A stretch of DNA of 64,000 nt from Dyella choica (GTDB taxonomy: Bacteria > Pseudomonadota > Gammaproteobacteria > Xanthomonadales > Rhodanobacteraceae). Made by a program: the position numbers and the translations under genes. The stretch's first letter is position 1; each line of letters starts with the position of its first letter. The notes under the pieces were generated by a model, which was not told the DNA's origin, searched no databases, and was given only the letters and a program-made list of their open reading frames with translations. Below, one piece after another: positions 1-64,000 of this stretch. The stretch lies in NCBI RefSeq assembly GCF_003977665.1, contig NZ_RYYV01000005.1, positions 186,001 to 250,000 of the forward strand. The letters run 5' to 3'.

Positions 1-687
1 GCCGCCATGTGCTCCGAACTAAAGCGAATCGGCGCATTCGTAGAAAGCAAGGTAGCCGTGAGACCCATGGGGGTCGACCTGCTAGAGGCTTTCAAGCCCG
101 ATCCACGGGTGTCCCGCTCAGACTTCGAGCTTTTGTTTGTCGGGCGACTGGTTGAAAAAAAAGGATTGCGCTATCTGATTGACGTGATGCCGAACGTGCT
201 CGAATCAGTTCCCGACGCACGGCTTACCATCGTCGGCTTTGGCCCTGAGCTCCCTTGCCTGAAAAAACGGGTGGACGACCATGGGTTAGGGCACAAGATT
301 CAATTCGTCGGGGCCGAGCCGCAATCGCGGCTGCCGGCCTACTATCAGCGTGCGACAGTATTCGTCGCACCGTTTGTCGAGGCTGAATCCGGCGATCAAG
401 AAGGGTTGGGACTGGTCGCCATTGAGGCGGCTGGATGCGGTTGCCCTGTCGTCCTGGGAGACGTGCCAGGCGCGCACGGACTATTGGATGCCTCATGCGC
501 AAAATTCGTACGACCAAAGGATGCGAGTGAGCTCGCGGCCGCCATTGTTGAGCTATTGACGGACAGGGCAGGGCGTGAATGCTTGGCGGCCCGGGCGCGC
601 GAGCGAGTCGCCAAGGCTGTCGATTGGGGTGTGGTGTCTGGAGAATATGCCGACCTCATTGATGGCGTGGTGAATGCCAGGTCTTGA
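1..687 (+). CDS. Glycosyltransferase family 4 (group 1), 5'-truncated by window edge
   Basis: C-terminal half of a retaining GT4 (GT-B fold) glycosyltransferase, presumably acting on a lipid-linked or LPS glycan at the cytoplasmic membrane. The reading frame is open to base 1. The visible part begins at the hinge, where the KVAVRPMGVD stretch is the usual start of the C-terminal nucleotide-sugar-binding Rossmann domain. It then shows LLFVGRLVEKKG and the EX7E motif (QEGLGLVAIE, Glu pair about residues 134 and 142 of the visible protein). About 228 residues are seen against about 360-400 for the family, so roughly 150 are missing upstream. Its 3' end overlaps the convergent neighbour by 32 bases. 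Donor and acceptor cannot be told. Confidence 0.85.
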   Translation, partial: AAMCSELKRIGAFVESKVAVRPMGVDLLEAFKPDPRVSRSDFELLFVGRLVEKKGLRYLIDVMPNVLESVPDARLTIVGFGPELPCLKKRVDDHGLGHKIQFVGAEPQSRLPAYYQRATVFVAPFVEAESGDQEGLGLVAIEAAGCGCPVVLGDVPGAHGLLDASCAKFVRPKDASELAAAIVELLTDRAGRECLAARARERVAKAVDWGVVSGEYADLIDGVVNARS

Positions 688-1600
688 TGCTGCCCAGGCA
701 AAATGCCGAGGCCAGAAAGCAGCGCGTGAGAACAACGCGCGCGCGTAGAGGCAGTGCTTTGCATTGAACGAGGCGTTCACCGATCCCTGCTGCCGGCAAC
801 AGGAGAAGGCCTACGGCCGCCCCAAGACAGGTCAGTACCGGATGTATAGCGATGTCCATGTGAGACTGGCCCAGTCGCCCGTAGGCTTGCGGGTGTCGCG
901 TACGGAATCGGGGAGCGGTGCGCCACGCCGCTTCCTTGTTCTTGGCCATTAGCAGGGAAAGATGAGTGGGGTCTGAATGAATGACGCTTGCGTCGCTCAC
1001 CAAATGGGTTGAGATGCCAGCAGCATGCAAGCGAAGCAGCAGATCTCGATCTTCGAATCCGTAGTACCTGTAGCCTTCGTCGTAGCCGCCAAGTTGAAGT
1101 AGCGTGTCGCGTTCCAGCAGCATATTGGCGGTGCTAAGCGCTCCTGGTTCGCCAGCTTTATGCTCGCGGAGGCGGCGGCTTGCTCCCAATCGCTGATAGA
1201 TTGGCCAAAAACCGTTGCCCTTGTAGCGCACTTCACCAATATGCACGCGATTGCGAGCTATGTCGCGTAGGAGCTTTTTCAAATAGTCCGTGGAGCCGGG
1301 TGTGCAATCGCAGTCAAGTACTAGCAATATGCGGCCGCTGGCCTCTCGCGCACCGGTATTGCGCGCCGCAGATCGTCCGGCATTGCGTGCGTGGCGAATG
1401 AGCTTGATGCGGGTCCCGAATTCGGATCCAAGGCGCTCAGCGGCTCCGTCCGTAGAGCCATCATCGACTACAATGATTTCAAGTGCGAAGCCAGCGGGAA
1501 GTACCTGGTTGAGAAGGGCATGGACGGTGCGGGCCGTCTGGGCAGACGCATTGCGGGATGGAATGACGACGGACACGGTGTCGTTCGGGAGGCTATTCAT
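656..1600 (-). CDS. Glycosyltransferase family 2
   Basis: 314-residue GT-A fold inverting glycosyltransferase. The N-terminus has VSVVIPSRN and the nucleotide-binding IIVVDDGSTDG (residues 43-53). The metal-binding acidic motif LVLDCDC lies near residue 95, and an acceptor-side YYGFEDRDLLLR segment near residue 180. Two hydrophobic stretches follow after about residue 250 and may anchor it in the inner membrane. The tail overlaps the convergent GT4 gene by 32 bases. It is transcribed away from the GT2 gene at 1722, leaving a 121-base gap for promoters. It is one of several cassette glycosyltransferases here. The substrate is unknown. Confidence 0.85.
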   Translation of the reverse strand: MNSLPNDTVSVVIPSRNASAQTARTVHALLNQVLPAGFALEIIVVDDGSTDGAAERLGSEFGTRIKLIRHARNAGRSAARNTGAREASGRILLVLDCDCTPGSTDYLKKLLRDIARNRVHIGEVRYKGNGFWPIYQRLGASRRLREHKAGEPGALSTANMLLERDTLLQLGGYDEGYRYYGFEDRDLLLRLHAAGISTHLVSDASVIHSDPTHLSLLMAKNKEAAWRTAPRFRTRHPQAYGRLGQSHMDIAIHPVLTCLGAAVGLLLLPAAGIGERLVQCKALPLRARVVLTRCFLASAFCLGSIKTWHSPRHQ

Positions 1601-1721
1601 TTGGATTGTCGATCGCCGACTGCTGTCTGGGGCTGCATGATGGCAACTCTATGCAAGAGAAATGCGCTGGCGGATGATATGGATACCAATCGAGTAAAGA
1701 CTAAAGTCCATTGAGGCCTGT

Positions 1722-2498
1722 ATGGGAAGTGTTCCGGCCGTATCGGTTATTACCGTCGTTTACAACGCCGCATCGTGCATAGAGAAATGCCTGCGTAGTG
1801 TAGCGGAGCAGCAGGGAGTGGCCTACGAGCACATCGTAATCGACGGTGGTTCGACCGATGGCACGGTGGATATCCTCAGGCGGCATGCGGAAAAGCTAGC
1901 GTTTTGGTGTTCGGAACCCGATGCCGGCATCGCGGACGCCATGAACAAGGGGGTAGCGAGGGCAACGGGAAAGTGGATCATTTTCATCCATGCGGATGAT
2001 GGCCTTGCCGGTCCGGATGTCCTGGCAAAGGCCACGGCAAGTATCCCGGAATCCGCGGACATCGTCGCATTCCCGGTTCTCTTTGGGACGCCAGGGAGCC
2101 AGCGCGTGATCCGCCCCAAGCCGGTCAAGTCTCGAATGCGCCTGAAGCTTGGAATGTGCCACCAGGGGATGTTGGCCCGCCGGCGGCTGTTCGACAAGAT
2201 AGGGGGGTTCAATGTTGATCTGAGGATATGCATGGATTACGAGCACGTACTGCGCGCGATTTCCGCAGGTTGTGCTGTGTCCGTGTTTGAGGAGCCGGTC
2301 ATCTCCTGGATGAGCGATGCCGGTTTGAGTAGCCGAAACGACTGGCGCTCCGTGCGTACTAGGCTGCTGGAAGAAAAGCGAGTCAATGAAAAGTATGCTC
2401 AGTCGCGCCTGCTGCGCCGCATCTTGCGCGTGTATTGGCAGTTGTATCTACCTTATCGTCGATTGCGTGCGTGGATTCACGATACCGGGTCGACTTGA
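1722..2498 (+). CDS. Glycosyltransferase family 2 (WcaA/PglI-like)
   Basis: 258-residue soluble GT2 enzyme. Visible motifs are VSVITVVYNA at the N-terminus, HIVIDGGSTDGT (residues 37-48), the DXD-type IIFIHADDG near residue 90 and a CMDYEHVLRA acceptor/catalytic region near residue 172. The ATG is preceded by GAGG at 5-base spacing. It stands alone on the plus strand and converges on the large minus-strand sugar operon with a 10-base gap. Such enzymes add one sugar to an undecaprenyl-linked oligosaccharide. The sugar cannot be assigned. Confidence 0.85.
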   Translation: MGSVPAVSVITVVYNAASCIEKCLRSVAEQQGVAYEHIVIDGGSTDGTVDILRRHAEKLAFWCSEPDAGIADAMNKGVARATGKWIIFIHADDGLAGPDVLAKATASIPESADIVAFPVLFGTPGSQRVIRPKPVKSRMRLKLGMCHQGMLARRRLFDKIGGFNVDLRICMDYEHVLRAISAGCAVSVFEEPVISWMSDAGLSSRNDWRSVRTRLLEEKRVNEKYAQSRLLRRILRVYWQLYLPYRRLRAWIHDTGST

Positions 2499-2508
2499 AT
2501 AGCGGCAT

Positions 2509-3483
2509 TCAGTGATGGATTGCCCCTGATCTGCCAAGCTCCGCTTCCATCATCCTCTGGACAACCTCGGGCATGGTATTTTTGGCGCGCCAGCCAAGCA
2601 ACTGGTGAGCCCTGGCAGGGTTGGCTCTGCTTTCATTCAGGTCGGTCGGTCGGAACAAACTTTCATCCGTGACGACGTGGTCGCGCCAGCTAAGCCCCAC
2701 TGACGCAAAAGCGGCACTGACAAACTCCTCCAGGGTGCAAGTACGGCCCGTTGCAATCACCAGATCCTGCGCGTTGTCCAGTTGCATCATCATCCACATC
2801 GCCTCGACGTATTCGGGCGCCCAGCCCCAGTCGCGTGATATCGCCAGATTGCCCAAGTGCAACTTTTCTCCACTGCCGGATGCAATCCTCGCCGCCGTCG
2901 CAATGATTTTTCGAGTGACGAACCGTTCGGGGCGCAGCGGTGATTCGTGGTTGAACAGGATTCCGGTGCAGGCATTGAGTCCATAGGCCTCGCGATAATT
3001 GGCTACCGACCAGAATGCAGCAGCCTTGGCGACGGCATAGGGGCTTCGCGGGCGAAATGGGGTGTTCTCATCGCAAGGCTGGGCGGCCGCGGCTCCGAAG
3101 CACTCGCCGGAACCGGCGTTGTAGAACTTCGTGCTGGCGCCAGTGAAGCGTATGGCTTCGAGAATGTTCAAGGTGGATATGCCGACGCTCTCCATGGTCT
3201 GCAGCGGCTGTTCAAACGACATGGCCACGGAACTCTGTCCGGCCAGGTTATAGATCTCGTCCGGAGCCACTTGGGATAGGGCTTGCAGGACACTTCTGAA
3301 GTCCGTGGTGGCTATCGACAGGAGATTTACCTCGCCCTTGATGCCCAGCGTCTGCAGATTGTTGAAACTCTCCATCTGCGCGTCGCGCGAGCTACCGAAG
3401 ACTTCATAGCCCTTTGAAATCAGTAGTCTTGCCAAGTAGCTTCCGTCTTGGCCACTTACCCCGCATATGAGTGCGCGCTTCAT
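2509..3483 (-). CDS. GDP-mannose 4,6-dehydratase-like SDR epimerase/dehydratase (second paralogue)
   Basis: 324-residue extended SDR protein. The N-terminal Rossmann motif is GVSGQDGSYLA (residues 8-18), followed by the Ser-x-Glu of GSGECFG and the Tyr-x3-Lys of SPYAVAKA. These match the GDP-mannose 4,6-dehydratase catalytic set, as does [16 protein letters not shown]. It is shorter and more divergent than the canonical Gmd at 14976, and the cofactor region lacks the KRRASSFNT block. It is the last gene of the operon, 6 bases after the GT4 gene. It probably makes or modifies a GDP-4-keto-6-deoxyhexose. Whether it duplicates Gmd or acts on another nucleotide sugar is unclear. Confidence 0.75.
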   Translation of the reverse strand: MKRALICGVSGQDGSYLARLLISKGYEVFGSSRDAQMESFNNLQTLGIKGEVNLLSIATTDFRSVLQALSQVAPDEIYNLAGQSSVAMSFEQPLQTMESVGISTLNILEAIRFTGASTKFYNAGSGECFGAAAAQPCDENTPFRPRSPYAVAKAAAFWSVANYREAYGLNACTGILFNHESPLRPERFVTRKIIATAARIASGSGEKLHLGNLAISRDWGWAPEYVEAMWMMMQLDNAQDLVIATGRTCTLEEFVSAAFASVGLSWRDHVVTDESLFRPTDLNESRANPARAHQLLGWRAKNTMPEVVQRMMEAELGRSGAIHH

Positions 3484-3489
3484 GGAAGT

Positions 3490-4602
3490 TCAGGCTCCGA
3501 CGAGTCGTTGGTATTGATCAAGAGTTTCGATGGCGCATTTTTTCCAGGAAAAGCGCTTGATTTGTTCATGTCCTCGTGCGATCAGCGTGGAAGATCGTTG
3601 TTCTGACGAGACCACTCGCTCGATCGCAGCGCAAATATCATTCGGATCATGCGGATCAAAAAGTTCGGCTGCCTCGCCGACAACCTCGGGAAGCGAGCTA
3701 GTACCGGAGCATAGTACAGGACAGCCGTGAGCCATGGCTTCGAGGGGGGGGATGCCGAATCCTTCGTACAAAGATGGATATATGAATGCGGCGGCGCCGG
3801 AGTACAGGCTTGCAAGCACCTCATCGCCGCCCTCGACATGGATGGCGTCTTCCATCGACATGCCATGCGAGCGCATGGCCTGCCGTTCGTCATCGGTAAA
3901 TCCGCCGCCGCCAAAGAAGATCATCGCAAACGAATTGCGCAATGCTCTGGATTGGCCGTATGCGGCAATCAGGTTCATGAAATTTTTGTATCCGCCGCGG
4001 TTGCCCACGTAGAGTAGATAGGGTTTATGGCACGGCGGTTGGTATCCGCTACCTGCGGTAGCCTTGCCAATTAGCGAATGACCAAGGTACACGACGGAGG
4101 TCATGCGCTCGGGCACATCCAGAATTTCGATCAAGTCACGACGCGTGTTTTCGGAGATGCAAATGATGTGGTCGGCGTTGCGCACGGCGGCCTGCTTCAT
4201 CGCAGCAGTCTTTCCATTATCCTTGAGTGATTCCGGAAAGCGTTCGTGGATCATATCGAAGACGGTCAGGACGCGCTTCGAACGCGCGGGTGCATAGCTC
4301 GTGGGGGCATAGTAGGTCCGATGGACAATGTCGATGTCCCTGCGATTCTTGACCGAGAAGCTTCCGGCGATGCCGTTGAAAAGATCCAGGGCAACGGTTG
4401 ATCCACGGAATTTCGACAGGCGGACTCCGCGGCTGGTCGATTGAGCGCCATCGCCCAGGTAGGCGTTGATGTGTAATGGCGCGAAAATATCGGCATGATT
4501 GCCTTGCATGGATGGGATTCGGCTTGCCAGTTCAAAAAAATAGCGCGAAATACCGCCATATTTCTGTCGGATAAAAATCTGGTGGTCGTAGATGATCTTC
4601 AT
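3490..4602 (-). CDS. Glycosyltransferase family 4
   Basis: About 370-residue GT-B glycosyltransferase. The start is placed at the ATG giving MKIIYDHQIF. The open frame runs 76 codons further upstream, but that part is low-complexity and lies over the neighbouring gene. Visible features are KYGGISRYFFELA (acceptor-side glycine loop), PYLLYVGNRGGYKNF at the start of the C-terminal domain, and the EX7E motif in YPSLYEGFGIPPLEAM. It resembles WbdA/mannosyltransferase-type enzymes of O-antigen clusters. It lies 29 bases after the GT2 gene and 6 before the last gene of the operon. Confidence 0.85.
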   Translation of the reverse strand: MKIIYDHQIFIRQKYGGISRYFFELASRIPSMQGNHADIFAPLHINAYLGDGAQSTSRGVRLSKFRGSTVALDLFNGIAGSFSVKNRRDIDIVHRTYYAPTSYAPARSKRVLTVFDMIHERFPESLKDNGKTAAMKQAAVRNADHIICISENTRRDLIEILDVPERMTSVVYLGHSLIGKATAGSGYQPPCHKPYLLYVGNRGGYKNFMNLIAAYGQSRALRNSFAMIFFGGGGFTDDERQAMRSHGMSMEDAIHVEGGDEVLASLYSGAAAFIYPSLYEGFGIPPLEAMAHGCPVLCSGTSSLPEVVGEAAELFDPHDPNDICAAIERVVSSEQRSSTLIARGHEQIKRFSWKKCAIETLDQYQRLVGA

Positions 4603-4631
4603 GCTAATGCCGGTCGACTCATGCTGTGCTC

Positions 4632-5522
4632 TCAAGCATGCCGCCATAGCGTCTTGACGCTGCGCTGGATTCGCAGGAGCTTGAGTTTTGCCTCGTGCCG
4701 GATTTGCGTTCTTGCTGCACGAAGATTCAGTCGGCAAAGTCGCCGCACGAGCAAGAATTTCTGTCTGTTGTTGGCGGTCTGTAGCGAATTCATTGCGATT
4801 CGTGACAGATCCAGGAACGGGACTATCCATTGCAGGGTGCCGGATCGGTAACGGGAGAAGATATTCAACTGGTTGCTGGCGCCGTGTCGACCGAGCTCCA
4901 CATGGCCGGAGTCCAGGCGCCGGAATTTACCGACCTTGAGCAACTGCACGATCAATGCCCAGTCGGCACCGAGATAGTGCTTGGACTGATGCAGCCAGAA
5001 ACCAAGCTCTTTTCGACGAAATAACGAATAGAACCTGCCGTTGGCGTGCCAGTCCTCAAAGAATTTGATGATGTTTTCGTTTGCGTCTTCATCGCAAAGC
5101 GTACGGTCGCCCATGCGTATCGGGTCTGGTTCCATGCCCTCGAATCGAGTCGGACATGTTGCCCCGACGTAGTCGGATTTCTTATCAAGAAGATCGACGC
5201 ACAACGCCAGAAAATCTCGCGAACGCATGTCATCTGCCGCGGCCCACATGAAATATTCGCAGTCGGCTTCCTGCAGCACGTAGTCGAAGTTCGCTTCTGC
5301 GCCGAGATTGATTGCCTGCCGGATGTACCGAATGCGGGAGTCCTGCCTGGCGAAAACTGAGCAAATCTCCGAGGTGGCATCCGTGGAGGCATTGTCGGAA
5401 ATGATCAATTGGAAGTCGGCGAAAGTTTGTTGCAGGAGCGACTCAATGACAGCGGCCACGGTTTTTTCGCCGTTGAATACCGGCATGCCGATTGTTACAC
5501 GGGTTTTTCGACGTTCAGACAT
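4632..5522 (-). CDS. Glycosyltransferase family 2
   Basis: 296-residue GT2 enzyme with VTIGMPVFNGE at the N-terminus, LIISDNASTDAT (residues 34-45) and the acidic metal-binding motif MWAAADDMRS near residue 93. The C-terminal 60 residues are rich in Arg and Leu and may associate with the membrane surface. It begins 12 bases after the flippase gene. It should transfer one of the nucleotide sugars made by the upstream genes to the lipid-linked repeat unit. The specific linkage cannot be read from sequence. Confidence 0.85.
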   Translation of the reverse strand: MSERRKTRVTIGMPVFNGEKTVAAVIESLLQQTFADFQLIISDNASTDATSEICSVFARQDSRIRYIRQAINLGAEANFDYVLQEADCEYFMWAAADDMRSRDFLALCVDLLDKKSDYVGATCPTRFEGMEPDPIRMGDRTLCDEDANENIIKFFEDWHANGRFYSLFRRKELGFWLHQSKHYLGADWALIVQLLKVGKFRRLDSGHVELGRHGASNQLNIFSRYRSGTLQWIVPFLDLSRIAMNSLQTANNRQKFLLVRRLCRLNLRAARTQIRHEAKLKLLRIQRSVKTLWRHA

Positions 5523-5534
5523 GCGGCACCGTTT

Positions 5535-7067
5535 TCACTCGTCTTTCAGCCACAGGCTCGAAACCTGCTTCCAGCCTGTGTTCCAGATGCAGGCCGCAAA
5601 TGATGCGGCGAACGCAGCCACGGCGAGGAAGATCTGTTCGATGGGGGCATTGAGCACGATAGAACACGCGAACAGTGGCAATACCACTGTGATCGCCAAG
5701 GCCATCGGCGTCAGTACGCACTTCAGATACCAGGGCTTCCTTGCCGAATCCAGCAGCTTTCGGTAAGCCAGCGGTGCCGAAAACAGCATGTAGCCTATGT
5801 TCAATAGCAGCCACGGCCACGCCGCGCCCTGCAAGCCGTACTGCCTTACCAGGGTTATGGTCAGGATTGGGAACAGTGCGGCAGCAACAAGATTCTGGAC
5901 CAGCGAAAGGCGGGTCTTCTTGTGTGCGAGTTGCAATGCATACGGCAGGTGCATGAAGGCATTGCACATGGTACCGATTGAAATCAGCGTTAAAGGCAGG
6001 CTAGCTGAATTGGCGGCGACCTGACTTCCAGTCCATGCAAACAGCAGGGTATGCCCGAAAAACGCCAGTACGAGCGTTGCCGGTACTACCGCGACCGACA
6101 ACAGGCCGGCCGCTTGCAGATACGTGTCCTGGAGATCGGAGTTGCTGCCATGCCCATCCGCGAGCTGGGCGATTCGTGGGTAGTAGGTATTGAATACGGG
6201 TCCGGTTGCTCGCAGCGTCAAGGTGCCCGCCGACCAAGCGATCATGTAATAACCGAAAGATTCCAGGGATAACAGACGGGACAGGATGACCTTGTCGAGC
6301 TGAGTGAGAAGCAGACCCAGCACGTTGATGAGTCCGACTCCTGCGGTGAATCGGCCGGTCCTGTGGATCGACCCTAGCTGGAACCGTGCCTTGGGCGAGC
6401 CCAGGGATTTCCATACCAGGACGTGAAAACAGGACAGAGTGAGCGCACTCGCCACGCACTGCCATGCGAAGAAGACTGTGACCGTAGGCGAATACAGCCA
6501 GAGCAACAGGACGGCGCCGCCGCCTCTGCACGTCGTCGAAATGGCATTCACTACGTTCAAGCTTACTTGCCGCTGCAAGCCTATCCAGCAGCCGGTGTAG
6601 AAAGCCAAGGGAAATTGCAGTGCAATGGCGATGCCGGCCAGGGTCAATCCACGGCTGACATCGGGATATTTTTCCGGAGGCACATGGAGCCAGGAATCGG
6701 CAAGTACTGGAGACAGCGCAACCAAGCCGATGCCGATCACGAGTGCGATAAGCAGGAACAGCACTTCGACGGTGCGAAGCATGTCCGCTAAGTTCCGACG
6801 ATCAGCGCCGGTGCTGAGGGGATAGGCGACCGCCTCACGGGTAACGGTCGCCCCCAGGCCGCCATCCATGATCACCAGCAGCGCGCTCAGAGTCATAAAG
6901 AACCCGATGAGACCGAACCCTGATGCGCCAATGAAATGGAGATAGAACGGCACGAAGACTAGTGCCATCAAGGCAGACCAGCCCTGTCCGAACAGGTTGG
7001 CGAGCAGGTTGCTACGGATATGCCGTGTGTGCACGAGTTTAACTTTGCACGTGTGTCTGGCCGTCAC
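5535..7067 (-). CDS. Polysaccharide flippase, Wzx-like (MATE/MOP superfamily)
   Basis: 510-residue integral membrane protein with about 12-14 hydrophobic segments and short charged loops, typical of the MOP-superfamily Wzx exporters. These flip undecaprenyl-PP-linked oligosaccharides to the periplasmic face of the inner membrane. The N-terminal segment (NLLANLFGQGWSALMALVFV) and following MDGGLGATVTRE resemble the family. Its ATG overlaps the stop of the CmcI-like gene by 4 bases, implying translational coupling. It is the only transporter gene in the operon, so a Wzx/Wzy-type route is implied. No clear wzy polymerase gene is visible nearby. Confidence 0.85.
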   Translation of the reverse strand: MTARHTCKVKLVHTRHIRSNLLANLFGQGWSALMALVFVPFYLHFIGASGFGLIGFFMTLSALLVIMDGGLGATVTREAVAYPLSTGADRRNLADMLRTVEVLFLLIALVIGIGLVALSPVLADSWLHVPPEKYPDVSRGLTLAGIAIALQFPLAFYTGCWIGLQRQVSLNVVNAISTTCRGGGAVLLLWLYSPTVTVFFAWQCVASALTLSCFHVLVWKSLGSPKARFQLGSIHRTGRFTAGVGLINVLGLLLTQLDKVILSRLLSLESFGYYMIAWSAGTLTLRATGPVFNTYYPRIAQLADGHGSNSDLQDTYLQAAGLLSVAVVPATLVLAFFGHTLLFAWTGSQVAANSASLPLTLISIGTMCNAFMHLPYALQLAHKKTRLSLVQNLVAAALFPILTITLVRQYGLQGAAWPWLLLNIGYMLFSAPLAYRKLLDSARKPWYLKCVLTPMALAITVVLPLFACSIVLNAPIEQIFLAVAAFAASFAACIWNTGWKQVSSLWLKDE

Positions 7068-7879
7068 TCGGGGCGGCGCAAATAGCCATCGGGGGCCACC
7101 GTAATCAACAGCTTGCTTTCCAGGGCCGAGTCAAGCTCGAAGTCCAGCCTCTTGCCATCCGCGGCATAACGCCCCTCTTGCTTCAGGCTCCGCAGATACT
7201 CCCACACCGCCGTCTTGGGATTGTTGCCCTTCCCCCAGGGGCGGTCGGGGTACATCGTCTCGGGAAGATCCTCCACGACGGTATCGAACACGACGCAGTA
7301 ACTGCCCGGGCTGACAAGGGGCGCATAAGCCTCGAGTTCAGCCAGGACATGCCCATGGGTGTGGTTTGAGTCCAAGATCACCAACACGCGCTGGTGATCA
7401 GCCGCTGCAGCATGGACTTTTGCAATGATTTCCGGAGCGATTGAGGAGCCTTGGATCATGTCAATGCGATGCGCCATCGGATGCGCCTCGATCGCCGCGC
7501 GATTGTGAGCGCGGATATCGATGTCGATGCCGAGCACGCGGCGTCGTGTGGCGTTTGGATCAAGCATCTGGCCAGCTTCGATGGCGTCGCAATAATCCAG
7601 CAGCGAAAGCATCGACGCGCTGAGGATCAACGAGCCACCATGTGCGATGCCGGTTTCGATGATGAGGTCAGGCTTGACTTGCCAAATCAATTCCTGGATC
7701 GCCACCATGTCTTGCGGCACTTGGATGATGGGGCGGCCAAGCCATTGAAAGTTGTAGGCATAACGAAGTGCGGTGATATCGTTTAGCCACTCGGCAGATT
7801 TGCGTTTTATATCTCCGTTCTGACTTAACCGGAGGATGTTGTTAGCCACTTCGGACTTGAACTCTTCAGTGGGATCCAT
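7064..7879 (-). CDS. CmcI/cephalosporin hydroxylase-family SAM methyltransferase
   Basis: 271-residue protein of the CmcI/rhamnosyl O-methyltransferase family. The SAM-binding motif is LIIETGIAHGGSL (about residue 82), with ILDSNHTHGHVLAELEAYAP and a following VVFDTVVEDLP segment typical of the family. Despite the family name, members near sugar genes are thought to be O-methyltransferases of deoxysugars. The start at 7879 is chosen because GGAAGGAG lies 7 bases upstream. A start 17 codons earlier would overlap the wbqC-like gene by 65 bases and has no comparable site. Role: probably methylates a sugar of the glycan (inference). Confidence 0.75.
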   Translation of the reverse strand: MDPTEEFKSEVANNILRLSQNGDIKRKSAEWLNDITALRYAYNFQWLGRPIIQVPQDMVAIQELIWQVKPDLIIETGIAHGGSLILSASMLSLLDYCDAIEAGQMLDPNATRRRVLGIDIDIRAHNRAAIEAHPMAHRIDMIQGSSIAPEIIAKVHAAAADHQRVLVILDSNHTHGHVLAELEAYAPLVSPGSYCVVFDTVVEDLPETMYPDRPWGKGNNPKTAVWEYLRSLKQEGRYAADGKRLDFELDSALESKLLITVAPDGYLRRPE

Positions 7880-8585
7880 TGGCGAACTCCTTCCAGGAAA
7901 CGGTTCCCGAGCAGATGTGTTTTGCTCCATTGCGTCCGCAGTTGGCGATCAAATCCAATCCAGAGACGAATGGGGTGAATTCATTGCCGGACTGCGGATA
8001 TGGAATTTTCTGATAATTCATGTATCGCACCTCGACGCCGTTTGACTCGAACAGTTCGTGATCAAGATAGTTCCGTGCACCATGTCCGGTAATGTAGACT
8101 GTGGCTTCAAGTTTGCGACAGATGGCAAGCAATCGCTCGCTGCTACGGCCATGCACATCAAGCGACGCGGAGGGTATGAAGCGGCAGCGATTGTTTAAGC
8201 CGAAATATCTAACCATGGCCATGATTGATTCACGTGACACATCCGCTAGGCTGGTCGCGTGTATGGAGTGCGCATCATCGAACACGCCAATCATGTCTTC
8301 GAAATACGGTGAGTGGCGATAGTATTGGGTAAGCGTGTTTCGATGTTGCTCGCGCCAGTCGAAAGAATCGTCCACCAAAACGTGATCTATGAGGGTCTCA
8401 CGTGGGTGTTTCTTGGTTGGCACGGTTAGCCAGCGAGTGCTGCTTTCGGACCTGATCTGCACGCGATTGTAGAAGCCCCGGGTGAACTGCACATCGTCAT
8501 AATGTACAAAGGCGTCCGCGAGCTTGACCTGTTCAAGCAGGCCAACCCATGGGAAATACATTGATTGCGAAATTACAAGTTGCAT
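7866..8585 (-). CDS. WbqC-like family protein
   Basis: 239-residue protein matching the WbqC family: start MQLVISQSMYFPWVGLLEQV, then FVHYDDVQFTRGFYNRVQI, and a closing IANCGRNGAKHI motif. The family occurs in O-antigen and glycopeptide-modification clusters. Its reaction is not established as far as I know, and an N-acyl or glycine-adding role on amino sugars has been suggested. The start at 8585 leaves a 1-base gap from the formyltransferase stop. An upstream in-frame start 12 codons earlier is possible. Placement right after the formyltransferase suggests both act on the same amino sugar. Confidence 0.8.
   Translation of the reverse strand: MQLVISQSMYFPWVGLLEQVKLADAFVHYDDVQFTRGFYNRVQIRSESSTRWLTVPTKKHPRETLIDHVLVDDSFDWREQHRNTLTQYYRHSPYFEDMIGVFDDAHSIHATSLADVSRESIMAMVRYFGLNNRCRFIPSASLDVHGRSSERLLAICRKLEATVYITGHGARNYLDHELFESNGVEVRYMNYQKIPYPQSGNEFTPFVSGLDLIANCGRNGAKHICSGTVSWKEFANGSH
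7887..7894 (-). promoter_or_regulatory. Ribosome binding site deciding the CmcI-like start
   Basis: GGAAGGAG on the minus strand, 7 bases before the ATG at 7879. It lies inside the 3' end of the wbqC-like gene and is the strongest Shine-Dalgarno seen in this operon. It argues for the downstream of two in-frame ATGs. Confidence 0.7.
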
Positions 8586-8586
8586 G

Positions 8587-9270
8587 TCAGACACCGATCT
8601 CGGTGATATGGTCGCAACCAAAATTTTTCATGAAATGGGCAAACGCTTCGCGTACAGCGTTGGAAAGAGGAGCTTGCATGGGAGAGTCAACGCCAGCGAT
8701 CACCATTTCGTGCCAGCGCAAGGTTAGCCATGTTTTTTGCACAAAACTGATGCGCTCGCCGTACTCAATCGAGCAGTCAGGATCAACGGTCGTTGCAGCC
8801 TGTAATAGGATCTCTCCCGTGTCCAACCCGGCATCCACGCGGTGCAGTGTGGCACCGATATGATCGACTCTCGCACGTAGTGCCTTTCGTACAGCGCCCA
8901 GTCCTGGGAATGATGGCAGGAGCGATGGATGGATGTTGCAAACATTCATATGATCTATCAATGGCTTGTCGATTCTGCGGGTGTAAAACAGTAAAACGTC
9001 CTGCAAATCTTGGTGCCGGAAAAACGAATACGCATCTTCCGAAAACGTCCTTGCGTCTGAATAGTTGATTTCCTTCAATGCGATAGCATTGGTTTTTGCC
9101 CACCTAGACAGGCCGCAGTCTCGGTCCGTGATCACGCACCAGGACTGTTTCTTTCCGGCACTTGCCAGGCATTCGGCCGCAGCGGCCAGTGCCGACCCGC
9201 CGCTCGAGCCGATTATGCCAAGGGGGGGCGAGACAGGTGCGCGTGTCAAGGCTGGCTCAAGCTTGAGCAT
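8587..9270 (-). CDS. PurN-type formyltransferase acting on a nucleotide amino sugar (probable)
   Basis: 227-residue formyltransferase-fold protein. The catalytic triad is Asn112, His114 and Asp150, in NIHPSLLPSFPG and HRVDAGLDTG. The spacing (2 and 36) equals that of GAR transformylase PurN, so a 10-formyl-THF-dependent N-formylation is well supported. The N-terminal 100 residues are divergent from PurN, as in sugar formyltransferases (WbkC, VioF, QdtF type). It follows the DegT aminotransferase with a 25-base overlap. The likely substrate is therefore the amino group that enzyme installs (inference). Confidence 0.8.
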   Translation of the reverse strand: MLKLEPALTRAPVSPPLGIIGSSGGSALAAAAECLASAGKKQSWCVITDRDCGLSRWAKTNAIALKEINYSDARTFSEDAYSFFRHQDLQDVLLFYTRRIDKPLIDHMNVCNIHPSLLPSFPGLGAVRKALRARVDHIGATLHRVDAGLDTGEILLQAATTVDPDCSIEYGERISFVQKTWLTLRWHEMVIAGVDSPMQAPLSNAVREAFAHFMKNFGCDHITEIGV

Positions 9271-10370
9271 ACGATGCTTGACACCCGGTCAATTTCCGCA
9301 GTTGTCATGTCGTTATAACTCGGTAAATTCAGCGCCCTCCTGGACAACGACTGGCCGATTTTATGCGAAGGGTACGTGCCGAACAGGCCTAGCGACGAGA
9401 GCGGCCAGAAGAAAACACGCCCATCAATGTTGTCTGCGCGAAAGGCGGCCAGCAGGTCGTCGCGGTCGAACGGAACGTCCTTGTCGACGACGATCGTTGG
9501 CATCCAATAACCGTTAACGGTGCCGATGGGTTCGGGGTTCATCGCCAGTGGCAGCTCCGCGAGCGCGCTGCGGTAGTGCTCGAAGATACGGCGCTTAGTG
9601 GCAACCAGTTCCTCGACGCGTTCCAGCTGCGCGCAACCAATCGCGGCCTGCAAATTGGACATCTTGTACTTGAAGCCAGTCGTTGCAGGCCAGAACTGGC
9701 GTGTCTCGCCGCGGGCGCGGCCGTGATTGGACAAGGTCAGCACACGTTCGTACAGCGCATCATCGTTGGTGACGAAGACTCCGCCTTCGCCGGTGGTGAT
9801 GGTCTTGGTGCCGTGGAAAGAGAACGCGCCAAAGGCTCCCATGGAGCCGGCACGGCGACCATGCCAGATCGATCCGATGGCTTCGGCGGCATCTTCTATG
9901 AGGTGCAGTCCGTGTTTGCGGGCGACATCGGCCAGCGCGTTCATGTCGCAAAGATTGCCATACAGATGCACGGCCAGGATGGCCTTGGTGCGCGGAGTGA
10001 TTGCCGCTTCCACGGCAGCGGGATCGAGACACCAAGTATCCGATAGCACATCCACGAGCACCGGTTTTGCACCGAGGTGTACGATGGGAGCTGCTGAAGC
10101 GATCCAGTTGATATCGCCGAGGATCACTTCATCGCCGGGTCCGATGCCGAGGCCGGCCATGCCCATGTGCAGTGCGCCGGTGCCGCTGGACGTTGCGATG
10201 GCATGGGGGACCCCGAGATGTTGCCTGAACTGCTGTTCGAAGCGTTCGATGTATTCGTAGCACCTCTCGCCCCAGCCATGCGTGGCCGCATCCGTGGCAT
10301 AGCGAATCTCTAGCTCCGTTATGGATGGCTTGGTGTAGTAGATGCGGCTGCTTTTACTTTCGGCGTTCAT
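9246..10370 (-). CDS. DegT/DnrJ/EryC1/StrS-family PLP-dependent sugar aminotransferase
   Basis: 374-residue fold-type I aminotransferase. The cofactor Lys is residue 189 in SFHGTKTITTGEGG. The PLP-phosphate site ATSSGTGALHMG lies near residues 59-70, and LIEDAAEAIGS near 158-168 holds the pyridine-N aspartate. The active-site Lys excludes a RfbH-type 3-dehydrase, where it is His. Sequence style is close to GDP-perosamine synthases. It would transfer an amino group from glutamate to a 4-keto-6-deoxy nucleotide sugar. The start at 10370 overlaps the upstream stop by 4 bases. The open frame extends 31 codons further, inside the neighbouring gene. Confidence 0.85.
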   Translation of the reverse strand: MNAESKSSRIYYTKPSITELEIRYATDAATHGWGERCYEYIERFEQQFRQHLGVPHAIATSSGTGALHMGMAGLGIGPGDEVILGDINWIASAAPIVHLGAKPVLVDVLSDTWCLDPAAVEAAITPRTKAILAVHLYGNLCDMNALADVARKHGLHLIEDAAEAIGSIWHGRRAGSMGAFGAFSFHGTKTITTGEGGVFVTNDDALYERVLTLSNHGRARGETRQFWPATTGFKYKMSNLQAAIGCAQLERVEELVATKRRIFEHYRSALAELPLAMNPEPIGTVNGYWMPTIVVDKDVPFDRDDLLAAFRADNIDGRVFFWPLSSLGLFGTYPSHKIGQSLSRRALNLPSYNDMTTAEIDRVSSIVCSSLSQP

Positions 10371-11590
10371 GACATGACCAATCGTGGAATCGCGGTGACG
10401 AATTTCCCGCCCCATTCGCGGATATAGGCAAGTTGCTGTGTGATTTCCTCGCGCAGATTCCACGGCAAAATCACCACGAAGTTGGGGTGACTCTCACGGA
10501 TGCATGCTTCTTCGACGACCGGAATACGTGAGCCGGGCAGATAGCGGCCCTGCTTGTGCGGCGAGGCGTCCACCACATAGCCGAGCAGATCGGGGCGTAT
10601 ACCGGCGTAGTTGAGCAAGGTGTTGCCCTTGGCAGCGGCGCCATAGCCCACGACCTGCTTGTCATTGCGCTTGCAGTCGAGCAGGAAGGCGAGAAAGGTG
10701 TTCTTGATGTCGTCGGCCAGCGGCTGGAAGCCGTGGTAGTAGTCCATCTCCAGCATGCCGGCAGAGCGTTCCTTGGCCAGCAGAGCAGCGACGGCGGGTG
10801 TTTCGCGGTGTAAAGCCTCGTCGTGACAGGCCCACAGGCGTAGCGAGCCGCCGTGCGTAGGCAGTTCCTCAACATCCCAGATGCGCAATCCGTGGCTGGC
10901 GAAAATCCGCTGCACGGTATGGAACGAAAAATACGAAAAGTGTTCGTGATAAACGGTATCGAACTGACGTTGCGCAACCAGTTGCAGCAGATGTGGAAAT
11001 TCGACGGTGATCACACCCCGCACCGCGAGCACGACATTCAGCCCGGCCACGAAGTCGTTGAGGTCTGGTACGTGCGCCAGCACGTTGTTGGCGATCACAA
11101 GATCGGCCTGGCCTCGCGCTGCCGTGTAGTTCTGTGCGAAGCGTTTGCCGAAGAAGCGATCGAGCGTCTCGATGCCGCGCTCGCGGGCCGCCGCCGCCGT
11201 GCTGGCCGTTGGCTCGATGCCGACGCAGGGGATGCCGTGCGCCTTGACATACTGCAGGAGATAGCCGTCGTTCGATGCGATCTCCATGACCAGGCTTTGC
11301 GAATCCAGACCCAGGCGCTCCACGGCCCGATCGACGTAGTTCTTGGCGTGCGCGAGCCAGGTACGGGAGTACGACGAGAAGTAGACGTAGTCGCTGGAGA
11401 ACAATGCATCATGCTTCTGTACTTCTTCCACCTGTACCAGGTGGCAGTCGGTGCAGGTGTAAAGGCGCAGGGGGAAGTGCAACTCCGGCGAGTTCAGTTC
11501 AGCAGCATTGAGGAAGGCATTGGACGGCGGCGCGCTGCCGAGATCCAGGAACACGTCGTGCAGCGGAGTCTGGCAATAGCGGCATTTCAT
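10367..11590 (-). CDS. Sugar C-methyltransferase (zinc-motif, TylC3/NovU-type)
   Basis: 407-residue SAM-dependent methyltransferase with the three-part layout of C-3 methyltransferases acting on keto-deoxysugars. The N-terminal zinc-binding domain has CRYC at 3-6 and CTDC at 46-49. The central Rossmann domain has VMEIASNDGYLLQYV near residue 101, then a C-terminal domain with VVGYGAAAKGNTLLNY. It would add a methyl branch at C3 of the CDP-4-keto-6-deoxyhexose made by RfbF/RfbG. Both ends overlap neighbouring genes by 4 bases. It implies that a branched sugar is part of the glycan. Confidence 0.85.
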   Translation of the reverse strand: MKCRYCQTPLHDVFLDLGSAPPSNAFLNAAELNSPELHFPLRLYTCTDCHLVQVEEVQKHDALFSSDYVYFSSYSRTWLAHAKNYVDRAVERLGLDSQSLVMEIASNDGYLLQYVKAHGIPCVGIEPTASTAAAARERGIETLDRFFGKRFAQNYTAARGQADLVIANNVLAHVPDLNDFVAGLNVVLAVRGVITVEFPHLLQLVAQRQFDTVYHEHFSYFSFHTVQRIFASHGLRIWDVEELPTHGGSLRLWACHDEALHRETPAVAALLAKERSAGMLEMDYYHGFQPLADDIKNTFLAFLLDCKRNDKQVVGYGAAAKGNTLLNYAGIRPDLLGYVVDASPHKQGRYLPGSRIPVVEEACIRESHPNFVVILPWNLREEITQQLAYIREWGGKFVTAIPRLVMS

Positions 11591-12138
11591 TGGTGCACCC
11601 CGATGAACGCATCGTCGAGCAATGGGTAGCTGACATCTCGTTCGGAGATGGCGGACACCTCAAGCGGCCATTCGATGGCGAGGCGCGGGTCGTCATGACG
11701 CAGTCCGGCTTCGCAGGCGGGGGTCCAAGGCATGGTGTGCATGTAAAGCAGTTGTGCCTCGTCGGTCAGCGCCTGGAATCCGTGGGCAAAGCCTTCAGGG
11801 ATGAACACGGCGCGATCATTGTCGTCAGCGAGCTCGAATGCATGCCAATGAAGGAAGGTGGGCGAGCCCTTGCGCAGGTCCACCGCTACATCGAATACGC
11901 TTCCATGTACGCAGCGGATCAGCTTCGCCTCTGCGGCGGGTGGTGTCTGATAGTGCAGGCCGCGCAAGGTGCCGCGTGCGCGGGTTTCGGAGATATTGAT
12001 CTGCGTGAAATGCAGTCCGGGACGTATCGGCGCGAGTTCCTGCTCGCAGAATAGGCGCGTGAAACGACCGCGGGCGTCCCCGACCGGCGTGGTGCGAATT
12101 TCGTACAAGCCATCGAGTGGGGTGGGGTAGATCTTCAC
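11587..12138 (-). CDS. dTDP-4-dehydrorhamnose 3,5-epimerase-family cupin
   Basis: 183-residue RmlC-like cupin starting at GTG. The GTGA overlap with the rfbG stop and a GGAGT 7 bases upstream decide this start, although the frame is open 49 codons further. Visible are TLRGLHYQTPP (catalytic His), CVHGSVFDVAVDLRKGSPTF, FIPEGFAHGF and the closing DPRLAIEWP. The segment that normally reads Y-x-x-T-x-YY-x-P is here YMHTMPWTP, so the catalytic tyrosine appears absent. It probably epimerises the CDP-keto sugar at one position before or after C-methylation. It is not expected to make dTDP-rhamnose, since no rmlA/B/D genes are seen. Confidence 0.8.
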   Translation of the reverse strand: MKIYPTPLDGLYEIRTTPVGDARGRFTRLFCEQELAPIRPGLHFTQINISETRARGTLRGLHYQTPPAAEAKLIRCVHGSVFDVAVDLRKGSPTFLHWHAFELADDNDRAVFIPEGFAHGFQALTDEAQLLYMHTMPWTPACEAGLRHDDPRLAIEWPLEVSAISERDVSYPLLDDAFIGVHQ

Positions 12139-13229
12139 ACTGTCCACTCCAGGCCGGCGTAGCGGGCGTCGTCGACATAAGCGACAAGATCGCGCTCGCT
12201 GTCGATTCGCTGCGCTTCGTAGTAGCCGCGATACCATGAGGCTGTCCTGCCCAACGCTGTGCTGAGGTTCCAGACGGGCCGCCACGCGAGCTGCTGTCGC
12301 GCCCTGTCGCAGTTCAGGCGTAGAAGTTTTGCTTCATGCGGATGCCATGCTCGATCGTGCTCGGTGCGTAATGCGGGCCAATGAGTGCTAAGTTGCGAAA
12401 CGAGCGAGCCGACGCTGATTTCATCAGCAGCGTCAGGGCCGAAGTTCCACGCGCCGGCGAAACCGGCGTCGTTCCAGAGCAATTGTCCGAGGCGCAAATA
12501 GCCCGAAAGTGGCTCTAGCACATGTTGCCAAGGACGCACCGCTGCAGGATTGCGGATCATGAGTGCACCGCCCGTTGCGGCAGCGCGAACCAGGTCCGGG
12601 ACTAGCCGATCTTCGGCCCAGTCGCCACCGCCGATCACATTGCCAGCTCGCGCAGTGGCGACGCGGACGGGGGATTCTCCGGCACCTTCGGCCGCGAAAA
12701 AGCTCTTACGATAGCTGTCCGAAACCAGTTCGGCGCAAGCCTTGGAGCTGCTGTATGGATCGTGGCCACCAAGCGGATCGGTTTCCCGGTACCCGTCGGG
12801 GTTCGCATGCTCAGCGTAGACCTTGTCGGTAGTGGCATTGATCAGCACGCGCACGGATGCGCAACTGCGGGCGGCCTCGAACAGGTTGACGAGCCCCATC
12901 ACGTTGGTATCGAACGTGCCCACCGGATCACGGTAGCTGCGGCGGACCAAGGGCTGGGCCGCAAGATGGAAAATGATTTCGGGGCGATGGGTATCGAACA
13001 CCCTTGCCAGGCCCTCGGCATCGCGCAGGTCCACGCGATGATCGGCGACATCACTCAAGCCTAGAATGTGCCAATGCGATGGATGGGTGTCCGGATCCAG
13101 TGCAAGCCCGGCAATCTCGGCATTCAGTGCACGCAGCCACAGGGCCAGCCAGGAGCCCTTGAATCCGGTGTGGCCGGTGACCAGCACCCGCCGCCCGGCA
13201 TAGGTGCCGCCGAACAGGTTCAAGGCCAC
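12135..13229 (-). CDS. rfbG: CDP-glucose 4,6-dehydratase
   Basis: 364-residue extended SDR enzyme converting CDP-glucose to CDP-4-keto-6-deoxyglucose. It shows the NAD-binding VLVTGHTGFKGSWLALWL (residues 15-32), the Thr-Asp-Lys of INATTDKVYAE, the Tyr-x3-Lys of DPYSSSKACAE and RAGNVIGGGDWAEDRLVPD, all strong signatures of RfbG. Length fits the family. It overlaps rfbF by 10 bases upstream and the epimerase by 4 downstream. With RfbF it supplies the keto sugar for the C-methyltransferase branch. Confidence 0.93.
   Translation of the reverse strand: MALNLFGGTYAGRRVLVTGHTGFKGSWLALWLRALNAEIAGLALDPDTHPSHWHILGLSDVADHRVDLRDAEGLARVFDTHRPEIIFHLAAQPLVRRSYRDPVGTFDTNVMGLVNLFEAARSCASVRVLINATTDKVYAEHANPDGYRETDPLGGHDPYSSSKACAELVSDSYRKSFFAAEGAGESPVRVATARAGNVIGGGDWAEDRLVPDLVRAAATGGALMIRNPAAVRPWQHVLEPLSGYLRLGQLLWNDAGFAGAWNFGPDAADEISVGSLVSQLSTHWPALRTEHDRAWHPHEAKLLRLNCDRARQQLAWRPVWNLSTALGRTASWYRGYYEAQRIDSERDLVAYVDDARYAGLEWTV
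12146..12150 (-). promoter_or_regulatory. Ribosome binding site for the GTG start of the epimerase
   Basis: GGAGT on the minus strand, 7 bases before the GTG at 12138. The other in-frame GTG at 12147 lies right next to it and is too close to be used. Confidence 0.55.
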
Positions 13230-13990
13230 ACCTTCCAGGGTGCCTTGCCGGTTTGCCAGAGCTCTTCCAGCTTGATCCTGTCGCGCAGCGTGTCCATGGG
13301 TTGCCAGAACCCGTCGTGGGTGTAGGCGGACAGTTGATGGTTGCGAGCGAGCGATTCCAATGGCTCTCTTTCCCAGGTGGTGTCATCGCCTGCGATGTAG
13401 CTCAGGACGGCCGGCTCAAGCACGAAGAAACCGCCATTGATCCATGAGCCGTCGCCCAGGGGCTTTTCGCTGAAACGGGTGATGCGGTTGCCTACAAGAT
13501 CCAGAGCACCGAATCGTCCGGGCGGCTGCACAGCGCATACCGTGGCCAGGGTGCCCTGGGCGCGATGGAAAGCGAGTTCAGCTTGGATGTCGATGTCCGA
13601 AAGACCATCGCCGTAGGTGAAGCAAAATGTCTCGTTTTCGAGAAATTCACTCACGCGTTTCAATCGCCCACCGGTCTGGGTCTGCTCACCAGTATCGACG
13701 AGCGTGATGCGCCATGGTTCTGCGTGGCGATGATGCACGTGCATCTGGTTTTTCGACAGGTCGAAAGTGATGTCGGATGTGTGCAGGAAATAGTTGGAGA
13801 AATATTCTTTGATCATGTACCCCTTGTAGCCAAGGCAGACGATGAAGTCATTGACGCCGTGGTGGGAGTACGTCTTCAAAATGTGCCACAGCACCGGCTT
13901 GCCGCCAACTTCGATCATGGGCTTGGGGCGGACGATCGATTCCTCGCTGATCCTGGTCCCCAGGCCGCCTGCGAGAATGACTGCCTTCAT
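13220..13990 (-). CDS. rfbF: Glucose-1-phosphate cytidylyltransferase
   Basis: 256-residue nucleotidyltransferase forming CDP-glucose from CTP and glucose-1-phosphate. The start at MKAVILAGGLGTRISEES gives the family's usual length. The open frame continues 48 codons upstream only as overlap with the fucose synthase gene. Typical motifs are the G-x-GTR phosphate loop (residues 9-14), RPKPMIEVGGKPVLWHI and FCFTYGDGLSDID. The ATG overlaps the upstream stop by 4 bases. First committed step of the CDP-sugar branch. Confidence 0.93.
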   Translation of the reverse strand: MKAVILAGGLGTRISEESIVRPKPMIEVGGKPVLWHILKTYSHHGVNDFIVCLGYKGYMIKEYFSNYFLHTSDITFDLSKNQMHVHHRHAEPWRITLVDTGEQTQTGGRLKRVSEFLENETFCFTYGDGLSDIDIQAELAFHRAQGTLATVCAVQPPGRFGALDLVGNRITRFSEKPLGDGSWINGGFFVLEPAVLSYIAGDDTTWEREPLESLARNHQLSAYTHDGFWQPMDTLRDRIKLEELWQTGKAPWKVWP

Positions 13991-14970
13991 TTTTTGGCGT
14001 CCTGCGCGAGGCCTGGGTACATATCGATCTGCGCCTTCGGGGCGTTGTCCCGGTAGTCGGCGTAAGTTTGCATGAGGCCGTCTTCGAGGTTGGTCATGAG
14101 GGTGGGCCCGAGCAGCGCCTGCATGCGTCCGCAATCCAGCAGCTTGCGCGGCGTTCCATCCGGCTTGCTGTGGTCGAATCCGATCTTTCCCGCATATCCG
14201 ACCACATGGGAGATGGCATTGGCCAATGCCGCGATGCTGACCTCGAGTCCGGATCCGACGTTGACGATTTCTTCGCCGCTGTAATGCTCCATCAGCAGTA
14301 CCAGCGCTCTGGCGAGGTCGTCGACATACAGGAATTCGCGCAGCGGCTTGCCGCTTCCCCAGATCATGATCTCGGGGGCATTGGAAAGCTTCGATTCATG
14401 AAAGCGCCGGATCAAGGCTGGGACTACATGGGCGTTTTCAGGGTGATAGTTGTCGCCGGGCCCATACAAATTGGTCGGCATGGTCACAATGGCGTCGAAA
14501 CCATGCTCGCGACGATACGCCTGGCACATCCGCAAGCCGGCGATCTTCGCTATCGCATAGGGCTCGTTGCTTGGCTCCAGTGGCCCGGTCAGGAGGTACT
14601 CTTCCTTGATGGGTTGAGGACAGTCTCGTGGGTAAATACACGACGAACCGAGGAAGAGGAGTTTCCTGGTGCCGTGCTTCCAAGCCGAGTGGATGACATG
14701 GGTCTGGATGGCCAGGTTGTCTCGGATGAATTCCGCCGGGTAGGTGCTGTTGGCGAGGATGCCACCGACCTTGGCGGCGGCCAGGAATACATAGTCCGGC
14801 CGCTCGGTGGCGAAAAAATCATCAACGGCGGCCTGGCAGGAAAGATCCAGTTCCTGGTGCGAGCGCAGGATCAGATTGCGCGCGCCGCGGGATGTGAGGT
14901 GACGGACGATCGCACCTCCCACCAGGCCACGATGGCCGGCCACGTAGATTCGCCCTCGCTGCAAGTCCAT
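13987..14970 (-). CDS. fcl: GDP-L-fucose synthase
   Basis: 327-residue bifunctional epimerase/reductase turning GDP-4-keto-6-deoxymannose into GDP-L-fucose. The start MDLQRGRIYVAGHRGLVGGA is chosen over an open 46-codon extension because it places the Rossmann motif at the usual place and leaves a 5-base gap from gmd. Catalytic signatures are LGSSCIYPRDCPQPIKE, EPYAIAKIAGL (Tyr and Lys) and TNLYGPGDNYHPENAHV. It directly follows gmd and is translationally coupled to rfbF. The gene pair gmd-fcl is the canonical GDP-fucose route. Also named wcaG. Confidence 0.93.
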   Translation of the reverse strand: MDLQRGRIYVAGHRGLVGGAIVRHLTSRGARNLILRSHQELDLSCQAAVDDFFATERPDYVFLAAAKVGGILANSTYPAEFIRDNLAIQTHVIHSAWKHGTRKLLFLGSSCIYPRDCPQPIKEEYLLTGPLEPSNEPYAIAKIAGLRMCQAYRREHGFDAIVTMPTNLYGPGDNYHPENAHVVPALIRRFHESKLSNAPEIMIWGSGKPLREFLYVDDLARALVLLMEHYSGEEIVNVGSGLEVSIAALANAISHVVGYAGKIGFDHSKPDGTPRKLLDCGRMQALLGPTLMTNLEDGLMQTYADYRDNAPKAQIDMYPGLAQDAKK

Positions 14971-14975
14971 GAGCT

Positions 14976-16085
14976 TCAGTCCTGCGCAGACACAGTATGG
15001 AAGCCGGCCGTGCGCATAAGTGCGTCGCGACGGGACAATGCCAGGTCGGAGTGCATCATCTCCGCGACCATCTCGCGAAAGCCGGTGCGCGGCGACCAAC
15101 CGAGGCACTTGCGCGCCTTGCTGGCGTCGCCGAGCAGCGTTTCGACTTCGGCCGGGCGATAGTAGCGCGGGTCGACGGCCACGATGCGCTGGCCAGGGCG
15201 AACCGCCGATTCAGTCGGCGTGTCGACAGCGATGGCTTCTTCTGCGGCACCCGTACCCTGCCAGTTGAGCGTGATGCCTACTTCACGGGCTGCGTATTCC
15301 ACGAATTCACGGACCGTGTGCTGCACCCCCGTTGCAATGACGAAATCATCAGCCTTCGGTTGCTGCAACATGAGCCACTGTGCTTCTACATAGTCGCGCG
15401 CATGGCCCCAGTCGCGCCTGGCATCCAGGTTGCCCAGATACAGGCACTGCTGGAGCCCCTGGTGAAGACGGGCGAGGCCGCGGGTAATCTTGCGGCTCAC
15501 GAATGTTTCACCGCGCGAGGGAGATTCGTGGTTGAAGAGAATGCCATTACAGGCGTACATCCCATAGGACTCGCGATAGTTGACGGTGATCCAATAGGCG
15601 TAGAGCTTGGCCACGCCATAGGGCGAGCGTGGGTGAAAAGGAGTGCTTTCCCGTTGCGGGGTCTCTTGCACGAGGCCGTACAGCTCCGAGGTCGAGGCCT
15701 GATAGAAGCGAGTCTTGTGCTCGAGTCCAAGGATGCGGATGGCTTCCAACAGGCGCAGGGACCCCAGCGCGTCGGCGTTGGCGGTGTATTCGGGTGTCTC
15801 GAACGACACCTGCACATGGCTCTGGGCGCCTAGGTTGTAGATCTCATCCGGCTGTATCTGCTGGACGATGCGGATCAGGTTGGTGGCATCGGTGAGGTCG
15901 CCGTAGTGCAGGAAGAATCGACGCCCCGGATCGTGAGGATCCTGGTAGAGATGGTCTATGCGATCGGTATTGAAGGATGACGCACGGCGCTTGATGCCGT
16001 GCACTTCGTAGCCTTTTGCCAAGAGGAACTCGGCCAGATAGGCCCCGTCCTGACCGGTGATGCCTGAGATCAGTGCGCGCTTCAT
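14976..16085 (-). CDS. gmd: GDP-mannose 4,6-dehydratase
   Basis: 369-residue extended SDR dehydratase producing GDP-4-keto-6-deoxy-D-mannose. Visible are [20 protein letters not shown], the NADP-contact [26 protein letters not shown] (Thr/Ser and Glu) and [12 protein letters not shown] (Tyr and Lys). The C-terminus is about 10-20 residues longer than typical. It is the first sugar-nucleotide gene, starting only 17 bases after the upstream GT-C gene, with no room for an obvious promoter or terminator. Its product can feed both Fcl and a perosamine-type aminotransferase. Confidence 0.93.
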
Positions 16086-16102
16086 CGAGGATTTCTTATG
16101 CC

Positions 16103-18196
16103 TTAGTGCGAGCCTAGGTGGCTGCTGAGCTCGTCCAATTGGTCGTCCAGCCTGCCGCCAGTATTGAGCAAGCGTAGCCGATCCAGCGCCTTGATCGCGA
16201 CTTGCCGCTGCCCTTGCGCCACAAGCATGCGGATCCTTGTGACCTGGTAGGCGGGTTCGTGGGGCGCGCCTTGCACGGCGCCCTCGATCATCCGTAGGCC
16301 CAGTGCATGGTCGTCAAGTACGTTCCAGGCATAGTCGCTGTAAATGGCCTGCAGGCGGGGGGTGGGGTGAGCAAGTGCGGTCTCGAAGGCCTGGACCATG
16401 CGGTCGGTGGGCAGGGGGCAGGCGCTAGCCCGGGCGCATTGGACGAGCGCAGCGAGCGAGCTCTCGTCCTGCACTCCTGGCGGCCTGGCGCTGAGCTTGG
16501 CGACCATGCTGTCCCACCATTGTGCCTTGAGCGGCCGGCCCATGCGCGAGTTCATGAATATCAGCGCCTGCTGCGGCAGGATCGAGGATTGGGGAAGGGC
16601 GGCGGCCCGCTCCAGGGGTGCATACGCCAGTTCCGTATAGGGCGAGGCTGGATCGTAGTGCGAGTAGATGATGTAGGTGCGACCCAGCTCATACTGGGCT
16701 CGAGGTGAGTCGGGGCCGCGCGATGCGAGTTCCCGGGCGAGGCGTAACGGATCGCCCCAGGCATACGCGGTGGTTGCCGTCGATGCGGTCCACCATAGCA
16801 ACAGGCAAGCCAGCAATGCCTGGGGTAACCAAGCCGGCCATGGACCTCCTGGCTTGGGATTTGGTAAGCCCATTGCGGCAGGCGTCGCGGCGAGCAAGGG
16901 CACCAGGGCCAGCAGCACGCCGAAACTGGCGAAATAGTTGCGGTGCTCGTAGACCAGTTCCAGCGGAAGGATGGTGCCGGTCAACAGGTGGCAACCCAAA
17001 TACAACGCGATGCTCAATGACAGCAGCGGCTGCTTGCGGCGTAGCGTGAAAATCAACGCGACCAGGGCGGCGAGGCAAAGCATGCCTGCCAGGGTGGTCC
17101 ATGGCGATAGCAAACCGGTCGAGACGTTGAAATCGTCGTGATAGAACGACAGGTCATGCGGCAACGGGAGCAGCGTCCACACAAGATAGTCGCAGAGGAT
17201 GCGTGCCTCGCTCAGCAGTCGGGTGCCCAGCGTGAAGTCGCGCGTGGCCCAAGCCGAAGGGCTGAGTACGGCAGGCAGCAGCCATATCAGGCCGAGGATG
17301 AGCGGCAGCAGGAGCATGAGGGCGAACATGGTGGCGATGCGCCAATCCCTCCTTCTGCCATGCTTGGGGGGGGCTCTCAGGCGGAAAACGATCCATTCGA
17401 TCAGGAACGCATACAGCGGCAACATCACCGCTGTTTCCTTGACCGCGAGGCCGATTACCGTGAACAGGATCAGGCTTGCGATGCACAGCCACAGGCCGAC
17501 TGGTACTGATCGTCCTCGGCTGGCAAGAGGACGCACGGCTGCGGTGGCCGCTATTTCGTGCTCATTGCTCTGTGTGTGATCGGGGAAATGATTTGCCGCG
17601 CCGTCCGTGCGCAGCATGCTCAGTCGACCCGTCACGTAGCCGAGCAGGCCCAGCAGGACGAACAGGTTCGCCATGCTCTCCTCTCTCTGCACCACGTAAA
17701 GCACGGCCGTCAGGTTGATCGGCAGTAGCATCCAGCCGGCTGCAATCAGTATGGCAATCCAATCCGCACCCTGGTGCTGCCGGCGTTCCCCTGCCTGCGC
17801 AGCGTGTGCCGGACTTGAAGGGTGGGCACGATCAGGGAAGAGGGTGGCTTTCAGCAGCTCCCGTGCCAGCAGGAACACAAGCACCCCGTTCACAAGGTGC
17901 ACGACGAGGTTGAACAGCTTCCAGCTCCAAGGATCGAGGCCACCGATCAGGTAATTCACTGCAAAGCTCAACGAAGCGAGCGGGCGCTTGAATTCGCTGG
18001 CGGGCGAGGAAAGCGCTGCGCCCCATATGGCCGGCACGCTGATCTCGTGCGGCTGCACGCTCGGATTGTCGACGATATTGGGATAGTCGTCGAACAACCA
18101 GCCGCCGGAGAGGCCAGGCCAATAGGCCGCCGCGGTGATCAGCAGCGCGATCGGTAAAAGCCAGCGCATCGTGTACATGTTCCGGAAAGTGATCAT
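16103..18196 (-). CDS. TMTC-like GT-C membrane glycosyltransferase with C-terminal helical repeats
   Basis: 697-residue polytopic membrane protein. After the first membrane segment comes an acidic loop with LFDDYPN (Asp36-Asp37), then [18 protein letters not shown] and [18 protein letters not shown]. These strongly recall TMTC/GT-C O-mannosyltransferases, in which the first-loop DD is catalytic. About 10-11 hydrophobic segments extend to about residue 470 and include [11 protein letters not shown]. The rest is soluble, periplasmic and TPR-like. It may start at 18196 (GGATGAC before ATG) or at the ATG at 18169. It is a paralogue of the next gene upstream. Proposed role: transferring a polyprenol-linked sugar to an exported acceptor such as pilin. 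A Wzy-like role is possible. Confidence 0.65.
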
Positions 18197-18253
18197 GTCA
18201 TCCAGGCGGAAAGGAACAGCCGCTATTCTGCCGCACCACGCCGCGCGCTGCGT

Positions 18254-20188
18254 TTATTGAGACTTGCTGGCCGCGGGTGCCCCGGGATTGCGCATTTTTT
18301 CGATTTCGACGATGGCGGCCGCATCGATCGCGCGGTCGTCCACCAGCAAGCGGCGAAGGAGCGGCAGGCGGCTGTAGTCCGCGCTGCGCAGTGTGCTTAT
18401 GGCCTGGCCGTACAAGCTTGCGCTTGCCAAGTACTTGGCTCGCAGGCGGGGAATTTCGGCATCGGGGTCGTTGCGATAGGTCTCGTCCAGTTCCTGGATG
18501 GTCATGTCCAACCGGCCATGCGCCACCGCCCAGAAATGCTTCTGGTAATGCAGGAATCCAGCGGCCAGGCCATCATTTCGATAGGCCGGGTTGCCGAGCA
18601 GGATATCGGCGCTGTGCAGCCAAGCCTGATCGTCGAACGCCGGACAGCGCCCGTTGGCGGCCAGTTCGCGTAGTGTCGACATATTTTCAAAGCCGCTGCG
18701 GTCGAATGGCGCAATGCGCAGAATGTCATCCATCCGCTGGACATCCGCTGCCGTCAGCCTACCTTGCATGCACAGCAGGTAAAGGCGATTTTCCGCGAGA
18801 CCCGCGTTGGCGGGATGGCGAACATCAATGGCATCGATCACCTGCAGGGATTGGTCCACCATGCCGTGCTGCAGTAATTGCTGGGCCAGGAAGCTCTGGG
18901 CACGGATCGAGTCCGGTTGGTTGTGGGCCCAAGTGGCAGCCAGGCGCTCCGCGGAGGAATAAACACGGGCACTGAGTGCTGTGGTGAGGCAGCAGGCCAT
19001 TAGCCACAGACCACAAACCAGCAGGTAAAGACGCCTCCTTTGCGGGGTCTCGCGTGCGATCCCGATGGCGAGCGCTGCCATGACACCCATCAGCGGCAGG
19101 TAATTGCGATGCTCGAAATACAGCTCCAACATGACCGTCGAGCTTTCCAGCAACTGGCCGCCGAGGTACCAGAGTATGCCCAGCGAAAGCAGTGGCCAGC
19201 GGCGTGTACCAACCACGGCCACGACCAGTGCGGCCAAAAGAGCCAGCAGGCACGGGCCGGTGGTCCAAGGATTGAACCATCCTTGCGATACGACAAAACT
19301 ATCGTGGTACAGGCCGTAGAGTCCGAAGCGAGGCACAAAGCTTTTGTCGAGATAGCTGGCCAGTGCCCGCGGCTCAGTCAGCAGACGCTCGCCGAGGGTG
19401 AAATCGCGGAACCCGTGAACTCCCCACTGCACTGGTATCTGCCACAGCAAGTAGCCCAGCACGAACAACACTACTGGCCAGATCAGCAAACGGCGCAGCC
19501 AGGACAGCCGGCTGGGCAGTCGACGCACAGCTTGGCGCAACACGGTGGCATCGAGCGCCAAGGCATACAGCGGCAACAGGATTCCATTTTCCTTGCTGAG
19601 GAAGGCCAGCCCCGTGCATGCGCCAAGGCCCAGCATCATCCATATGCCCCGCCGCCAATCCTGTGCGTTCGTCTCCAGCAGCGCGCGCAGATAGGCCTGC
19701 AGGCCTAGCAGCACGAAGAACGCCATCAGCAGCGTCATGCGCTGTACCACGAGCAGCACGCCTGAGATCTGGATCGGATCGAGTAGCCAGGCTGCTGTAG
19801 CGAGATTGGCGGCCAGCCAGGCACGTCGCTCGTCGGCTTGGTCAGCCAGGTAGGTACGTGCCAGACGCAGCACAAGCAGGAACACCAGCACACCATTCAG
19901 CAGATGCAGGCCGATGTTTACCAAACGGAATGGAAAGGGGTGGTCTGGCCATGCCGACTTCTGCAACAGGAAGCTCAGCATGGCCAAGGGTCTGCCCGGG
20001 AAGCTGCGGGGTTGGGACAGGTAGATGCCTAAGTCGCGCCAGCTCGAAACATGATCGATGCTGGTCAATGCCGCGAGATTGGGAAAGTCGTCGAACAGGA
20101 ACGGGCCGTGCAGAGCGGGCCAATACAGTGCGGTACAAACAGCCAGTACTAGAACCAAGAAAAGCAAAGCACGTTGTTGCAGCGGCAT
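18254..20188 (-). CDS. TMTC-like GT-C membrane glycosyltransferase, second paralogue
   Basis: 644-residue membrane protein built like its downstream neighbour: a first membrane segment, the acidic loop FLFDDFPN (Asp33-Asp34), RPLAMLSFLLQKSAW and [18 protein letters not shown], about ten further hydrophobic segments with LYFEHRNYLPLMGV, then a soluble helical C-terminal region of about 210 residues. The ATG at 20188 aligns with the paralogue's start region. The frame is open to a TTG at 20251 without a visible ribosome site. It follows the sigma-54-driven pilin gene by under 80 bases. Probably a glycosyltransferase working on the periplasmic side. Acceptor unproven. Confidence 0.65.
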   Translation of the reverse strand: MPLQQRALLFLVLVLAVCTALYWPALHGPFLFDDFPNLAALTSIDHVSSWRDLGIYLSQPRSFPGRPLAMLSFLLQKSAWPDHPFPFRLVNIGLHLLNGVLVFLLVLRLARTYLADQADERRAWLAANLATAAWLLDPIQISGVLLVVQRMTLLMAFFVLLGLQAYLRALLETNAQDWRRGIWMMLGLGACTGLAFLSKENGILLPLYALALDATVLRQAVRRLPSRLSWLRRLLIWPVVLFVLGYLLWQIPVQWGVHGFRDFTLGERLLTEPRALASYLDKSFVPRFGLYGLYHDSFVVSQGWFNPWTTGPCLLALLAALVVAVVGTRRWPLLSLGILWYLGGQLLESSTVMLELYFEHRNYLPLMGVMAALAIGIARETPQRRRLYLLVCGLWLMACCLTTALSARVYSSAERLAATWAHNQPDSIRAQSFLAQQLLQHGMVDQSLQVIDAIDVRHPANAGLAENRLYLLCMQGRLTAADVQRMDDILRIAPFDRSGFENMSTLRELAANGRCPAFDDQAWLHSADILLGNPAYRNDGLAAGFLHYQKHFWAVAHGRLDMTIQELDETYRNDPDAEIPRLRAKYLASASLYGQAISTLRSADYSRLPLLRRLLVDDRAIDAAAIVEIEKMRNPGAPAASKSQ

Positions 20189-20266
20189 GGTGGGCCTTGG
20201 TGGCGTGGACTGGACCTGGACAGCCGACGCCGCGGCTACGGCGAGAATCAAAGGCTGCTTCAGCGT

Positions 20267-20701
20267 TTATTGGCAGGTCGCTGGCAGATAGGTCGCATCC
20301 GCGTTGCTGGTGCATTGCCAGTCGGCTGTACCGCTGCTTGCGCTTAGGGTGAACGTCACTGTTTTACCCTGCAATCGAGGCGAGATGCTTGCATTGCGCA
20401 TGGTAGCTGTCACTGTGCAGCCGCCGGCAACGATTGGCGAAACGTCTACTTGCGCTACGAATTTGCCGCTGTAGCTTGCGGCCGCGCTGAGACCATTGCT
20501 GCCGGTGGCGGGGCAGTTGCCAGTCTGATTGTAGTACTCCGCTATCGGGGTCTTCATGCCGTCGACGATAGTGAAGGCTTCACTCAGTTGTGCCTTGCCA
20601 GTGGAATTTTGGTAGACAGTGATGGCGATGGAGGCAAGGATAGCGACAATGGCCACCACAATCATCAGTTCGATTAACGTGAAACCTTTTTGGGTCTTCA
20701 T
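20267..20701 (-). CDS. pilA: Type IV pilin (PilA-like), copy adjacent to GT-C genes
   Basis: 144-residue prepilin. A five-residue leader MKTQK precedes the PilD cleavage/N-methylation site G-FTLIE, with Glu5 conserved and a hydrophobic alpha-1N helix to about residue 30. The C-terminal Cys pair (CTSNADATYLPATC) forms the disulfide-bounded D-region, and a second Cys pair lies mid-domain. The globular part is Ser/Thr rich, which could serve O-glycosylation. A consensus sigma-54 promoter lies 41 bases upstream. Its 45-residue N-terminus is close to the other pilin gene and the rest differs. Which of the two is the major subunit cannot be told. Confidence 0.9.
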   Translation of the reverse strand: MKTQKGFTLIELMIVVAIVAILASIAITVYQNSTGKAQLSEAFTIVDGMKTPIAEYYNQTGNCPATGSNGLSAAASYSGKFVAQVDVSPIVAGGCTVTATMRNASISPRLQGKTVTFTLSASSGTADWQCTSNADATYLPATCQ

Positions 20702-20741
20702 GGTTTGCGTGATCCCCCTTCACGGATACCAAAAAATCGAG

Positions 20742-20757
20742 AGCAACCAGCGTGCCA
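20742..20757 (-). promoter_or_regulatory. Sigma-54 (RpoN) promoter of the inner pilin gene
   Basis: Minus-strand TGGCACGCTGGTTGCT matches the -24/-12 consensus TGGCACG-N4-TTGC(A/T) at every defined base, 41 bases before the pilin ATG. RpoN with the PilR activator drives pilA in pseudomonads and xanthomonads. It lies just inside the terminator that ends the other pilin unit, so the two units are separately controlled. Confidence 0.88.
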
Positions 20758-20786
20758 TGAATCCGTTCAAAACGGACCTGCGTCGC

Positions 20787-20817
20787 AAAAGAAAGGGCTC
20801 CAAGAATTAGGAGCCCC
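20787..20817 (-). terminator. Intrinsic terminator after the outer pilin gene
   Basis: On the minus strand a 7-bp stem GGGCTCC/GGAGCCC (20795-20801 with 20810-20816, 8-base loop) is followed by TTTCTTTT. It sits 48 bases after the stop of the outer pilin gene and should separate it from the inner pilin-GT-C unit. Confidence 0.85.
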
Positions 20818-20864
20818 TTCGGATTGAAACCGTTGCACTAAGGCAGTTACGAGATACTACCTAA

Positions 20865-21305
20865 TTAGTTGCAAACAGCGGGCTTGTACTGAGTTGCAAG
20901 TCCGTTGGTCGTGCAGACCCACGAGAAGGTGCCGCCGTTGTTGGTGCCAGTGATGGTTACCGTCTTACCCACCAGCGGTGAGGACACCGAACCAGCAGCC
21001 TTGAACGCCATTTGGATCGTGCACGGGCCAGCACCGCCGGCGGTGTCTGCCTTAGCAACGTACTTGCCGACGTAGCTCGTGTCCAACGCGATGCCGCCCG
21101 TGCCATTGGCTGGGCATTGGCCGGTCTGGTTGAAGTACTCCACGATCGGGGTCTTCAGGCCATCGGCGATCGTTTGCGTCTCAGAGAACTGCGACTTGGT
21201 GATGTAGTTCTGGTACTGCGGAATGGCGATAGCGGCCAGGATCGCGATGATCGCAACCACGATCATCAGTTCGATCAGGGTAAAGCCTTTTTGCATGGTC
21301 TTCAT
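20865..21305 (-). CDS. pilA: Type IV major pilin-like protein
   Basis: 146-residue prepilin with a six-residue leader MKTMQK and the cleavage site G-FTLIELMIVVAIIAILAA. Glu5 and the canonical AIPQYQNY stretch are present. Cys pairs occur mid-domain (QCP with PC) and at the C-terminus (CTTNGLATQYKPAVC), the latter bounding the D-region. It has its own sigma-54 promoter about 125 bases upstream and its own terminator, so it can be expressed as a single-gene unit. This fits a highly expressed major subunit of the twitching/adhesion pilus. Its twin lies just downstream. Confidence 0.92.
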   Translation of the reverse strand: MKTMQKGFTLIELMIVVAIIAILAAIAIPQYQNYITKSQFSETQTIADGLKTPIVEYFNQTGQCPANGTGGIALDTSYVGKYVAKADTAGGAGPCTIQMAFKAAGSVSSPLVGKTVTITGTNNGGTFSWVCTTNGLATQYKPAVCN

Positions 21306-21429
21306 GGATGGTTCCTTTGCTTTGGTTAGCTAACCGTTGATGCCCCCTGAGCCCCAGTCCCGAAACCCCCTAGGCAGGATCGGCCCCACTCATCATGGTC
21401 AGGAACGACCAGGAAGCTGACTCAGTCGA

Positions 21430-21445
21430 TGCACTATACATGCCA
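21430..21445 (-). promoter_or_regulatory. Sigma-54 (RpoN) promoter of the outer pilin gene
   Basis: Minus-strand TGGCATGTATAGTGCA fits the -24/-12 pattern with the correct 8-base spacing between TGGC and TGC. It has two mismatches to TGGCACG-N4-TTGCA. It would give a 5' untranslated region of roughly 110-120 bases before the pilin ATG at 21305. Confidence 0.72.
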
Positions 21446-21809
21446 CGGCGTGGCCGGCAAAAAGCCCTTGGGAAGGCGGCTGCTCGTACTGTGGTAAGCG
21501 TCACGAAAGACAATTTGCCCCGGAGCAAGGTAAGCCACTTCCAGCGCCCTGTGCTGCCTCCGGCCGAGCGGCGAGAGAATCTTTTGCGTCCATCTGTGAC
21601 ATTTTTTGTCAGTTTTGCGGCAGGTTAAGGCACGCAGCATCGTCATTCCCTTGTGCATGTGATCGGCGAAGCCCCCTTGCCGCAAAAAGCAGCGTTGGGG
21701 ACTATTACGCACTTGTCCTTGGCCTAGCCGTGCGGATGCTGATCGGAGTCTGCTGCGGCCGAGAGCGCTCGCTTGGCGCAAGGCTAAGTCACTGAATTGA
21801 GGAGATGGT
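21446..21809 (+). other. Intergenic region between pilin promoter and S9 peptidase
   Basis: About 360 bases between divergent genes. It should hold PilR-type enhancer sites for the pilin promoter and the promoter of the peptidase gene, but I can identify neither with confidence. No credible ORF was seen. The plus-strand gene has a GAGGAG ribosome site close to its ATG. Confidence 0.5.
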
Positions 21810-23927
21810 ATGAAGCTCATGCTCGCTGCGCTGCTGTTGGCCCTACCTGTCGTATCGACAGCGACGGAATCGCCCCACGGCACGCCTGTGGAAGATCATT
21901 CGCCGCATCCTTTCGCTATCAGCGATCTAGTGATGATGGACCGGGTCAGCGACCCGCAGCTCTCAGCGGATGCCCGTTACGCCGCCTTCAATGTTCGCAG
22001 CACCGACTATGCGGCGAACAAGGGTGTCAACGCGATTTACGTGCAGGACCTGGCTGAGTCCAGTAGCAAGCCGGTCAAAGTGGTCTCCAAGGCATCCTAC
22101 CCGCGCTGGTCACCGGACGGAGATAGTCTCTACTACATCGCTCCTGCTGACGGCGTCGCCCAACTGTGGCGATTGGACTTTCAAGCCGGCAAGCATGGCC
22201 TCGATCTGCCGGCGACTTCCGAGCCGGTGCAGGTAAGCCACGGCCCCTTGGACATCGACGCTTATAGGCTTTCGCCGGATGGCAAGAGCGTGCTGCTTTC
22301 TTATGCCGTGTTTACCGATTGCAACGACCTGGCCTGCACCAAGGAGCGCCTCGATGGCCGCGCCAAGGACAAGTCCACCGGCACGGTCTACCAGAAGCTG
22401 TTCGTGCGTCACTGGGACACTTGGGCAGACGGGCGCCGCAATCAGTTGTACATCGCGCACTTTGCTGCGGACGGAAGCCTGCCAGCGGAGCCGACGTGGC
22501 TGAGTCGTGGTATGGATGGCGACATCCCCAGCAAGCCGTTCGGCGACGATAGCGAGTTCGCCTTCTCGCCCGATGGCCGTACCGTGTACTTCGATGTGCG
22601 CATCGCGGGCAACAGCGAGCCGTGGTCCACCAACTTCGACATCTATAAGGTGTCGGCAGACGGCGCGTCCGCACCGCAGAACCTCACCGAAGCCAATAGA
22701 GCCTGGGATACCGCCCCGGTTCCGTCGCCCGATGGCAAGACGCTTTACTACCTCGCCATGAAGACGCCCGGCTTCGAGGCCGATCGTTTTGGCATCATGG
22801 CTTTGGATCTGGCAACGGGCACCTCGCGTGAAATCGATCCCGCTTGGGATCGTTCTGCCGGCGGCATGCAAGTGAGTGCCGATGGCAAGACCTTGCTCGT
22901 CACTGCGGATGACCAAGGGCAGCACCCGCTGTTTGCGGTGGACGTTGCTACCGGCAAGGTTGAGAAGCTGGTAGGCAATGGCGCCGTAAGCAGCTATTCG
23001 CTGGTTGGCAAGCGCGTCCTGCTGGCACGGGACGATCTGAAGCGTCCATCCGATCTCTACACCGCCAGCATCGAAGGCAAGGGCTTGAAGCAGATCACGC
23101 ATTTCAACGCGGAGCGCCTGAAGAACGCCAGGGTGGGTGATGCGGAGTTCTTCACCTTCAAGGGCTGGAACAATGAAACGGTGCAGGGCTACGTCGTAAA
23201 GCCGGTGGACTACAAGGCGGGCCACCACTACCCGGTTGCCTTCATCATCCATGGCGGTCCGCAGGGTGCCATGAACAATGACTGGAGCTATCGCTGGAAT
23301 CCCCAGACGTATGCGGGCCAGGGCTTTGCCGTGGTGACCATCAATTTTCACGGTTCCACGGGTTACGGCCAGGCGTTTACGGACTCCATTTCGGGTGACT
23401 GGGGCGGCAAACCGCTGGAAGACCTCAAGCTTGGCTGGCAGGCGGCACTCGATAAATATCACTTCCTGGATGGCGATCGTGCTTGCGCGCTCGGCGCGAG
23501 CTATGGCGGTTACATGACGTACTGGATTGCCGGCGTATGGAACAAGCCGTGGAAATGCCTGGTAGACCACGACGGCGTGTTCGATGCCCGCATGATGTAC
23601 TACGCCACCGAAGAACTATGGTTTGAAGAGCGCGAAAACGGCGGGGCGCAGTTCGACGTGCCGGCGAACTACGAGAAATTCAATCCAGTCAACCATGTCA
23701 AGGATTGGCGCGTGCCGATGCTGGTGGTCCACTCGGGCAACGACTTCCGCATTCCGATCACGCAGGGCCTGGGAGCGTTCACTGCGTTGCAGAGACAGGG
23801 CATTCCCAGTGAATTGCTCACCTTCCCGGACGAGAATCACTGGGTGCTCAAGCCGCAGAACAGCGTGCAGTGGCACGAAACGGTCAATGCCTGGTTGAAA
23901 AAGTGGACGGCGGAAACCGATAAGTGA
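21810..23927 (+). CDS. Exported S9-family prolyl oligopeptidase-like serine peptidase (DPP5-like)
   Basis: 705-residue peptidase with a cleavable signal peptide (MKLMLAALLLALPVVSTATE). Residues about 35-430 form a WD40-like beta-propeller with repeated SPDG/SADG motifs (YPRWSPDGDSLYY, FAFSPDGRTVYF). The alpha/beta-hydrolase domain carries the catalytic triad Ser564 (GASYGGYM), Asp645 (HSGNDFRIP) and His677 (DENHWVL). The arrangement is that of dipeptidyl peptidase 5/acylaminoacyl peptidases, which clip dipeptides from short peptides in the periplasm. It is a single-gene unit ended by a hairpin at 23941. The ATG is preceded by GAGGAGATGGT. Confidence 0.9.
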   Translation: MKLMLAALLLALPVVSTATESPHGTPVEDHSPHPFAISDLVMMDRVSDPQLSADARYAAFNVRSTDYAANKGVNAIYVQDLAESSSKPVKVVSKASYPRWSPDGDSLYYIAPADGVAQLWRLDFQAGKHGLDLPATSEPVQVSHGPLDIDAYRLSPDGKSVLLSYAVFTDCNDLACTKERLDGRAKDKSTGTVYQKLFVRHWDTWADGRRNQLYIAHFAADGSLPAEPTWLSRGMDGDIPSKPFGDDSEFAFSPDGRTVYFDVRIAGNSEPWSTNFDIYKVSADGASAPQNLTEANRAWDTAPVPSPDGKTLYYLAMKTPGFEADRFGIMALDLATGTSREIDPAWDRSAGGMQVSADGKTLLVTADDQGQHPLFAVDVATGKVEKLVGNGAVSSYSLVGKRVLLARDDLKRPSDLYTASIEGKGLKQITHFNAERLKNARVGDAEFFTFKGWNNETVQGYVVKPVDYKAGHHYPVAFIIHGGPQGAMNNDWSYRWNPQTYAGQGFAVVTINFHGSTGYGQAFTDSISGDWGGKPLEDLKLGWQAALDKYHFLDGDRACALGASYGGYMTYWIAGVWNKPWKCLVDHDGVFDARMMYYATEELWFEERENGGAQFDVPANYEKFNPVNHVKDWRVPMLVVHSGNDFRIPITQGLGAFTALQRQGIPSELLTFPDENHWVLKPQNSVQWHETVNAWLKKWTAETDK

Positions 23928-23940
23928 TGTGAACCTGCGA

Positions 23941-23968
23941 AGCCCTTCCCATTTTTTTGGGAAGGGCT
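23941..23968. terminator. Stem-loop between convergent genes (possible terminator)
   Basis: A 10-bp perfect stem AGCCCTTCCC/GGGAAGGGCT with a T-rich 8-base loop lies between the stop of the S9 peptidase and the stop of the corA-like gene. No T-run follows on either strand, so it is at best an atypical bidirectional terminator. Confidence 0.45.
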
Positions 23969-23969
23969 C

Positions 23970-24983
23970 TCAAAGCCACTTTGCACGCTTCAGCCACAAA
24001 TAAATTGCGCCAACCACGCAAGCCACCAGGCCCGTGATTGCCGGATAGGCCCATGGCTGACTTAGCTCCGGCATGTGGGTGAAATTCATGCCATACCAAC
24101 TGGTGATCAACGTGGGCGCGGCAAGCATCGCGGCCCAGCCAGCCAGTTTCTTCATCACCTCGTTCTGGCCGAAGGTGACCAGGGCCAGGTTGACGTTGAT
24201 GGCGGCAGCGAGCATTTCACGCATGGCGCTGATGGATTCGTTGACGCGGAAGACGTGGTCGTAGACATCGCGGAAGTAGACGCGCAGTTCATCCGGGATG
24301 AGTTCGGGGTGGAGGCGGACGAGTTGATTGATGACGTCCTGCATGGGTGCGACGGCTAGCCGCAGGCTCATCAGGTCGCGCTGCATGTCGTAGAGGCGGC
24401 GGACGGTATCGCGATTGAGGGTGTTGGAGAAAATGTCTGCTTCCAGCATCTGCAGTTCTTCGCGGAATTCGCGCACGATGGGTAGCAGGTTGTCGACGAC
24501 GAAGTCGAGTACGCCATAGAGGCCATAGCTCGGACCTAGTGCCAGCAAGTCGGGTGTTTTTTCACAGGTCAGGCGTGCCGGTTTGTACGAGAGCGACGCG
24601 CCGTGGCGGATGGTGATGAGGTAGCGCTGGCCCAGGAAGATATGGGTTTCGCCGAAAGCAATATGGCCGCCGATCAATTGCGCGGTCTGCACGACGATAA
24701 ACAGGGAATCACCGTAAGTTTCCACCTTGGTGCGCTGGTGGGCGCAGCGGGCGTCTTCCACGGCTAGGTCGTGCAGGTCGAATTCTTCCTGCAACTTCAG
24801 CAACAGCGGACTGTCCGGTTCGTGCAAACCTACCCAGACGAAGGTGTCCGGCTCCTTGAGTACTTCACTGATGTCCTCGATGCTGATGTCGCGTAGGCGC
24901 GTACCGTCTTTTTGATATGCGACGCAGTTGACAACCATTGTAGATGCGGCTGGTGTCATTATGGGTGCAGGAGAGGCGCTCAT
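23970..24983 (-). CDS. corA: CorA-family divalent cation (Mg2+/Co2+) transporter
   Basis: 337-residue CorA protein. A large cytoplasmic alpha/beta domain (VWVGLHEPD, DLHDLAVEDARCAHQRTKVE) leads to a long helical stalk and two C-terminal membrane segments. The signature YGMNF ends the first of them. The loop after GMN is THMPEL rather than the common MPEL-x-W form, still within the family. It forms a pentameric inner-membrane channel for Mg2+. The start at 24983 (ATG) is preferred over a TTG two codons upstream. The first 17 residues are weakly conserved, so the ATG at 24938 is another option. Confidence 0.88.
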   Translation of the reverse strand: MSASPAPIMTPAASTMVVNCVAYQKDGTRLRDISIEDISEVLKEPDTFVWVGLHEPDSPLLLKLQEEFDLHDLAVEDARCAHQRTKVETYGDSLFIVVQTAQLIGGHIAFGETHIFLGQRYLITIRHGASLSYKPARLTCEKTPDLLALGPSYGLYGVLDFVVDNLLPIVREFREELQMLEADIFSNTLNRDTVRRLYDMQRDLMSLRLAVAPMQDVINQLVRLHPELIPDELRVYFRDVYDHVFRVNESISAMREMLAAAINVNLALVTFGQNEVMKKLAGWAAMLAAPTLITSWYGMNFTHMPELSQPWAYPAITGLVACVVGAIYLWLKRAKWL

Positions 24984-25120
24984 TGCCAAATCATGATGCC
25001 AATGGGGATACTGCGCAAATCAAGGGGTGGCTTCCGCCAGGTCTCGGTGTTCTGGAGCGTGCTGGATAGCGATGAAAGGTGCCCGCGGTTACGTAAGGAA
25101 GGCAGGGGAGTGTTCGAGTT

Positions 25121-27124
25121 GTGACTATCCGAAAAGATGAATTTCGACTTGGCTATCGAGCAGACATCGAGGGACTACGCGCCATTGCCGTTTTATTGGT
25201 GATAGGTGCACATGCCGCCGTTCCAGGGCTCAGCGGCGGATTTGTCGGGGTCGATATCTTCTTTGTGCTGTCAGGCTTCTTGATCACGGGCTTGCTGATT
25301 CAGGAGGTAACACGCGCTGGTAGCCTGCAGTTCGGTGATTTCTATCTGCGCCGCCTGCGGCGCCTCTTCCCTGCATTACTGGTCATGCTGCTGGGCAGCA
25401 GTGTTTTGGCCGCTTGGATTCTTTCGCCAACGGCGCAAATCACGCAGGCTACAACCGGTATCAGTGCTTTGGGCTGGCTCAGCAATGTGCATTTTGCACT
25501 CGACAAGCTCAACTACTTTGCTGCGGGTAACGAGACCAACCTCTTTCTGCATACCTGGTCTTTAGGGGTGGAAGAACAGTTCTATCTGGTTTGGCCCGCA
25601 TTGATTTACCTGGTATTGCGCAAAGCGGGAGGGCGAGGTATCGGCCGGTTACGCCTCGGGATGCTGCTGATCGCGCTTTGCAGCTTCGCCGCTTGTGTTT
25701 TGACCACCTACAGGCAGCCGCAGCTCGCGTTTTACATGATGCCACTTCGAGCTTGGCAGTTTGCACTGGGGGCGCTGATCTGGCTGGAATTTCGGACAGA
25801 TGCCGGTTGGCTTTCCAAGCGGTGCTCCAGTGGTGCAGGCCTGAGCGCTATGGGTGGTGTGGGCCTGGTGATGTTATTGGCTGCTGGATGTTTGCTCGAT
25901 GCCAACAGGCCTTACCCGGGGTTGTATGCCCTCGTGCCTACGGTTGGGGCTGCGATGGTTGTGGCCTCTGGCAGCACCCAGCATCGGACCTTTCTCCAGC
26001 GCGTACTGTCATTTTCGATGCTGCAGGCGATCGGACGGATTTCCTATTCCTGGTATTTGTGGCACTGGCCGATACTCTTGCTGGGACAAGCCTTGACTGG
26101 TTCGAATGCTCCCGTGCATCGAGTGGGGTATGTGCTTGTTTCATTGTTGCTCGCGATAGCTTCGTATCGTTTTGTGGAATCACCCGTTCGGCATCAACGC
26201 TGGTGGTTTGTTCATAAACGGGTAGCGTTATACGGGTGCCTGGCCGTCATGGCGTTGTCCATGGCCGGTTTAATGAAATGGATCGGGTACGCCGATGACC
26301 TGGCTAATAGCCCTGAACTAAGGCGCATAACGCAATCTCATTGGGATGCCCCAGTTATCTATTTGATGGGATGCGATGGCTGGTACCGTAGTGATCGAGT
26401 CAGTCCTTGCCGGTTTGGAGACCCGCACGCGACGCATACGGCTTTGCTGCTGGGCGATAGCATCGCCGGTCAATGGTTTCCGGCCTTGTCCAAGATCTTT
26501 GTTCGGCCCGGATGGCGGTTAGTGGCGCTGACCAAGTCGTCCTGCCCGATGGTTGATCAGCCCATTTTTTATGCGCGCATAGGGCGCGTCTATACTGAAT
26601 GCGCGAACTGGCGAACTTCTGTGCTCAGCGGAATGGGGGCGCTAAAGCCGGATATTGTCGTTATGAGTTCGTCTGACGGGTCGCTTTTTTCAGAGGAGCA
26701 ATGGACGAGCGGTTCGAAGAGTGTCATGCAGCAGCTGAGCAGGTCGGTGGGTCAGGTGTATGTGCTGCGCTCCACTCCCCATTTGCCATTCGATGGGCCC
26801 GAGTGTCTGGCTGAGCATGCGCTTCGTCCGAAATGGTTGCGCGGTGATCGCGACTGCAGCGTGGTGTTCAAGGATGAGCGCTCCAGCCGGATATACGCCT
26901 CGCTGCAAAAGGCGGCAACCCCGTTTGACAATGTCCACGTCTTGGACATGAATGATGCAATCTGCGCGAGTGGCATATGTCAAGCAATACGGGATGACAA
27001 GATCGTTTTCCGCGACTCCCAGCATATGACGGCGAGCTTCGCCGGTTCTCTTGCGCAAATATTGGGTCGCAAGCTGCAGCCTGATGCGCAGGCGGCCCTA
27101 GGTAACGCTAGATCAGGTATGTAA
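25121..27124 (+). CDS. OafA-like membrane acyltransferase (AT3 plus SGNH domain)
   Basis: 667-residue two-domain protein. Residues about 8-370 are the Acyl_transf_3 membrane domain with the RADIEGLRAIAVLLVIGAHA opening, DIFFVLSGFLITG and EEQFYLVWP. Residues about 440-655 form a periplasmic SGNH hydrolase-like domain with LLLGDSIAGQW (nucleophile Ser) and the DSQHM Asp-x2-His block near the C-terminus. Such proteins O-acetylate LPS, peptidoglycan or exopolysaccharide at the periplasmic face. It starts at GTG with GGGGAG about 11 bases upstream. The last 12 bases overlap the convergent DUF4105 gene. It may decorate the glycan of the left-hand locus (inference). Confidence 0.88.
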   Translation: MTIRKDEFRLGYRADIEGLRAIAVLLVIGAHAAVPGLSGGFVGVDIFFVLSGFLITGLLIQEVTRAGSLQFGDFYLRRLRRLFPALLVMLLGSSVLAAWILSPTAQITQATTGISALGWLSNVHFALDKLNYFAAGNETNLFLHTWSLGVEEQFYLVWPALIYLVLRKAGGRGIGRLRLGMLLIALCSFAACVLTTYRQPQLAFYMMPLRAWQFALGALIWLEFRTDAGWLSKRCSSGAGLSAMGGVGLVMLLAAGCLLDANRPYPGLYALVPTVGAAMVVASGSTQHRTFLQRVLSFSMLQAIGRISYSWYLWHWPILLLGQALTGSNAPVHRVGYVLVSLLLAIASYRFVESPVRHQRWWFVHKRVALYGCLAVMALSMAGLMKWIGYADDLANSPELRRITQSHWDAPVIYLMGCDGWYRSDRVSPCRFGDPHATHTALLLGDSIAGQWFPALSKIFVRPGWRLVALTKSSCPMVDQPIFYARIGRVYTECANWRTSVLSGMGALKPDIVVMSSSDGSLFSEEQWTSGSKSVMQQLSRSVGQVYVLRSTPHLPFDGPECLAEHALRPKWLRGDRDCSVVFKDERSSRIYASLQKAATPFDNVHVLDMNDAICASGICQAIRDDKIVFRDSQHMTASFAGSLAQILGRKLQPDAQAALGNARSGM

Positions 27125-28336
27125 CGAAGTATGCGGCTTGCGCAGCGACCACGCCAGCGCCAGCCAGCATGGCAACGCAAACAAGATCCACGGCTGGTTC
27201 TGCTGTATGACATCGGGCAGCAGATGCATGAGCGGAGCTAGCAGCATTGCGATCAATTGCAGTAACAGCACGCTGTTGGCGAAACGCGAAGGAACCATGT
27301 TCCGGTGGGCGCGCCATGTCGAGCGCATCAGCAGGAAGGCCAAAGGATTGAACAACAGGAGGTTGGCGTTGGACCATGCTGAATGGTGGGCAGTAAGCGT
27401 CCAGAGGATCAGCATGACCAATCCGGTGAGGCCTGCGAGCAGCAGGAACAGGCTGCCAAGCAGCGCATGGGCGAGTTGAGCGTATCGCCAGGTAACGATG
27501 ATCAGCACGGCGACGATCAAGCCGGCTAAACCCAGTGGTATCCGCAAGTCCGGTGGTGTTGCGGATGGCGCGTCCAGCCGGTTGGGGGAGAGCAGGGTTT
27601 CGTTTTGTACCAGCGGCTGCGTGCCGCCGCGGCCATCCGAAACAGCAATGTTGCGTACATTCTTTTGCAGTTCTTCCGGCAGAAAGCTTTCCTGCCAAGC
27701 GTTGAGCGGCTGATCGGCATAGGGCCCTAGACCTAAGTCGAGGATCAGCATCAGCCATGGCTGTGCGCTCATCAGGCGCACGGTTTGCTGGCGGTAGGTC
27801 ATGCCGCCAGGCAATTGGGTAAGCCGTGCCTTGATGACGCCGCCTAACGCGTGATCGAGTGCGTCGCGCACGCGGGTGGTGCAATTGTCGACGTAGTAGT
27901 CGTAGTTGTAGACGGCGTTTTCAGGACGCAGGTTCCAAAGCAGGAAATCGCGCAGTGCGGCGGTTTGCTGCGGGGTGAGCGCAAGCTTCTGTTTGGTGAC
28001 CGAACGGCCGGCTTGGACGTAGAAGTTTTCTTCGTCGGTAGTGGGCTCGGCGTCGATCAGGTAGTGCATCCGGCCGCGCGCGAAGTTGAAGAAGAAATTC
28101 TTCTCGTCGAAGTTGAATACGCCGTAGTTGAAGTCCACTTCCTCGCCGCTGGCGCTTTCGCGCAGTTCGATCGCATCGTGGCCGAAGCGTTCCCAGTAGA
28201 TGTCACCAGGGCCGTAGGTGATGAGGGAGACTTCCAGGTTGGCACCGGGGCCGTCGGCGACACCGGCATGGGCGGGAAGGATCGCGCAGCACAGCAGGGT
28301 GAGCGCGATGAGCAGGAAGCGGCCGGCCTTGGTCAT
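27113..28336 (-). CDS. DUF4105 (Lnb N-terminal-like) membrane protein
   Basis: 407-residue protein with a signal peptide (MTKAGRFLLIALTLLCCAILPAHAG), a periplasmic DUF4105 domain and four or five C-terminal membrane helices (from about residue 280). Domain hallmarks are WERFGHDAIEL and YDYYVDNCTTRVRDAL, whose His and Cys recall papain-like NlpC-type active sites. The start is set at the signal peptide, because the 52-codon open extension runs into a palindromic repeat. Function is not established. Related proteins may hydrolyse lipid or peptide bonds in the envelope. It converges with the acyltransferase gene, overlapping by 12 bases. Confidence 0.8.
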   Translation of the reverse strand: MTKAGRFLLIALTLLCCAILPAHAGVADGPGANLEVSLITYGPGDIYWERFGHDAIELRESASGEEVDFNYGVFNFDEKNFFFNFARGRMHYLIDAEPTTDEENFYVQAGRSVTKQKLALTPQQTAALRDFLLWNLRPENAVYNYDYYVDNCTTRVRDALDHALGGVIKARLTQLPGGMTYRQQTVRLMSAQPWLMLILDLGLGPYADQPLNAWQESFLPEELQKNVRNIAVSDGRGGTQPLVQNETLLSPNRLDAPSATPPDLRIPLGLAGLIVAVLIIVTWRYAQLAHALLGSLFLLLAGLTGLVMLILWTLTAHHSAWSNANLLLFNPLAFLLMRSTWRAHRNMVPSRFANSVLLLQLIAMLLAPLMHLLPDVIQQNQPWILFALPCWLALAWSLRKPHTSLHT

Positions 28337-28408
28337 GGGAGGGGCGGTTTTATCGGGACGCGTCAGGATAGCGGATGTGTGTGACTGACGTAGTTGGTCC
28401 AGACGCCA

Positions 28409-28482
28409 GTAGGCTGGGTTGCGAAACCCAGCATTGCCATGTACGCAGCCTAGGCAATGCTGGGTTTTGCAACCCAGCCTAC
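28409..28482. repeat. Palindromic intergenic repeat, family 1 (complete copy)
   Basis: About 74 bases. Two near-perfect inverted arms of about 29 bases (AGGCTGGGTTGCGAAACCCA... and its complement) flank a central spacer of about 15 bases. Each arm is itself a small hairpin, CTGGGTT/AACCCAG. This is the best-preserved of five copies in the window (33268, 41493, 47500, 53093). Confidence 0.85.
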
Positions 28483-28510
28483 ATCGCGGCAAAGAGCGGC
28501 GCGCCGGCGA

Positions 28511-29350
28511 TTAGCGCCGCAAGACCCGAAACTGCTGCACGCGCCGATCGTCCGCCTGCGTCACGTGAAACGCGAAGTTGTCGATGTCGATCTGCTCGCC
28601 GACTTCGGGCAGGTGGCCGAATTCGGCGGTGACCATGCCGCCGACGGTGTCGAATTCCTCGTCGGAGAACCCCGTGCCCACTTCTTCATTGAAATCCGCG
28701 ATCGGGGTGAGGGCGTCGACGATCCATTCGCCTTCCGCCTGCGCGCGCACGAGGTTGGGCTCTTCCTCGTCATCGTGCTCGTCGTCGATTTCGCCGACGA
28801 TTTCCTCCAGCACGTCTTCGATGGTGACCAGACCGGCGACGCCGCCGTATTCGTCCACCACCAGGGCCATGTGGTTGCGGCTGCGGCGAAATTCCGCCAG
28901 CAGCACGTTCAGGCGCATCGACTCGGGAATCAGCACAGCCGGGCGCAAGATCGAGCGCAGCTCGAAGTCGTGGCCGTTGCCGAAGGTCTTGAGCAGGTCC
29001 TTGGCAAGCAGGATGCCGAGGATGTCGTCCTTGTCTTCGCCGTGTACTGGGAAGCGTGAGTGGCCGGATTCGACCACGGCGGCAAGGATGTCTGGAAGCG
29101 GCGAGTCCACGTCGATCATCACGATCTGCACGCGCGGCACCATCACGTCGTCGACGTTGAGCTCAGTGACTCGCAGCGCCCCTTCCAGCATGGGCAAGGT
29201 GTCGGCGCTCAGCAGGCCGTTGGCCTGGGCGGTTCGCAACTCGTCGATCAGTTCTTCGCGGTTGCGCGGTTCGCCGGAAAACAGATGGCCCAGTCGATCC
29301 CACCATTTTCGGTGGACCGGGCCGCTGGTACTGCCAGGGTCCTCGTTCAT
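28511..29350 (-). CDS. corC: CorC/HlyC-family CBS-domain protein
   Basis: 279-residue cytoplasmic protein of the CorC/YbeX type. After a basic N-terminus come ELNVDDVMVPRVQIVMIDVD and a CBS pair (about residues 68-185) with HSRFPVHGEDKDDILGIL and LVVDEYGGVAGLVTIEDVLEEIVGEI. A C-terminal transporter-associated (CorC_HlyC) domain with FDTVGGMVTAEFGHLPEVG follows. It is linked to Mg2+/Co2+ efflux and envelope stress. ybeZ-ybeY-corC is a widely conserved order and is kept here, although a palindromic element of about 120 bases separates ybeY from corC. Confidence 0.92.
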   Translation of the reverse strand: MNEDPGSTSGPVHRKWWDRLGHLFSGEPRNREELIDELRTAQANGLLSADTLPMLEGALRVTELNVDDVMVPRVQIVMIDVDSPLPDILAAVVESGHSRFPVHGEDKDDILGILLAKDLLKTFGNGHDFELRSILRPAVLIPESMRLNVLLAEFRRSRNHMALVVDEYGGVAGLVTIEDVLEEIVGEIDDEHDDEEEPNLVRAQAEGEWIVDALTPIADFNEEVGTGFSDEEFDTVGGMVTAEFGHLPEVGEQIDIDNFAFHVTQADDRRVQQFRVLRR

Positions 29351-29537
29351 TACTCTTGAAAAGACAGCCCAAGTGGGGCGGGAAAGTCAGTTTAGCGGAA
29401 AAGCCTTTGCTGTTCAGAGACAAAGGGTGGGCTGATGAACATGGGGACGGGCGGGCCTTAGGCAAGGGCTTGCAGCGCTCTGGTGGTCCCCTGGTGAGCA
29501 CCAGATTCGCGCGATATCTCAGCTGGCGGCTATCTGC

Positions 29538-29660
29538 TCCCTGCCCTACGTGTAGTAGGGGAGGGTTGGGGTGGGGTAAAGCAACCTTGCAGTGAGCTAA
29601 GACAGCGCGGCAAGCTCGTGCAACCCCACCTCAGCCCTCCCCTGCAAGCAAGGGAGGGAG
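29538..29660. repeat. Composite GC-rich inverted repeat between ybeY and corC
   Basis: Inverted arms AGTAGGGGAGGGTTGGGGTG... (29554-29577) and the near-complement ACCCCACCTCAGCCCTCCCC (29623-29642). The outer part of each arm is itself a hairpin of the TCCCTCCCCTGC type. It fills most of the 328-base gap between ybeY and corC (29351-29678). No gene is credible in the gap. Confidence 0.7.
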
Positions 29661-29678
29661 TCCCCGCAACCGGGTGGG

Positions 29679-30143
29679 TCAGTAGGGATCAGGAACACCC
29701 AAGCCTTTGAGGATGCGCGTTTCCATCGCCTCCATCCGTGTCGCTTCGGCTTCTTCGATATGGTCGTAACCCAGCAGGTGCAGCACCCCGTGCACGGTGA
29801 GGTGCGCCCAGTGATGAGCCACGAGCTTGCCCTGTTCGGCGGCTTCGCGGCGCACGACCGGGGCGCAGATGGCGATGTCGCCAAGCAAGGGCAGGCGCAC
29901 GCCCGGCGGCAGCTCCACCGGGAAGGACAGCACGTTGGTGGCGTAGTCCTTGTCGCGATAGGTGCGGTTGAGCATGCGGCCTTCCCGTGTGCCGACGATG
30001 CGGACAGAAAGCTCGGCCGGCCGGCGGCGGCGGGCGCCGGCGAGGGCCGCCTCCACCCAGCGGCGGAAGCTGACCGGCGAGGGTACGCCGGCACGCGGGG
30101 TGCCATAGCTCAAGTGCAGGGTGGCAAGGGACTCGCCGGCCAT
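29679..30143 (-). CDS. ybeY: Endoribonuclease YbeY (16S rRNA maturation)
   Basis: 154-residue metal-dependent RNase needed for 16S rRNA 3'-end maturation and ribosome quality control. The UPF0054 signature [11 protein letters not shown] gives the three zinc-ligand histidines. Upstream are [13 protein letters not shown] and LLGDIAIC. The start at 30143 lies 4 bases after the phoH stop with GGAG-TGAGG-like spacing. An open 19-codon extension overlaps phoH and is not needed. It is co-transcribed with phoH (ybeZ), its usual partner. Confidence 0.93.
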
Positions 30144-30147
30144 GGCC

Positions 30148-31170
30148 TCAGCTCCCGCGTCCAGGCTTGTTGTCCGTGTTGCCCGTTCCCGGCCCCTCAT
30201 TGGTCACCTCTTCGAATGCCTCATAGGCACGCACGATCTTGGCCACCAGCGGGTGGCGCACCACGTCGCGGGAGGTAAAGAACGTAAAGCTGATGCCATC
30301 CACGCCGCGCAGTACTTCGACCGCATGGCGCAAGCCGGAACGCACGTGGCGGGGCAGGTCGATCTGGCTGACATCGCCGGTGATCACCGCCACCGAACCG
30401 AAGCCGATGCGAGTGAGGAACATCTTCATCTGCTCGACGGTGGTGTTTTGCGCTTCGTCCAGAATGACATAGGAGTCGTTGAGCGTACGGCCGCGCATAT
30501 AGGCGAGCGGAGCGATCTCGATCACGTTGCGCTCGATCAGCTTGGCGACTTTTTCGAAGCCGAGCATTTCGTAAAGCGCGTCGTACAGCGGGCGCAGGTA
30601 GGGGTCGACCTTTTGCGACAGATCGCCGGGCAGGAAGCCGAGCTTCTCACCGGCTTCTACGGCCGGCCGTACCAGCAGGATGCGCTGTACGCGATTGGCT
30701 TCCAGCGCCTCGACGGCGCAGGCTACGGCGAGATACGTCTTGCCGGTGCCGGCGGGGCCAACGCCAAAACTGATGTCGTGGGTGCTGATCGCGTGCAGGT
30801 AGCGCGCCTGGTTCGGGCCACGGCCTTTGATCACGCCGCGCTTCACCTTGATGACCACTTCCTGGGCGCTTTCGGCGGCCTCCTCCACCATCGAGTCGAT
30901 GCCCGATTCGGCCAGGTGCAGGTTGATCTTCGCGCCGGTGAGCGCCTCGCTTTCGGTGGCGGCATAGAGCGCGCGCAGTACTTTCTCGCCGGTGCGCGCG
31001 GCGGCTTCCTCGCCGATCACCTGGAACAGATTGCCGCGGTGGTCGATCTCCACGCCCAGGCGCAGTTCCACTTGACGCAAGTGCTCGTCGAACGGACCGC
31101 ACAGGTTGGCGAGCCGGGCGTTGTCTTCCGGGTCGAGGGCGAAATCGCGTTGGTTCAAACCGTTGTTCAT
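30148..31170 (-). CDS. ybeZ: PhoH-like ATPase (YbeZ)
   Basis: 340-residue cytoplasmic P-loop protein. An N-terminal KH-like region ([20 protein letters not shown]) precedes the ATPase domain with Walker [12 protein letters not shown] (near residue 140), the [20 protein letters not shown]alker B region and [13 protein letters not shown]. It is thought to be an RNA-linked ATPase/helicase acting with YbeY. The start [16 protein letters not shown] is chosen for family length. The open frame continues 42 codons through a short palindrome. Downstream spacing to ybeY is 4 bases. Confidence 0.93.
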
Positions 31171-31189
31171 AGCTATCGAATTCTTTCGT

Positions 31190-31245
31190 GGGTCGTAGCG
31201 CCGGCGAAAGCCGGACCGGTGCCTGATTGCAGGCAAGGTCGCCAG
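31190..31245. repeat. Short palindromic spacer upstream of phoH
   Basis: Contains CCGGCGAAAGCCGG, a 5-bp GC stem with a GAAA tetraloop, and a second small inverted pair GCCTG/CAGGC. This GCCGGCGAAAGCCGG motif is a common short repeat of high-GC gammaproteobacteria. The 83-base gap holds no gene. Confidence 0.5.
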
Positions 31246-31253
31246 GCCTCGGC

Positions 31254-31781
31254 TTACGGCGGTGATGCAGCGTCTGACTGCTTCAGATCGAGCCAATAGA
31301 AGCGCGTATCAACCGGCATGAACGGAAAGCTCGCCGGCAACTGCGTTTTTTCGATCAGAGCGAAGCCGTGCTTTTCGTAAAAACGATGCGCGGCACGGAA
31401 TTTGTCCGTGGTGCCCAGGAACACGTTTTGCACAGCGTGCTGCTTGGCCCAATCCAGTGCACCTTGCAACAGCTTGGCGGCAACGCCCCATTCCGCGCCG
31501 CGATACTCGGCGGCCACGAACATCTTGCGCAACGCCGCGGTGTGATCGCCGATATCCTTCAACGCAATCGTGCCGACAACTTTTTCCCGGTCCAGGGCCA
31601 TCCAGAAATTGCCCGCACCCTGCTGGTAGTAAGCAGGGATCGCAGCAAGATCCGGTTGGCGCTCCAGGTCGATATCGAAGCCGAATTCCTCGCGCTGGAT
31701 CGACACGATCAACTGGCCTGCCGCGGCGGCATGCTGCGACTGGAACGGGATCAAGCGGATGTGTACGGCGTTGGCGCCCAT
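31254..31781 (-). CDS. GNAT-family N-acetyltransferase
   Basis: 175-residue acetyltransferase fold. The N-terminal IRLIPFQSQHAAAAGQLI is followed by the substrate-binding strand GTIALKDIGDHTAALRKMFV and the acetyl-CoA-binding loop region EYRGAEWGVAAKLLQGAL (the R/Q-x2-G-x-G/A motif is degenerate: RGAEWGVA). It ends with a typical AAHRFYEKHGF. The substrate is unknown. It lies 9 bases after miaB and before phoH in the same orientation, an insertion into the usual miaB-ybeZ-ybeY order. Confidence 0.82.
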   Translation of the reverse strand: MGANAVHIRLIPFQSQHAAAAGQLIVSIQREEFGFDIDLERQPDLAAIPAYYQQGAGNFWMALDREKVVGTIALKDIGDHTAALRKMFVAAEYRGAEWGVAAKLLQGALDWAKQHAVQNVFLGTTDKFRAAHRFYEKHGFALIEKTQLPASFPFMPVDTRFYWLDLKQSDAASPP

Positions 31782-31790
31782 GCCGGTGAG

Positions 31791-33176
31791 TCAGGCGGCT
31801 TCGCTATCCACGCTGGCGATACGCCCACGCAGCGAGTTGGTCATCGCCTCGGTGATCACCACGTCCACGAACTGGCCGATCAGCCGGGCAGGCCCCGGGA
31901 AGTTCACATAGCGCATGTTCTCGGTGCGGCCGGTTAGTTCGTTCGGGTTTTTCCTGCTTGGCTTTTCCACCAGTACGCGTTGCACGCTGCCGATCATGGC
32001 CTCGTTGATCTTGCGTGCGTTCTCATTGAGCACAGCTTGCAGTCGCGCCAAGCGCTCGCTTTTCACCGCGGCCGGCATGTCGTCGGCAAGATTCGCCGCC
32101 GGCGTGCCTGGGCGTGCGGAAAAAATGAAGGAGAAGCTCTGGTCGAAGCCGACGTCGTCGATCAGCTTCATGGTCTTGTCGAAATCGGCATCGGTTTCGC
32201 CCGGGAAGCCGACGATGAAATCGGACGAGACGCAGATGTCCGGGCGCACCGCGCGCAGCTTGCGCAGCTTCTGTTTGAATTCCAGCGCCGTATAACCGCG
32301 CTTCATCGCCGCCAGCACGCGATCCGAGCCGGATTGCACAGGCAGGTGCAGGAAATTGGCCAGCTTCGGCACGTTCGCATAGGCTTCGACCAGCGAGTCG
32401 GAGAATTCCAGCGGATGGGAGGTAGTGAAGCGGATGCGGCCGATGCTCTCGATTTGCGCAATGGCATGGATCAGCAGCGCCAGGTCGGCCGTGCCACCGT
32501 CGTGCGTGGGGCCGCGGTAGGCGTTCACGTTCTGGCCCAGCAGGATCACTTCGCGCACGCCCTGTTCGGCCAGCTGCGCCACTTCCACGATCACGTCGTC
32601 GAACGGACGGCTGATTTCCTCGCCGCGGGTGTAGGGCACCACGCAATAGCTGCAATATTTGGAGCACCCTTCCATGATCGAGACGAAGGCGGTGGGGCCT
32701 TCGGCGCGTGGTTCGGGCAGGCGATCGAACTTCTCGATCTCCGGAAAGCTCACGTCCACCTGCGGCTTGCCGGTGGCGCGCTTGGCTTCGATCAGCTCGG
32801 GCAGGCGGTGCAGGGTTTGCGGGCCGAATACCAGGTCCACGAATGGCGCGCGCTTGAGGATTGCGTCGCCTTCCTGCGAGGCAACGCAGCCGCCCACGCC
32901 GATCAGCACGGGCTTGCCGCCTTGCTTGTATTCGCGCCAGCGGCCGAGCTGGCTGAACACCTTTTCCTGCGCCTTCTCGCGGATTGAGCAGGTGTTGACC
33001 AGGATCACGTCCGCTTCCGACTCATCCTCGGTCAATTCCAGGCCATGCGACGCGCGCAGCACGTCGGCCATCTTGGCCGAGTCGTACTCGTTCATCTGGC
33101 AGCCGTGGGTCTTGATGAAAAGCTTGCCGCTCATGGCGTCGGGTACCGTGGATTCGGAAGGCGGTGCGGAATGCAT
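31791..33176 (-). CDS. miaB: tRNA-2-methylthio-N6-dimethylallyladenosine synthase
   Basis: 461-residue radical-SAM methylthiotransferase modifying A37 of UNN-reading tRNAs. The N-terminal UPF0004 domain has Cys26, Cys63 and Cys97 for one [4Fe-4S] cluster. The radical-SAM CX3CX2C is Cys171, Cys175 and Cys178 in [25 protein letters not shown] domain ends the protein. The start may be at 33176 or at the ATG 14 codons later, [27 protein letters not shown] box ending 12 bases before the first ATG may favour the later one. It heads the miaB-GNAT-ybeZ-ybeY-corC group. Confidence 0.95.
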
Positions 33177-33267
33177 CGAACCGCGTATTGTACTCGCGCG
33201 GTTGGTGGGCTGCTACTGATGGATCAAGCACTTGCGGTGAGACGGCTGCATGGATGGCTGCGCTTGG

Positions 33268-33300
33268 CTTGGCAATCCAGCCTACGATTGCCATCTCAAC
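33268..33300. repeat. Palindromic repeat family 1, decayed fragment
   Basis: TTGGCAATCCAGCCTACGAT and the following GCCATCTCA match the right end of the copy at 47500 with a few changes. The left arm is not recognisable. It lies in the gap between divergent miaB and the lytic transglycosylase gene. Confidence 0.45.
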
Positions 33301-33405
33301 CTACATGGCTGTGGCGGCTGGCGGGGCGTGTATATGCATGTTCTGGCACACGATTTCGGCGATTCGTGCTTGGCTCGTGGCGGTTGAGGGCGCAAACTTC
33401 GCGCC

Positions 33406-34491
33406 ATGTTTGCCGCCGCATGCCAAAGGGGGGGGCGCGGTTCCAGGGCAAGCCGCCTCCCTGCGCTGTTTCTGACCACCATCCTGGTGCTGCTGGGCTG
33501 TGCCTTGTTGCTGCTGTCTGCGCGGCCGGCCCGGGCTGGCGCACTTTATCGCTGCGCGGGATCGCAGGGGGAAGTGGTGTTCACCAGCAGCAAGGCGGGT
33601 TACCGGGAGTGCCAGCAAGTGGCTTCCTTCTCGACCCCGGCGGCGCATGCGGGGCCGCGACGCATGATTTCGAGCCAAGCCAGTTCGCTGGCCTGGGTGA
33701 CCGGGTGGGTGGAAACCACGGCCAGGCCGGTCGCGCCTATCGTTACTTCCTTGGATCGGGTGGCGGGGGGCGTGGAGTCCACGGCTCGAGTGCTGCCCGC
33801 CCCGCTTGCCGGCAAGCCCGGGCAGTGGACCTACAGCGAGTCGCACAACGGCTTGTCATCCGCGCTGGCCGACAGCGGCGCGCAGGATTCTCCGGACACC
33901 CGCGTGCTGCGCGGCGCTGTATACCGGGTTACCCATCGCGACGGCAGTGTGGAATACACCAATGTCCCGCAGGGCGGGGCACAGGCCAGCAACGTCACGA
34001 AGCTGTTCAGCTATATCGCCACCTGCATGGCGTGCAATCTGCACTCGACCATCAACTGGGGGGCGGTGGCACTCAACCTGGACGCCTACAAGGACGCGAT
34101 CCGCGAGGCGAGTCTGGAGTCGGGCGTCGACGAAGCGCTGATCCGCGCCATCATTCACGCCGAAAGCGCCTTCAATCCGCGAGCGATGTCGCTCAAGGGG
34201 GCGCAGGGGCTGATGCAATTGATGCCGGGCACCGCCAACAACATGGGGGTGCTCGATGCCTTTGATCCGGCGCAGAACATCCGCGGAGGTGCGCGCTACC
34301 TCGGCCTGTTGATGAGGAACTTCAACGGCGACGTGCGGCTGGCGGCTGCTGCCTACAACGCCGGCCCCTCTGCCGTGCAGCATTACAACGGTGTGCCGCC
34401 GTTTGCGGAAACGCAGGTCTACGTACAGCGCGTGGGGGAGCTGCTGCAGCGCTATAGCAAGGCATTGCACCCGCCACTGGCTAGTCTGTAG
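33406..34491 (+). CDS. Lytic transglycosylase (SLT domain) with DUF4124-like N-terminal segments
   Basis: 361-residue exported or membrane-anchored murein lyase. A hydrophobic signal/anchor (residues 17-42) is followed by a DUF4124-like segment, LYRCAGSQGEVVFTSSKAGY. A second, VYRVTHRDGSVEYTN, lies near residue 170. The C-terminal SLT (GH23) domain runs from about residue 220, with the catalytic Glu in IRAIIHAESAFNPRAMS, GAQGLMQLMPGTA and AAYNAGPSAVQHY. It cleaves peptidoglycan to 1,6-anhydro-muropeptides. It converges on the degS-like gene with a 13-base gap. No ribosome site is obvious before the ATG. Confidence 0.88.
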   Translation: MFAAACQRGGRGSRASRLPALFLTTILVLLGCALLLLSARPARAGALYRCAGSQGEVVFTSSKAGYRECQQVASFSTPAAHAGPRRMISSQASSLAWVTGWVETTARPVAPIVTSLDRVAGGVESTARVLPAPLAGKPGQWTYSESHNGLSSALADSGAQDSPDTRVLRGAVYRVTHRDGSVEYTNVPQGGAQASNVTKLFSYIATCMACNLHSTINWGAVALNLDAYKDAIREASLESGVDEALIRAIIHAESAFNPRAMSLKGAQGLMQLMPGTANNMGVLDAFDPAQNIRGGARYLGLLMRNFNGDVRLAAAAYNAGPSAVQHYNGVPPFAETQVYVQRVGELLQRYSKALHPPLASL

Positions 34492-34504
34492 GCCGCATCC
34501 GAAC

Positions 34505-35686
34505 CTACCCCGCCGAAATCGTCGCAGGCATCCGCGGCGGACGCTGGATCACGTTCACCATCACGTGGAACGGCACGCCGTTGCGCAGGCCGGAGACTTC
34601 CACCTTGCTGCCGGGCTTGAGCAGCTCTTCGTGGCGGCCGAGGTCAGCAGGATCGCGGATGTCGTCTTCGCCCAGCCGCAGCAAGATGTCGTGCGGTTGG
34701 ATGCCGGCCGCGGCGGCGGGGCCGCCGGCATAGACATCGGTAACCTGGGCGCCACGTGCCGCCGCCGCCGGCAGGCCGCTGTCGGCGGCCACCGGCACGA
34801 AACCGTAGTTCGCGCCGAGCCAGCCGCGGACTACGTGGCCGGTTGCGATTAATTGTCGCAGTACGTTGGTAGCCGTATCGACCGGAATGGCAAAACCGAT
34901 ACCCTCCGCATTGGCTGCCTTGCCGATAAGGAGGGTGTTGATACCGACCAGGTCACCGTTGCTGTTGACCAGCGCACCGCCGGAGTTGCCGAGGTTGATC
35001 GCGGCATCGGTCTGGATGAAATCTTCCGGACTGCTGTTGCTCAACTGTCGACCGATCGCGCTGATGATGCCCATGGTCACGGTCTGATTGAGGTTGAGCG
35101 GGTTGCCGATGGCCAGCACCACGTCGCCCACGCGCAACTTTTTCGGATCGGCCATCTGGATCACCGGCAGGTTGCCGGCTTCAATTTTCAGTACGGCCAG
35201 ATCGGTTTCCTCGTCCGCGCCGACCAGCTTGGCTTTCGCAACGCGCCCGTCGTAGAGCAGCACCTGGATGTCGTCGGCATTGGCGATCACGTGATTGTTG
35301 GTGAGCACGTAGCCGTCCGCACTGACGATCACGCCGGAGCCGAGGTTCTGTTCGCGCCGTGACACTGGAGGTCCTGCCGGCGCGCCGCCGAACAGCTGCT
35401 GCATCAGAGGATCAGTGAACATGCGTACAGCCTGCTCGGTCACGATCTTGTTGGCGTAGATGTTCACGACGGAAGGTGCGGCTTTGGCAACGGCATCGGC
35501 GTAAGAGAACGGAGCAGGTTGTGCTACCGACGAAATCGCGGCGGAATTGGCCGTGTGCGGCAACCCGAAGCGTGCGCGCAGACCATCGCCGACGCCCGGC
35601 CAAATCAGGCTGATCACGAACGCGATCGCCAGCCCGAGTATCACGAATCGGGCAACAAAGGCGACGATGCCGGCGGCATGCTTCAT
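34505..35686 (-). CDS. degS: DegS-like periplasmic serine protease (HtrA family)
   Basis: 393-residue trypsin-fold protease with an N-terminal signal anchor (residues 8-29). The catalytic triad is His132 (TNNHVIANADD), Asp162 (EETDLAVLKIE) and Ser235 (NLGNSGGALV), followed by one PDZ domain (about 275-375). A single PDZ and a membrane anchor point to DegS, which cuts the anti-sigma factor RseA, rather than DegP/DegQ with two PDZ domains. It is divergent from petA, sharing a gap of about 240 bases. No rseA/rpoE gene is in the window. Confidence 0.87.
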   Translation of the reverse strand: MKHAAGIVAFVARFVILGLAIAFVISLIWPGVGDGLRARFGLPHTANSAAISSVAQPAPFSYADAVAKAAPSVVNIYANKIVTEQAVRMFTDPLMQQLFGGAPAGPPVSRREQNLGSGVIVSADGYVLTNNHVIANADDIQVLLYDGRVAKAKLVGADEETDLAVLKIEAGNLPVIQMADPKKLRVGDVVLAIGNPLNLNQTVTMGIISAIGRQLSNSSPEDFIQTDAAINLGNSGGALVNSNGDLVGINTLLIGKAANAEGIGFAIPVDTATNVLRQLIATGHVVRGWLGANYGFVPVAADSGLPAAAARGAQVTDVYAGGPAAAAGIQPHDILLRLGEDDIRDPADLGRHEELLKPGSKVEVSGLRNGVPFHVMVNVIQRPPRMPATISAG

Positions 35687-35924
35687 GTCGTAATCAGTCT
35701 TGAGGAGAGGTGAGCGTATGAGTGTGGCAGAGCGACGTGACCGCCCGTGCGGTTTTATTGTAGGGTTCTAGACCTGAGGCTAGACTAACGCGATTTTTGT
35801 AGGCAACGCTTGTTTTGCAGGGGCACGATCCTGGGGCGGTCGGCGAAGCGCAATCTTTAGCTCGTCCGCAGCGGCAGAATCTGGTTTCTGCAGTGTCAAT
35901 GGCATGCAAGTACCGGAGAGCCTG

Positions 35925-36530
35925 ATGGCGAACGAAGTCGTCGATCATGGCCGCCGCCGCTTTCTCACCACAACCACCGCTGTGGTGGGAGGAGTGGGCG
36001 TAGTGGCGGCAGCTGTGCCTTTCATCAAGTCGTGGGAACCCAGTGCAAGAGCCAAGGCCGCCGGCGCCCCCGTTACGCAGTCACTCAAGAAGATCGAGCC
36101 GGGCCAGCAACTGATCGTGGCCTGGCGCAGCCTTCCGGTATTCATCGTCCATCGCACGCCGATACAGCTCGCGGCGCTGCCCAAGCAGGATGCCCGGTTG
36201 GTCGACCCGAGTTCCACCGGCGTCTCCGCCGATCAGCAGCCCAAATACGCGCAGAACCCCACCCGTTCAATCAAGCCCGAATGGCTGGTGATGATCGGCA
36301 TCTGCACTCACCTGGGCTGCGTGCCCGACTACGTGGGCCAGATGAAGGCCGAGCCTTTCGATCCAAACTGGCAGGGCGGCTACTACTGCCCCTGTCATCA
36401 CTCGCGCTATGACATGGCCGGCCGCGTCTACCAGGGTGTGCCTGCGCCGAAGAACATGGCGATTCCGCCTTATCACTTTGTCGACGACGCCACCGTGCAG
36501 ATCGGCGTGGACGCGGAGGGGAATGCGTAA
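35925..36530 (+). CDS. petA: Ubiquinol-cytochrome c reductase iron-sulfur subunit (Rieske)
   Basis: 201-residue Rieske protein of the bc1 complex. A twin-arginine-like GRRRFLTTTTAVVGGVG membrane anchor is followed by the [2Fe-2S] ligands in CTHLGC and CPCHHS, and the closing VPAPKNMAIPPY. The ATG at 35925 is preferred, with GGAGAG 4 bases upstream, over one 7 codons earlier. It accepts electrons from ubiquinol in the periplasm. Its stop TAA shares a base with the petB ATG, so the operon is tightly coupled. Confidence 0.95.
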   Translation: MANEVVDHGRRRFLTTTTAVVGGVGVVAAAVPFIKSWEPSARAKAAGAPVTQSLKKIEPGQQLIVAWRSLPVFIVHRTPIQLAALPKQDARLVDPSSTGVSADQQPKYAQNPTRSIKPEWLVMIGICTHLGCVPDYVGQMKAEPFDPNWQGGYYCPCHHSRYDMAGRVYQGVPAPKNMAIPPYHFVDDATVQIGVDAEGNA

Positions 36531-37846
36531 TGGCCAACGTCTTCTCGAACGCTTTTTCTTCCCTGGGCGAATGGGTCAATGAACGCGCGCCCGGCTTGAT
36601 GCCGGTGTACCGCAAGCACATGACCGAGTACTACGCGCCGAAGAATTTCAACATCTGGTACTACTTCGGTTCGCTGGCCCTGCTGGTGCTGGTCAACCAG
36701 ATCCTCACCGGCATCTTCCTCACCATGAACTACGACCCGAGCGCGAGCGGCGCGTTCGATTCGGTGCAGTACATCATGCGTGACGTGGAGTGGGGTTGGC
36801 TGATCCGTTACATGCACTCCACCGGCGCGTCGCTGTTCTTCGTGGTGATTTACCTGCACATGTTCCGCGGGCTCATGTACGGCTCGTACCAGAAGCCGCG
36901 CGAGCTGGTGTGGCTGCTAGGCATGCTGATCTTCCTGGTGCTGATGGCCGAAGCCTTCATGGGCTACGTGTTGCCATGGGGCAACATGTCGTTCTGGGGC
37001 GCGAAGGTGATCGTCTCCCTGTTCGGCACCATCCCGGTGATCGGCAAGGACCTGGTCGAGTGGATCATGGGCGACTACCTGCCCGCGGACGCCACGCTCA
37101 ATCGCTTCTTCGCCCTGCACGTCATCGCGCTACCGCTGGTGCTGTTGCTGCTGGTGGTCCTGCATCTGGCCGCGTTGCATGAAGTGGGTTCGAACAACCC
37201 CGATGGCGTGGACGTGAAGCATGGTCCGAAGGGCAACCGCTGGGACCCGACCAAGCCGGCCGATGGCATTCCGTTCCATCCGTACTACACGGTGAAGGAT
37301 CTGGTCGGCGTGGGCCTGTTCCTTGCCATCGCCGCCTTCATCATCTTTTTCCAGCCGACGTTCGGCGGCTGGTTCCTCGAACACGACAACTCGGTGCCGG
37401 CGAACAATCTCGTCACGCCGGCGCAGATCAAGCCGGTGTGGTACTTCACCGCGTTCTACGCGATCGTGCGCATGGTTCCGTCCGCTTTCGGTACAGCGGT
37501 ATGGGGCGTGCTAGGCATGTTTGGTGCGATCCTGCTGCTGTTCCTGCTGCCCTGGATCGATGCGGGCAAGGTGAAGTCCATTCGTTACCGCGGCACCGGC
37601 TACAAGGTGGCGCTGGGCTTGTTCGTGCTGGCGTTCTTCGGGCTGGTGTTGATCGGTACCGATTCCACCGCCGACCTGATTCCGATGCTGTTCGGCGCGG
37701 GTGTGGACGTCACCTCGCTGGAGAACCTGTTCGGCCGCGTGATGGTGCTGGTCTACTTCGGGTTCTTCGTATTCCTGTGGCTGTACACGCATCTTGGCTG
37801 GGAAAAGACCAAGCCGGTTCCGGAACGGGTGACGACGCATGATTAA
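36530..37846 (+). CDS. petB: Cytochrome b of the bc1 complex
   Basis: 438-residue membrane protein with eight or more hydrophobic helices. Heme-b ligand histidines lie in MHSTGASLFFVVIYLHMFRG and in FALHVIALPLVLLLLVVLHL. The Qo-site PEWY motif is not in the usual form: the corresponding region reads IKPVWYFTAFYAI, a P-V-W-Y variant seen in many gammaproteobacteria. It holds both quinone sites and hemes bL and bH. Located between petA (1-base overlap) and petC (8-base overlap). Confidence 0.95.
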   Translation: MANVFSNAFSSLGEWVNERAPGLMPVYRKHMTEYYAPKNFNIWYYFGSLALLVLVNQILTGIFLTMNYDPSASGAFDSVQYIMRDVEWGWLIRYMHSTGASLFFVVIYLHMFRGLMYGSYQKPRELVWLLGMLIFLVLMAEAFMGYVLPWGNMSFWGAKVIVSLFGTIPVIGKDLVEWIMGDYLPADATLNRFFALHVIALPLVLLLLVVLHLAALHEVGSNNPDGVDVKHGPKGNRWDPTKPADGIPFHPYYTVKDLVGVGLFLAIAAFIIFFQPTFGGWFLEHDNSVPANNLVTPAQIKPVWYFTAFYAIVRMVPSAFGTAVWGVLGMFGAILLLFLLPWIDAGKVKSIRYRGTGYKVALGLFVLAFFGLVLIGTDSTADLIPMLFGAGVDVTSLENLFGRVMVLVYFGFFVFLWLYTHLGWEKTKPVPERVTTHD

Positions 37847-38579
37847 GCGCTACATTTCCTTTTTCGCGCTGGTGTTCGGCCTGCTGCTCGGCACCCCGGC
37901 GGCGATGGCGGAAGGTCCAGAGCTACCTGACGCCGGCACCAATCTGCGTGATACGGCATCGCTGCAACGCGGTGCGCATATCTTTTTCAACTACTGCGTG
38001 GGCTGCCATTCACTCAAGTACCTGCGCTACGAGCGCATTGCGGACGACCTCGGCTTGACCGAGGAAGACGTGATGAAAAACCTCGACTTCACCGGCGGCA
38101 AGTTCGGCGATCCGGTGGTTTCGCACATGCCGCCCGACGACGCGCAGAAGTTCTTCGGCAAGGCGCCACCGGATCTCTCGCTGGAAGTTTCGGCCAAGGG
38201 CGAGGATTGGGTGTTCGCCTATCTCAACTCCTTCTACCTCGACCCCAAGAGTCCGATCGGCTGGAACAACACCGTCCTGCCGAATGCGGCGATGCCGTTC
38301 CCGCTGTGGGAATTGCAGGGCATGCAGGTGCCGGAGCTGAAGCCGGCGACGCCGGGTGACGATGCTCAGGTAGAAAAGCTCACGCTGCTCCATCCCGGCA
38401 AGCTCACGCCGGCTGAGTATCAGCAGGCGGCCCGCGACGTCACCAATTTCCTGGCCTACGCTGCCGAACCGGCTGCTCTGCAGCGCCGCCACTACGGCAT
38501 CTGGGTGGTGCTGTTCCTGTTGGGCTTCACCTTCCTGGCATACTTGCTGAAGAAAGAATATTGGAAGGACGTCCACTGA
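37839..38579 (+). CDS. petC: Cytochrome c1 of the bc1 complex
   Basis: 246-residue c-type cytochrome with a signal peptide (cleavage after about AMAEG), the heme site CVGCH (Cys53-His57), a methionine-containing sixth-ligand region in the C-terminal half and a C-terminal membrane anchor (VVLFLLGFTFLAYLLKKEYW). It passes electrons from the Rieske protein to a soluble cytochrome. Its stop codon lies inside the stem-loop of the operon terminator. Confidence 0.95.
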   Translation: MIKRYISFFALVFGLLLGTPAAMAEGPELPDAGTNLRDTASLQRGAHIFFNYCVGCHSLKYLRYERIADDLGLTEEDVMKNLDFTGGKFGDPVVSHMPPDDAQKFFGKAPPDLSLEVSAKGEDWVFAYLNSFYLDPKSPIGWNNTVLPNAAMPFPLWELQGMQVPELKPATPGDDAQVEKLTLLHPGKLTPAEYQQAARDVTNFLAYAAEPAALQRRHYGIWVVLFLLGFTFLAYLLKKEYWKDVH

Positions 38580-38588
38580 CGTCCTTTT
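38565..38588 (+). terminator. Terminator overlapping the petC stop codon
   Basis: Perfect 9-bp stem AAGGACGTC/GACGTCCTT (38565-38573 with 38578-38586), 4-base loop CACT, with four T in a row starting in the stem end. The petC TGA at 38577-38579 falls in the loop and stem. The T-tract is short, so some read-through into sspA is possible. Confidence 0.65.
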
Positions 38589-38662
38589 AGAAAAAGAAGG
38601 GACTTGTGGCCGCAGGGTGGCACACGCCATCCTTGCGGCCAAACTGGAGGGGAGAAAGGTGC

Positions 38663-39289
38663 ATGGTCCAGAACGCTCGTTCCCGGACGGTACTCGCCCT
38701 GTACACCGCTGCTGATGACATCCAGTGTCATCGAGTAAGGCTGGTGCTGGCCGCGAAAGGAGTCACCTATGACCTGGTCGTGATCGACCCGGCCAAGCCC
38801 TCCCAGGACCTGCTCGATCTGAATCCCTATCACAGCCTTCCTACCCTGGTGGATCGGGAGCTTACTCTGTACGACACCTCGGTCGTATGCGAGTACCTCG
38901 ACGAACGCTACCCGCATCCCCCCCTGATGCCGATCGATCCGCTCTCCCGCGCCAGGCTGCGGCTGGCGGCGGTGCGTATCGAGCGCGATTGGCTGCCGGA
39001 AATCGAACACATCAAGGCCGGTGGCCGCCCGGCCGACGCAGCGCGCAAGCGCCTGCGCGAGCAACTGTTGACGGCCTTGCCGTTGTTCAAGGCGTCCAAG
39101 TTCTTCCTCAACCCGGAAATGAGCCTGGCCGATTGCCTGGTGACGCCGGTGGTGTGGCGGCTGCCGTCACTGGGCGTCGATCTGGGGCGTGAAGGCAAGC
39201 CGATCATGGACTACGGCGAGCGCCTGTTCCATAGTCAAGGGTATGCCCGCAGTCTGACGGCAGAAGAAAAGGCGCTGAGGGTGCTCTAG
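38663..39289 (+). CDS. sspA: Stringent starvation protein A
   Basis: 208-residue glutathione-S-transferase-fold protein that binds RNA polymerase and tunes transcription under starvation and acid stress. It shows an N-terminal thioredoxin-like domain (TAADDIQCHRVRLVLAAKGV, PYHSLPTLVDRELTLYDTSV) with the ICEYLDERYP-like VCEYLDERYPHPPLMP, and a helical C-terminal domain. SspA lacks GST activity. The ATG at 38663 follows GGAGGGGAG. An in-frame GTG at 38606 would add 19 unlikely residues. petABC-sspA-sspB is a conserved order in gammaproteobacteria. Confidence 0.93.
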   Translation: MVQNARSRTVLALYTAADDIQCHRVRLVLAAKGVTYDLVVIDPAKPSQDLLDLNPYHSLPTLVDRELTLYDTSVVCEYLDERYPHPPLMPIDPLSRARLRLAAVRIERDWLPEIEHIKAGGRPADAARKRLREQLLTALPLFKASKFFLNPEMSLADCLVTPVVWRLPSLGVDLGREGKPIMDYGERLFHSQGYARSLTAEEKALRVL

Positions 39290-39510
39290 CCGGTTTTGCC
39301 TGGAGCGGCCTTCTGGACATTTCCCCTTCTTTTCTCATTCAATACGCGGGGGCCGGCTCTGTCTGTCCGCATTCCTTCGGTCCATCGTATCGCCAGGCGG
39401 CCAGTCTGCCTTCGCCGATGGTCCTGCGGTTTGCGAACAGACCATGCCGGCGACGTCCACGCAAAACCGGCTAGAGCGCCCTTCTGGTGACGAACCAGCA
39501 ACATTCCAAC

Positions 39511-39942
39511 ATGAGTTCCAACCGTCCGTACCTGTTGCGGGCGATCTACGACTGGATCAGTGACAACAACCTCACTCCCTACATGCTGGTCGACGCCACC
39601 CGCAGTGGCGTGAGGGTGCCGCCGCACGTAATCAAGAATGGGCAGGTGGTACTCAACCTGGCCATGCGCGCGGTCGCCAACCTGGACCTGGGCAACGAGT
39701 GGATCAGTTTCCAGGCCCGCTTCTCCGGCGTCAGCCACAGCATCCAGATTCCAGTGCCGGCCGTGCTGGCCTTGTACGCGCAGGAAAACGGACAGGGCAT
39801 GATGTTTCCGGCCGAAGACGAGGAACACGGCGGCGAAGCGCCGGGCGATACGCCGCCGTCACCACCCGAGCCGGAGCCGCCGACGGGAGATGGGGACAAA
39901 CCCAAGCGAGGGGGTGGCTCGCATTTGCGGGTAGTGAAGTAG
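39511..39942 (+). CDS. sspB: ClpXP protease specificity-enhancing factor SspB
   Basis: 143-residue adaptor that delivers ssrA-tagged proteins to ClpXP. The folded domain (MSSNRPYLLRAIYDWISDNN to about residue 110) contains the ssrA-binding groove. It is followed by an acidic, Pro/Gly-rich linker and the C-terminal ClpX-binding tail ending HLRVVK, nearly identical to the tail of E. coli SspB. The ATG at 39511 is preferred. A GTG at 39487 is an alternative and neither has a clear ribosome site. About 220 bases of spacer follow sspA, without a gene. Confidence 0.93.
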   Translation: MSSNRPYLLRAIYDWISDNNLTPYMLVDATRSGVRVPPHVIKNGQVVLNLAMRAVANLDLGNEWISFQARFSGVSHSIQIPVPAVLALYAQENGQGMMFPAEDEEHGGEAPGDTPPSPPEPEPPTGDGDKPKRGGGSHLRVVK

Positions 39943-40082
39943 GTTGGCGTGCAAACACCAACATAGCCGTCTCCATGCAGCGCGGAATTGGGGTTATTCC
40001 TACAAATAGCCCTGCGTACCTGCGATAGCCGCTCACGGGCATTTCCTCTAAGGTAGCGGCTTTCTCTTACAAGCCGCTCCGC

Positions 40083-41486
40083 ATGTCCGCTGCCCACGAG
40101 CAACCCGATCACCTCCGTCGTAGCCTGTCCAATCGCCATCTGCAACTGATCGCCATCGGTGGTGCGATCGGCACCGGCCTGTTCATGGGCTCGGGCAAGA
40201 CGATCAGCCTGGCCGGGCCTTCGGTACTGCTGGTGTACCTGATCATCGGCGTGATGCTGTTCTTCGTGATGCGCGCGATGGGCGAGCTGTTGTTGTCGAA
40301 CCTGGAATACAAGTCGTTCATCGATTTCACGACCGACTTGCTCGGTCCCTGGGCGGGCTTTTTCTGCGGCTGGACCTATTGGTTCTGCTGGATCGTAACC
40401 GCCATCGCGGACGTGGTCGCCATCGCTTCCTATGCACAGTTCTGGTTCCCGGGTTTGGCGCCGTGGGGGCCGGCACTGCTATGGGTGTTGACGCTGCTGG
40501 TGCTCAACCTGACCGCTGTGCGTCTGTTTGGCGAATTGGAGTTCTGGTTCGCGTTGATCAAGATCCTGGCGATCGGCGCGCTGATTGCGATCGGCTTCGG
40601 TATGGTGGCATTTGGATTCACTTCGCCGTTGGGTCATCGCGCTACGCTGGCCAATCTGTGGAGTGATGGCGGCTTGTTCCCCACCGGCGTGGACGGTTTT
40701 TTCGCCGGCTTCCAGTTGGCGGTGTTCGCTTTTGTCGGTGTCGAGTTGGTGGGCACGGCGGCGGCGGAAACAGCCGATCCCATGCGCAACCTGCCCAAGG
40801 CGATCAACTCCATCCCGGTGCGCATCATCTTGTTCTACGTGCTGGCGCTGGTGGTGATCATGGCCGTAACGCCGTGGCGGCTGGTCCATCCGGGCAGGAG
40901 TCCGTTCGTGGAGCTGTTCCTGCTGGCTGGCATCCCCGCCGCGGCGAGCCTGGTCAATTTCGTGGTGCTCACCTCGGCTACCTCGTCGGCCAATAGCGGG
41001 ATCTTTTCCACCGGACGGATGCTTTACGGCCTGGCCGAGGAAAACCATGCGCCGCGTCTGTTCGCGCGATTGTCGCAAGCAGCGGTGCCCTCGAAGGCCC
41101 TGGTGTTTTCCTGCCTGTGCCTGCTGGCCGGCGCCACGCTGGTGTATGTGGTGCCCAATGTGGTGACTGCTTTCACCCTGGTCACCACGCTGTCGGCGGT
41201 ACTGTTCATATTCGTGTGGTCGCTGATCCTGGTGGCCTATATCGTCTACCGGCGCAAACGGCCGCAATTGCATGCCGTTTCCACATACAAGATGCCGGGC
41301 GGTGTGCTGATGTGCTGGGTGTGCCTGGCGTTCTTTGCATTCGTGCTGTGGCTGCTGACCTTGCAGGCAGATACGCGCCAGGCCTTGCTGGCCAGCCCGG
41401 TTTGGTTCGCGTTACTGGCGATTGCGTATGCGCGGAAGGTACGGCGCGGCGCAAAGACCCCCTCTCCCGTGGGAGAGGAGGGCTAG
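40083..41486 (+). CDS. cycA: D-serine/D-alanine/glycine:H+ symporter
   Basis: 467-residue APC-superfamily permease with 12 membrane segments. The N-terminus RSLSNRHLQLIAIGGAIGTG, then FFVMRAMGELLLSNLEYKSF, FAFVGVELVGTAAAETADP and VLTSATSSANSGIFSTGRML, resemble E. coli CycA almost residue for residue as I recall it. It imports D-alanine, D-serine and glycine, and D-cycloserine as antibiotic. The last nine codons (KTPSPVGEE) come from a GC-rich hairpin repeat overlapping the stop. It is a single-gene unit. Confidence 0.92.
   Translation: MSAAHEQPDHLRRSLSNRHLQLIAIGGAIGTGLFMGSGKTISLAGPSVLLVYLIIGVMLFFVMRAMGELLLSNLEYKSFIDFTTDLLGPWAGFFCGWTYWFCWIVTAIADVVAIASYAQFWFPGLAPWGPALLWVLTLLVLNLTAVRLFGELEFWFALIKILAIGALIAIGFGMVAFGFTSPLGHRATLANLWSDGGLFPTGVDGFFAGFQLAVFAFVGVELVGTAAAETADPMRNLPKAINSIPVRIILFYVLALVVIMAVTPWRLVHPGRSPFVELFLLAGIPAAASLVNFVVLTSATSSANSGIFSTGRMLYGLAEENHAPRLFARLSQAAVPSKALVFSCLCLLAGATLVYVVPNVVTAFTLVTTLSAVLFIFVWSLILVAYIVYRRKRPQLHAVSTYKMPGGVLMCWVCLAFFAFVLWLLTLQADTRQALLASPVWFALLAIAYARKVRRGAKTPSPVGEEG
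41457..41482 (+). repeat. GC hairpin overlapping the cycA stop region
   Basis: CCCTCTCCC/GGGAGAGGAGG with a 2-base loop, the same kind of element as at 48645 and 29538. It encodes the final residues of CycA. No T-run follows, so termination is uncertain. Confidence 0.6.
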
Positions 41487-41492
41487 GCTGCC

Positions 41493-41573
41493 GTAGGCTG
41501 GATTGACGATCTCGGCTTTGCGCAGATGCACGCACGGCAATGCTGGGTTTTGCAACCCAGCCTACGATCGGCA
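41493..41573. repeat. Palindromic repeat family 1, left arm degenerate
   Basis: The right arm GGCAATGCTGGGTTTTGCAA... with CCCAGCCTAC is intact. The left arm begins GTAGGCTGGATTGACGA and has diverged. It lies between convergent cycA and the DUF3301 gene. Confidence 0.75.
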
Positions 41574-41613
41574 TCCCTGTCTGCAACGCTTAAGACTCGG
41601 CGCCAGGCGAGCG

Positions 41614-42024
41614 CTAATGCCGGATATCCCGATCGCGGTAATGCCGGCGAAACGGCAACACGTTGCTACCTTTGGCCGTCGGCGCCTCACCTGCCGCAGG
41701 ATGCTCCGGCGTATACAACTCGACGGTGGGAAGTATCAGCGCTGTCAGCATCGGACCGATCATCCATAAATGCCCGGCCTCGCGGTCATCGCCGTCGATG
41801 CTCACTTCAAAACTGTAGCGGCGTTCCAGTACCCGCCTGCCGCGAAAGCGGCGCAGGCGCAATCCGCTCAAGCCCACGGTCTCATCCAGCAACTGCAGGC
41901 CGTGCTGCTGGCAGCGCTGGCGGGCCTCCTGGATGGCGCGGTCACGCGTACGGCTCAATCTCAGCCAGCTGCCGGCGACGGCCAGCAGCACGAGCAGCAG
42001 CAGTAAGGTAGCAAGGTCGCCCAT
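41614..42024 (-). CDS. DUF3301 family membrane-anchored protein
   Basis: 136-residue protein with one N-terminal membrane helix (residues 3-22) and a cytoplasmic domain containing RDRAIQEARQRCQQHGLQLLDETVGL and RRYSFEVSIDGDDREAGHLWM, the recognisable DUF3301 pattern. The tail is basic. Function unknown. It follows nadC in the same direction after a gap of 36 bases and may be co-transcribed. Confidence 0.8.
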   Translation of the reverse strand: MGDLATLLLLLVLLAVAGSWLRLSRTRDRAIQEARQRCQQHGLQLLDETVGLSGLRLRRFRGRRVLERRYSFEVSIDGDDREAGHLWMIGPMLTALILPTVELYTPEHPAAGEAPTAKGSNVLPFRRHYRDRDIRH

Positions 42025-42060
42025 ACCCGCAGTGTGTGGGCGACCGGTACGACTCGCAAG

Positions 42061-42918
42061 TCAGCTGATCTTCAAACGGAGCGAAAGGTCGACCGCTCGC
42101 ACATGCTTGGTCAGCGCGCCCACCGAGATGTAGTCCACGCCGGTGCGCGCATAGTCGCCGATGGTCTTGAGGTCGACGTTACCGGAAATCTCCAGCGGTA
42201 CACGGCCGTCGGTTTGCGCAACAGCCTGTTGCATCAGCGGCAAGCTGAAGTTGTCAAGCATGACACGGTCCACCCCCGCGTCGAGCGCCTGCTGCAATTC
42301 GTCGAGGTTTTCGACTTCCACTTCCAACAGCAGGGTAGGGTGCAGCTGGCGCGCCGCTTGCACCGCCGCAGCGATGCTGCCGGCGGCGATGATGTGGTTT
42401 TCCTTCACCAGAACGGCGTCGTAGAGACCGATACGATGGTTGTGGCCACCCCCGCAGCGTACGGCGTATTTTTGAGCCAGGCGCAAACCCGGTACAGTCT
42501 TGCGCGTATCGAGCACCCGCGTGCTGGTGCCTGCTACGGCCGCGACATAGGCAGCTGTGGTGGTGGCGGTGCCGGACAGCAGCTGCAGGAAATTCAGAGC
42601 CGAGCGTTCGGCCGTAACGACGGCCCGCGCGTTGCCGTGCATTTCGCAAACGATGGTGCCGGGTGTCACCTGATCGCCGTCGTTGACGCGCCAATGGATG
42701 CGTGCCTGCGGGTCGAGTTTGTGCACGCAGGTATTGAACCAGGGAATGCCGGCGATGACCGCTTCCTCACGGCAGGTGAGTGCGGCGAAGGCCTGTGCGT
42801 CGGCGGGTAGCAGGCTGGCGGTCGCATCACCGTGGCCAATGTCTTCGGCAAAAGCGCGTTCCACGTCGGCGTCGATCAGACGCTGGTCGGGTGGGACGAA
42901 ACGAAATGTTTGACTCAT
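42061..42918 (-). CDS. nadC: Nicotinate-nucleotide pyrophosphorylase (carboxylating)
   Basis: 285-residue quinolinate phosphoribosyltransferase of NAD synthesis, using quinolinate and PRPP. Landmarks are AFAEDIGHGDATASLLPAD near the N-terminus, RSALNFLQLLSGTATTTAAY, TRKTVPGLRLAQKYAVRCGG (PRPP/quinolinate Arg and Lys), HNHRIGLYDAVLVKENHI and the closing VDYISVGALTKHV. Length is normal. No nadA/nadB is in the window. Confidence 0.95.
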   Translation of the reverse strand: MSQTFRFVPPDQRLIDADVERAFAEDIGHGDATASLLPADAQAFAALTCREEAVIAGIPWFNTCVHKLDPQARIHWRVNDGDQVTPGTIVCEMHGNARAVVTAERSALNFLQLLSGTATTTAAYVAAVAGTSTRVLDTRKTVPGLRLAQKYAVRCGGGHNHRIGLYDAVLVKENHIIAAGSIAAAVQAARQLHPTLLLEVEVENLDELQQALDAGVDRVMLDNFSLPLMQQAVAQTDGRVPLEISGNVDLKTIGDYARTGVDYISVGALTKHVRAVDLSLRLKIS

Positions 42919-43005
42919 GCGGAAACCCGCTGCGCGTGGTGGGGAGTGCCGCGCATGCTACCCGGAAGCAGGCAGGTTGGGGTGATAACCGCAACCTGCT
43001 TATGA

Positions 43006-45288
43006 TCAGGGCGATTCGCCCGGACGGGCCTCTTCGTGACTCAGGCGGTCCACGATCGCATCCATGGCGCGATCGAACAGCGCATTGGATGCCAGGATCC
43101 GTGCGCGGCCCTCCGCCATCACCAATGCCAGCTCATACGGCGAGAAATCCCCTACCTTCAGGCCACGGCGATTGACGAACAGGTACCGTCCGCTCATCGG
43201 ACTGACCCATGACAGCTTGGCGCGCTCGAAGTGCTCGTCCTGGCCAATGAATTCCAGCCAGGTACCTGGCTTGAGTGCCTTTACCTGCTCGAGCTGTTCC
43301 CGCACATCCGGCGCAATGGTGTCTTCGGCCGGATCGTTGGTCGAATCTTCCTCCAGGTCCGCCGCGCTCTCGGCGATCGGCTGGATGCTTTCCGGAATCG
43401 GCAGCGGCGCGGGTGCGGTTGCCGCGGCTTGCGGTTGTGCCGGTGCAGGTGCCGCTTCGCCGAGCTGCTGGCGATAATAGCCATGCAACTGGGCGAGCAG
43501 CTTCTCGATGTCCGCTTCCTGGAAGGCGACATTCGCCAGGCCTTTGCGCAATGCGCGCTCGATGCCCGGCAGTAGTTGCCGCAGGTCGCGCTTGGCTTCC
43601 GGCGTGCGCACCGGCTTGCTGCTGGCGATGAAGGCGTCGATGAAACGCAGCGCTTCGCGGAATTCGTTCGATTCCTCGCCCTTGCGCAGAATGGTGAGCA
43701 CCAGATAGTTCGCCCACGCGCGCGACAGTACGCCGTGAATCAGCGGCGGCAATACGTTGTCGCCGATGCGGTTGAGGATTTCGCGCGCGGCACGGCGGCG
43801 CGCCTGCTCCAGTTTCTCGCGGCCGCGGGTGGACTCGGCCACGCGCTGCTCGGCGAGCTCGGAACGGCGGCGGTTCGATTCCTGGAACTGCTGCAATTCG
43901 GCCGACAGACGATCGAAGATCGTCATGTCATCGTCGAATTCCTGCATCAGGCGTTCGACGATGGCCTTCACGGTGTCGTGCAGGCGGCCATCGCGGTCCG
44001 ATTCCTCCGACCAGCTCTTGGCCGCTTCGGCCAGGCCGTCCAGCAAGCGGCGCGCCGGGTGCTGGCGATGCGCGAACAGCTTGCGGTCGAGGATCGCGGC
44101 CTTGAGATAAGGAATCTGCAGGCGCGCCAGCAGCACCTGCATTTGCGCCGGCAGGTTGCGGTCTTCGAGAATGAACTCGAACAGCATGCCGACCAGATCG
44201 ATGGTGTCTTCATCGATGGTGGCGATCTGTCCCGGACGCTGGCCGCGCAGCGAGCCGAGCTGCGACATCAGCTGTTCCTTCAGCTGCAGCACCTGCTCGG
44301 CGATGTCCGGCGTGTTCGTGGTCGCAGCTGGCTGCGGCATCGGCAGCATGGCCGCCTGGCTTTGCAGCACGCTGAGCGCGCCGATCAACTCGTTGGCGGT
44401 GGGCAGCGGGCCTACAGTCATCGCCGACAGCGGCACATTCGGGTGTGCGCGGCGCGCGCTGAACAGTGCGCGCAGGGTCTGCAGAAGTTCGGCTGAAGCC
44501 TCGCTGTCATCAGCCGGAAGCGGTTGGGGAACCTCGCCGGCAGCAACAGCTCCCCCCGTAGCAGCAGCGCCACTGCGTGACACCTCGTGACGCAACTGCG
44601 GCAGCACGCCCGCGCGCATCAGTTCGGCGTTTACTTCCTGGTACAGTTCTTCCAGCGCTGCCATCACATAGCGATCGAACAGCTTGTAGATGATCAGCTT
44701 CACGCGCATGTCGGCGCTCAGCTCGCGCATCGACTGGCGGAATGCCTGGGAGAGCATGGCCGGGCCGATCGGATTGGTGGCGTCCTCGATGCGCGTACCG
44801 CCGCAGATCACCGACAGGCGCTGGTTGACGGCGAACAGGTCGCGCGTCAGGCGCGTCTCGTTCTTGCCGATCATGCTGGTGATGGCCAGCGACTCCTCCA
44901 GCTCGTTGTCAGCCACCAGCGAGAGCTCCACCGAGCCGGGTACCGGTGCTGGGGCGCTGGGGCCGCCGCCAGCGGAGCGGGTGCCGCCGGCAAAGTCGTT
45001 CAACTCGCGCGATACCAGGGCCAGGAAGGCGCGCTCGATCACCGGCCGGCGCTTGCGTACCTCACGCATACCGTCGAAATAATGCATCTGCGCAGCGTTG
45101 TTCTCCGCCTTTTCGGCCAGGTCGAACAGGGCGTCGTCGACGTGCTCGAACATGTTGCCGATGAGCTGCTGCAGGCGGCGGGAGGAGATATTCCGGACAG
45201 CATTCAACAGGTCGCCTCCGCGTCCACTGGAAGGGTCCAGTCGCTGGCCAAGATTGACGACATTGGAGGATTCATTGGCTTCTTTCAT
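43006..45288 (-). CDS. DUF1631 domain-containing protein
   Basis: 760-residue cytoplasmic protein, mostly alpha-helical and rich in charged residues. It shows the DUF1631 pattern: MFEHVDDALFDLAEKAENNA near the N-terminus, NPIGPAMLSQAFR, LIYKLFDRYVMAALEELYQEVN in the middle, and LLGTWLEF-like KPGTWLEFIGQDEHFERAKLSWVSP near the C-terminus. The last resembles a PilZ-type segment (DRRGLKVGDFS nearby), so cyclic-di-GMP binding is conceivable but unproven. The start ATG at 45288 has AGGGG 7 bases upstream. A GTG two codons earlier is too close to it. Function is unknown. Confidence 0.8.
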   Translation of the reverse strand: MKEANESSNVVNLGQRLDPSSGRGGDLLNAVRNISSRRLQQLIGNMFEHVDDALFDLAEKAENNAAQMHYFDGMREVRKRRPVIERAFLALVSRELNDFAGGTRSAGGGPSAPAPVPGSVELSLVADNELEESLAITSMIGKNETRLTRDLFAVNQRLSVICGGTRIEDATNPIGPAMLSQAFRQSMRELSADMRVKLIIYKLFDRYVMAALEELYQEVNAELMRAGVLPQLRHEVSRSGAAATGGAVAAGEVPQPLPADDSEASAELLQTLRALFSARRAHPNVPLSAMTVGPLPTANELIGALSVLQSQAAMLPMPQPAATTNTPDIAEQVLQLKEQLMSQLGSLRGQRPGQIATIDEDTIDLVGMLFEFILEDRNLPAQMQVLLARLQIPYLKAAILDRKLFAHRQHPARRLLDGLAEAAKSWSEESDRDGRLHDTVKAIVERLMQEFDDDMTIFDRLSAELQQFQESNRRRSELAEQRVAESTRGREKLEQARRRAAREILNRIGDNVLPPLIHGVLSRAWANYLVLTILRKGEESNEFREALRFIDAFIASSKPVRTPEAKRDLRQLLPGIERALRKGLANVAFQEADIEKLLAQLHGYYRQQLGEAAPAPAQPQAAATAPAPLPIPESIQPIAESAADLEEDSTNDPAEDTIAPDVREQLEQVKALKPGTWLEFIGQDEHFERAKLSWVSPMSGRYLFVNRRGLKVGDFSPYELALVMAEGRARILASNALFDRAMDAIVDRLSHEEARPGESP

Positions 45289-45295
45289 CGCCACA

Positions 45296-45300
45296 CCCCT
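45296..45300 (-). promoter_or_regulatory. Ribosome binding site of the DUF1631 gene
   Basis: AGGGG on the minus strand with 7-base spacing to the ATG at 45288, favouring it over the GTG at 45294. Confidence 0.5.
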
Positions 45301-45497
45301 GTGGTTGGCTGGCTAGGCCGTCGTTGATTGCTGCCGACAATGGCTGCTGATCGCCTTTGCCGACCGCGAACGATCGTTACAGGGATGCTGCCGATGCCTG
45401 GAACATAAGCGAAAATCTGTTTCACCGCCATGTCCCAAGTCATGCTTTCGTGTACTGTCGATCCAGCCGGCGCGAAGATACCTGAACGAGCAGGCGT

Positions 45498-45770
45498 TTA
45501 GGCGCCGGTGGGGAAATCCGTGAACTGGGTGGTGCCGATGCCCTCCTCGGGCAGCATCACCGGGATCCCGTCCTCGACCCGGTAGATCACCTTGCGGTCG
45601 ACCGTGATCAAGCCCTCGGCCACCCGACTCTGAACCGTGCCCCCGGCGACATTGAGCACCTGGCCGCCATCGATGGCCTGGTTCAGGGCGGTCAGTTCGC
45701 TGACGTTGAGAGGGCGCACCGGCGTCTTGCTCACCGGGCAGCAGAGGATGTCGAGCAGGCGTTTGTCCAT
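45498..45770 (-). CDS. Trm112/YcaR-family small protein
   Basis: 90-residue Trm112-like protein. The N-terminus MDKRLLDILCCPVSKTPVR carries the CCP motif of the family, and the centre has VDRKVIYRVEDGIPVMLPEEG, the usual closing motif. Only one zinc-type Cys pair remains. Such proteins sit near lpxK/kdsB or act as methyltransferase partners. Role not assigned. The start at 45770 is set by the family N-terminus. It is divergent from purE, 66 bases apart. The 209-base gap to the DUF1631 gene holds nothing recognisable. Confidence 0.85.
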   Translation of the reverse strand: MDKRLLDILCCPVSKTPVRPLNVSELTALNQAIDGGQVLNVAGGTVQSRVAEGLITVDRKVIYRVEDGIPVMLPEEGIGTTQFTDFPTGA

Positions 45771-45836
45771 GGAAACGGCAGGTATCGTTGCAATGCGGCG
45801 AAGTCCGTACAATAGCCCCTTTTGGGCGACCGGGCC

Positions 45837-46340
45837 ATGACGGAATCAGCTTCAGCACCGCGGGTAGGTGTGGTGATGGGATCGCGTTCGGATTGGGAAA
45901 CCATGACGCACGCCGCCGAGGTGCTTGAGCAACTGGGCGTGCCGCACGAGGTGCGGGTGGTGTCCGCCCATCGCACGCCGGATCTGCTGTTCCAATATGC
46001 CGAGCAAGCCATGCAGCGCGGCATCCAGGTGATCATCGCCGGCGCCGGGGGCGCGGCCCATCTGCCGGGCATGCTGGCGGCCAAGACCCGGCTGCCGGTG
46101 TTCGGTGTGCCAGTGCAGTCCAAGGCTTTGAATGGCATGGACTCCTTGCTTTCCATCGCACAAATGCCAGCCGGCATTCCGGTCGGTACGCTGGCGATCG
46201 GTCGTGCCGGGGCGTGCAATGCAGGCTTGCTCGCCGCTGCCGTGCTGGCTCTGCACGACCCGGCCATTGCCAAGGCTCTGGAAGCCTATCGGGCGCGTCA
46301 AACCCAGACCGTTCTGGACAACCCGGACCCTCGTTCGTGA
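45837..46340 (+). CDS. purE: N5-carboxyaminoimidazole ribonucleotide mutase
   Basis: 167-residue class I PurE converting N5-CAIR to CAIR in purine synthesis. Signatures are [14 protein letters not shown], the catalytic VVSAHRTPD (His), [14 protein letters not shown] and [20 protein letters not shown]. It starts at ATG 45837 and overlaps purK by 4 bases (GTGA). A TACAAT box lies 24 bases before the start but no well-spaced -35 is evident. Confidence 0.96.
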
Positions 46341-47485
46341 GCACACGTCAAACGCAATCTGTGTTGGGCATTCTCGGCGGCGGCCAGCTCGCCCGCATGC
46401 TGGCTATTGCCGCGGCCCCGCTGGGAGTCAAAACCCTGGTCGTGGACAGCGCCGCCGATGCCTGCGCCGGGCAGGTGGCCCCGCTACGCCTGGCCGACTG
46501 GACGGATTTCGCCGCGCTGGAAAAATTTGCGGCCGAGGTCGACGTGGTCACCTTCGATTTCGAAAATGTGCCGGCCGACACTGCGCATTGGCTGGCCGAA
46601 CGCGTGGCGGTGTTTCCGAACCCGCGGGCGCTGGCCGTGGCGCAGGATCGCTTGGCCGAGAAAACGCTGTTCCGCGAATGCGGTTTGCAAACGCCTGCGT
46701 TCGAAGCGGTCGATACGCGCGAAGATCTGGAGCGCGCCCTGGCCAAGGTCGGCGTGCCCTCCATCTTGAAGACACGCCGCCTGGGCTACGACGGCAAGGG
46801 CCAATTCCGCATCAAGCAGCGCTCGGACGCGGACGCGGCTTGGGAAACGCTGGGCGCCAACGCGCATGGATTGATACTTGAAGCCTTCGTGCCGTTCGAG
46901 CGCGAACTCTCCGTGCTCGCCGTGCGCACGCGCCATGGCGATTTCCGCGTGTGGCCGCTGACCCAGAACTGGCATACCGATGGGGTGCTGAGCATGAGCC
47001 TCGCGCCTGCGCCGGAAGTCGGAGCATTGCAGGCGCGCGCGGCGGCTTTGGCGCGCACGCTGGCGGAGCAATTGGATTACGTAGGTGTGTTTGCGCTGGA
47101 GCTGTTCGTCAAGGACGGCGAATTGCTCGGCAACGAAATGGCGCCGCGCGTGCACAACTCTGGCCACTGGACCATCGAAGGCGCCATCACCAGCCAGTTC
47201 GAAAACCACGTGCGCGCGGTGCTGGGTCTGCCGTTGGGCGATACCTCGGCGCGGGGTTGCTCGGCGATGTTCAACTGGATTGGTGAATTGCCGGATGCCA
47301 CGCCGGTGCTGAATAGCGTTGACGGCCATTGGCACGATTACGGCAAGCAGTCGCGTCCCGGGCGCAAGGTGGGGCACGCCAACGTATGTGCACAGGACGC
47401 AAAGACCTTGGCGGCACGCGTAGCCGAGATTGCGCGAGCGTTGCAGCGCCAAGACCAGGCAGCACCTGCGCTGCAGGTGCTCTGA
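46337..47485 (+). CDS. purK: N5-carboxyaminoimidazole ribonucleotide synthase
   Basis: 382-residue ATP-grasp enzyme making N5-CAIR from AIR, bicarbonate and ATP. It starts at GTG within GTGA, overlapping the purE stop. The frame is open 41 codons upstream but only as purE overlap. Visible are [43 protein letters not shown] (ATP-binding), [24 protein letters not shown] and a closing [17 protein letters not shown]. With purE it forms a two-gene operon. Confidence 0.95.
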
Positions 47486-47499
47486 CGGACGAGGGTGGC

Positions 47500-47582
47500 G
47501 TAGGCTGGAGTGGCAATTCCAGCGTCGCGCGGGTTGCATCATGGCAATGCCGGGTTTCGCAACCCAGCCTACGATTGCCACC
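47500..47582. repeat. Palindromic repeat family 1, left arm partly decayed
   Basis: Begins GTAGGCTGGAGTGGCAATTC and ends with GGCAATGCCGGGTTTCGCAA followed by CCCAGCCTACGATTGCCA. It follows purK directly and lies in the 220-base gap before the DUF2167 gene. Confidence 0.7.
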
Positions 47583-47705
47583 CCAGCCGCTCTCTCCCCC
47601 AGCCCATGTCGCGCATGGCATGATGGCCCTTGATCCGCGCCGACGGCTTGGCTTGAAGCGCGGCCATTCTGCGGATTTCTCCGCGACAACAGGGCACAAG
47701 GAACC

Positions 47706-48605
47706 ATGAAATCGATTCGCCTGCTATTAGCGGCGTTGGCGTTGTGCGCAGCCAGCGTCCATGCACAAACCTCTCCGGCCGACGCCGGCGCCACCCAGGA
47801 CAAGTCCGCGCAACTGCTCGCCTCGCTCAAGCCCGAACACGGCACGATCAAGCTCCCTAACGGCATTGCCACGCTTGAGCTCAACGGCGATTTTTACTAT
47901 CTGTCACCCAACGACGCCGAGCGCCTGCTCACGCAGGGCTGGGGAAATCCGCCGGGCGACAAAACCTTGGGGATGATCATTCCGCAGGCAGTAAGTCCCC
48001 TGTCCGACCAGGGCTGGGGTGTGGTCATTACCTATAACGACGATGGCCATGTTTCGGACCAGGACGCCGCCAAGATCGACTACACCAAGTTGCTCAAGGA
48101 CATGCAGGAGGCTGACGAGAGCGACAACGCCAAACGCAAGCAGGACGGTTATGCCGGCCTGCATTTGGTGGGCTGGGCCGAGCCGCCCTATTACGACGCG
48201 CAGAGCCACAAGATGTACTGGGCCAAGGAACTGAAGGCCGATAACGCCAACGGCAATACCCTGAACTACAACATCCGCGTGCTCGGCCGCAAAGGCGTGC
48301 TGGAACTGACCGCGGTGGCCGCGATGGACGATCTTCCCAAGATCAAGCAGGAAATGCCCAAGGTGTTGGCCTTCACCAATTTCGACCCAGGCAACCGCTA
48401 TACCGACTACAACGCCAGCACCGACAAGCTTGCCGCTTACGGCCTGGCCGCGCTGGTCGCCGGCGGCATCGCCGCCAAGGCGGGTCTGTTCGCCAAGCTG
48501 GGCGTGCTGCTGCTGGCCTTCAAGAAATTCATCATTATCGGCATCGCTGCGGTGGGTGCTTTCCTCCGCAAGCTATTTGGCCGTGCCAAGAAGCCGGCAG
48601 CATAG
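47706..48605 (+). CDS. DUF2167 family exported membrane protein
   Basis: 299-residue protein with a signal peptide (cleavage after SVHAQ), a periplasmic DUF2167 domain (LPNGIATLELNGDFYYLSPNDAERLL, WGNPPG, WAEPPYYDAQSHKMYWAKEL, NYNIRVLGRKGVLELTAVA) and two C-terminal hydrophobic segments followed by a basic tail (RKLFGRAKKPAA). The function is unknown and is sometimes linked to envelope stress. It starts after an AAGGAACC site. A strong hairpin at 48645 follows. Confidence 0.85.
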   Translation: MKSIRLLLAALALCAASVHAQTSPADAGATQDKSAQLLASLKPEHGTIKLPNGIATLELNGDFYYLSPNDAERLLTQGWGNPPGDKTLGMIIPQAVSPLSDQGWGVVITYNDDGHVSDQDAAKIDYTKLLKDMQEADESDNAKRKQDGYAGLHLVGWAEPPYYDAQSHKMYWAKELKADNANGNTLNYNIRVLGRKGVLELTAVAAMDDLPKIKQEMPKVLAFTNFDPGNRYTDYNASTDKLAAYGLAALVAGGIAAKAGLFAKLGVLLLAFKKFIIIGIAAVGAFLRKLFGRAKKPAA

Positions 48606-48644
48606 GGCGATTCGCAGCCGCCGGTAGAGTTAAGCCTTATCCGC

Positions 48645-48673
48645 TCCCTCCCCTGCGTGTAGCAGGGGAGGGA
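48645..48673. terminator. GC hairpin between convergent DUF2167 and sodB genes
   Basis: Perfect 12-bp stem TCCCTCCCCTGC/GCAGGGGAGGGA with a 5-base loop. It lies where transcription from both sides meets. No T-run follows, so it may be a repeat element doubling as a terminator or mRNA-end stabiliser. Confidence 0.6.
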
Positions 48674-48690
48674 ACATCATGCCGCGTGAA

Positions 48691-49272
48691 TCAGCCAAGA
48701 TTCTTCGCGGCGAAATCCCAGTTCACCAGCTCCCAGAACTTGTCCACATAGCTCGGGCGCGCATTGCGGTAATCGATGTAGTACGCGTGCTCCCACACGT
48801 CGATGGTGAACAACGGCTTGTCGCTGCCGGTGATCGGGGTGGCGGCGTTGGAAGTGTTGACGATGCCCAGCGAGCCATCCGGGCGCTGCACCAGCCAGGT
48901 CCAGCCCGAACCGAAGTTGCCGACCGCGGATTTCTTGAATTCTTCCTTGAACTTGTCGAAAGAACCGAACGCCTTGTCGAGCGAATCGGCCAGTTTGCCG
49001 GTGGGCTTGTTGTCGCTGTTCGGCGAGCGCATGGAATGCCAGTAGAAGGTGTGGTTCCAGATCTGCGCTGCGTTGTTGAACACGCCACCGGAGGACTTCT
49101 TGATGATGTCTTCCAGCGTCGCGCCTTCGAACTCGGTGCCCTTGATCAGGTTATTGAGATTGGTCACATAGGCCTGGTGGTGCTTGCCATAGTGAAACTC
49201 CAGCGTTTCGGCCGAAATGTTCGGCTCCAGCGCGTTCTTTTCGTAGGGCAGCGGGGGAAGTTCGATCGCCAT
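48691..49272 (-). CDS. sodB: Superoxide dismutase [Fe]
   Basis: 193-residue Fe/Mn-type SOD. N-terminal [21 protein letters not shown], metal ligands in [13 protein letters not shown] and NHTFYWHSM, then [22 protein letters not shown] with the Asp and His ligands. The Fe type is suggested by the [11 protein letters not shown] and SFDKFKEEF patterns. Cytoplasmic defence against superoxide. An AGGAG ribosome site lies 7 bases upstream. It is divergent from grxD. Confidence 0.95.
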
Positions 49273-49382
49273 GGGTCAGCTCCTGGGCGTTGGCTAAGGG
49301 TAACGGGGATGCCGCCCGATCGGACGCCGGGCCGGCTGGTACACTACTAAGCTGGCTGCATTGTAGTGATGAAACCCAAGTT

Positions 49383-49709
49383 ATGGACGTCAATGAGCGA
49401 ATCAAGGCGGTGCTGGCCGAGCACCCCATCGTGCTTTTCATGAAGGGCACGCCACAGGTCCCGATGTGCGGGTTCTCCGCTCGCGCCGCGTTGGCACTTA
49501 CCGAGGCGGGTGCGACGTTCCATGCGGTGAACGTGTTGGCCGATCCGGAAATCCGTGCGGCCCTTCCGCACTACGCCAATTGGCCGACTTTCCCGCAGCT
49601 GTTCATCCAGGGCGAATTGATCGGCGGTTGCGACATCGTCGAAGACCTCAAAGCCTCCGGTGAACTGGCACGCATGGCGCGTGACGTGGCAGGGGAAAGC
49701 CACGTATGA
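49383..49709 (+). CDS. grxD: Monothiol glutaredoxin (Grx4 type)
   Basis: 108-residue CGFS glutaredoxin carrying [2Fe-2S] clusters. The active-site Cys29 lies in KGTPQVPMCGFSARAALAL, followed by WPTFPQLFIQGELIGGCDIV for glutathione binding. The ATG at 49383 fits family length, and the frame is open 31 codons upstream without conservation. Its stop overlaps the next ATG by 4 bases, coupling it to the SDR gene. Confidence 0.94.
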   Translation: MDVNERIKAVLAEHPIVLFMKGTPQVPMCGFSARAALALTEAGATFHAVNVLADPEIRAALPHYANWPTFPQLFIQGELIGGCDIVEDLKASGELARMARDVAGESHV

Positions 49710-50479
49710 GTTTGAGCCTGCCGCAGCATCGCTTGCCCGTGGCCTGGGCGCCCGCCGCCAATGAACTGGACGGCCATGTGGTTCTGGTCACCGGTGCCTA
49801 TGGTGGATTGGGCAGTGCCGTGGCGCGCGCCGTGGCCCGCGTTGGTGCCACGGTGGTGATTACCGGCAAGCGCAAGCGACAGCTTGAGCAGCTCTACGAC
49901 GCCATGCGGCGCGAAGGCTTGCCTGAGCCGGTGATCCATCCGCTCGATCTGGAAACCGCCACCCCTCGCGATTACGAAGCACTGGCCGAAGGCTTGCAGC
50001 GCGATCTGGGCCGGCTCGACGGCATTGTGCATGCCGCAGCCAGCTTTGCCGGCCTGATGCCGATGGCGATGCACAAGCCGGACGCATGGCTGCGCAGCTT
50101 GCACGTCAATGTTTCCGCGCCGTTCGCGCTTACTCAGGCTTGCCTGCCTTTGCTTACGGCCGCGCCCGATAGCGCAGCGGTGTTCGTGCTGGATAATCCC
50201 GAGCTGGTGCAGCGCGCGCACTGGGGCGCGTACGGGGTGTCGAAAGCGGCATTGGAGCGTTTCGTGGCGATCCTGCACGAAGAGCATGACGAAGGTGCGT
50301 TCCGCGTGCATGCGCTGTTGCCTGCGCCGATGCGGACCACCTTGCGCCGCACGGCGTATTTCGGTGAAGACACTTTGCAGCATCCGCTTCCCGATGCCAC
50401 CGCGGAAGCCGTGGTGTATCTGTTGAGCAGCAAGGCGGCCGCCGCGCGCGGCGGTGTGCTCGATCTGCGCATGGCATGA
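49706..50479 (+). CDS. YciK-like short-chain dehydrogenase, catalytic Ser apparently replaced
   Basis: 257-residue classical SDR with the coenzyme motif VLVTGAYGGLGSAVA (residues 26-40), NVSAPFALTQACLPLL (the structural Asn) and the catalytic Tyr and Lys in WGAYGVSKAALE. The position normally filled by Ser, 12-13 residues before the Tyr, reads LDNPELVQRAH, giving Asp/Asn. Overall resemblance is to YciK, whose substrate is unknown. Because of the missing Ser it may be a weak or altered enzyme. Translationally coupled to grxD. Confidence 0.82.
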   Translation: MSLSLPQHRLPVAWAPAANELDGHVVLVTGAYGGLGSAVARAVARVGATVVITGKRKRQLEQLYDAMRREGLPEPVIHPLDLETATPRDYEALAEGLQRDLGRLDGIVHAAASFAGLMPMAMHKPDAWLRSLHVNVSAPFALTQACLPLLTAAPDSAAVFVLDNPELVQRAHWGAYGVSKAALERFVAILHEEHDEGAFRVHALLPAPMRTTLRRTAYFGEDTLQHPLPDATAEAVVYLLSSKAAAARGGVLDLRMA

Positions 50480-50522
50480 TCACGCGCCGCATGCTGCGTA
50501 CCAATAATAAGAAGGAGAGCGC

Positions 50523-51131
50523 ATGCAAACGCAGATGACCACCTTGTCGGCGGCGATCCTGCTGTTCCTGATCATGGATCCGCTCGGCAACATTCCCATC
50601 TTCCTCAGCCTGCTCAAGGATGTGGCGCCCAAGCGCCGGCGCGCGGTGATGGTGCGCGAGCTGATGATCGCGCTGGGGGTCTTGCTGATCTTCCTGATGG
50701 GCGGTCAGCTGATGCTCAAGCTGCTGCAGCTGAGGCAGGAATCGATCAGCATCGCCGGCGGCATCGTGCTGTTTCTGATCGGCATCCGCATGGTGTTTCC
50801 CCCCGCCGAAGGCGGCATCTTCGGGCGGGCGGGCGAGGGGGAGCCTTTCATCGTGCCGCTGGCGATACCCGGCGTGGCCGGTCCTTCGGCGATGGCCGCC
50901 TTGCTGCTGCTCACCAATACGGAGCCGGGCCGCACCGCGGATTGGGCCATCGCCCTGCTGTGCGCATGGCTGGCCACGGCGGTGATACTGTTGAGTTCCA
51001 CTTATCTGTTCCGCTGGCTGGGCGAGAGCGTGCTCACCGCACTGGAGCGGGTGATGGGCATGCTGCTGATCGCCCTGTCGGTGCAGATGTTCCTGGGGGG
51101 CATCGCGGCCTATCTGCATCTGGCGGTTTGA
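50523..51131 (+). CDS. MarC-family inner membrane protein (YhgN-like)
   Basis: 202-residue protein with six membrane segments. It begins LSAAILLFLIMDPLGNIPIFL and contains SIAGGIVLFLIGIRMVFPP and PLAIPGVAGPSAMAALLLLT, the conserved MarC/YhgN motifs. The family was once linked to multiple antibiotic resistance, but a role is not established. A strong GAAGGAG ribosome site lies 5 bases before the ATG. It is 43 bases after the SDR gene and may belong to the same transcript. Confidence 0.9.
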   Translation: MQTQMTTLSAAILLFLIMDPLGNIPIFLSLLKDVAPKRRRAVMVRELMIALGVLLIFLMGGQLMLKLLQLRQESISIAGGIVLFLIGIRMVFPPAEGGIFGRAGEGEPFIVPLAIPGVAGPSAMAALLLLTNTEPGRTADWAIALLCAWLATAVILLSSTYLFRWLGESVLTALERVMGMLLIALSVQMFLGGIAAYLHLAV

Positions 51132-51328
51132 GCCGCATGAAAGCCAGCTACGGCAGCTAGCAGAATCAATGCGATAGGTCATGGGAAAGGGGGGGATTGA
51201 ACAAGCTCTTAAGCTTTGCCCCCAAGCCCCTCGTGTATTCTTGCGCCGGCCGAGAGTTTGGCCGCGCTATTTCTCGCAGTTGTCACACTTGATCGGCAAC
51301 ATGGATCTGAAAATTAAGGGAGGCGGTC

Positions 51329-53041
51329 ATGCTTCACGTCGAACAGGCCCTTACCGAACGGCTGCCGTGGCTTGCACAACATCCCCTGATTCGTAGGCCC
51401 GTCGCCGGGGTGTTGGGTCGCCTTGCCGACGAGGCGGGTTTCAATCGGGTGCTCACCGCGCTGGCCGACACGAAGGGTTTTGACTTCGTCGACAAGGTGC
51501 TGGATTTTCTCGGCTGCAGCTATCACGTCGTGCAGCGCGAGCGGGAACATATTCCGGTCGAGGGCGGCGTGATGGTCGTCGCCAATCATCCGCTGGGCAT
51601 GCTTGACGCAATGGCCCTGCTGCAGCTGGTCGGCTCGGTGCGCCAGGACGTACGCATACTCGGTAACGACTGGCTTGCAGCCGTTCCACAGCTGGGTCCT
51701 CTGCTGTTGCCGGTAGACGTGTTCGGCAGCGGCGCGGCGTCGCGCTTGCGGAATGTCTACCGTGCGCTGGAGCGTGGCGAAGCGCTGATCGTTTTCCCGG
51801 CAGGCGAAGTGTCACGCATGGGGCCGGCCGGTGTGCGCGATGGCCGTTGGGCCGATGGTTTCGCACGGCTGGCCTTGCGCAGCAAGACGCCAGTGCTGCC
51901 CATTCACGTGGCCGCACGCAATTCGGCCATGTTTTATGGCTTGTCGATGCTGGCCAAGCCGCTCAGTACCGCCATGCTGCCGCGCGAGGCGGTGGCTACG
52001 CATGTCAGCCGTATCGGGTTCAGCGTAGGCGCGCTGGTGAGTGCGGATGAATTGGCCAAGCGCAGCGGCGACGATGCCCAGCGAGCAGCTAACCTGATGC
52101 GCCGGCACGTGTATCGCATCGGGCGTCGCCGCGGCCTGATCTTCGGCGGCCAGGTGGCGCTGGCTCATCCTGAGCCGGTCGATCGCGTGGCGATGGAATT
52201 GGCGCAGAGCGAGAAGCTCGCCGATCTCGCCGACGGCAAACAGCTATTCGTGCTGCGCGGACAAACCGACGGCGCCGCGTTGCGTGAGATCGGCCGACTG
52301 CGTGAACTCACCTTCCGTAAGGTAGGCGAGGGCACCAACACGCGGCGCGACCTGGATGCCTACGATGCCCATTACGAACACCTCGTGCTGTGGGATCCCA
52401 AGGTGCTGCGCATCGTGGGGTCTTATCGCCTCGGTCATGGCGGGCGCCTGATCGCCGCGCGAGGCATGAACGGCCTGTATACCGCCAGCCTGTTCAATTA
52501 TTCGCCTGCGTTGGAGTCGCGGCTGGCGCAAGGGCTGGAACTGGGGCGTAGCTTCATCGCACCGGCCTATTGGCGGTCTCGCGCCCTGGATCAGCTGTGG
52601 CAGGGCATCGGCCTGTACCTGCAGCATCATCCGGAGCTGCACTATCTGTTTGGCCCGGTGAGCATGTCGGTCAACCTGCCGCGCCAGGCGCGCGAGTGGA
52701 TCGCGGCGGCACATCAACACTACTTCGGCGCGCCTGGACTGGCCTCGGCCCGCCAGCCGTTCAAAGTTTCTGCGGACGTGCTTGAAGGCGTGCGCCGTGA
52801 GCTGGAGGGCCTGGACCCGGCCAGCGGCCTGGGCAAATTGCGCAATCACCTGGATGCCCTGGGCGTAAGCCTGCCCGTGCTGTATCGCCAGTACGTTGAC
52901 CTGGTCGAACCCGACGGCGTGCAGTTCCTGGATTTCGGCGAAGACCCCAGCTTCTCCGGCTGCGTCGATGGCCTCGTCATGCTGGATCTGTCCCGCCTGA
53001 AGCCGGCCAAGCGCACTCGTTATCTCGGCAAGGGTGCCTGA
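51329..53041 (+). CDS. Fused PlsC-like plus GNAT acyltransferase (OlsF/ornithine-lipid synthase-like)
   Basis: 570-residue two-domain protein. Residues about 55-270 form a lysophospholipid acyltransferase (PlsC) domain with VVANHPLGMLDAMALLQL, where His and Asp are five residues apart, and IVFPAGEVSRMGPAG. Residues about 310-530 form an acyl-ACP-dependent GNAT/hemolysin-type domain with LRELTFRKVGEGTNTRRDLD, YDAHYEHLVLWD and YWRSRALDQLWQGIGLYL. The fusion matches bifunctional OlsF-type enzymes that make ornithine or glycine lipids by N- then O-acylation. A GGGAGG site lies 5 bases before the ATG. The substrate amino acid is not known. Confidence 0.82.
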   Translation: MLHVEQALTERLPWLAQHPLIRRPVAGVLGRLADEAGFNRVLTALADTKGFDFVDKVLDFLGCSYHVVQREREHIPVEGGVMVVANHPLGMLDAMALLQLVGSVRQDVRILGNDWLAAVPQLGPLLLPVDVFGSGAASRLRNVYRALERGEALIVFPAGEVSRMGPAGVRDGRWADGFARLALRSKTPVLPIHVAARNSAMFYGLSMLAKPLSTAMLPREAVATHVSRIGFSVGALVSADELAKRSGDDAQRAANLMRRHVYRIGRRRGLIFGGQVALAHPEPVDRVAMELAQSEKLADLADGKQLFVLRGQTDGAALREIGRLRELTFRKVGEGTNTRRDLDAYDAHYEHLVLWDPKVLRIVGSYRLGHGGRLIAARGMNGLYTASLFNYSPALESRLAQGLELGRSFIAPAYWRSRALDQLWQGIGLYLQHHPELHYLFGPVSMSVNLPRQAREWIAAAHQHYFGAPGLASARQPFKVSADVLEGVRRELEGLDPASGLGKLRNHLDALGVSLPVLYRQYVDLVEPDGVQFLDFGEDPSFSGCVDGLVMLDLSRLKPAKRTRYLGKGA

Positions 53042-53586
53042 ACTCCCCTTTCCCTTACTGCTTGCAGCGGAGGGGTGGCTGGGATGGCAATCTTAGGCTG
53101 GGTTGTAAAACCCAGCATCGTCATGCCTGCAGCCTGTGCGATGCAGGGTTGACTATTCTTGCCTTGTCGTACGGGTGCGCGCCGCGCAAGGCGGCCCCAC
53201 CCGGGTCTTCACAAATGCGATACATCTGTAAAATTGATGTAAAGAAAATATGAGATTGTGCTAAGGTATCGCTAAGGATACGCGCACCGCTTCTTCTACC
53301 CCGAGCGCCCGCAAATGGCCGGGGACGAAGTATGAATCAGCTTACACGTGTGTCGTACAGGGATCTGTCATAGGGCCGGAGTCGTTGTGCTTCGTCCCGC
53401 CGCAAAAACCACAACGTAGGGTTCCAATGAGGCCACCCGGCTCACGCAGCAAATGAGCCCCGAGCCTCTTTGTGTGTGGCAAAGGCCCCGAGAGGGCGGC
53501 TGATCTTGTGTTCGCAAGCGATGTCCGAGCGGTCATCCAGCGGTGCCAAAGCAATTCAAATCAATAATCGGACTACGGGGCTTTAC
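53042..53586 (+). other. Long leader/intergenic region upstream of the TonB receptor
   Basis: 545 bases without a credible gene. It opens with a family-1 palindrome (53093). An AT-rich stretch around 53220-53270 stands out from the GC-rich surroundings and is the likeliest promoter area, though no clean -35/-10 pair is visible. Possible stem pairs such as CCCCG (53299) with CGGGG follow. About 300 bases separate that area from the ATG at 53587, so a long untranslated leader is likely. I looked for cobalamin-box signatures and saw none. Confidence 0.5.
53093..53152. repeat. Palindromic repeat family 1, right arm degenerate
   Basis: The left arm TTAGGCTGGGTTGTAAAACC and CAGCATCGTCATG is intact and forms its own small hairpin. 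The right arm CTGTGCGATGCAGGGTTGAC is decayed. It follows the OlsF-like gene by about 50 bases. Confidence 0.7.
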
Positions 53587-56052
53587 ATGAAACGTACGCA
53601 TCTTTCCGCAGCGATTGCCATGGCCTGTTGCCTTTCCACGGGCGTAGCGCTGGCACAGACGGCCAACGACCAAGGCCAGTCGACCACCAATACGCAGCAG
53701 CGCGCATCCGTATTGAGCACGTCAAACACGACCAATGACACGGCTACCAAGCGTGGCGCGCAGCAGCTGAGTGAAGTGCTGGTGCGGGCGGACTCGCTGT
53801 CGCTCGGCGGTGGCTTGATGTCGGTGCAGGAAGCACCGAAGGCAGTGTCCACAATCACGCGCGATGCGATCGTCAAGTCGGCCCCGGGCGCCACCTTCGT
53901 GCAGGCCATCGACAGTATTCCCGGCGCGGTCACCTCGACGGATGACTACACCGGCCTCAATGACGGTACCGCCGCCATCCGCGGCTATACGCTGGACGAA
54001 ATCGGTGTGACGGTGAACGGTGCGCCGATCAACGACAGCGGCAACTACAAGATCTACCCGACCGAGTACGGCGACACCGAGAACATGGGTGACATCACCG
54101 TGCAGCAGGGTTACCCGGACAACGACATGCCGATTCCCGGCGCAGCCGGTGGCTCGATCGCGTGGGTTACGCTGGATCCGTCCCATAAGGGCAGCTTTGA
54201 TTTCAGTCAATCGTTCGGCAGCAACAGCTATCGCCGTACGTTCTTCCGTTTGAACACGGGCGACCTCGGCCCGGTGCGTTCCTGGGTTTCCTATTCCAAT
54301 AATGAGGTCAATCTCTGGCGCGGTCCGGGCAATTCACACGTGACCAAGGTTGATGCCAAATCGGTGTGGACCATCGACGCGGACAACACCATCTCCGCCG
54401 CGGTGCAGTACAACCGCGAAATCAAGACCAATTACGAATCGTTGACCAAGGCTCAGGCGCAAACTGATTACAAGCAGAGCTACCTGGGCACCTACGTGCC
54501 GGGCCAGACCAACAGCAACTTCTACCGGCTGCACCAGAATCCGTTCGTGAACTACCTGGCCAGCCTGGACGGCGAGTTCAAGCTGTCGGACAACCTGCAC
54601 CTGTCGGTGGTGCCGTACTTCCAGTGGGGCGAGGGCGGTGGCGGTTCGGGTACCACTTTCAGCGAGTACAACGGCAAGGGTTCCAACCAGCCGCTGTTCA
54701 AGGTCGTGAACTATGACCTCAACGGCAACGGCAAGATCGACAACAAGTACTCCAACGTACTGGTCAATTCGTTCAGCTATTCGTACACGTACCGCCCCGG
54801 CGTGATTGCCAAGTTGAATCAGGACTTCGGCCTGAACAACAGCCTCGAATACGGCGTGTGGTATGAGCGCCCTCGCCAGTCACAGGGACAGGTGTTCGTT
54901 CCAGTCGACTACAACACGGGTACGCCGTTGGATCAGTGGGCCGGCAATGCTAGCCTTATCCGCTACTCCAATGGCGTGGTGCAGAAGACCTACGACCAAT
55001 ACACCACCACCACCAACACCAAGGTCTTCGTCACCGATACCTGGACGCCCACCGATCAGCTGACTTTGACGGGCAGCATCGCTTATGTGTGGTCCAAGCG
55101 TGATGGCTTCATGTTCGAATACCCTGGTTCCACCGGTTCGCTCACCAGCAAGCTGGCGGTCAGCACCAGGAATGCTGCGTATGGCGGCGCGGCCACCCAG
55201 ACCTTTCACGACTTCACGCCGACCTTCGGCGCCAAGTACCAGTTGAACGAGCAGAACCAGTTCTATCTGGGCTATGGCCACACCTTCCGCGCGCCGATCA
55301 ACGGCGCAGTGCTGTCAAACGCGTTTGCCAACTACGGCGCGAACCCGGTGGCGGTGAAGCCGGAAAAGGCCGACACGCTTGATCTGGGCTGGCGCTACTA
55401 CGGTGACAAGATCTCGGCAAACGTGGACGCCTACGCATCCAACTTCCATAACAAGCAGATCTCCGGTTATGACCAGAACACCGGGCTGACCGTGTACGTG
55501 CCGCTCAACCGCGTGCACCTGCGCGGCCTCAACTCCGAAGCCAGCTACAAGCTCACGGATCAGTTCTCGATCTACGGCTCGTACTCCTACACGCAGGCGC
55601 GTTTGCAGGACAACATCAATAGCCTTGGCGACGGCATTTACTACACCCGCGGCAAGACGATGCTCGCCACGCCCAAAAACCTGGTGTACACGTCGTTGAA
55701 TTACAACTACGGTCCGTTCTGGGCGCAGCTGAATGCCAAGTACACCGGTTCCCAGTGGGGCGACTGGTCCAACACGGAAAAGGTGGGTGGCTATACCACG
55801 TTCAACTTCAATGCCGGCTGGAACTTCCCGGATCTGGGCAACTGGCTGCACAAGCCGTACATCAAGGTCAACGTGTACAACCTGGCCGACCGCAAGGCGC
55901 TCACCTACGCCAGCAATGTCAGCTCGTTCCTGGCCGCCAATCCCACCGGCCGCAAGGACGTCAACGGCGTGACTCTGTTCGCTTCCGCGCCGTATTACAC
56001 GCTGTTGCAGGAACGCACTTACATGGTGACCTTCGGCGCTTCGTTCTTCTAA
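53587..56052 (+). CDS. TonB-dependent outer-membrane receptor
   Basis: 821-residue receptor with a signal peptide (MKRTHLSAAIAMACCLSTGV, cut near ALAQ), a Thr/Asn/Gln-rich region, a TonB-box-like LSEVLVRADS, a plug domain (EAPKAVSTITRDAIVKSAPG, AAIRGYTLDEIGVTVNGAPI, PIPGAAGGSIAWVTLDP) and a beta-barrel ending in the terminal Phe (YMVTFGASFF). The start at 53587 is set by the signal peptide. The 39-codon open extension is unlikely. Ligand unknown: iron-siderophore or other nutrient. A strong terminator follows. Neighbours give no ligand clue. Confidence 0.9.
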   Translation: MKRTHLSAAIAMACCLSTGVALAQTANDQGQSTTNTQQRASVLSTSNTTNDTATKRGAQQLSEVLVRADSLSLGGGLMSVQEAPKAVSTITRDAIVKSAPGATFVQAIDSIPGAVTSTDDYTGLNDGTAAIRGYTLDEIGVTVNGAPINDSGNYKIYPTEYGDTENMGDITVQQGYPDNDMPIPGAAGGSIAWVTLDPSHKGSFDFSQSFGSNSYRRTFFRLNTGDLGPVRSWVSYSNNEVNLWRGPGNSHVTKVDAKSVWTIDADNTISAAVQYNREIKTNYESLTKAQAQTDYKQSYLGTYVPGQTNSNFYRLHQNPFVNYLASLDGEFKLSDNLHLSVVPYFQWGEGGGGSGTTFSEYNGKGSNQPLFKVVNYDLNGNGKIDNKYSNVLVNSFSYSYTYRPGVIAKLNQDFGLNNSLEYGVWYERPRQSQGQVFVPVDYNTGTPLDQWAGNASLIRYSNGVVQKTYDQYTTTTNTKVFVTDTWTPTDQLTLTGSIAYVWSKRDGFMFEYPGSTGSLTSKLAVSTRNAAYGGAATQTFHDFTPTFGAKYQLNEQNQFYLGYGHTFRAPINGAVLSNAFANYGANPVAVKPEKADTLDLGWRYYGDKISANVDAYASNFHNKQISGYDQNTGLTVYVPLNRVHLRGLNSEASYKLTDQFSIYGSYSYTQARLQDNINSLGDGIYYTRGKTMLATPKNLVYTSLNYNYGPFWAQLNAKYTGSQWGDWSNTEKVGGYTTFNFNAGWNFPDLGNWLHKPYIKVNVYNLADRKALTYASNVSSFLAANPTGRKDVNGVTLFASAPYYTLLQERTYMVTFGASFF

Positions 56053-56110
56053 GACGCATGCTGGGTCGGGCTGAGGGGCAGCCCAGCGTTAAACTTCATC
56101 CCGGCGATCG

Positions 56111-56141
56111 AACGCCCTGCCTTCGGCAGGGCGTTTTTTTA
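56111..56141 (+). terminator. Rho-independent terminator of the TonB receptor gene
   Basis: 9-bp stem CGCCCTGCC/GGCAGGGCG with a UUCG loop, followed by seven T. A textbook intrinsic terminator, 60 bases after the stop. Confidence 0.95.
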
Positions 56142-56251
56142 TGCGCGGACCCAGGCGGCGTTGACGCACTGCACCAGAAGGGGGATGCTAGGCGGCCGCC
56201 CATGCGACGCGGCCCGCGCAGCGGAGAGCAATACCAGGAGACAATCGACCC

Positions 56252-57652
56252 ATGAACGACACCCAGCTCGACAGGGCCGGCAAGCCCGCTACGGTAAGCG
56301 CCCGCATTTCACCCGCCGGTGGCCTGGATATCCTTTCCCGCAACGAAGTGGTGCGCTTGCGTGATGCGAGCGGTTCGGGCCTGCATGGACTGCTGCGCCG
56401 CTGCGCGCTCGCAGTGCTCACCTCGGGCGAAGTCGGCGATGATCCGCGCGGCATGTTCGAGCAATATCCGAATTTCGACATCCAAGTGCTGCAGCAGGAT
56501 CGCGGCATCAAGATCGAGCTCTCCCATGCGCCGGCCAAGGCGTTCGTCGACGGCCAGATCATTCGTGGTATCAACGAGTTGCTGGTCGCCGTGGTGCGCG
56601 ACATCGTTTATGTGGCCACGCAACTGGAACAGGGCGCATTCAATCTCGAGGACACGGTAGGCCTTACGCATGCGGTGTTCGAAATCCTTCGCAATGCGCG
56701 CATCCTGAAGCCGCAGATCGATCCGAACCTGGTGGTGTGCTGGGGCGGTCATTCGATCTCGCGCGAGGAATACGAATACACCAAATCCGTCGGCTATCAG
56801 CTCGGTCTGCGCGGCATGGATATCTGCACCGGCTGCGGCCCGGGTGCGATGAAGGGGCCGATGAAAGGCGCCACCATTGCGCACGCCAAGCAGCGCCGCC
56901 GCAAGAACCGCTATATCGGCGTGACCGAGCCCGGCATCATTGCGGCCGAATCGCCCAATCCGATCGTGAACCAGCTGGTGATCATGCCGGATATCGAGAA
57001 GCGTCTCGAGGCGTTCGTGCGCATGGGACATACCATCATCGTGTTCCCTGGCGGCGTCGGAACGGCCGAGGAAATCCTCTATCTGCTCGGCATCCTGCTG
57101 CATCCGGACAACGCGGGCATTCCGTTTCCGCTGATCTTCACCGGCCCCAGGCAGTCGGCTGCCTACTTCGAGCAGATCGACACCTTCCTGCGCCTGGCGC
57201 TGGGCGATGAGGTCGCGCAGCACTACAAGATCATCGTGGACGACCCGATAGCCGTGGCCCATGCGGCGGCGCGTGGCACCGACAAAGTGCGCAATCACCG
57301 CCTGGACAACAAGGACGCCTTCTTCTTCAACTGGTCGCTGAGCATTCCCCTGGCATTCCAGCAGCCCTTCGTTCCTACGCACGCAGCCATGCGCGCGCTT
57401 GCCATCCAGCGCAAGCGCCCGCGCCACGAGCTCGCAGCTGACCTGCGCCGAGTCTTCTCCGGCATCGTCGCAGGTAACGTGAAGGACGAAGGCGTACGCG
57501 CCATCGAACAGTACGGCCCGTTCGAGATCGACGGCGAGCCGGAGATTATGCGGGCCCTGGACCGGCTGCTGCAGGCTTTCGTCCAGCAGCACCGCATGAA
57601 ACTGCCTGGCGGCAGCGCGTACGTGCCTTGCTACCGCGTACTCACCAGCTGA
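56252..57652 (+). CDS. ppnN: Nucleotide 5'-monophosphate nucleosidase (LOG family)
   Basis: 466-residue PpnN (YgdH) type enzyme, hydrolysing purine and pyrimidine monophosphates to base and ribose-5-phosphate. E. coli PpnN is controlled by (p)ppGpp. It has an N-terminal PpnN-specific domain (residues 1-140), the Rossmann LOG domain with CWGGHSISREEYEYTK, CTGCGPGAMKGPMKGA and the signature FPGGVGTAEEILYLLG, and a C-terminal extension. An AGGAG site lies upstream of the ATG. It is a single-gene unit ahead of the tRNA-Asn. Confidence 0.93.
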   Translation: MNDTQLDRAGKPATVSARISPAGGLDILSRNEVVRLRDASGSGLHGLLRRCALAVLTSGEVGDDPRGMFEQYPNFDIQVLQQDRGIKIELSHAPAKAFVDGQIIRGINELLVAVVRDIVYVATQLEQGAFNLEDTVGLTHAVFEILRNARILKPQIDPNLVVCWGGHSISREEYEYTKSVGYQLGLRGMDICTGCGPGAMKGPMKGATIAHAKQRRRKNRYIGVTEPGIIAAESPNPIVNQLVIMPDIEKRLEAFVRMGHTIIVFPGGVGTAEEILYLLGILLHPDNAGIPFPLIFTGPRQSAAYFEQIDTFLRLALGDEVAQHYKIIVDDPIAVAHAAARGTDKVRNHRLDNKDAFFFNWSLSIPLAFQQPFVPTHAAMRALAIQRKRPRHELAADLRRVFSGIVAGNVKDEGVRAIEQYGPFEIDGEPEIMRALDRLLQAFVQQHRMKLPGGSAYVPCYRVLTS

Positions 57653-57678
57653 ACCGGTGGGGGGCATTCCGGCACGGC

Positions 57679-57708
57679 TTGACAGTCCCGAGGCGATTCT
57701 CCAAACTA
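57679..57708 (+). promoter_or_regulatory. Probable sigma-70 promoter of tRNA-Asn
   Basis: A perfect -35 TTGACA (57679-57684), then a weak -10 around CAAACTA (57702-57708), giving a start close to the mature tRNA 5' end at 57720. The GC-rich stretch CTCCCCG after it resembles a stringent discriminator. Confidence 0.5.
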
Positions 57709-57719
57709 CGTAGCTCCCC

Positions 57720-57796
57720 GCCCGAATAGCTCAGCCGGTTAGAGCACTTGACTGTTAATCAGGGGGTCGTTGGTTCGAGTCCAACTTCGGGCGCCA
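57720..57796 (+). tRNA. tRNA-Asn (anticodon GTT)
   Basis: 77 nt including encoded CCA. Acceptor stem GCCCGAA (57720-57726) pairs with TTCGGGC (57786-57792), with discriminator G. The anticodon stem CTTGA/TCAGG holds the loop CTGTTAA, so the anticodon is GTT (Asn). The T-arm is GTTGG-TTCGAGT-CCAAC. Confidence 0.95.
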
Positions 57797-57806
57797 TATT
57801 CAGAAA

Positions 57807-57839
57807 AAGGGCCTACCTCGTGGTAGGCCCTTTTTTTTT
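57807..57839 (+). terminator. Rho-independent terminator after tRNA-Asn
   Basis: 9-bp stem GGGCCTACC/GGTAGGCCC with loop TCGT, followed by nine T. It ends the single-gene tRNA transcript. Confidence 0.95.
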
Positions 57840-58050
57840 CGGGTGATCTTCAGCCGATCAAGGCTGCGTCGATGGACAGGCCTCGGCACTGGGGCCATTG
57901 CCTACGCCCTGCTGGAAGTGAACTAGTCGTTCCACTAATCTAGCCTCGCTCCATTGGGCCATGCTCGCATGGCGCTGCAATGGGAGCTGTGCTTAAGAAT
58001 GTTACTAAAGAGGCGCTAGATGGCGCCTTTGGACACTACGTTCAAACAGG

Positions 58051-58542
58051 ATGTTGGATATGGCCAGGATCTTATCGCAGAGTGACTTCAACGACGTCAA
58101 TGTAAAAGCTTTTTTAAAATTGCTCCGTTATTGTGAGCACGGCAAAGAGGACGACGGCGTCTATTATGTCGTTTATGGCGGCGACCGCTTTACCGACACG
58201 AAAGAACATCCTCATATCGTTGTGTACGATAAGAGCGACAAAGCCAAAAAGCATCCGCATACCCCTGCAGGGGCCTACCAGATAACGTATTCGACCTGGG
58301 TGGGCGCGAAAAAGCTGGGCGTTGTTTCCGACTTTACACCCCTTCAGCAAGATAAATTGGCCGTATGGATCATCGCCAGCCAGGACGCCCTGGATGACGT
58401 CAAGGCCGGACATCTCGAAGTCGCTTATGGCAAGTTGAAAGGCCAATGGTCTTCACTGCCCGGGGCTTCGCAATCCCACGTCAGCGCTGCTGACGCCAAG
58501 GCGCGATTTGATCGTTACGTTGCCGAATATTCAAAAAAATAG
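58051..58542 (+). CDS. Phage lambda R-like endolysin (GH104-type lysozyme)
   Basis: 163-residue protein that aligns along its length with lambda endolysin R, a peptidoglycan transglycosylase: KAFLKLLRYCEHGK (catalytic Glu29), VVYGGDRFTDTKEHPHIVV, TPAGAYQITYSTWVGAKKLG, DFTPLQQDKLAVWII and GQWSSLPGASQSH. No signal peptide, so release needs a holin, a secretion system or lysis. The start may be 58051 or the ATG at 58060, which has AGGA 8 bases upstream. Base composition by eye is more AT-rich than neighbours (for example TTTTTTAAAATTG), suggesting acquisition. No holin, Rz or other phage gene is near. It is paired with the exported protein that follows. Confidence 0.8.
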   Translation: MLDMARILSQSDFNDVNVKAFLKLLRYCEHGKEDDGVYYVVYGGDRFTDTKEHPHIVVYDKSDKAKKHPHTPAGAYQITYSTWVGAKKLGVVSDFTPLQQDKLAVWIIASQDALDDVKAGHLEVAYGKLKGQWSSLPGASQSHVSAADAKARFDRYVAEYSKK

Positions 58543-58613
58543 CAGAAGCCATTTAAGAGGGCTGAGATACCGAGGTATTGCGGCCATCAAGGTGGGTTGT
58601 AAAGGGAGTGATC

Positions 58614-59147
58614 ATGCGGAAAATCTGGACCCTATTTACGGCTGGTTTTTGCGTGCTGGCGGTGGGGAGGGGGCTGGCAGATGCCTCCGCTCCCTCCACG
58701 TCCCATCGCGTTGAGAAGAACCTCACGTGTGGCGATGCGCAGCTGATCGCCCAAACCGACTACGTCACGCTCCCTGACGTACAAAAAGTGGTTTGGACAG
58801 CGCAGTCCATCACCCTGAAGAACTCCCACAGCCTTGCCCCGGTCCCGCTCGTACTGGAGAGCAAGCCCTTGCACCTCGCCTACTACCCCCAGGGGACCGC
58901 ACTGGACAGCGTTATACTCGGCTGGACTTGCCTCAAAACGAGCAGCGGAAAGCGCTACATTTTTCTAGCCTATACCTGTACGCCAAGCCCCGAGCGCCCC
59001 GACTGCAAGGAGGAGGACGAATCCGGCAATTGGGACCGTGTCTTGGACACCTCGGGTAAACGCTTGAGTGATCAGCAACGCGAGCGCCTGGGCGTCAATA
59101 GCGCGATCGGCGACCATCTGAAGCTCGAAGGCACGACGGAAGATTGA
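58614..59147 (+). CDS. Exported protein of unknown function, partner of the endolysin gene
   Basis: 177-residue protein with a signal peptide (MRKIWTLFTAGFCVLAV, cleavage near GLADA) and a mature domain with five cysteines (LTCGDAQ, GWTCLK, AYTCTPSPERPDC). A beta-rich pattern such as KRYIFLAYTC is visible. No family was recognised. A GGGAG ribosome site sits 5 bases before the ATG. It starts 71 bases after the endolysin gene on the same strand. A periplasmic protein next to a lysozyme is the layout of an inhibitor/immunity protein, but this is inference. Confidence 0.75.
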   Translation: MRKIWTLFTAGFCVLAVGRGLADASAPSTSHRVEKNLTCGDAQLIAQTDYVTLPDVQKVVWTAQSITLKNSHSLAPVPLVLESKPLHLAYYPQGTALDSVILGWTCLKTSSGKRYIFLAYTCTPSPERPDCKEEDESGNWDRVLDTSGKRLSDQQRERLGVNSAIGDHLKLEGTTED

Positions 59148-59283
59148 TGCCGCAGGCCGGCGAGGAAGCAGGGACAATCTGTTTCGTAGTCAAGTTGGCT
59201 CCGCTTCCAGGAAGGATTGCAGTCGCTTTGCGATGAGCTGCGTGAGAAACGAATGCATCAGGTTGGATGGCTTGCGCGAGCGC

Positions 59284-59901
59284 TCAAGCAGCGTGGGCCG
59301 AAGCTTGCGCTTTGGTTTGTTTGTCTTGGATGCCTGCGTTGAGCTGCATGCGAGCGAGCGGAGCATAATGGGCTTGCCATTCCCATCGCTCCGGAGCGTG
59401 GATGCGTTGCCCGTTAGCTATCGTACATTCGACAGATTTATGTGTGCGCACGAAGCCCAATTGCTTCAACAAGCGGACCATCACTTGTGATTTGGTTGTG
59501 CAGTAGCACTCCAGTGACCCTCCCGCTGGGGTGTGCCTTTGAAAATAGGTGACTAGCGCCCGTCCGACGCCTTGCCGGCGCCACCTCTCGTCCACTACCA
59601 CCACTTCGATCGAGGTCAGTGAGGCGCTAGTGCTATATAGGGCGGCTCCCACCACCTCGCGACGGTGACGGACCACAACAAAGTGGGTCGTTGTTGCGGC
59701 GCGCCAAGATGGCAAAAGGTGTGCCAAAATGGCTTTGGCGCAGCGTGCGCCATACTGCCTTTCGGTCATGGGCAGCGAGCAGAACTGCGTACCGAAATGC
59801 TGGCGCCAGGCGCCTGACACCACTTCGGAAATGAAGAAGAAGATGTCACGCGGCCGCCCTGGCTCCACTTGAAAATCTCGGTCAGGGCAGGCGCGCAACA
59901 T
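59284..59901 (-). CDS. GNAT-family N-acetyltransferase
   Basis: 205-residue protein. The acetyl-CoA motif is clear: IEVVVVDERWRRQGVGRALV (R-x2-G-x-G/A at about residues 108-113), followed by MVRLLKQLGFVRTH. The N-terminal 60 residues are an unrecognised extension containing several Trp and Phe, and the C-terminus has an Ala/Gln/Lys-rich tail. Substrate unknown. It converges on the endolysin pair with a 136-base gap. A 271-base gap upstream (59902-60172) holds only an 8-bp hairpin at 60106-60124. Confidence 0.75.
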   Translation of the reverse strand: MLRACPDRDFQVEPGRPRDIFFFISEVVSGAWRQHFGTQFCSLPMTERQYGARCAKAILAHLLPSWRAATTTHFVVVRHRREVVGAALYSTSASLTSIEVVVVDERWRRQGVGRALVTYFQRHTPAGGSLECYCTTKSQVMVRLLKQLGFVRTHKSVECTIANGQRIHAPERWEWQAHYAPLARMQLNAGIQDKQTKAQASAHAA

Positions 59902-60172
59902 CGATTCACCACATTGGTCAGAGCAATCCGCTTGCCGGGGATACTACTGGTGGTCCAAACGGACAGGTTGCCGTAAGGTTGACGTGTCGGCTGATAGAGT
60001 GATATGCATCACATTAAAATAGTGATAAAGCTCCCATTATTCCCCAGCTATGCCGGTTGAGGGAGTAAGCGGAGACTTCTGGCCGTGGTCGCGAGTGCCC
60101 GAAGCCGCTGCGATGATCGCAGCGACGGGTGGGGCGTACCCAGCCGCCGCTGGGAGACCCCCGGCCATGGCT

Positions 60173-61615
60173 CTACGCTCGATCGGGAATGTCGCAATGA
60201 TCCTGCGATATATCTGCAGAGCCGCTCAAGCGACTGTGATGCCGCCCATACGCGAAATACACCAGCAGGCCCAATAACAGCCACAGGCCGAAACGCCAGT
60301 AGGTGATGTTGGGCAATCCCCAGATCAGCCAGCAGGAGAAGCCCACGCCGATCATTGGCACCCACGGGACCAGCGGCGTGCGGAACGGGCGCTGCAGATG
60401 CGGTTGGCGCCAGCGCAGCACTGCCACAGCGCTGCAGATCACAATGAATGCGCCTAGCACACCGATATTCACCAGCTTGGCCAGCTCGTTCAGCGGAAAC
60501 AGGCCGGATGCGATCGCCGTGACCGCACCGAGCAGAAAGGTAGTTCGGTGCGGCGTATGCCAGCGTGGATGCACTTTGGCGTACCAGCCCGGCAGCAGTC
60601 CGTCGCGCGACATTGCGAACCAGATGCGCGCGCCAGCCAGCAAGTTGGCGAAGATCACGCTGGTGATTCCGCAGATCGACGCCAGCGAAATCGCCACCAT
60701 CACCTGCGGCAGTCCGATCGCCTTGAACGCGGTGGCAACCGGTGCGGGAGTATTCAGCGTCGCGTAGGGCACGATTCCGGTGAGCACCAGGCAGATCGCG
60801 AAATAAAGCAGCATCGCAATGCTGAGCGACAACAGCACGGCGCGAGGCAGATCGCGTTGGGGGTGGCGCGATTCCTCCGCTGCCGTAGTAAGTTGGTCAT
60901 AGCCGAATACTGCGAAGAACACTACTGCTGCACCGGTAACCACGCCGTGCATGCCGAACGGCATGAAGGGGTGCCAGCGCTCAGGCTTTACGAAGGCAAA
61001 GCCGGCAATGACGATGGCTGCGGCAGCAGTAATCTTGATGGCCACGATCGTGGTGTTGAAGCGCGCCCCCCAATGCATGCGCATTGCAAGCAGCAGGGTG
61101 ATGGCGAGCGAGACCACCACGGCGGGCAGATTGAACAGGCGTCCTGGCGCGCTGCCATAGGCACCCTGCGCCCACACCGGTAGCGCAATGCCGGCCGCAT
61201 CCAGCAATGCCTGCACGTAGCCGGACCAGCCCACGGCGACCACGGCAGCGATCAATGCATATTCAAGCAGCAGATCCCAGCCGATGATCCAGCCGGCGAA
61301 TTCGCCCAGCACGGCATAGCCGTAGGTGTAGGCACTGCCGGAAACCGGGATCAGTCCGGAGAATTCCGCATAGCACAGCGCTGCCGCGCCGCTGGCGATG
61401 CCGGCCAATAGAAACGACAGCAAGACCGCGGGTCCAGCTTGCGTGGCCGCTACTGTACCGGTGAGCACAAAGATGCCTACGCCGATGATGCCACCCAGGC
61501 CAATGGCGGTGAGCTGCCACAGGCCAAGCACGCGCTGCAGTCCACGGCGTTCCCCTGCTTCCCGTTGCATGACATCGAGCGGCTTGCGCCGGATCATGTC
61601 GGTTAGCCAAGTCAT
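60173..61615 (-). CDS. APC-superfamily (cationic) amino-acid permease
   Basis: 480-residue permease with about 12 membrane segments, of the YfnA/CAT type. Motifs are LGLWQLTAIGLGGIIGVGIF, VSGSAYTYGYAVLGEFAGWIIGWDLLLEY, FFAVFGYDQLTTAAEESRHP and KVHPRWHTPHRTT. Such transporters take up amino acids by proton symport or exchange. It lies 37 bases downstream of the DUF885 peptidase gene on the same strand, so uptake and peptide breakdown may be linked. Confidence 0.9.
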   Translation of the reverse strand: MTWLTDMIRRKPLDVMQREAGERRGLQRVLGLWQLTAIGLGGIIGVGIFVLTGTVAATQAGPAVLLSFLLAGIASGAAALCYAEFSGLIPVSGSAYTYGYAVLGEFAGWIIGWDLLLEYALIAAVVAVGWSGYVQALLDAAGIALPVWAQGAYGSAPGRLFNLPAVVVSLAITLLLAMRMHWGARFNTTIVAIKITAAAAIVIAGFAFVKPERWHPFMPFGMHGVVTGAAVVFFAVFGYDQLTTAAEESRHPQRDLPRAVLLSLSIAMLLYFAICLVLTGIVPYATLNTPAPVATAFKAIGLPQVMVAISLASICGITSVIFANLLAGARIWFAMSRDGLLPGWYAKVHPRWHTPHRTTFLLGAVTAIASGLFPLNELAKLVNIGVLGAFIVICSAVAVLRWRQPHLQRPFRTPLVPWVPMIGVGFSCWLIWGLPNITYWRFGLWLLLGLLVYFAYGRHHSRLSGSADISQDHCDIPDRA

Positions 61616-61652
61616 GGGTTGCCCCTCCTCTCAACAGGCAAGCGCGAAAACA

Positions 61653-63521
61653 TCATGGGTGTGCTGTTGTGGAAGCTGCTTTCATCGCAGTGATCCACGC
61701 GTCGGTGCGGGCATCCAGCAGATCCAGCGGCATCGCACCGCCGGAAAGCATCTCGTCGTGAAAGGCGCGGATGTCGAACCCCGTGCCGAGTTCCTGCTGC
61801 GCGCGTGCGCGCAATTGAAGGAATTTCAGCTGGCCAAGCTTGTAGCCAAGCGCCTGCGCCGGCCACGCGACATAGCGATCGGTTTCGGCCTGAATGCTTG
61901 CTTCGTCTTCGGCCGGATGCGCGCGAAAAAACGCAATCATCTGGCGGCGGTTCCAGTGCAGGTAATGCACACCCGTGTCGAGCACCAGCCGGTCGGCGCG
62001 CAGCAACTCCTCGACCAGGTGACCGTAGCGGCTATAGGGGTCCTGGTAAAAGCCTGTTTCTCCCGCCAGGCGTTCGGCATACAGCGCCCAGCCTTCCACG
62101 TAAGCGTTGTACTGCGCCTGCTGGCGGAACGGCGGCAAGGGCAGCGTTTGCGCGATCGCTATCTGCAGATGATGACCCGGCACGCCTTCGTGATACGCAG
62201 TGTCTTCTATGGTGAACAGCGCGCGCTTGGCATAGTCGCCGGTGTCGACCACTACCTGCCCGGGGCGTGAGCCGTCCGGGGTGCCCTGGCGATATTCGGC
62301 GAAGGGCGCGCTTTGTTCGCGATACGCTTCTGTCGGCACCACCTCCAGTCTGCTGGTGGGCAATCGGCCGAACAGCTTGGTCAGCTCCGGCTGCATGCCA
62401 GCGATGTAGCTGCGATAACGATCGAGAATCTGCTCGCGCGAGCGGGCATACAGCTTGGGATTGTTCGCAATGGCAGCACGCAGGCTGGGCAGATCCGGAT
62501 AATCCAGGCTGCGCGCGATCTTCAGCATCTCGCCTTCGATGCGTGCCACTTCGTCGAGGCCGATCTGATGGATCTGCGCCAGGCTCAAGTCCGTGGTGGT
62601 CTGCATGCGGATGGCGAAGCGATAGCGATCATCGCCATCGGGTAGCGCCCAAATGCCTTCCTGCGCGCGTCCATGTGGCGCGTATTCATTCGCTACGAAT
62701 CGGGCCAATTTGAGATAGGCGGGGCGCACTTCCTGATCTACCGCGGCGAGAATGGCTTTGCGCAGGCGTTGTTGTTCGGCAAGCGGCATGCCGGTGGGAA
62801 AATGCGCGACAGGCTGGCCGAATACGTTGGCGATGCCGGCCGGTGCGGCGATCTCGTTCGCCTGCCTGGCGACTTTCTCCAGCAGATATCCCGGTTGCAC
62901 CAGCTTGTCGGCAAGGCCGAGGCGTGAAGTGGCGATCCATTGATCCACCACGGCCGGAAGGGCGTGCAGGCGCTTGAGGTAGTCCTCGTAATGCTGCGCG
63001 CTGTCGAACGGAATGGAAGAGATGAACTCAGCCAGTTGCAAATGCACGCCATTGATTTGATCCAGCGGCATTTCGTAGTTCTTCAGCCGGATCGATGCCA
63101 GCTCATCCTGCAGCTGGCGCACCATCATCTTCTGGCTGAGTTGCTCCTGTTCGCTCAAACCTTCCAGATTCAGGGCCTGGAAGCGCTCAAGGAAATGTTG
63201 CAGGACGGGGCGCTGGGCCAGGGCGTGTTCGGGCGAGTAGTCACTCCATCGATCGTTGTAGCGGTAGTCGCCGATGGTGGTGGCGGTTTCCGGCGCTTCC
63301 CTTAGCTGGTATTGCCATTCTTCCGCCAACAATTGCTGCAATGCCTGGCTGCTGGAAGCCTGCGATGTTGCTGCGTGGATCGGCACTGCGGCCATGGTGG
63401 AAGCGATAAGGCTGCCTATGGCTAGTGCGACCCCTTGTACGAGTTTGCGCCGCCTGGAGTGAGGGCCGGCCGAACCCCGCTCCGGCAATACATGCATGCA
63501 TGTCGATATCGGGGTTCGCAC
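61653..63521 (-). CDS. Exported DUF885 putative zinc peptidase
   Basis: 622-residue exported protein. A GTG start at 63521 is chosen because GAGGAG lies 7 bases upstream. The next ATG at 63497 lacks such a site. A signal sequence (VQGVALAIGSLIASTMAAVP) is followed by the DUF885 domain. It carries the putative zinc site YHEGVPGHHLQIAIAQ and YVEGWALYAERL (Glu ligand), recalling metallopeptidase HEXXH-like sites. Other landmarks are DYRYNDRWSDYSPEH and a C-terminal YKLGQLKFLQLRARA. Probably a periplasmic carboxypeptidase-like enzyme. It starts 14 bases after the aldehyde dehydrogenase stop. Confidence 0.88.
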   Translation of the reverse strand: MRTPISTCMHVLPERGSAGPHSRRRKLVQGVALAIGSLIASTMAAVPIHAATSQASSSQALQQLLAEEWQYQLREAPETATTIGDYRYNDRWSDYSPEHALAQRPVLQHFLERFQALNLEGLSEQEQLSQKMMVRQLQDELASIRLKNYEMPLDQINGVHLQLAEFISSIPFDSAQHYEDYLKRLHALPAVVDQWIATSRLGLADKLVQPGYLLEKVARQANEIAAPAGIANVFGQPVAHFPTGMPLAEQQRLRKAILAAVDQEVRPAYLKLARFVANEYAPHGRAQEGIWALPDGDDRYRFAIRMQTTTDLSLAQIHQIGLDEVARIEGEMLKIARSLDYPDLPSLRAAIANNPKLYARSREQILDRYRSYIAGMQPELTKLFGRLPTSRLEVVPTEAYREQSAPFAEYRQGTPDGSRPGQVVVDTGDYAKRALFTIEDTAYHEGVPGHHLQIAIAQTLPLPPFRQQAQYNAYVEGWALYAERLAGETGFYQDPYSRYGHLVEELLRADRLVLDTGVHYLHWNRRQMIAFFRAHPAEDEASIQAETDRYVAWPAQALGYKLGQLKFLQLRARAQQELGTGFDIRAFHDEMLSGGAMPLDLLDARTDAWITAMKAASTTAHP

Positions 63522-63535
63522 TCGCTTACTCCTCG

Positions 63536-64000
63536 TTATGCATGGATATCGCCATCGGTCCAGTGACCATCCACCAGCCTTTGCACGCCACCTGGGTTGC
63601 GATCGCGCAATTCCGCTGGCAGCAGGGGATCGGGCACGTTGTCGTAACTGTGCAGGGCGGTGAAGCGACGGATCGCTCCCGGCATGCCCACGGCGGTGAA
63701 ACCGCCATGACTGGTGCTCGGATAGGGCCCTCCATGGTTCATCGCTGCGCTTACCGCCACGCCGGTTGGCATCTTGTTGGCGATCAGGCGGCCAACCTTG
63801 TTGCGCAGGACGCGTGCGATGGCATGCCAGGCGTCGTCATCGCTGTTGTTCGAAGCCCGATAGATGGTGCCGGTGAGATTGCCTTCGAAAGCGGCGGCAA
63901 TGCGCGGCATTGCTGCCGCATCCGTAGAGCGCACGATCAGGCTCGCTGGGCCGAAGGCCTCGGCTTGCAGGGCTTGCGCGTGGGTAAGGAAGTGCTCGCC
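63536..64000 (-). CDS. NADP-dependent aldehyde dehydrogenase (ketoglutarate semialdehyde type), 5' part outside window
   Basis: C-terminal 154 residues of an aldehyde dehydrogenase. The frame is open to the window end, where translation gives GEHFLTHAQALQAEAFGPAS, the E-x-FGP motif. It continues with GNLTGTIYRAS and NHGGPYPSTSHGGFTAVGMP. The ending NVPDPLLPAELRDRNPGGVQ, then RLVDG, is typical of alpha-ketoglutarate semialdehyde dehydrogenases of sugar-acid or hydroxyproline catabolism. Catalytic Cys and Glu lie outside the window. It is first or internal in an operon with DUF885 and the permease. Confidence 0.85.
   Translation of the reverse strand, partial: GEHFLTHAQALQAEAFGPASLIVRSTDAAAMPRIAAAFEGNLTGTIYRASNNSDDDAWHAIARVLRNKVGRLIANKMPTGVAVSAAMNHGGPYPSTSHGGFTAVGMPGAIRRFTALHSYDNVPDPLLPAELRDRNPGGVQRLVDGHWTDGDIHA

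Follow-up and report, generated by a model that had tools for sequence, protein, structure and literature searches.

Two type IVa pilin genes in Dyella choica are followed by genes for two membrane proteins and a large island of sugar genes, which together probably constitute a dedicated pilin O-glycosylation system. It would use a glycan linked to a lipid phosphate, and its parts would be a transferase combining a GT-C domain with TPR repeats, a synthase-like GT2 and a variable set of glycan genes. This reading builds on the predicted fold, the motifs, the gene set, the recurrence of the linkage and the co-variation of the proteins, from which we infer every catalytic step as well as the glycan itself. 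The locus seems to represent a widespread system for the sugar decoration of type IV pili that has so far gone undescribed. Pilin glycosylation by TfpO and TfpW is described as protection against pilus-specific phages (PMC11841053), and glycoengineering makes use of pilin O-OTases (PMC12645811). If the GT-C/TPR family constitutes a further O-OTase class, a large family gains a testable function, and the combination of pilin, GT-C, lipid-sugar synthase and glycan genes would predict where unknown pilin glycans occur.

Pilins, GT-C proteins and the glycan island

The window, i.e. the whole stretch of 64,000 nucleotides that was analysed, contains the four core genes in the following arrangement, all on the minus strand:

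20865..21305, minus strand: pilin 1, a type IVa pilin of 146 aa (PF00114 and N_methyl)
20267..20701, minus strand: pilin 2, a type IVa pilin of 144 aa (PF00114 and N_methyl)
18254..20188, minus strand: GT-C protein A (the first GT-C), 644 aa, GT-C membrane domain and C-terminal TPR-like helical domain, ATG start at 20188
16103..18196, minus strand: GT-C protein B (the second GT-C), 697 aa, architecture as in A

A previous sequence-only reading had described two different pilins followed by two paralogous membrane proteins. This is borne out: both pilins match PF00114, carry the N-terminal methylation motif of type IVa pilins and are 58% identical, while A and B share 35% identity over 417 columns (E 3e-47). 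The longest ORF of A begins further upstream, with a TTG at 20251. Because two of the three PF00114 matches in the 5.49 Mb genome sit at this locus, the pair is unlikely to be there by chance.

No Pfam or NCBIfam model matches A or B at or above its cut-off, and among the matches listed, their closest named relatives are Dyella and Rhodanobacter proteins. The family is large, with at least 2,525 to 4,341 matches at E 0.001 among those listed, and where these have names, they are general ones (hypothetical protein, tetratricopeptide repeat protein, ArnT family glycosyltransferase, protein O-mannosyl-transferase). The motifs LFDD(Y/F)PN, RPLA-x-LSF and EHRNY, which had been noticed before, are present in both proteins. 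An alignment of 34 diverse relatives shows no variation at the two aspartates of the first loop, at R68 (RP motif), at K201 or at H362 and R363 (EHRNY); in a wider, unfiltered set that includes partial and distant ORFs, 217 of 238 contain the pattern F[DE][DE] and 212 of 238 the pattern E[HK]RN[YF]. Acidic residues in the first periplasmic loop, as found here, are a hallmark of the GT-C superfamily. The fold had been set beforehand as a check on which the glycosylation reading could fail, and structure comparison indeed assigns a predicted GT-C membrane fold to A and B: plain Foldseek gave weak scores and mixed lists, a second look with VIA a clear GT-C list, and AglB is among the best matches of the predicted folds. 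The C-terminal helical parts, also noted earlier, match TPR proteins; sequence searches of the PDB with A and B returned nothing useful, and profile searches returned TPR-type proteins only.

Proteins more distantly related to the GT-C family (47-71 bits) are encoded no more than a few kb upstream of the pilins in 13 loci (L034, L038, L049, L055, L060, L062, L076, L077, L078, L091, L102, L103 and L111), in three of which they stand in tandem. Another protein of about 500 aa (e.g. L040:13130-14629, minus strand), whose one scanned representative has no Pfam or NCBIfam match, looks by eye like a further membrane glycosyltransferase; its relatives, found in 36 of the family-set loci, often lie immediately upstream of the pilins.

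Downstream of B lies a 23-kb island, which contains sugar-nucleotide, glycosyltransferase and flippase genes and is bracketed at its far end by a synthase-like GT2:

14976..16085, minus strand: GDP-mannose 4,6-dehydratase (gmd), beginning 17 bp past the end of GT-C B
13987..15060, minus strand: GDP-L-fucose synthase-like protein (466.6 bits, under the equivalog cut-off of 500)
13220..13993, minus strand: glucose-1-phosphate cytidylyltransferase
12135..13229, minus strand: CDP-glucose 4,6-dehydratase
11587..12144, minus strand: RmlC-type 3,5-epimerase
10367..11590, minus strand: sugar C-methyltransferase-like protein (Methyltransf_13/14)
9246..10370, minus strand: DegT-type sugar aminotransferase
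8587..9270, minus strand: formyl transferase domain protein, putatively for sugar N-formylation
7866..8621, minus strand: WbqC-like protein
7064..7930, minus strand: RMNT_CmcI-type protein, O-methyltransferase-like
5535..7067, minus strand: Polysacc_synt (Wzx-type) flippase-like protein
4632..5522, minus strand: GT2 glycosyltransferase
3490..4830, minus strand: GT4 glycosyltransferase
2509..3483, minus strand: sugar-nucleotide enzyme of the GDP_Man_Dehyd/Epimerase family
1722..2498, plus strand: GT2 glycosyltransferase
656..1600, minus strand: GT2 glycosyltransferase
1..687, plus strand: GT4 glycosyltransferase, 3' part
G000:C45:183894-184751 (window base 1 is C45:186001, so 1.2-2.1 kb before it), opposite to the GT-C strand: synthase-like GT2 (PF00535)

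From the far end, this last gene is followed by a methyltransferase and then by the GT4 gene that runs into the window. The extent first given for the feature, 16103..21305, therefore holds the genes as described, but the feature itself extends some 2.1 kb past window base 1. The predicted content of the island would suit an oligosaccharide that the synthase initiates and the GT-C enzymes use. Elsewhere in the window, near the pilin locus, an acyltransferase-3 protein fused to an SGNH domain is encoded (25121-27124, plus strand); proteins of this kind can acylate surface glycans. The only GtrA copy of the genome lies beside genes apparently unrelated to glycan transfer.

Recurrence, partner genes and co-variation

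Co-occurrence of the GT-C family with pilins elsewhere, likewise set beforehand as a check, holds across the order and in other Gammaproteobacteria. Within the family Rhodanobacteraceae, 127 of 147 genomes have a match to A, and from 100 of these we sampled one locus each. A pilin lies within 500 bp of a GT-C gene in 91 of the 100 loci, and the nine misses comprise one contig end and eight loci of a single genus (g25). All eight g25 loci examined are without a nearby pilin, four of them having less than 3 kb of upstream sequence; PF00114 pilins are present in g25 on other contigs or far away. In such loci (e.g. L039, L041, L048, L053), pilins are elsewhere while the synthase lies near the GT-C genes in the two genomes checked, which offers a natural test of the pilin role. 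Pilins do not require the GT-C protein: of the 20 family genomes that have no GT-C match, 16 possess PF00114 pilins.

At the order level, a match is present in 92 of 200 genomes, of which 60 lie outside Rhodanobacteraceae; of 40 loci sampled from these 60, 35 contain a pilin no more than 500 bp away, and the arrangement differs among them. Across loci, the pilins lie upstream, downstream or convergent relative to the GT-C gene. Among 80 named loci from GTDB genomes, which were found by one conserved peptide and kept by score and are thus biased to close relatives, 61 have a pilin within 500 bp (18 of 18 titled Rhodanobacteraceae or one of its genera, and 43 of 62 others); in seven of the 19 misses, pilins are about 4.7 kb off, beyond pilC- and pilB-type genes. 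Linked examples outside the family include Pseudomonas viridiflava, Microbulbifer, Thiothrix, Methylotuvimicrobium and a Gallionellaceae MAG. At the class level, 88 of 274 genomes have a match; 29 of the best-scoring loci, with flanks of up to 1.5 kb, include 19 with a pilin, and six of the ten misses have less than 500 bp of upstream sequence. Pooled, the sets hold 249 loci, 238 of them distinct, with a pilin within 500 bp in 195 and none at this distance in 43.

The synthase-like GT2 recurs as well. It forms one clear orthologous group (87 matches of at least 265 bits, the next at 89 bits) and is found in 87 of the 238 distinct loci, 84 of which also have a pilin. In 43, it lies within 300 bp of the GT-C gene on the same strand, many of the genes overlapping; in 37, it faces the GT-C gene across variable sugar genes, 3.0-8.2 kb off. 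It was not seen in 151 of the 238 loci within the DNA examined (flanks of about 1.5-9 kb; 7-9 kb from the GT-C genes in the family set); in all five genomes searched whole, two of them g25, it lies 4-17 kb from a GT-C gene. Its sole NCBIfam match at E 1e-20 is AglJ (TIGR04182), at 117 bits against an equivalog cut-off of 325, and for the L200 copy, AglJ is followed by dolichyl-phosphate hexose and ArnC-type synthases. Its GT2 domain is related to lipid-phosphate glycosyl synthases, a likeness that indicates kinship only. The gene product thus resembles a polyprenyl-phosphate sugar synthase, and such a recurrent partner fits the lipid-linked donor, a sugar on polyprenol phosphate, that the sequence-only reading had proposed.

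The 100 family loci differ in gene content: two pilins accompany two GT-C genes in 62, one pilin two GT-C genes in 11 (13 if loci at contig ends are counted), one pilin one GT-C gene in seven, two pilins one GT-C gene in four and three pilins two GT-C genes in three, while six are without a pilin and seven are cut by contig ends. Of 85 loci with two GT-C genes, 24 show a 4-bp overlap between them. L095, L163 and L164 have an extra pilin between both GT-C genes.

Protein distances could be compared in 44 of 101 loci, the window included, which have both GT-C genes, a pair of pilins and c0, a gene that flanks them upstream; c0, by eye an S9 peptidase, served as the single proxy for species descent. 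The distances between first GT-C proteins track the pilin distances (rank r 0.88 for pilin 1 and 0.77 for pilin 2), whereas the second GT-C tracks neither (0.09 and 0.03), and c0 is uncorrelated with the pilins. When the ten loci of the window's own GT-C type are removed (n=34), the values for pilin 1 and pilin 2 are 0.79 and 0.64 for the first GT-C and 0.27 and 0.15 for the second. Sliding windows over these 34 loci give the same picture, with 15 of 15 along the first GT-C correlating with pilin 1 (0.59-0.80), and the 15 along the second at 0.02-0.32. Within the ten loci of the window's type, the pattern is absent (first GT-C, -0.14 with pilin 1 and 0.55 with pilin 2; second GT-C, -0.14 and 0.83). 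The first GT-C and the pilins thus form one inherited unit, sharply bordered, in most of the 44 loci. Exchange of these three neighbours as one block is sufficient to produce the co-variation without functional matching; that the first GT-C is functionally matched to the pilins would be a further step of inference.

These results bear on two earlier suggestions. The idea of one enzyme per pilin is weakened to the point of rejection by the loci with one pilin and two GT-C genes and by co-variation of the first GT-C only, a pattern that does not extend to the window's ten-locus subset. Likewise, A and B had been taken for twins, and a recent duplication can be ruled out: in a tree of a subsample of 174 sequences, B falls into a clade (support 1.0) in which 37 of 43 genes occupy the second position, and A into a different one.

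Proposed mechanism and alternatives

We propose the following pathway. Polyprenyl phosphate would receive a first sugar from the distal, synthase-like GT2, and the island glycosyltransferases would extend this to a short oligosaccharide, with deoxy, amino, formyl and methyl sugars supplied by the island enzymes. The Wzx-like protein would flip the lipid-linked oligosaccharide, and the GT-C/TPR proteins would move the glycan onto serine or threonine residues of the pilin in the periplasm. In these proteins, the first-loop DD may form the catalytic or metal site, the arginine of EHRNY may be the ligand of the lipid phosphate, and the TPR domain may help to hold the acceptor. GT-C A would be the enzyme matched to the pilins, while GT-C B would probably add a second unit or have a role on the glycan side. 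As to the acceptor, an alignment of 217 linked pilins has several columns rich in serine or threonine, none outstanding except the N-terminal threonine.

The closest analogy is with TMTC1-4, the O-mannosyltransferases of the animal ER (GT-C/PMT clan), which share with A and B the first-loop DD, the RP motif, the fifth-loop arginine and the C-terminal TPR repeats, a correspondence made by hand from PMC7801869. There, the first-loop pair of TMTCs and related sugar transferases is described as the active site and the fifth-loop arginine as contacting the lipid phosphate, and by this likeness, a protein acceptor would be expected for A and B, too. The earlier label 'TMTC-type' thus stands for the aspartate pair, the arginine and the TPR domain, but not for PF08409 (TMTC_DUF1736), which is not among the matches of A and B at E up to 1; furthermore, A and B are bacterial, pilin-linked and accompanied by a lipid-sugar-synthase-like partner and a glycan island. 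A search for PF08409 in 249 genomes of the phylum gave no match, and carries little weight, as the control gave none either; the same holds for PglL_A, which matched in no control genome, so that its absence elsewhere carries no weight.

A 2025 review describes four classes of O-OTases, all of them WaaL-like (PMC12645811). The genes for TfpO, TfpM, PglS and many PglL neighbour pilin genes, and these enzymes transfer a lipid-linked glycan to pilin in the periplasm (PMC12645811, PMC3643930). PglL, PglS, TfpO and TfpM carry a WaaL-like O-antigen-ligase domain (PMC12645811), whereas A and B have no Wzy_C match in Pfam at E up to 1. Moreover, TfpO and TfpM pilins have a C-terminal serine or threonine, while the window pilins end in N and Q and only 23 of 221 GT-C-linked pilin ORFs (some loci counted twice) end in S or T, which rules out a C-terminal acceptor of this type. 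In the same 221 ORFs, with the same double counting, arginine is the last residue in 87, a curious bias. Judged by these sequence features, the locus is a system apart from both TMTC, for want of PF08409, and the WaaL-like O-OTases, for want of Wzy_C and the C-terminal sequon. By analogy, a mode of action like that of TMTC/PMT or Stt3-type enzymes would be the best reading. The archaeal N-glycosylation pair AglJ/AglB recurs here in the family match of the partner GT2 and in the fold matches of the GT-C proteins; it differs in that the GT2 scores below the equivalog cut-off, the host is bacterial, an O-linkage is expected and the GT-C proteins have TPR repeats. Tentatively, we consider it quite possible that these proteins represent a separate class of bacterial protein O-glycosylation, in which Stt3/TMTC-like GT-C/TPR enzymes transfer a glycan from polyprenyl monophosphate, initiated in the AglJ manner as in archaea, to major type IV pilins; it would be widespread in Gammaproteobacteria and a few other Proteobacteria, with pilins and GT-C exchanged between strains as a matched cassette. 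A literature search, whose scope excluded most subscription papers and all preprints, yielded no recognised description of the GT-C/TPR family with pilins.

Several observations count against pilin glycosylation: the ten loci of the window's GT-C type without co-variation, the pilins in 16 of 20 family genomes lacking a GT-C match, the eight of eight g25 loci without a nearby pilin, the 151 of 238 loci without a synthase in the examined DNA, the 43 of 238 without a pilin within 500 bp and the weak plain Foldseek scores. The GT-C proteins might instead glycosylate a surface polysaccharide or LPS, with the pilins adjacent for another reason. Their genes do lie at the edge of an O-antigen-like island, glycan genes (judged from scanned representatives) follow in many family loci, and in two g25 genomes the GT-C genes and the synthase share a contig without nearby pilins. 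We nevertheless regard this as unlikely: several of the named loci outside the family run in the order pilin, GT-C, synthase, with pilB/pilC-type or two-component genes beside the pilin, and the linkage recurs in all three orientations. Furthermore, the 19 longer ORFs that were scanned (16 in the window and three outside) have no match to a polymerase, a ligase or an initiating phosphoglycosyl transferase, keeping in mind that such polymerases can escape Pfam, and neither of the two Wzy_C matches in the genome falls on this contig.

TfpW of Pseudomonas aeruginosa group IV is described as a pilin-linked GT-C enzyme that glycosylates pilin (PMC11841053), and A and B may be related to it. That A and B are arabinosyltransferases of the same kind, which act alike and add D-Araf, is quite unlikely: no arabinofuranose pathway gene was recognised among the scanned ORFs of the Dyella choica island, and none of the 120 relatives of the Pseudomonas viridiflava member among the matches listed is named TfpW, most rows being nameless.

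We find it very unlikely that A and B are pilus assembly or accessory factors, akin to TfpY/TfpZ or, through their TPR repeats, to PilF, with a non-catalytic GT-C fold. TPR domains commonly bind proteins, and 15 of the family loci contain a cluster that is assigned, by its one scanned representative, to the TfpX/TfpZ-type accessory proteins (NF041437). By contrast, an NCBIfam search at E up to 1 gave A and B themselves no match to NF041437, which covers TfpX/TfpY/TfpZ accessory proteins, all 34 aligned sequences have the same residues at the presumed catalytic and phosphate-binding positions, and the recurrent synthase partner would be left unexplained.

Candidate regulatory elements of the pilin genes

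Between the two pilin genes lies a hairpin with a T-rich tail (20791..20820, minus strand; -22.7 kcal/mol, z -3.87), which resembles a terminator or attenuator and is missing from the hits of the consensus scan. A terminator behind the major pilin gene has been described in organisms with pilin accessory genes (PMC11841053).

Each pilin gene is preceded by a sigma-54-like site:

21430..21445, minus strand: TGGCATGTATAGTGCA, upstream of pilin 1
20742..20757, minus strand: TGGCACGCTGGTTGCT, upstream of pilin 2

A third site lies inside GT-C B; these three occurrences compare with 0.46 expected in the window, and 4 of 100 shuffles reached three. The calls follow what we take to be the sigma-54 consensus. 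In the family set, 20 of 67 first pilins and 31 of 67 second pilins have a sigma-54-like site in the 250 bp before them, compared with 4 of 1340 random 250-bp stretches.
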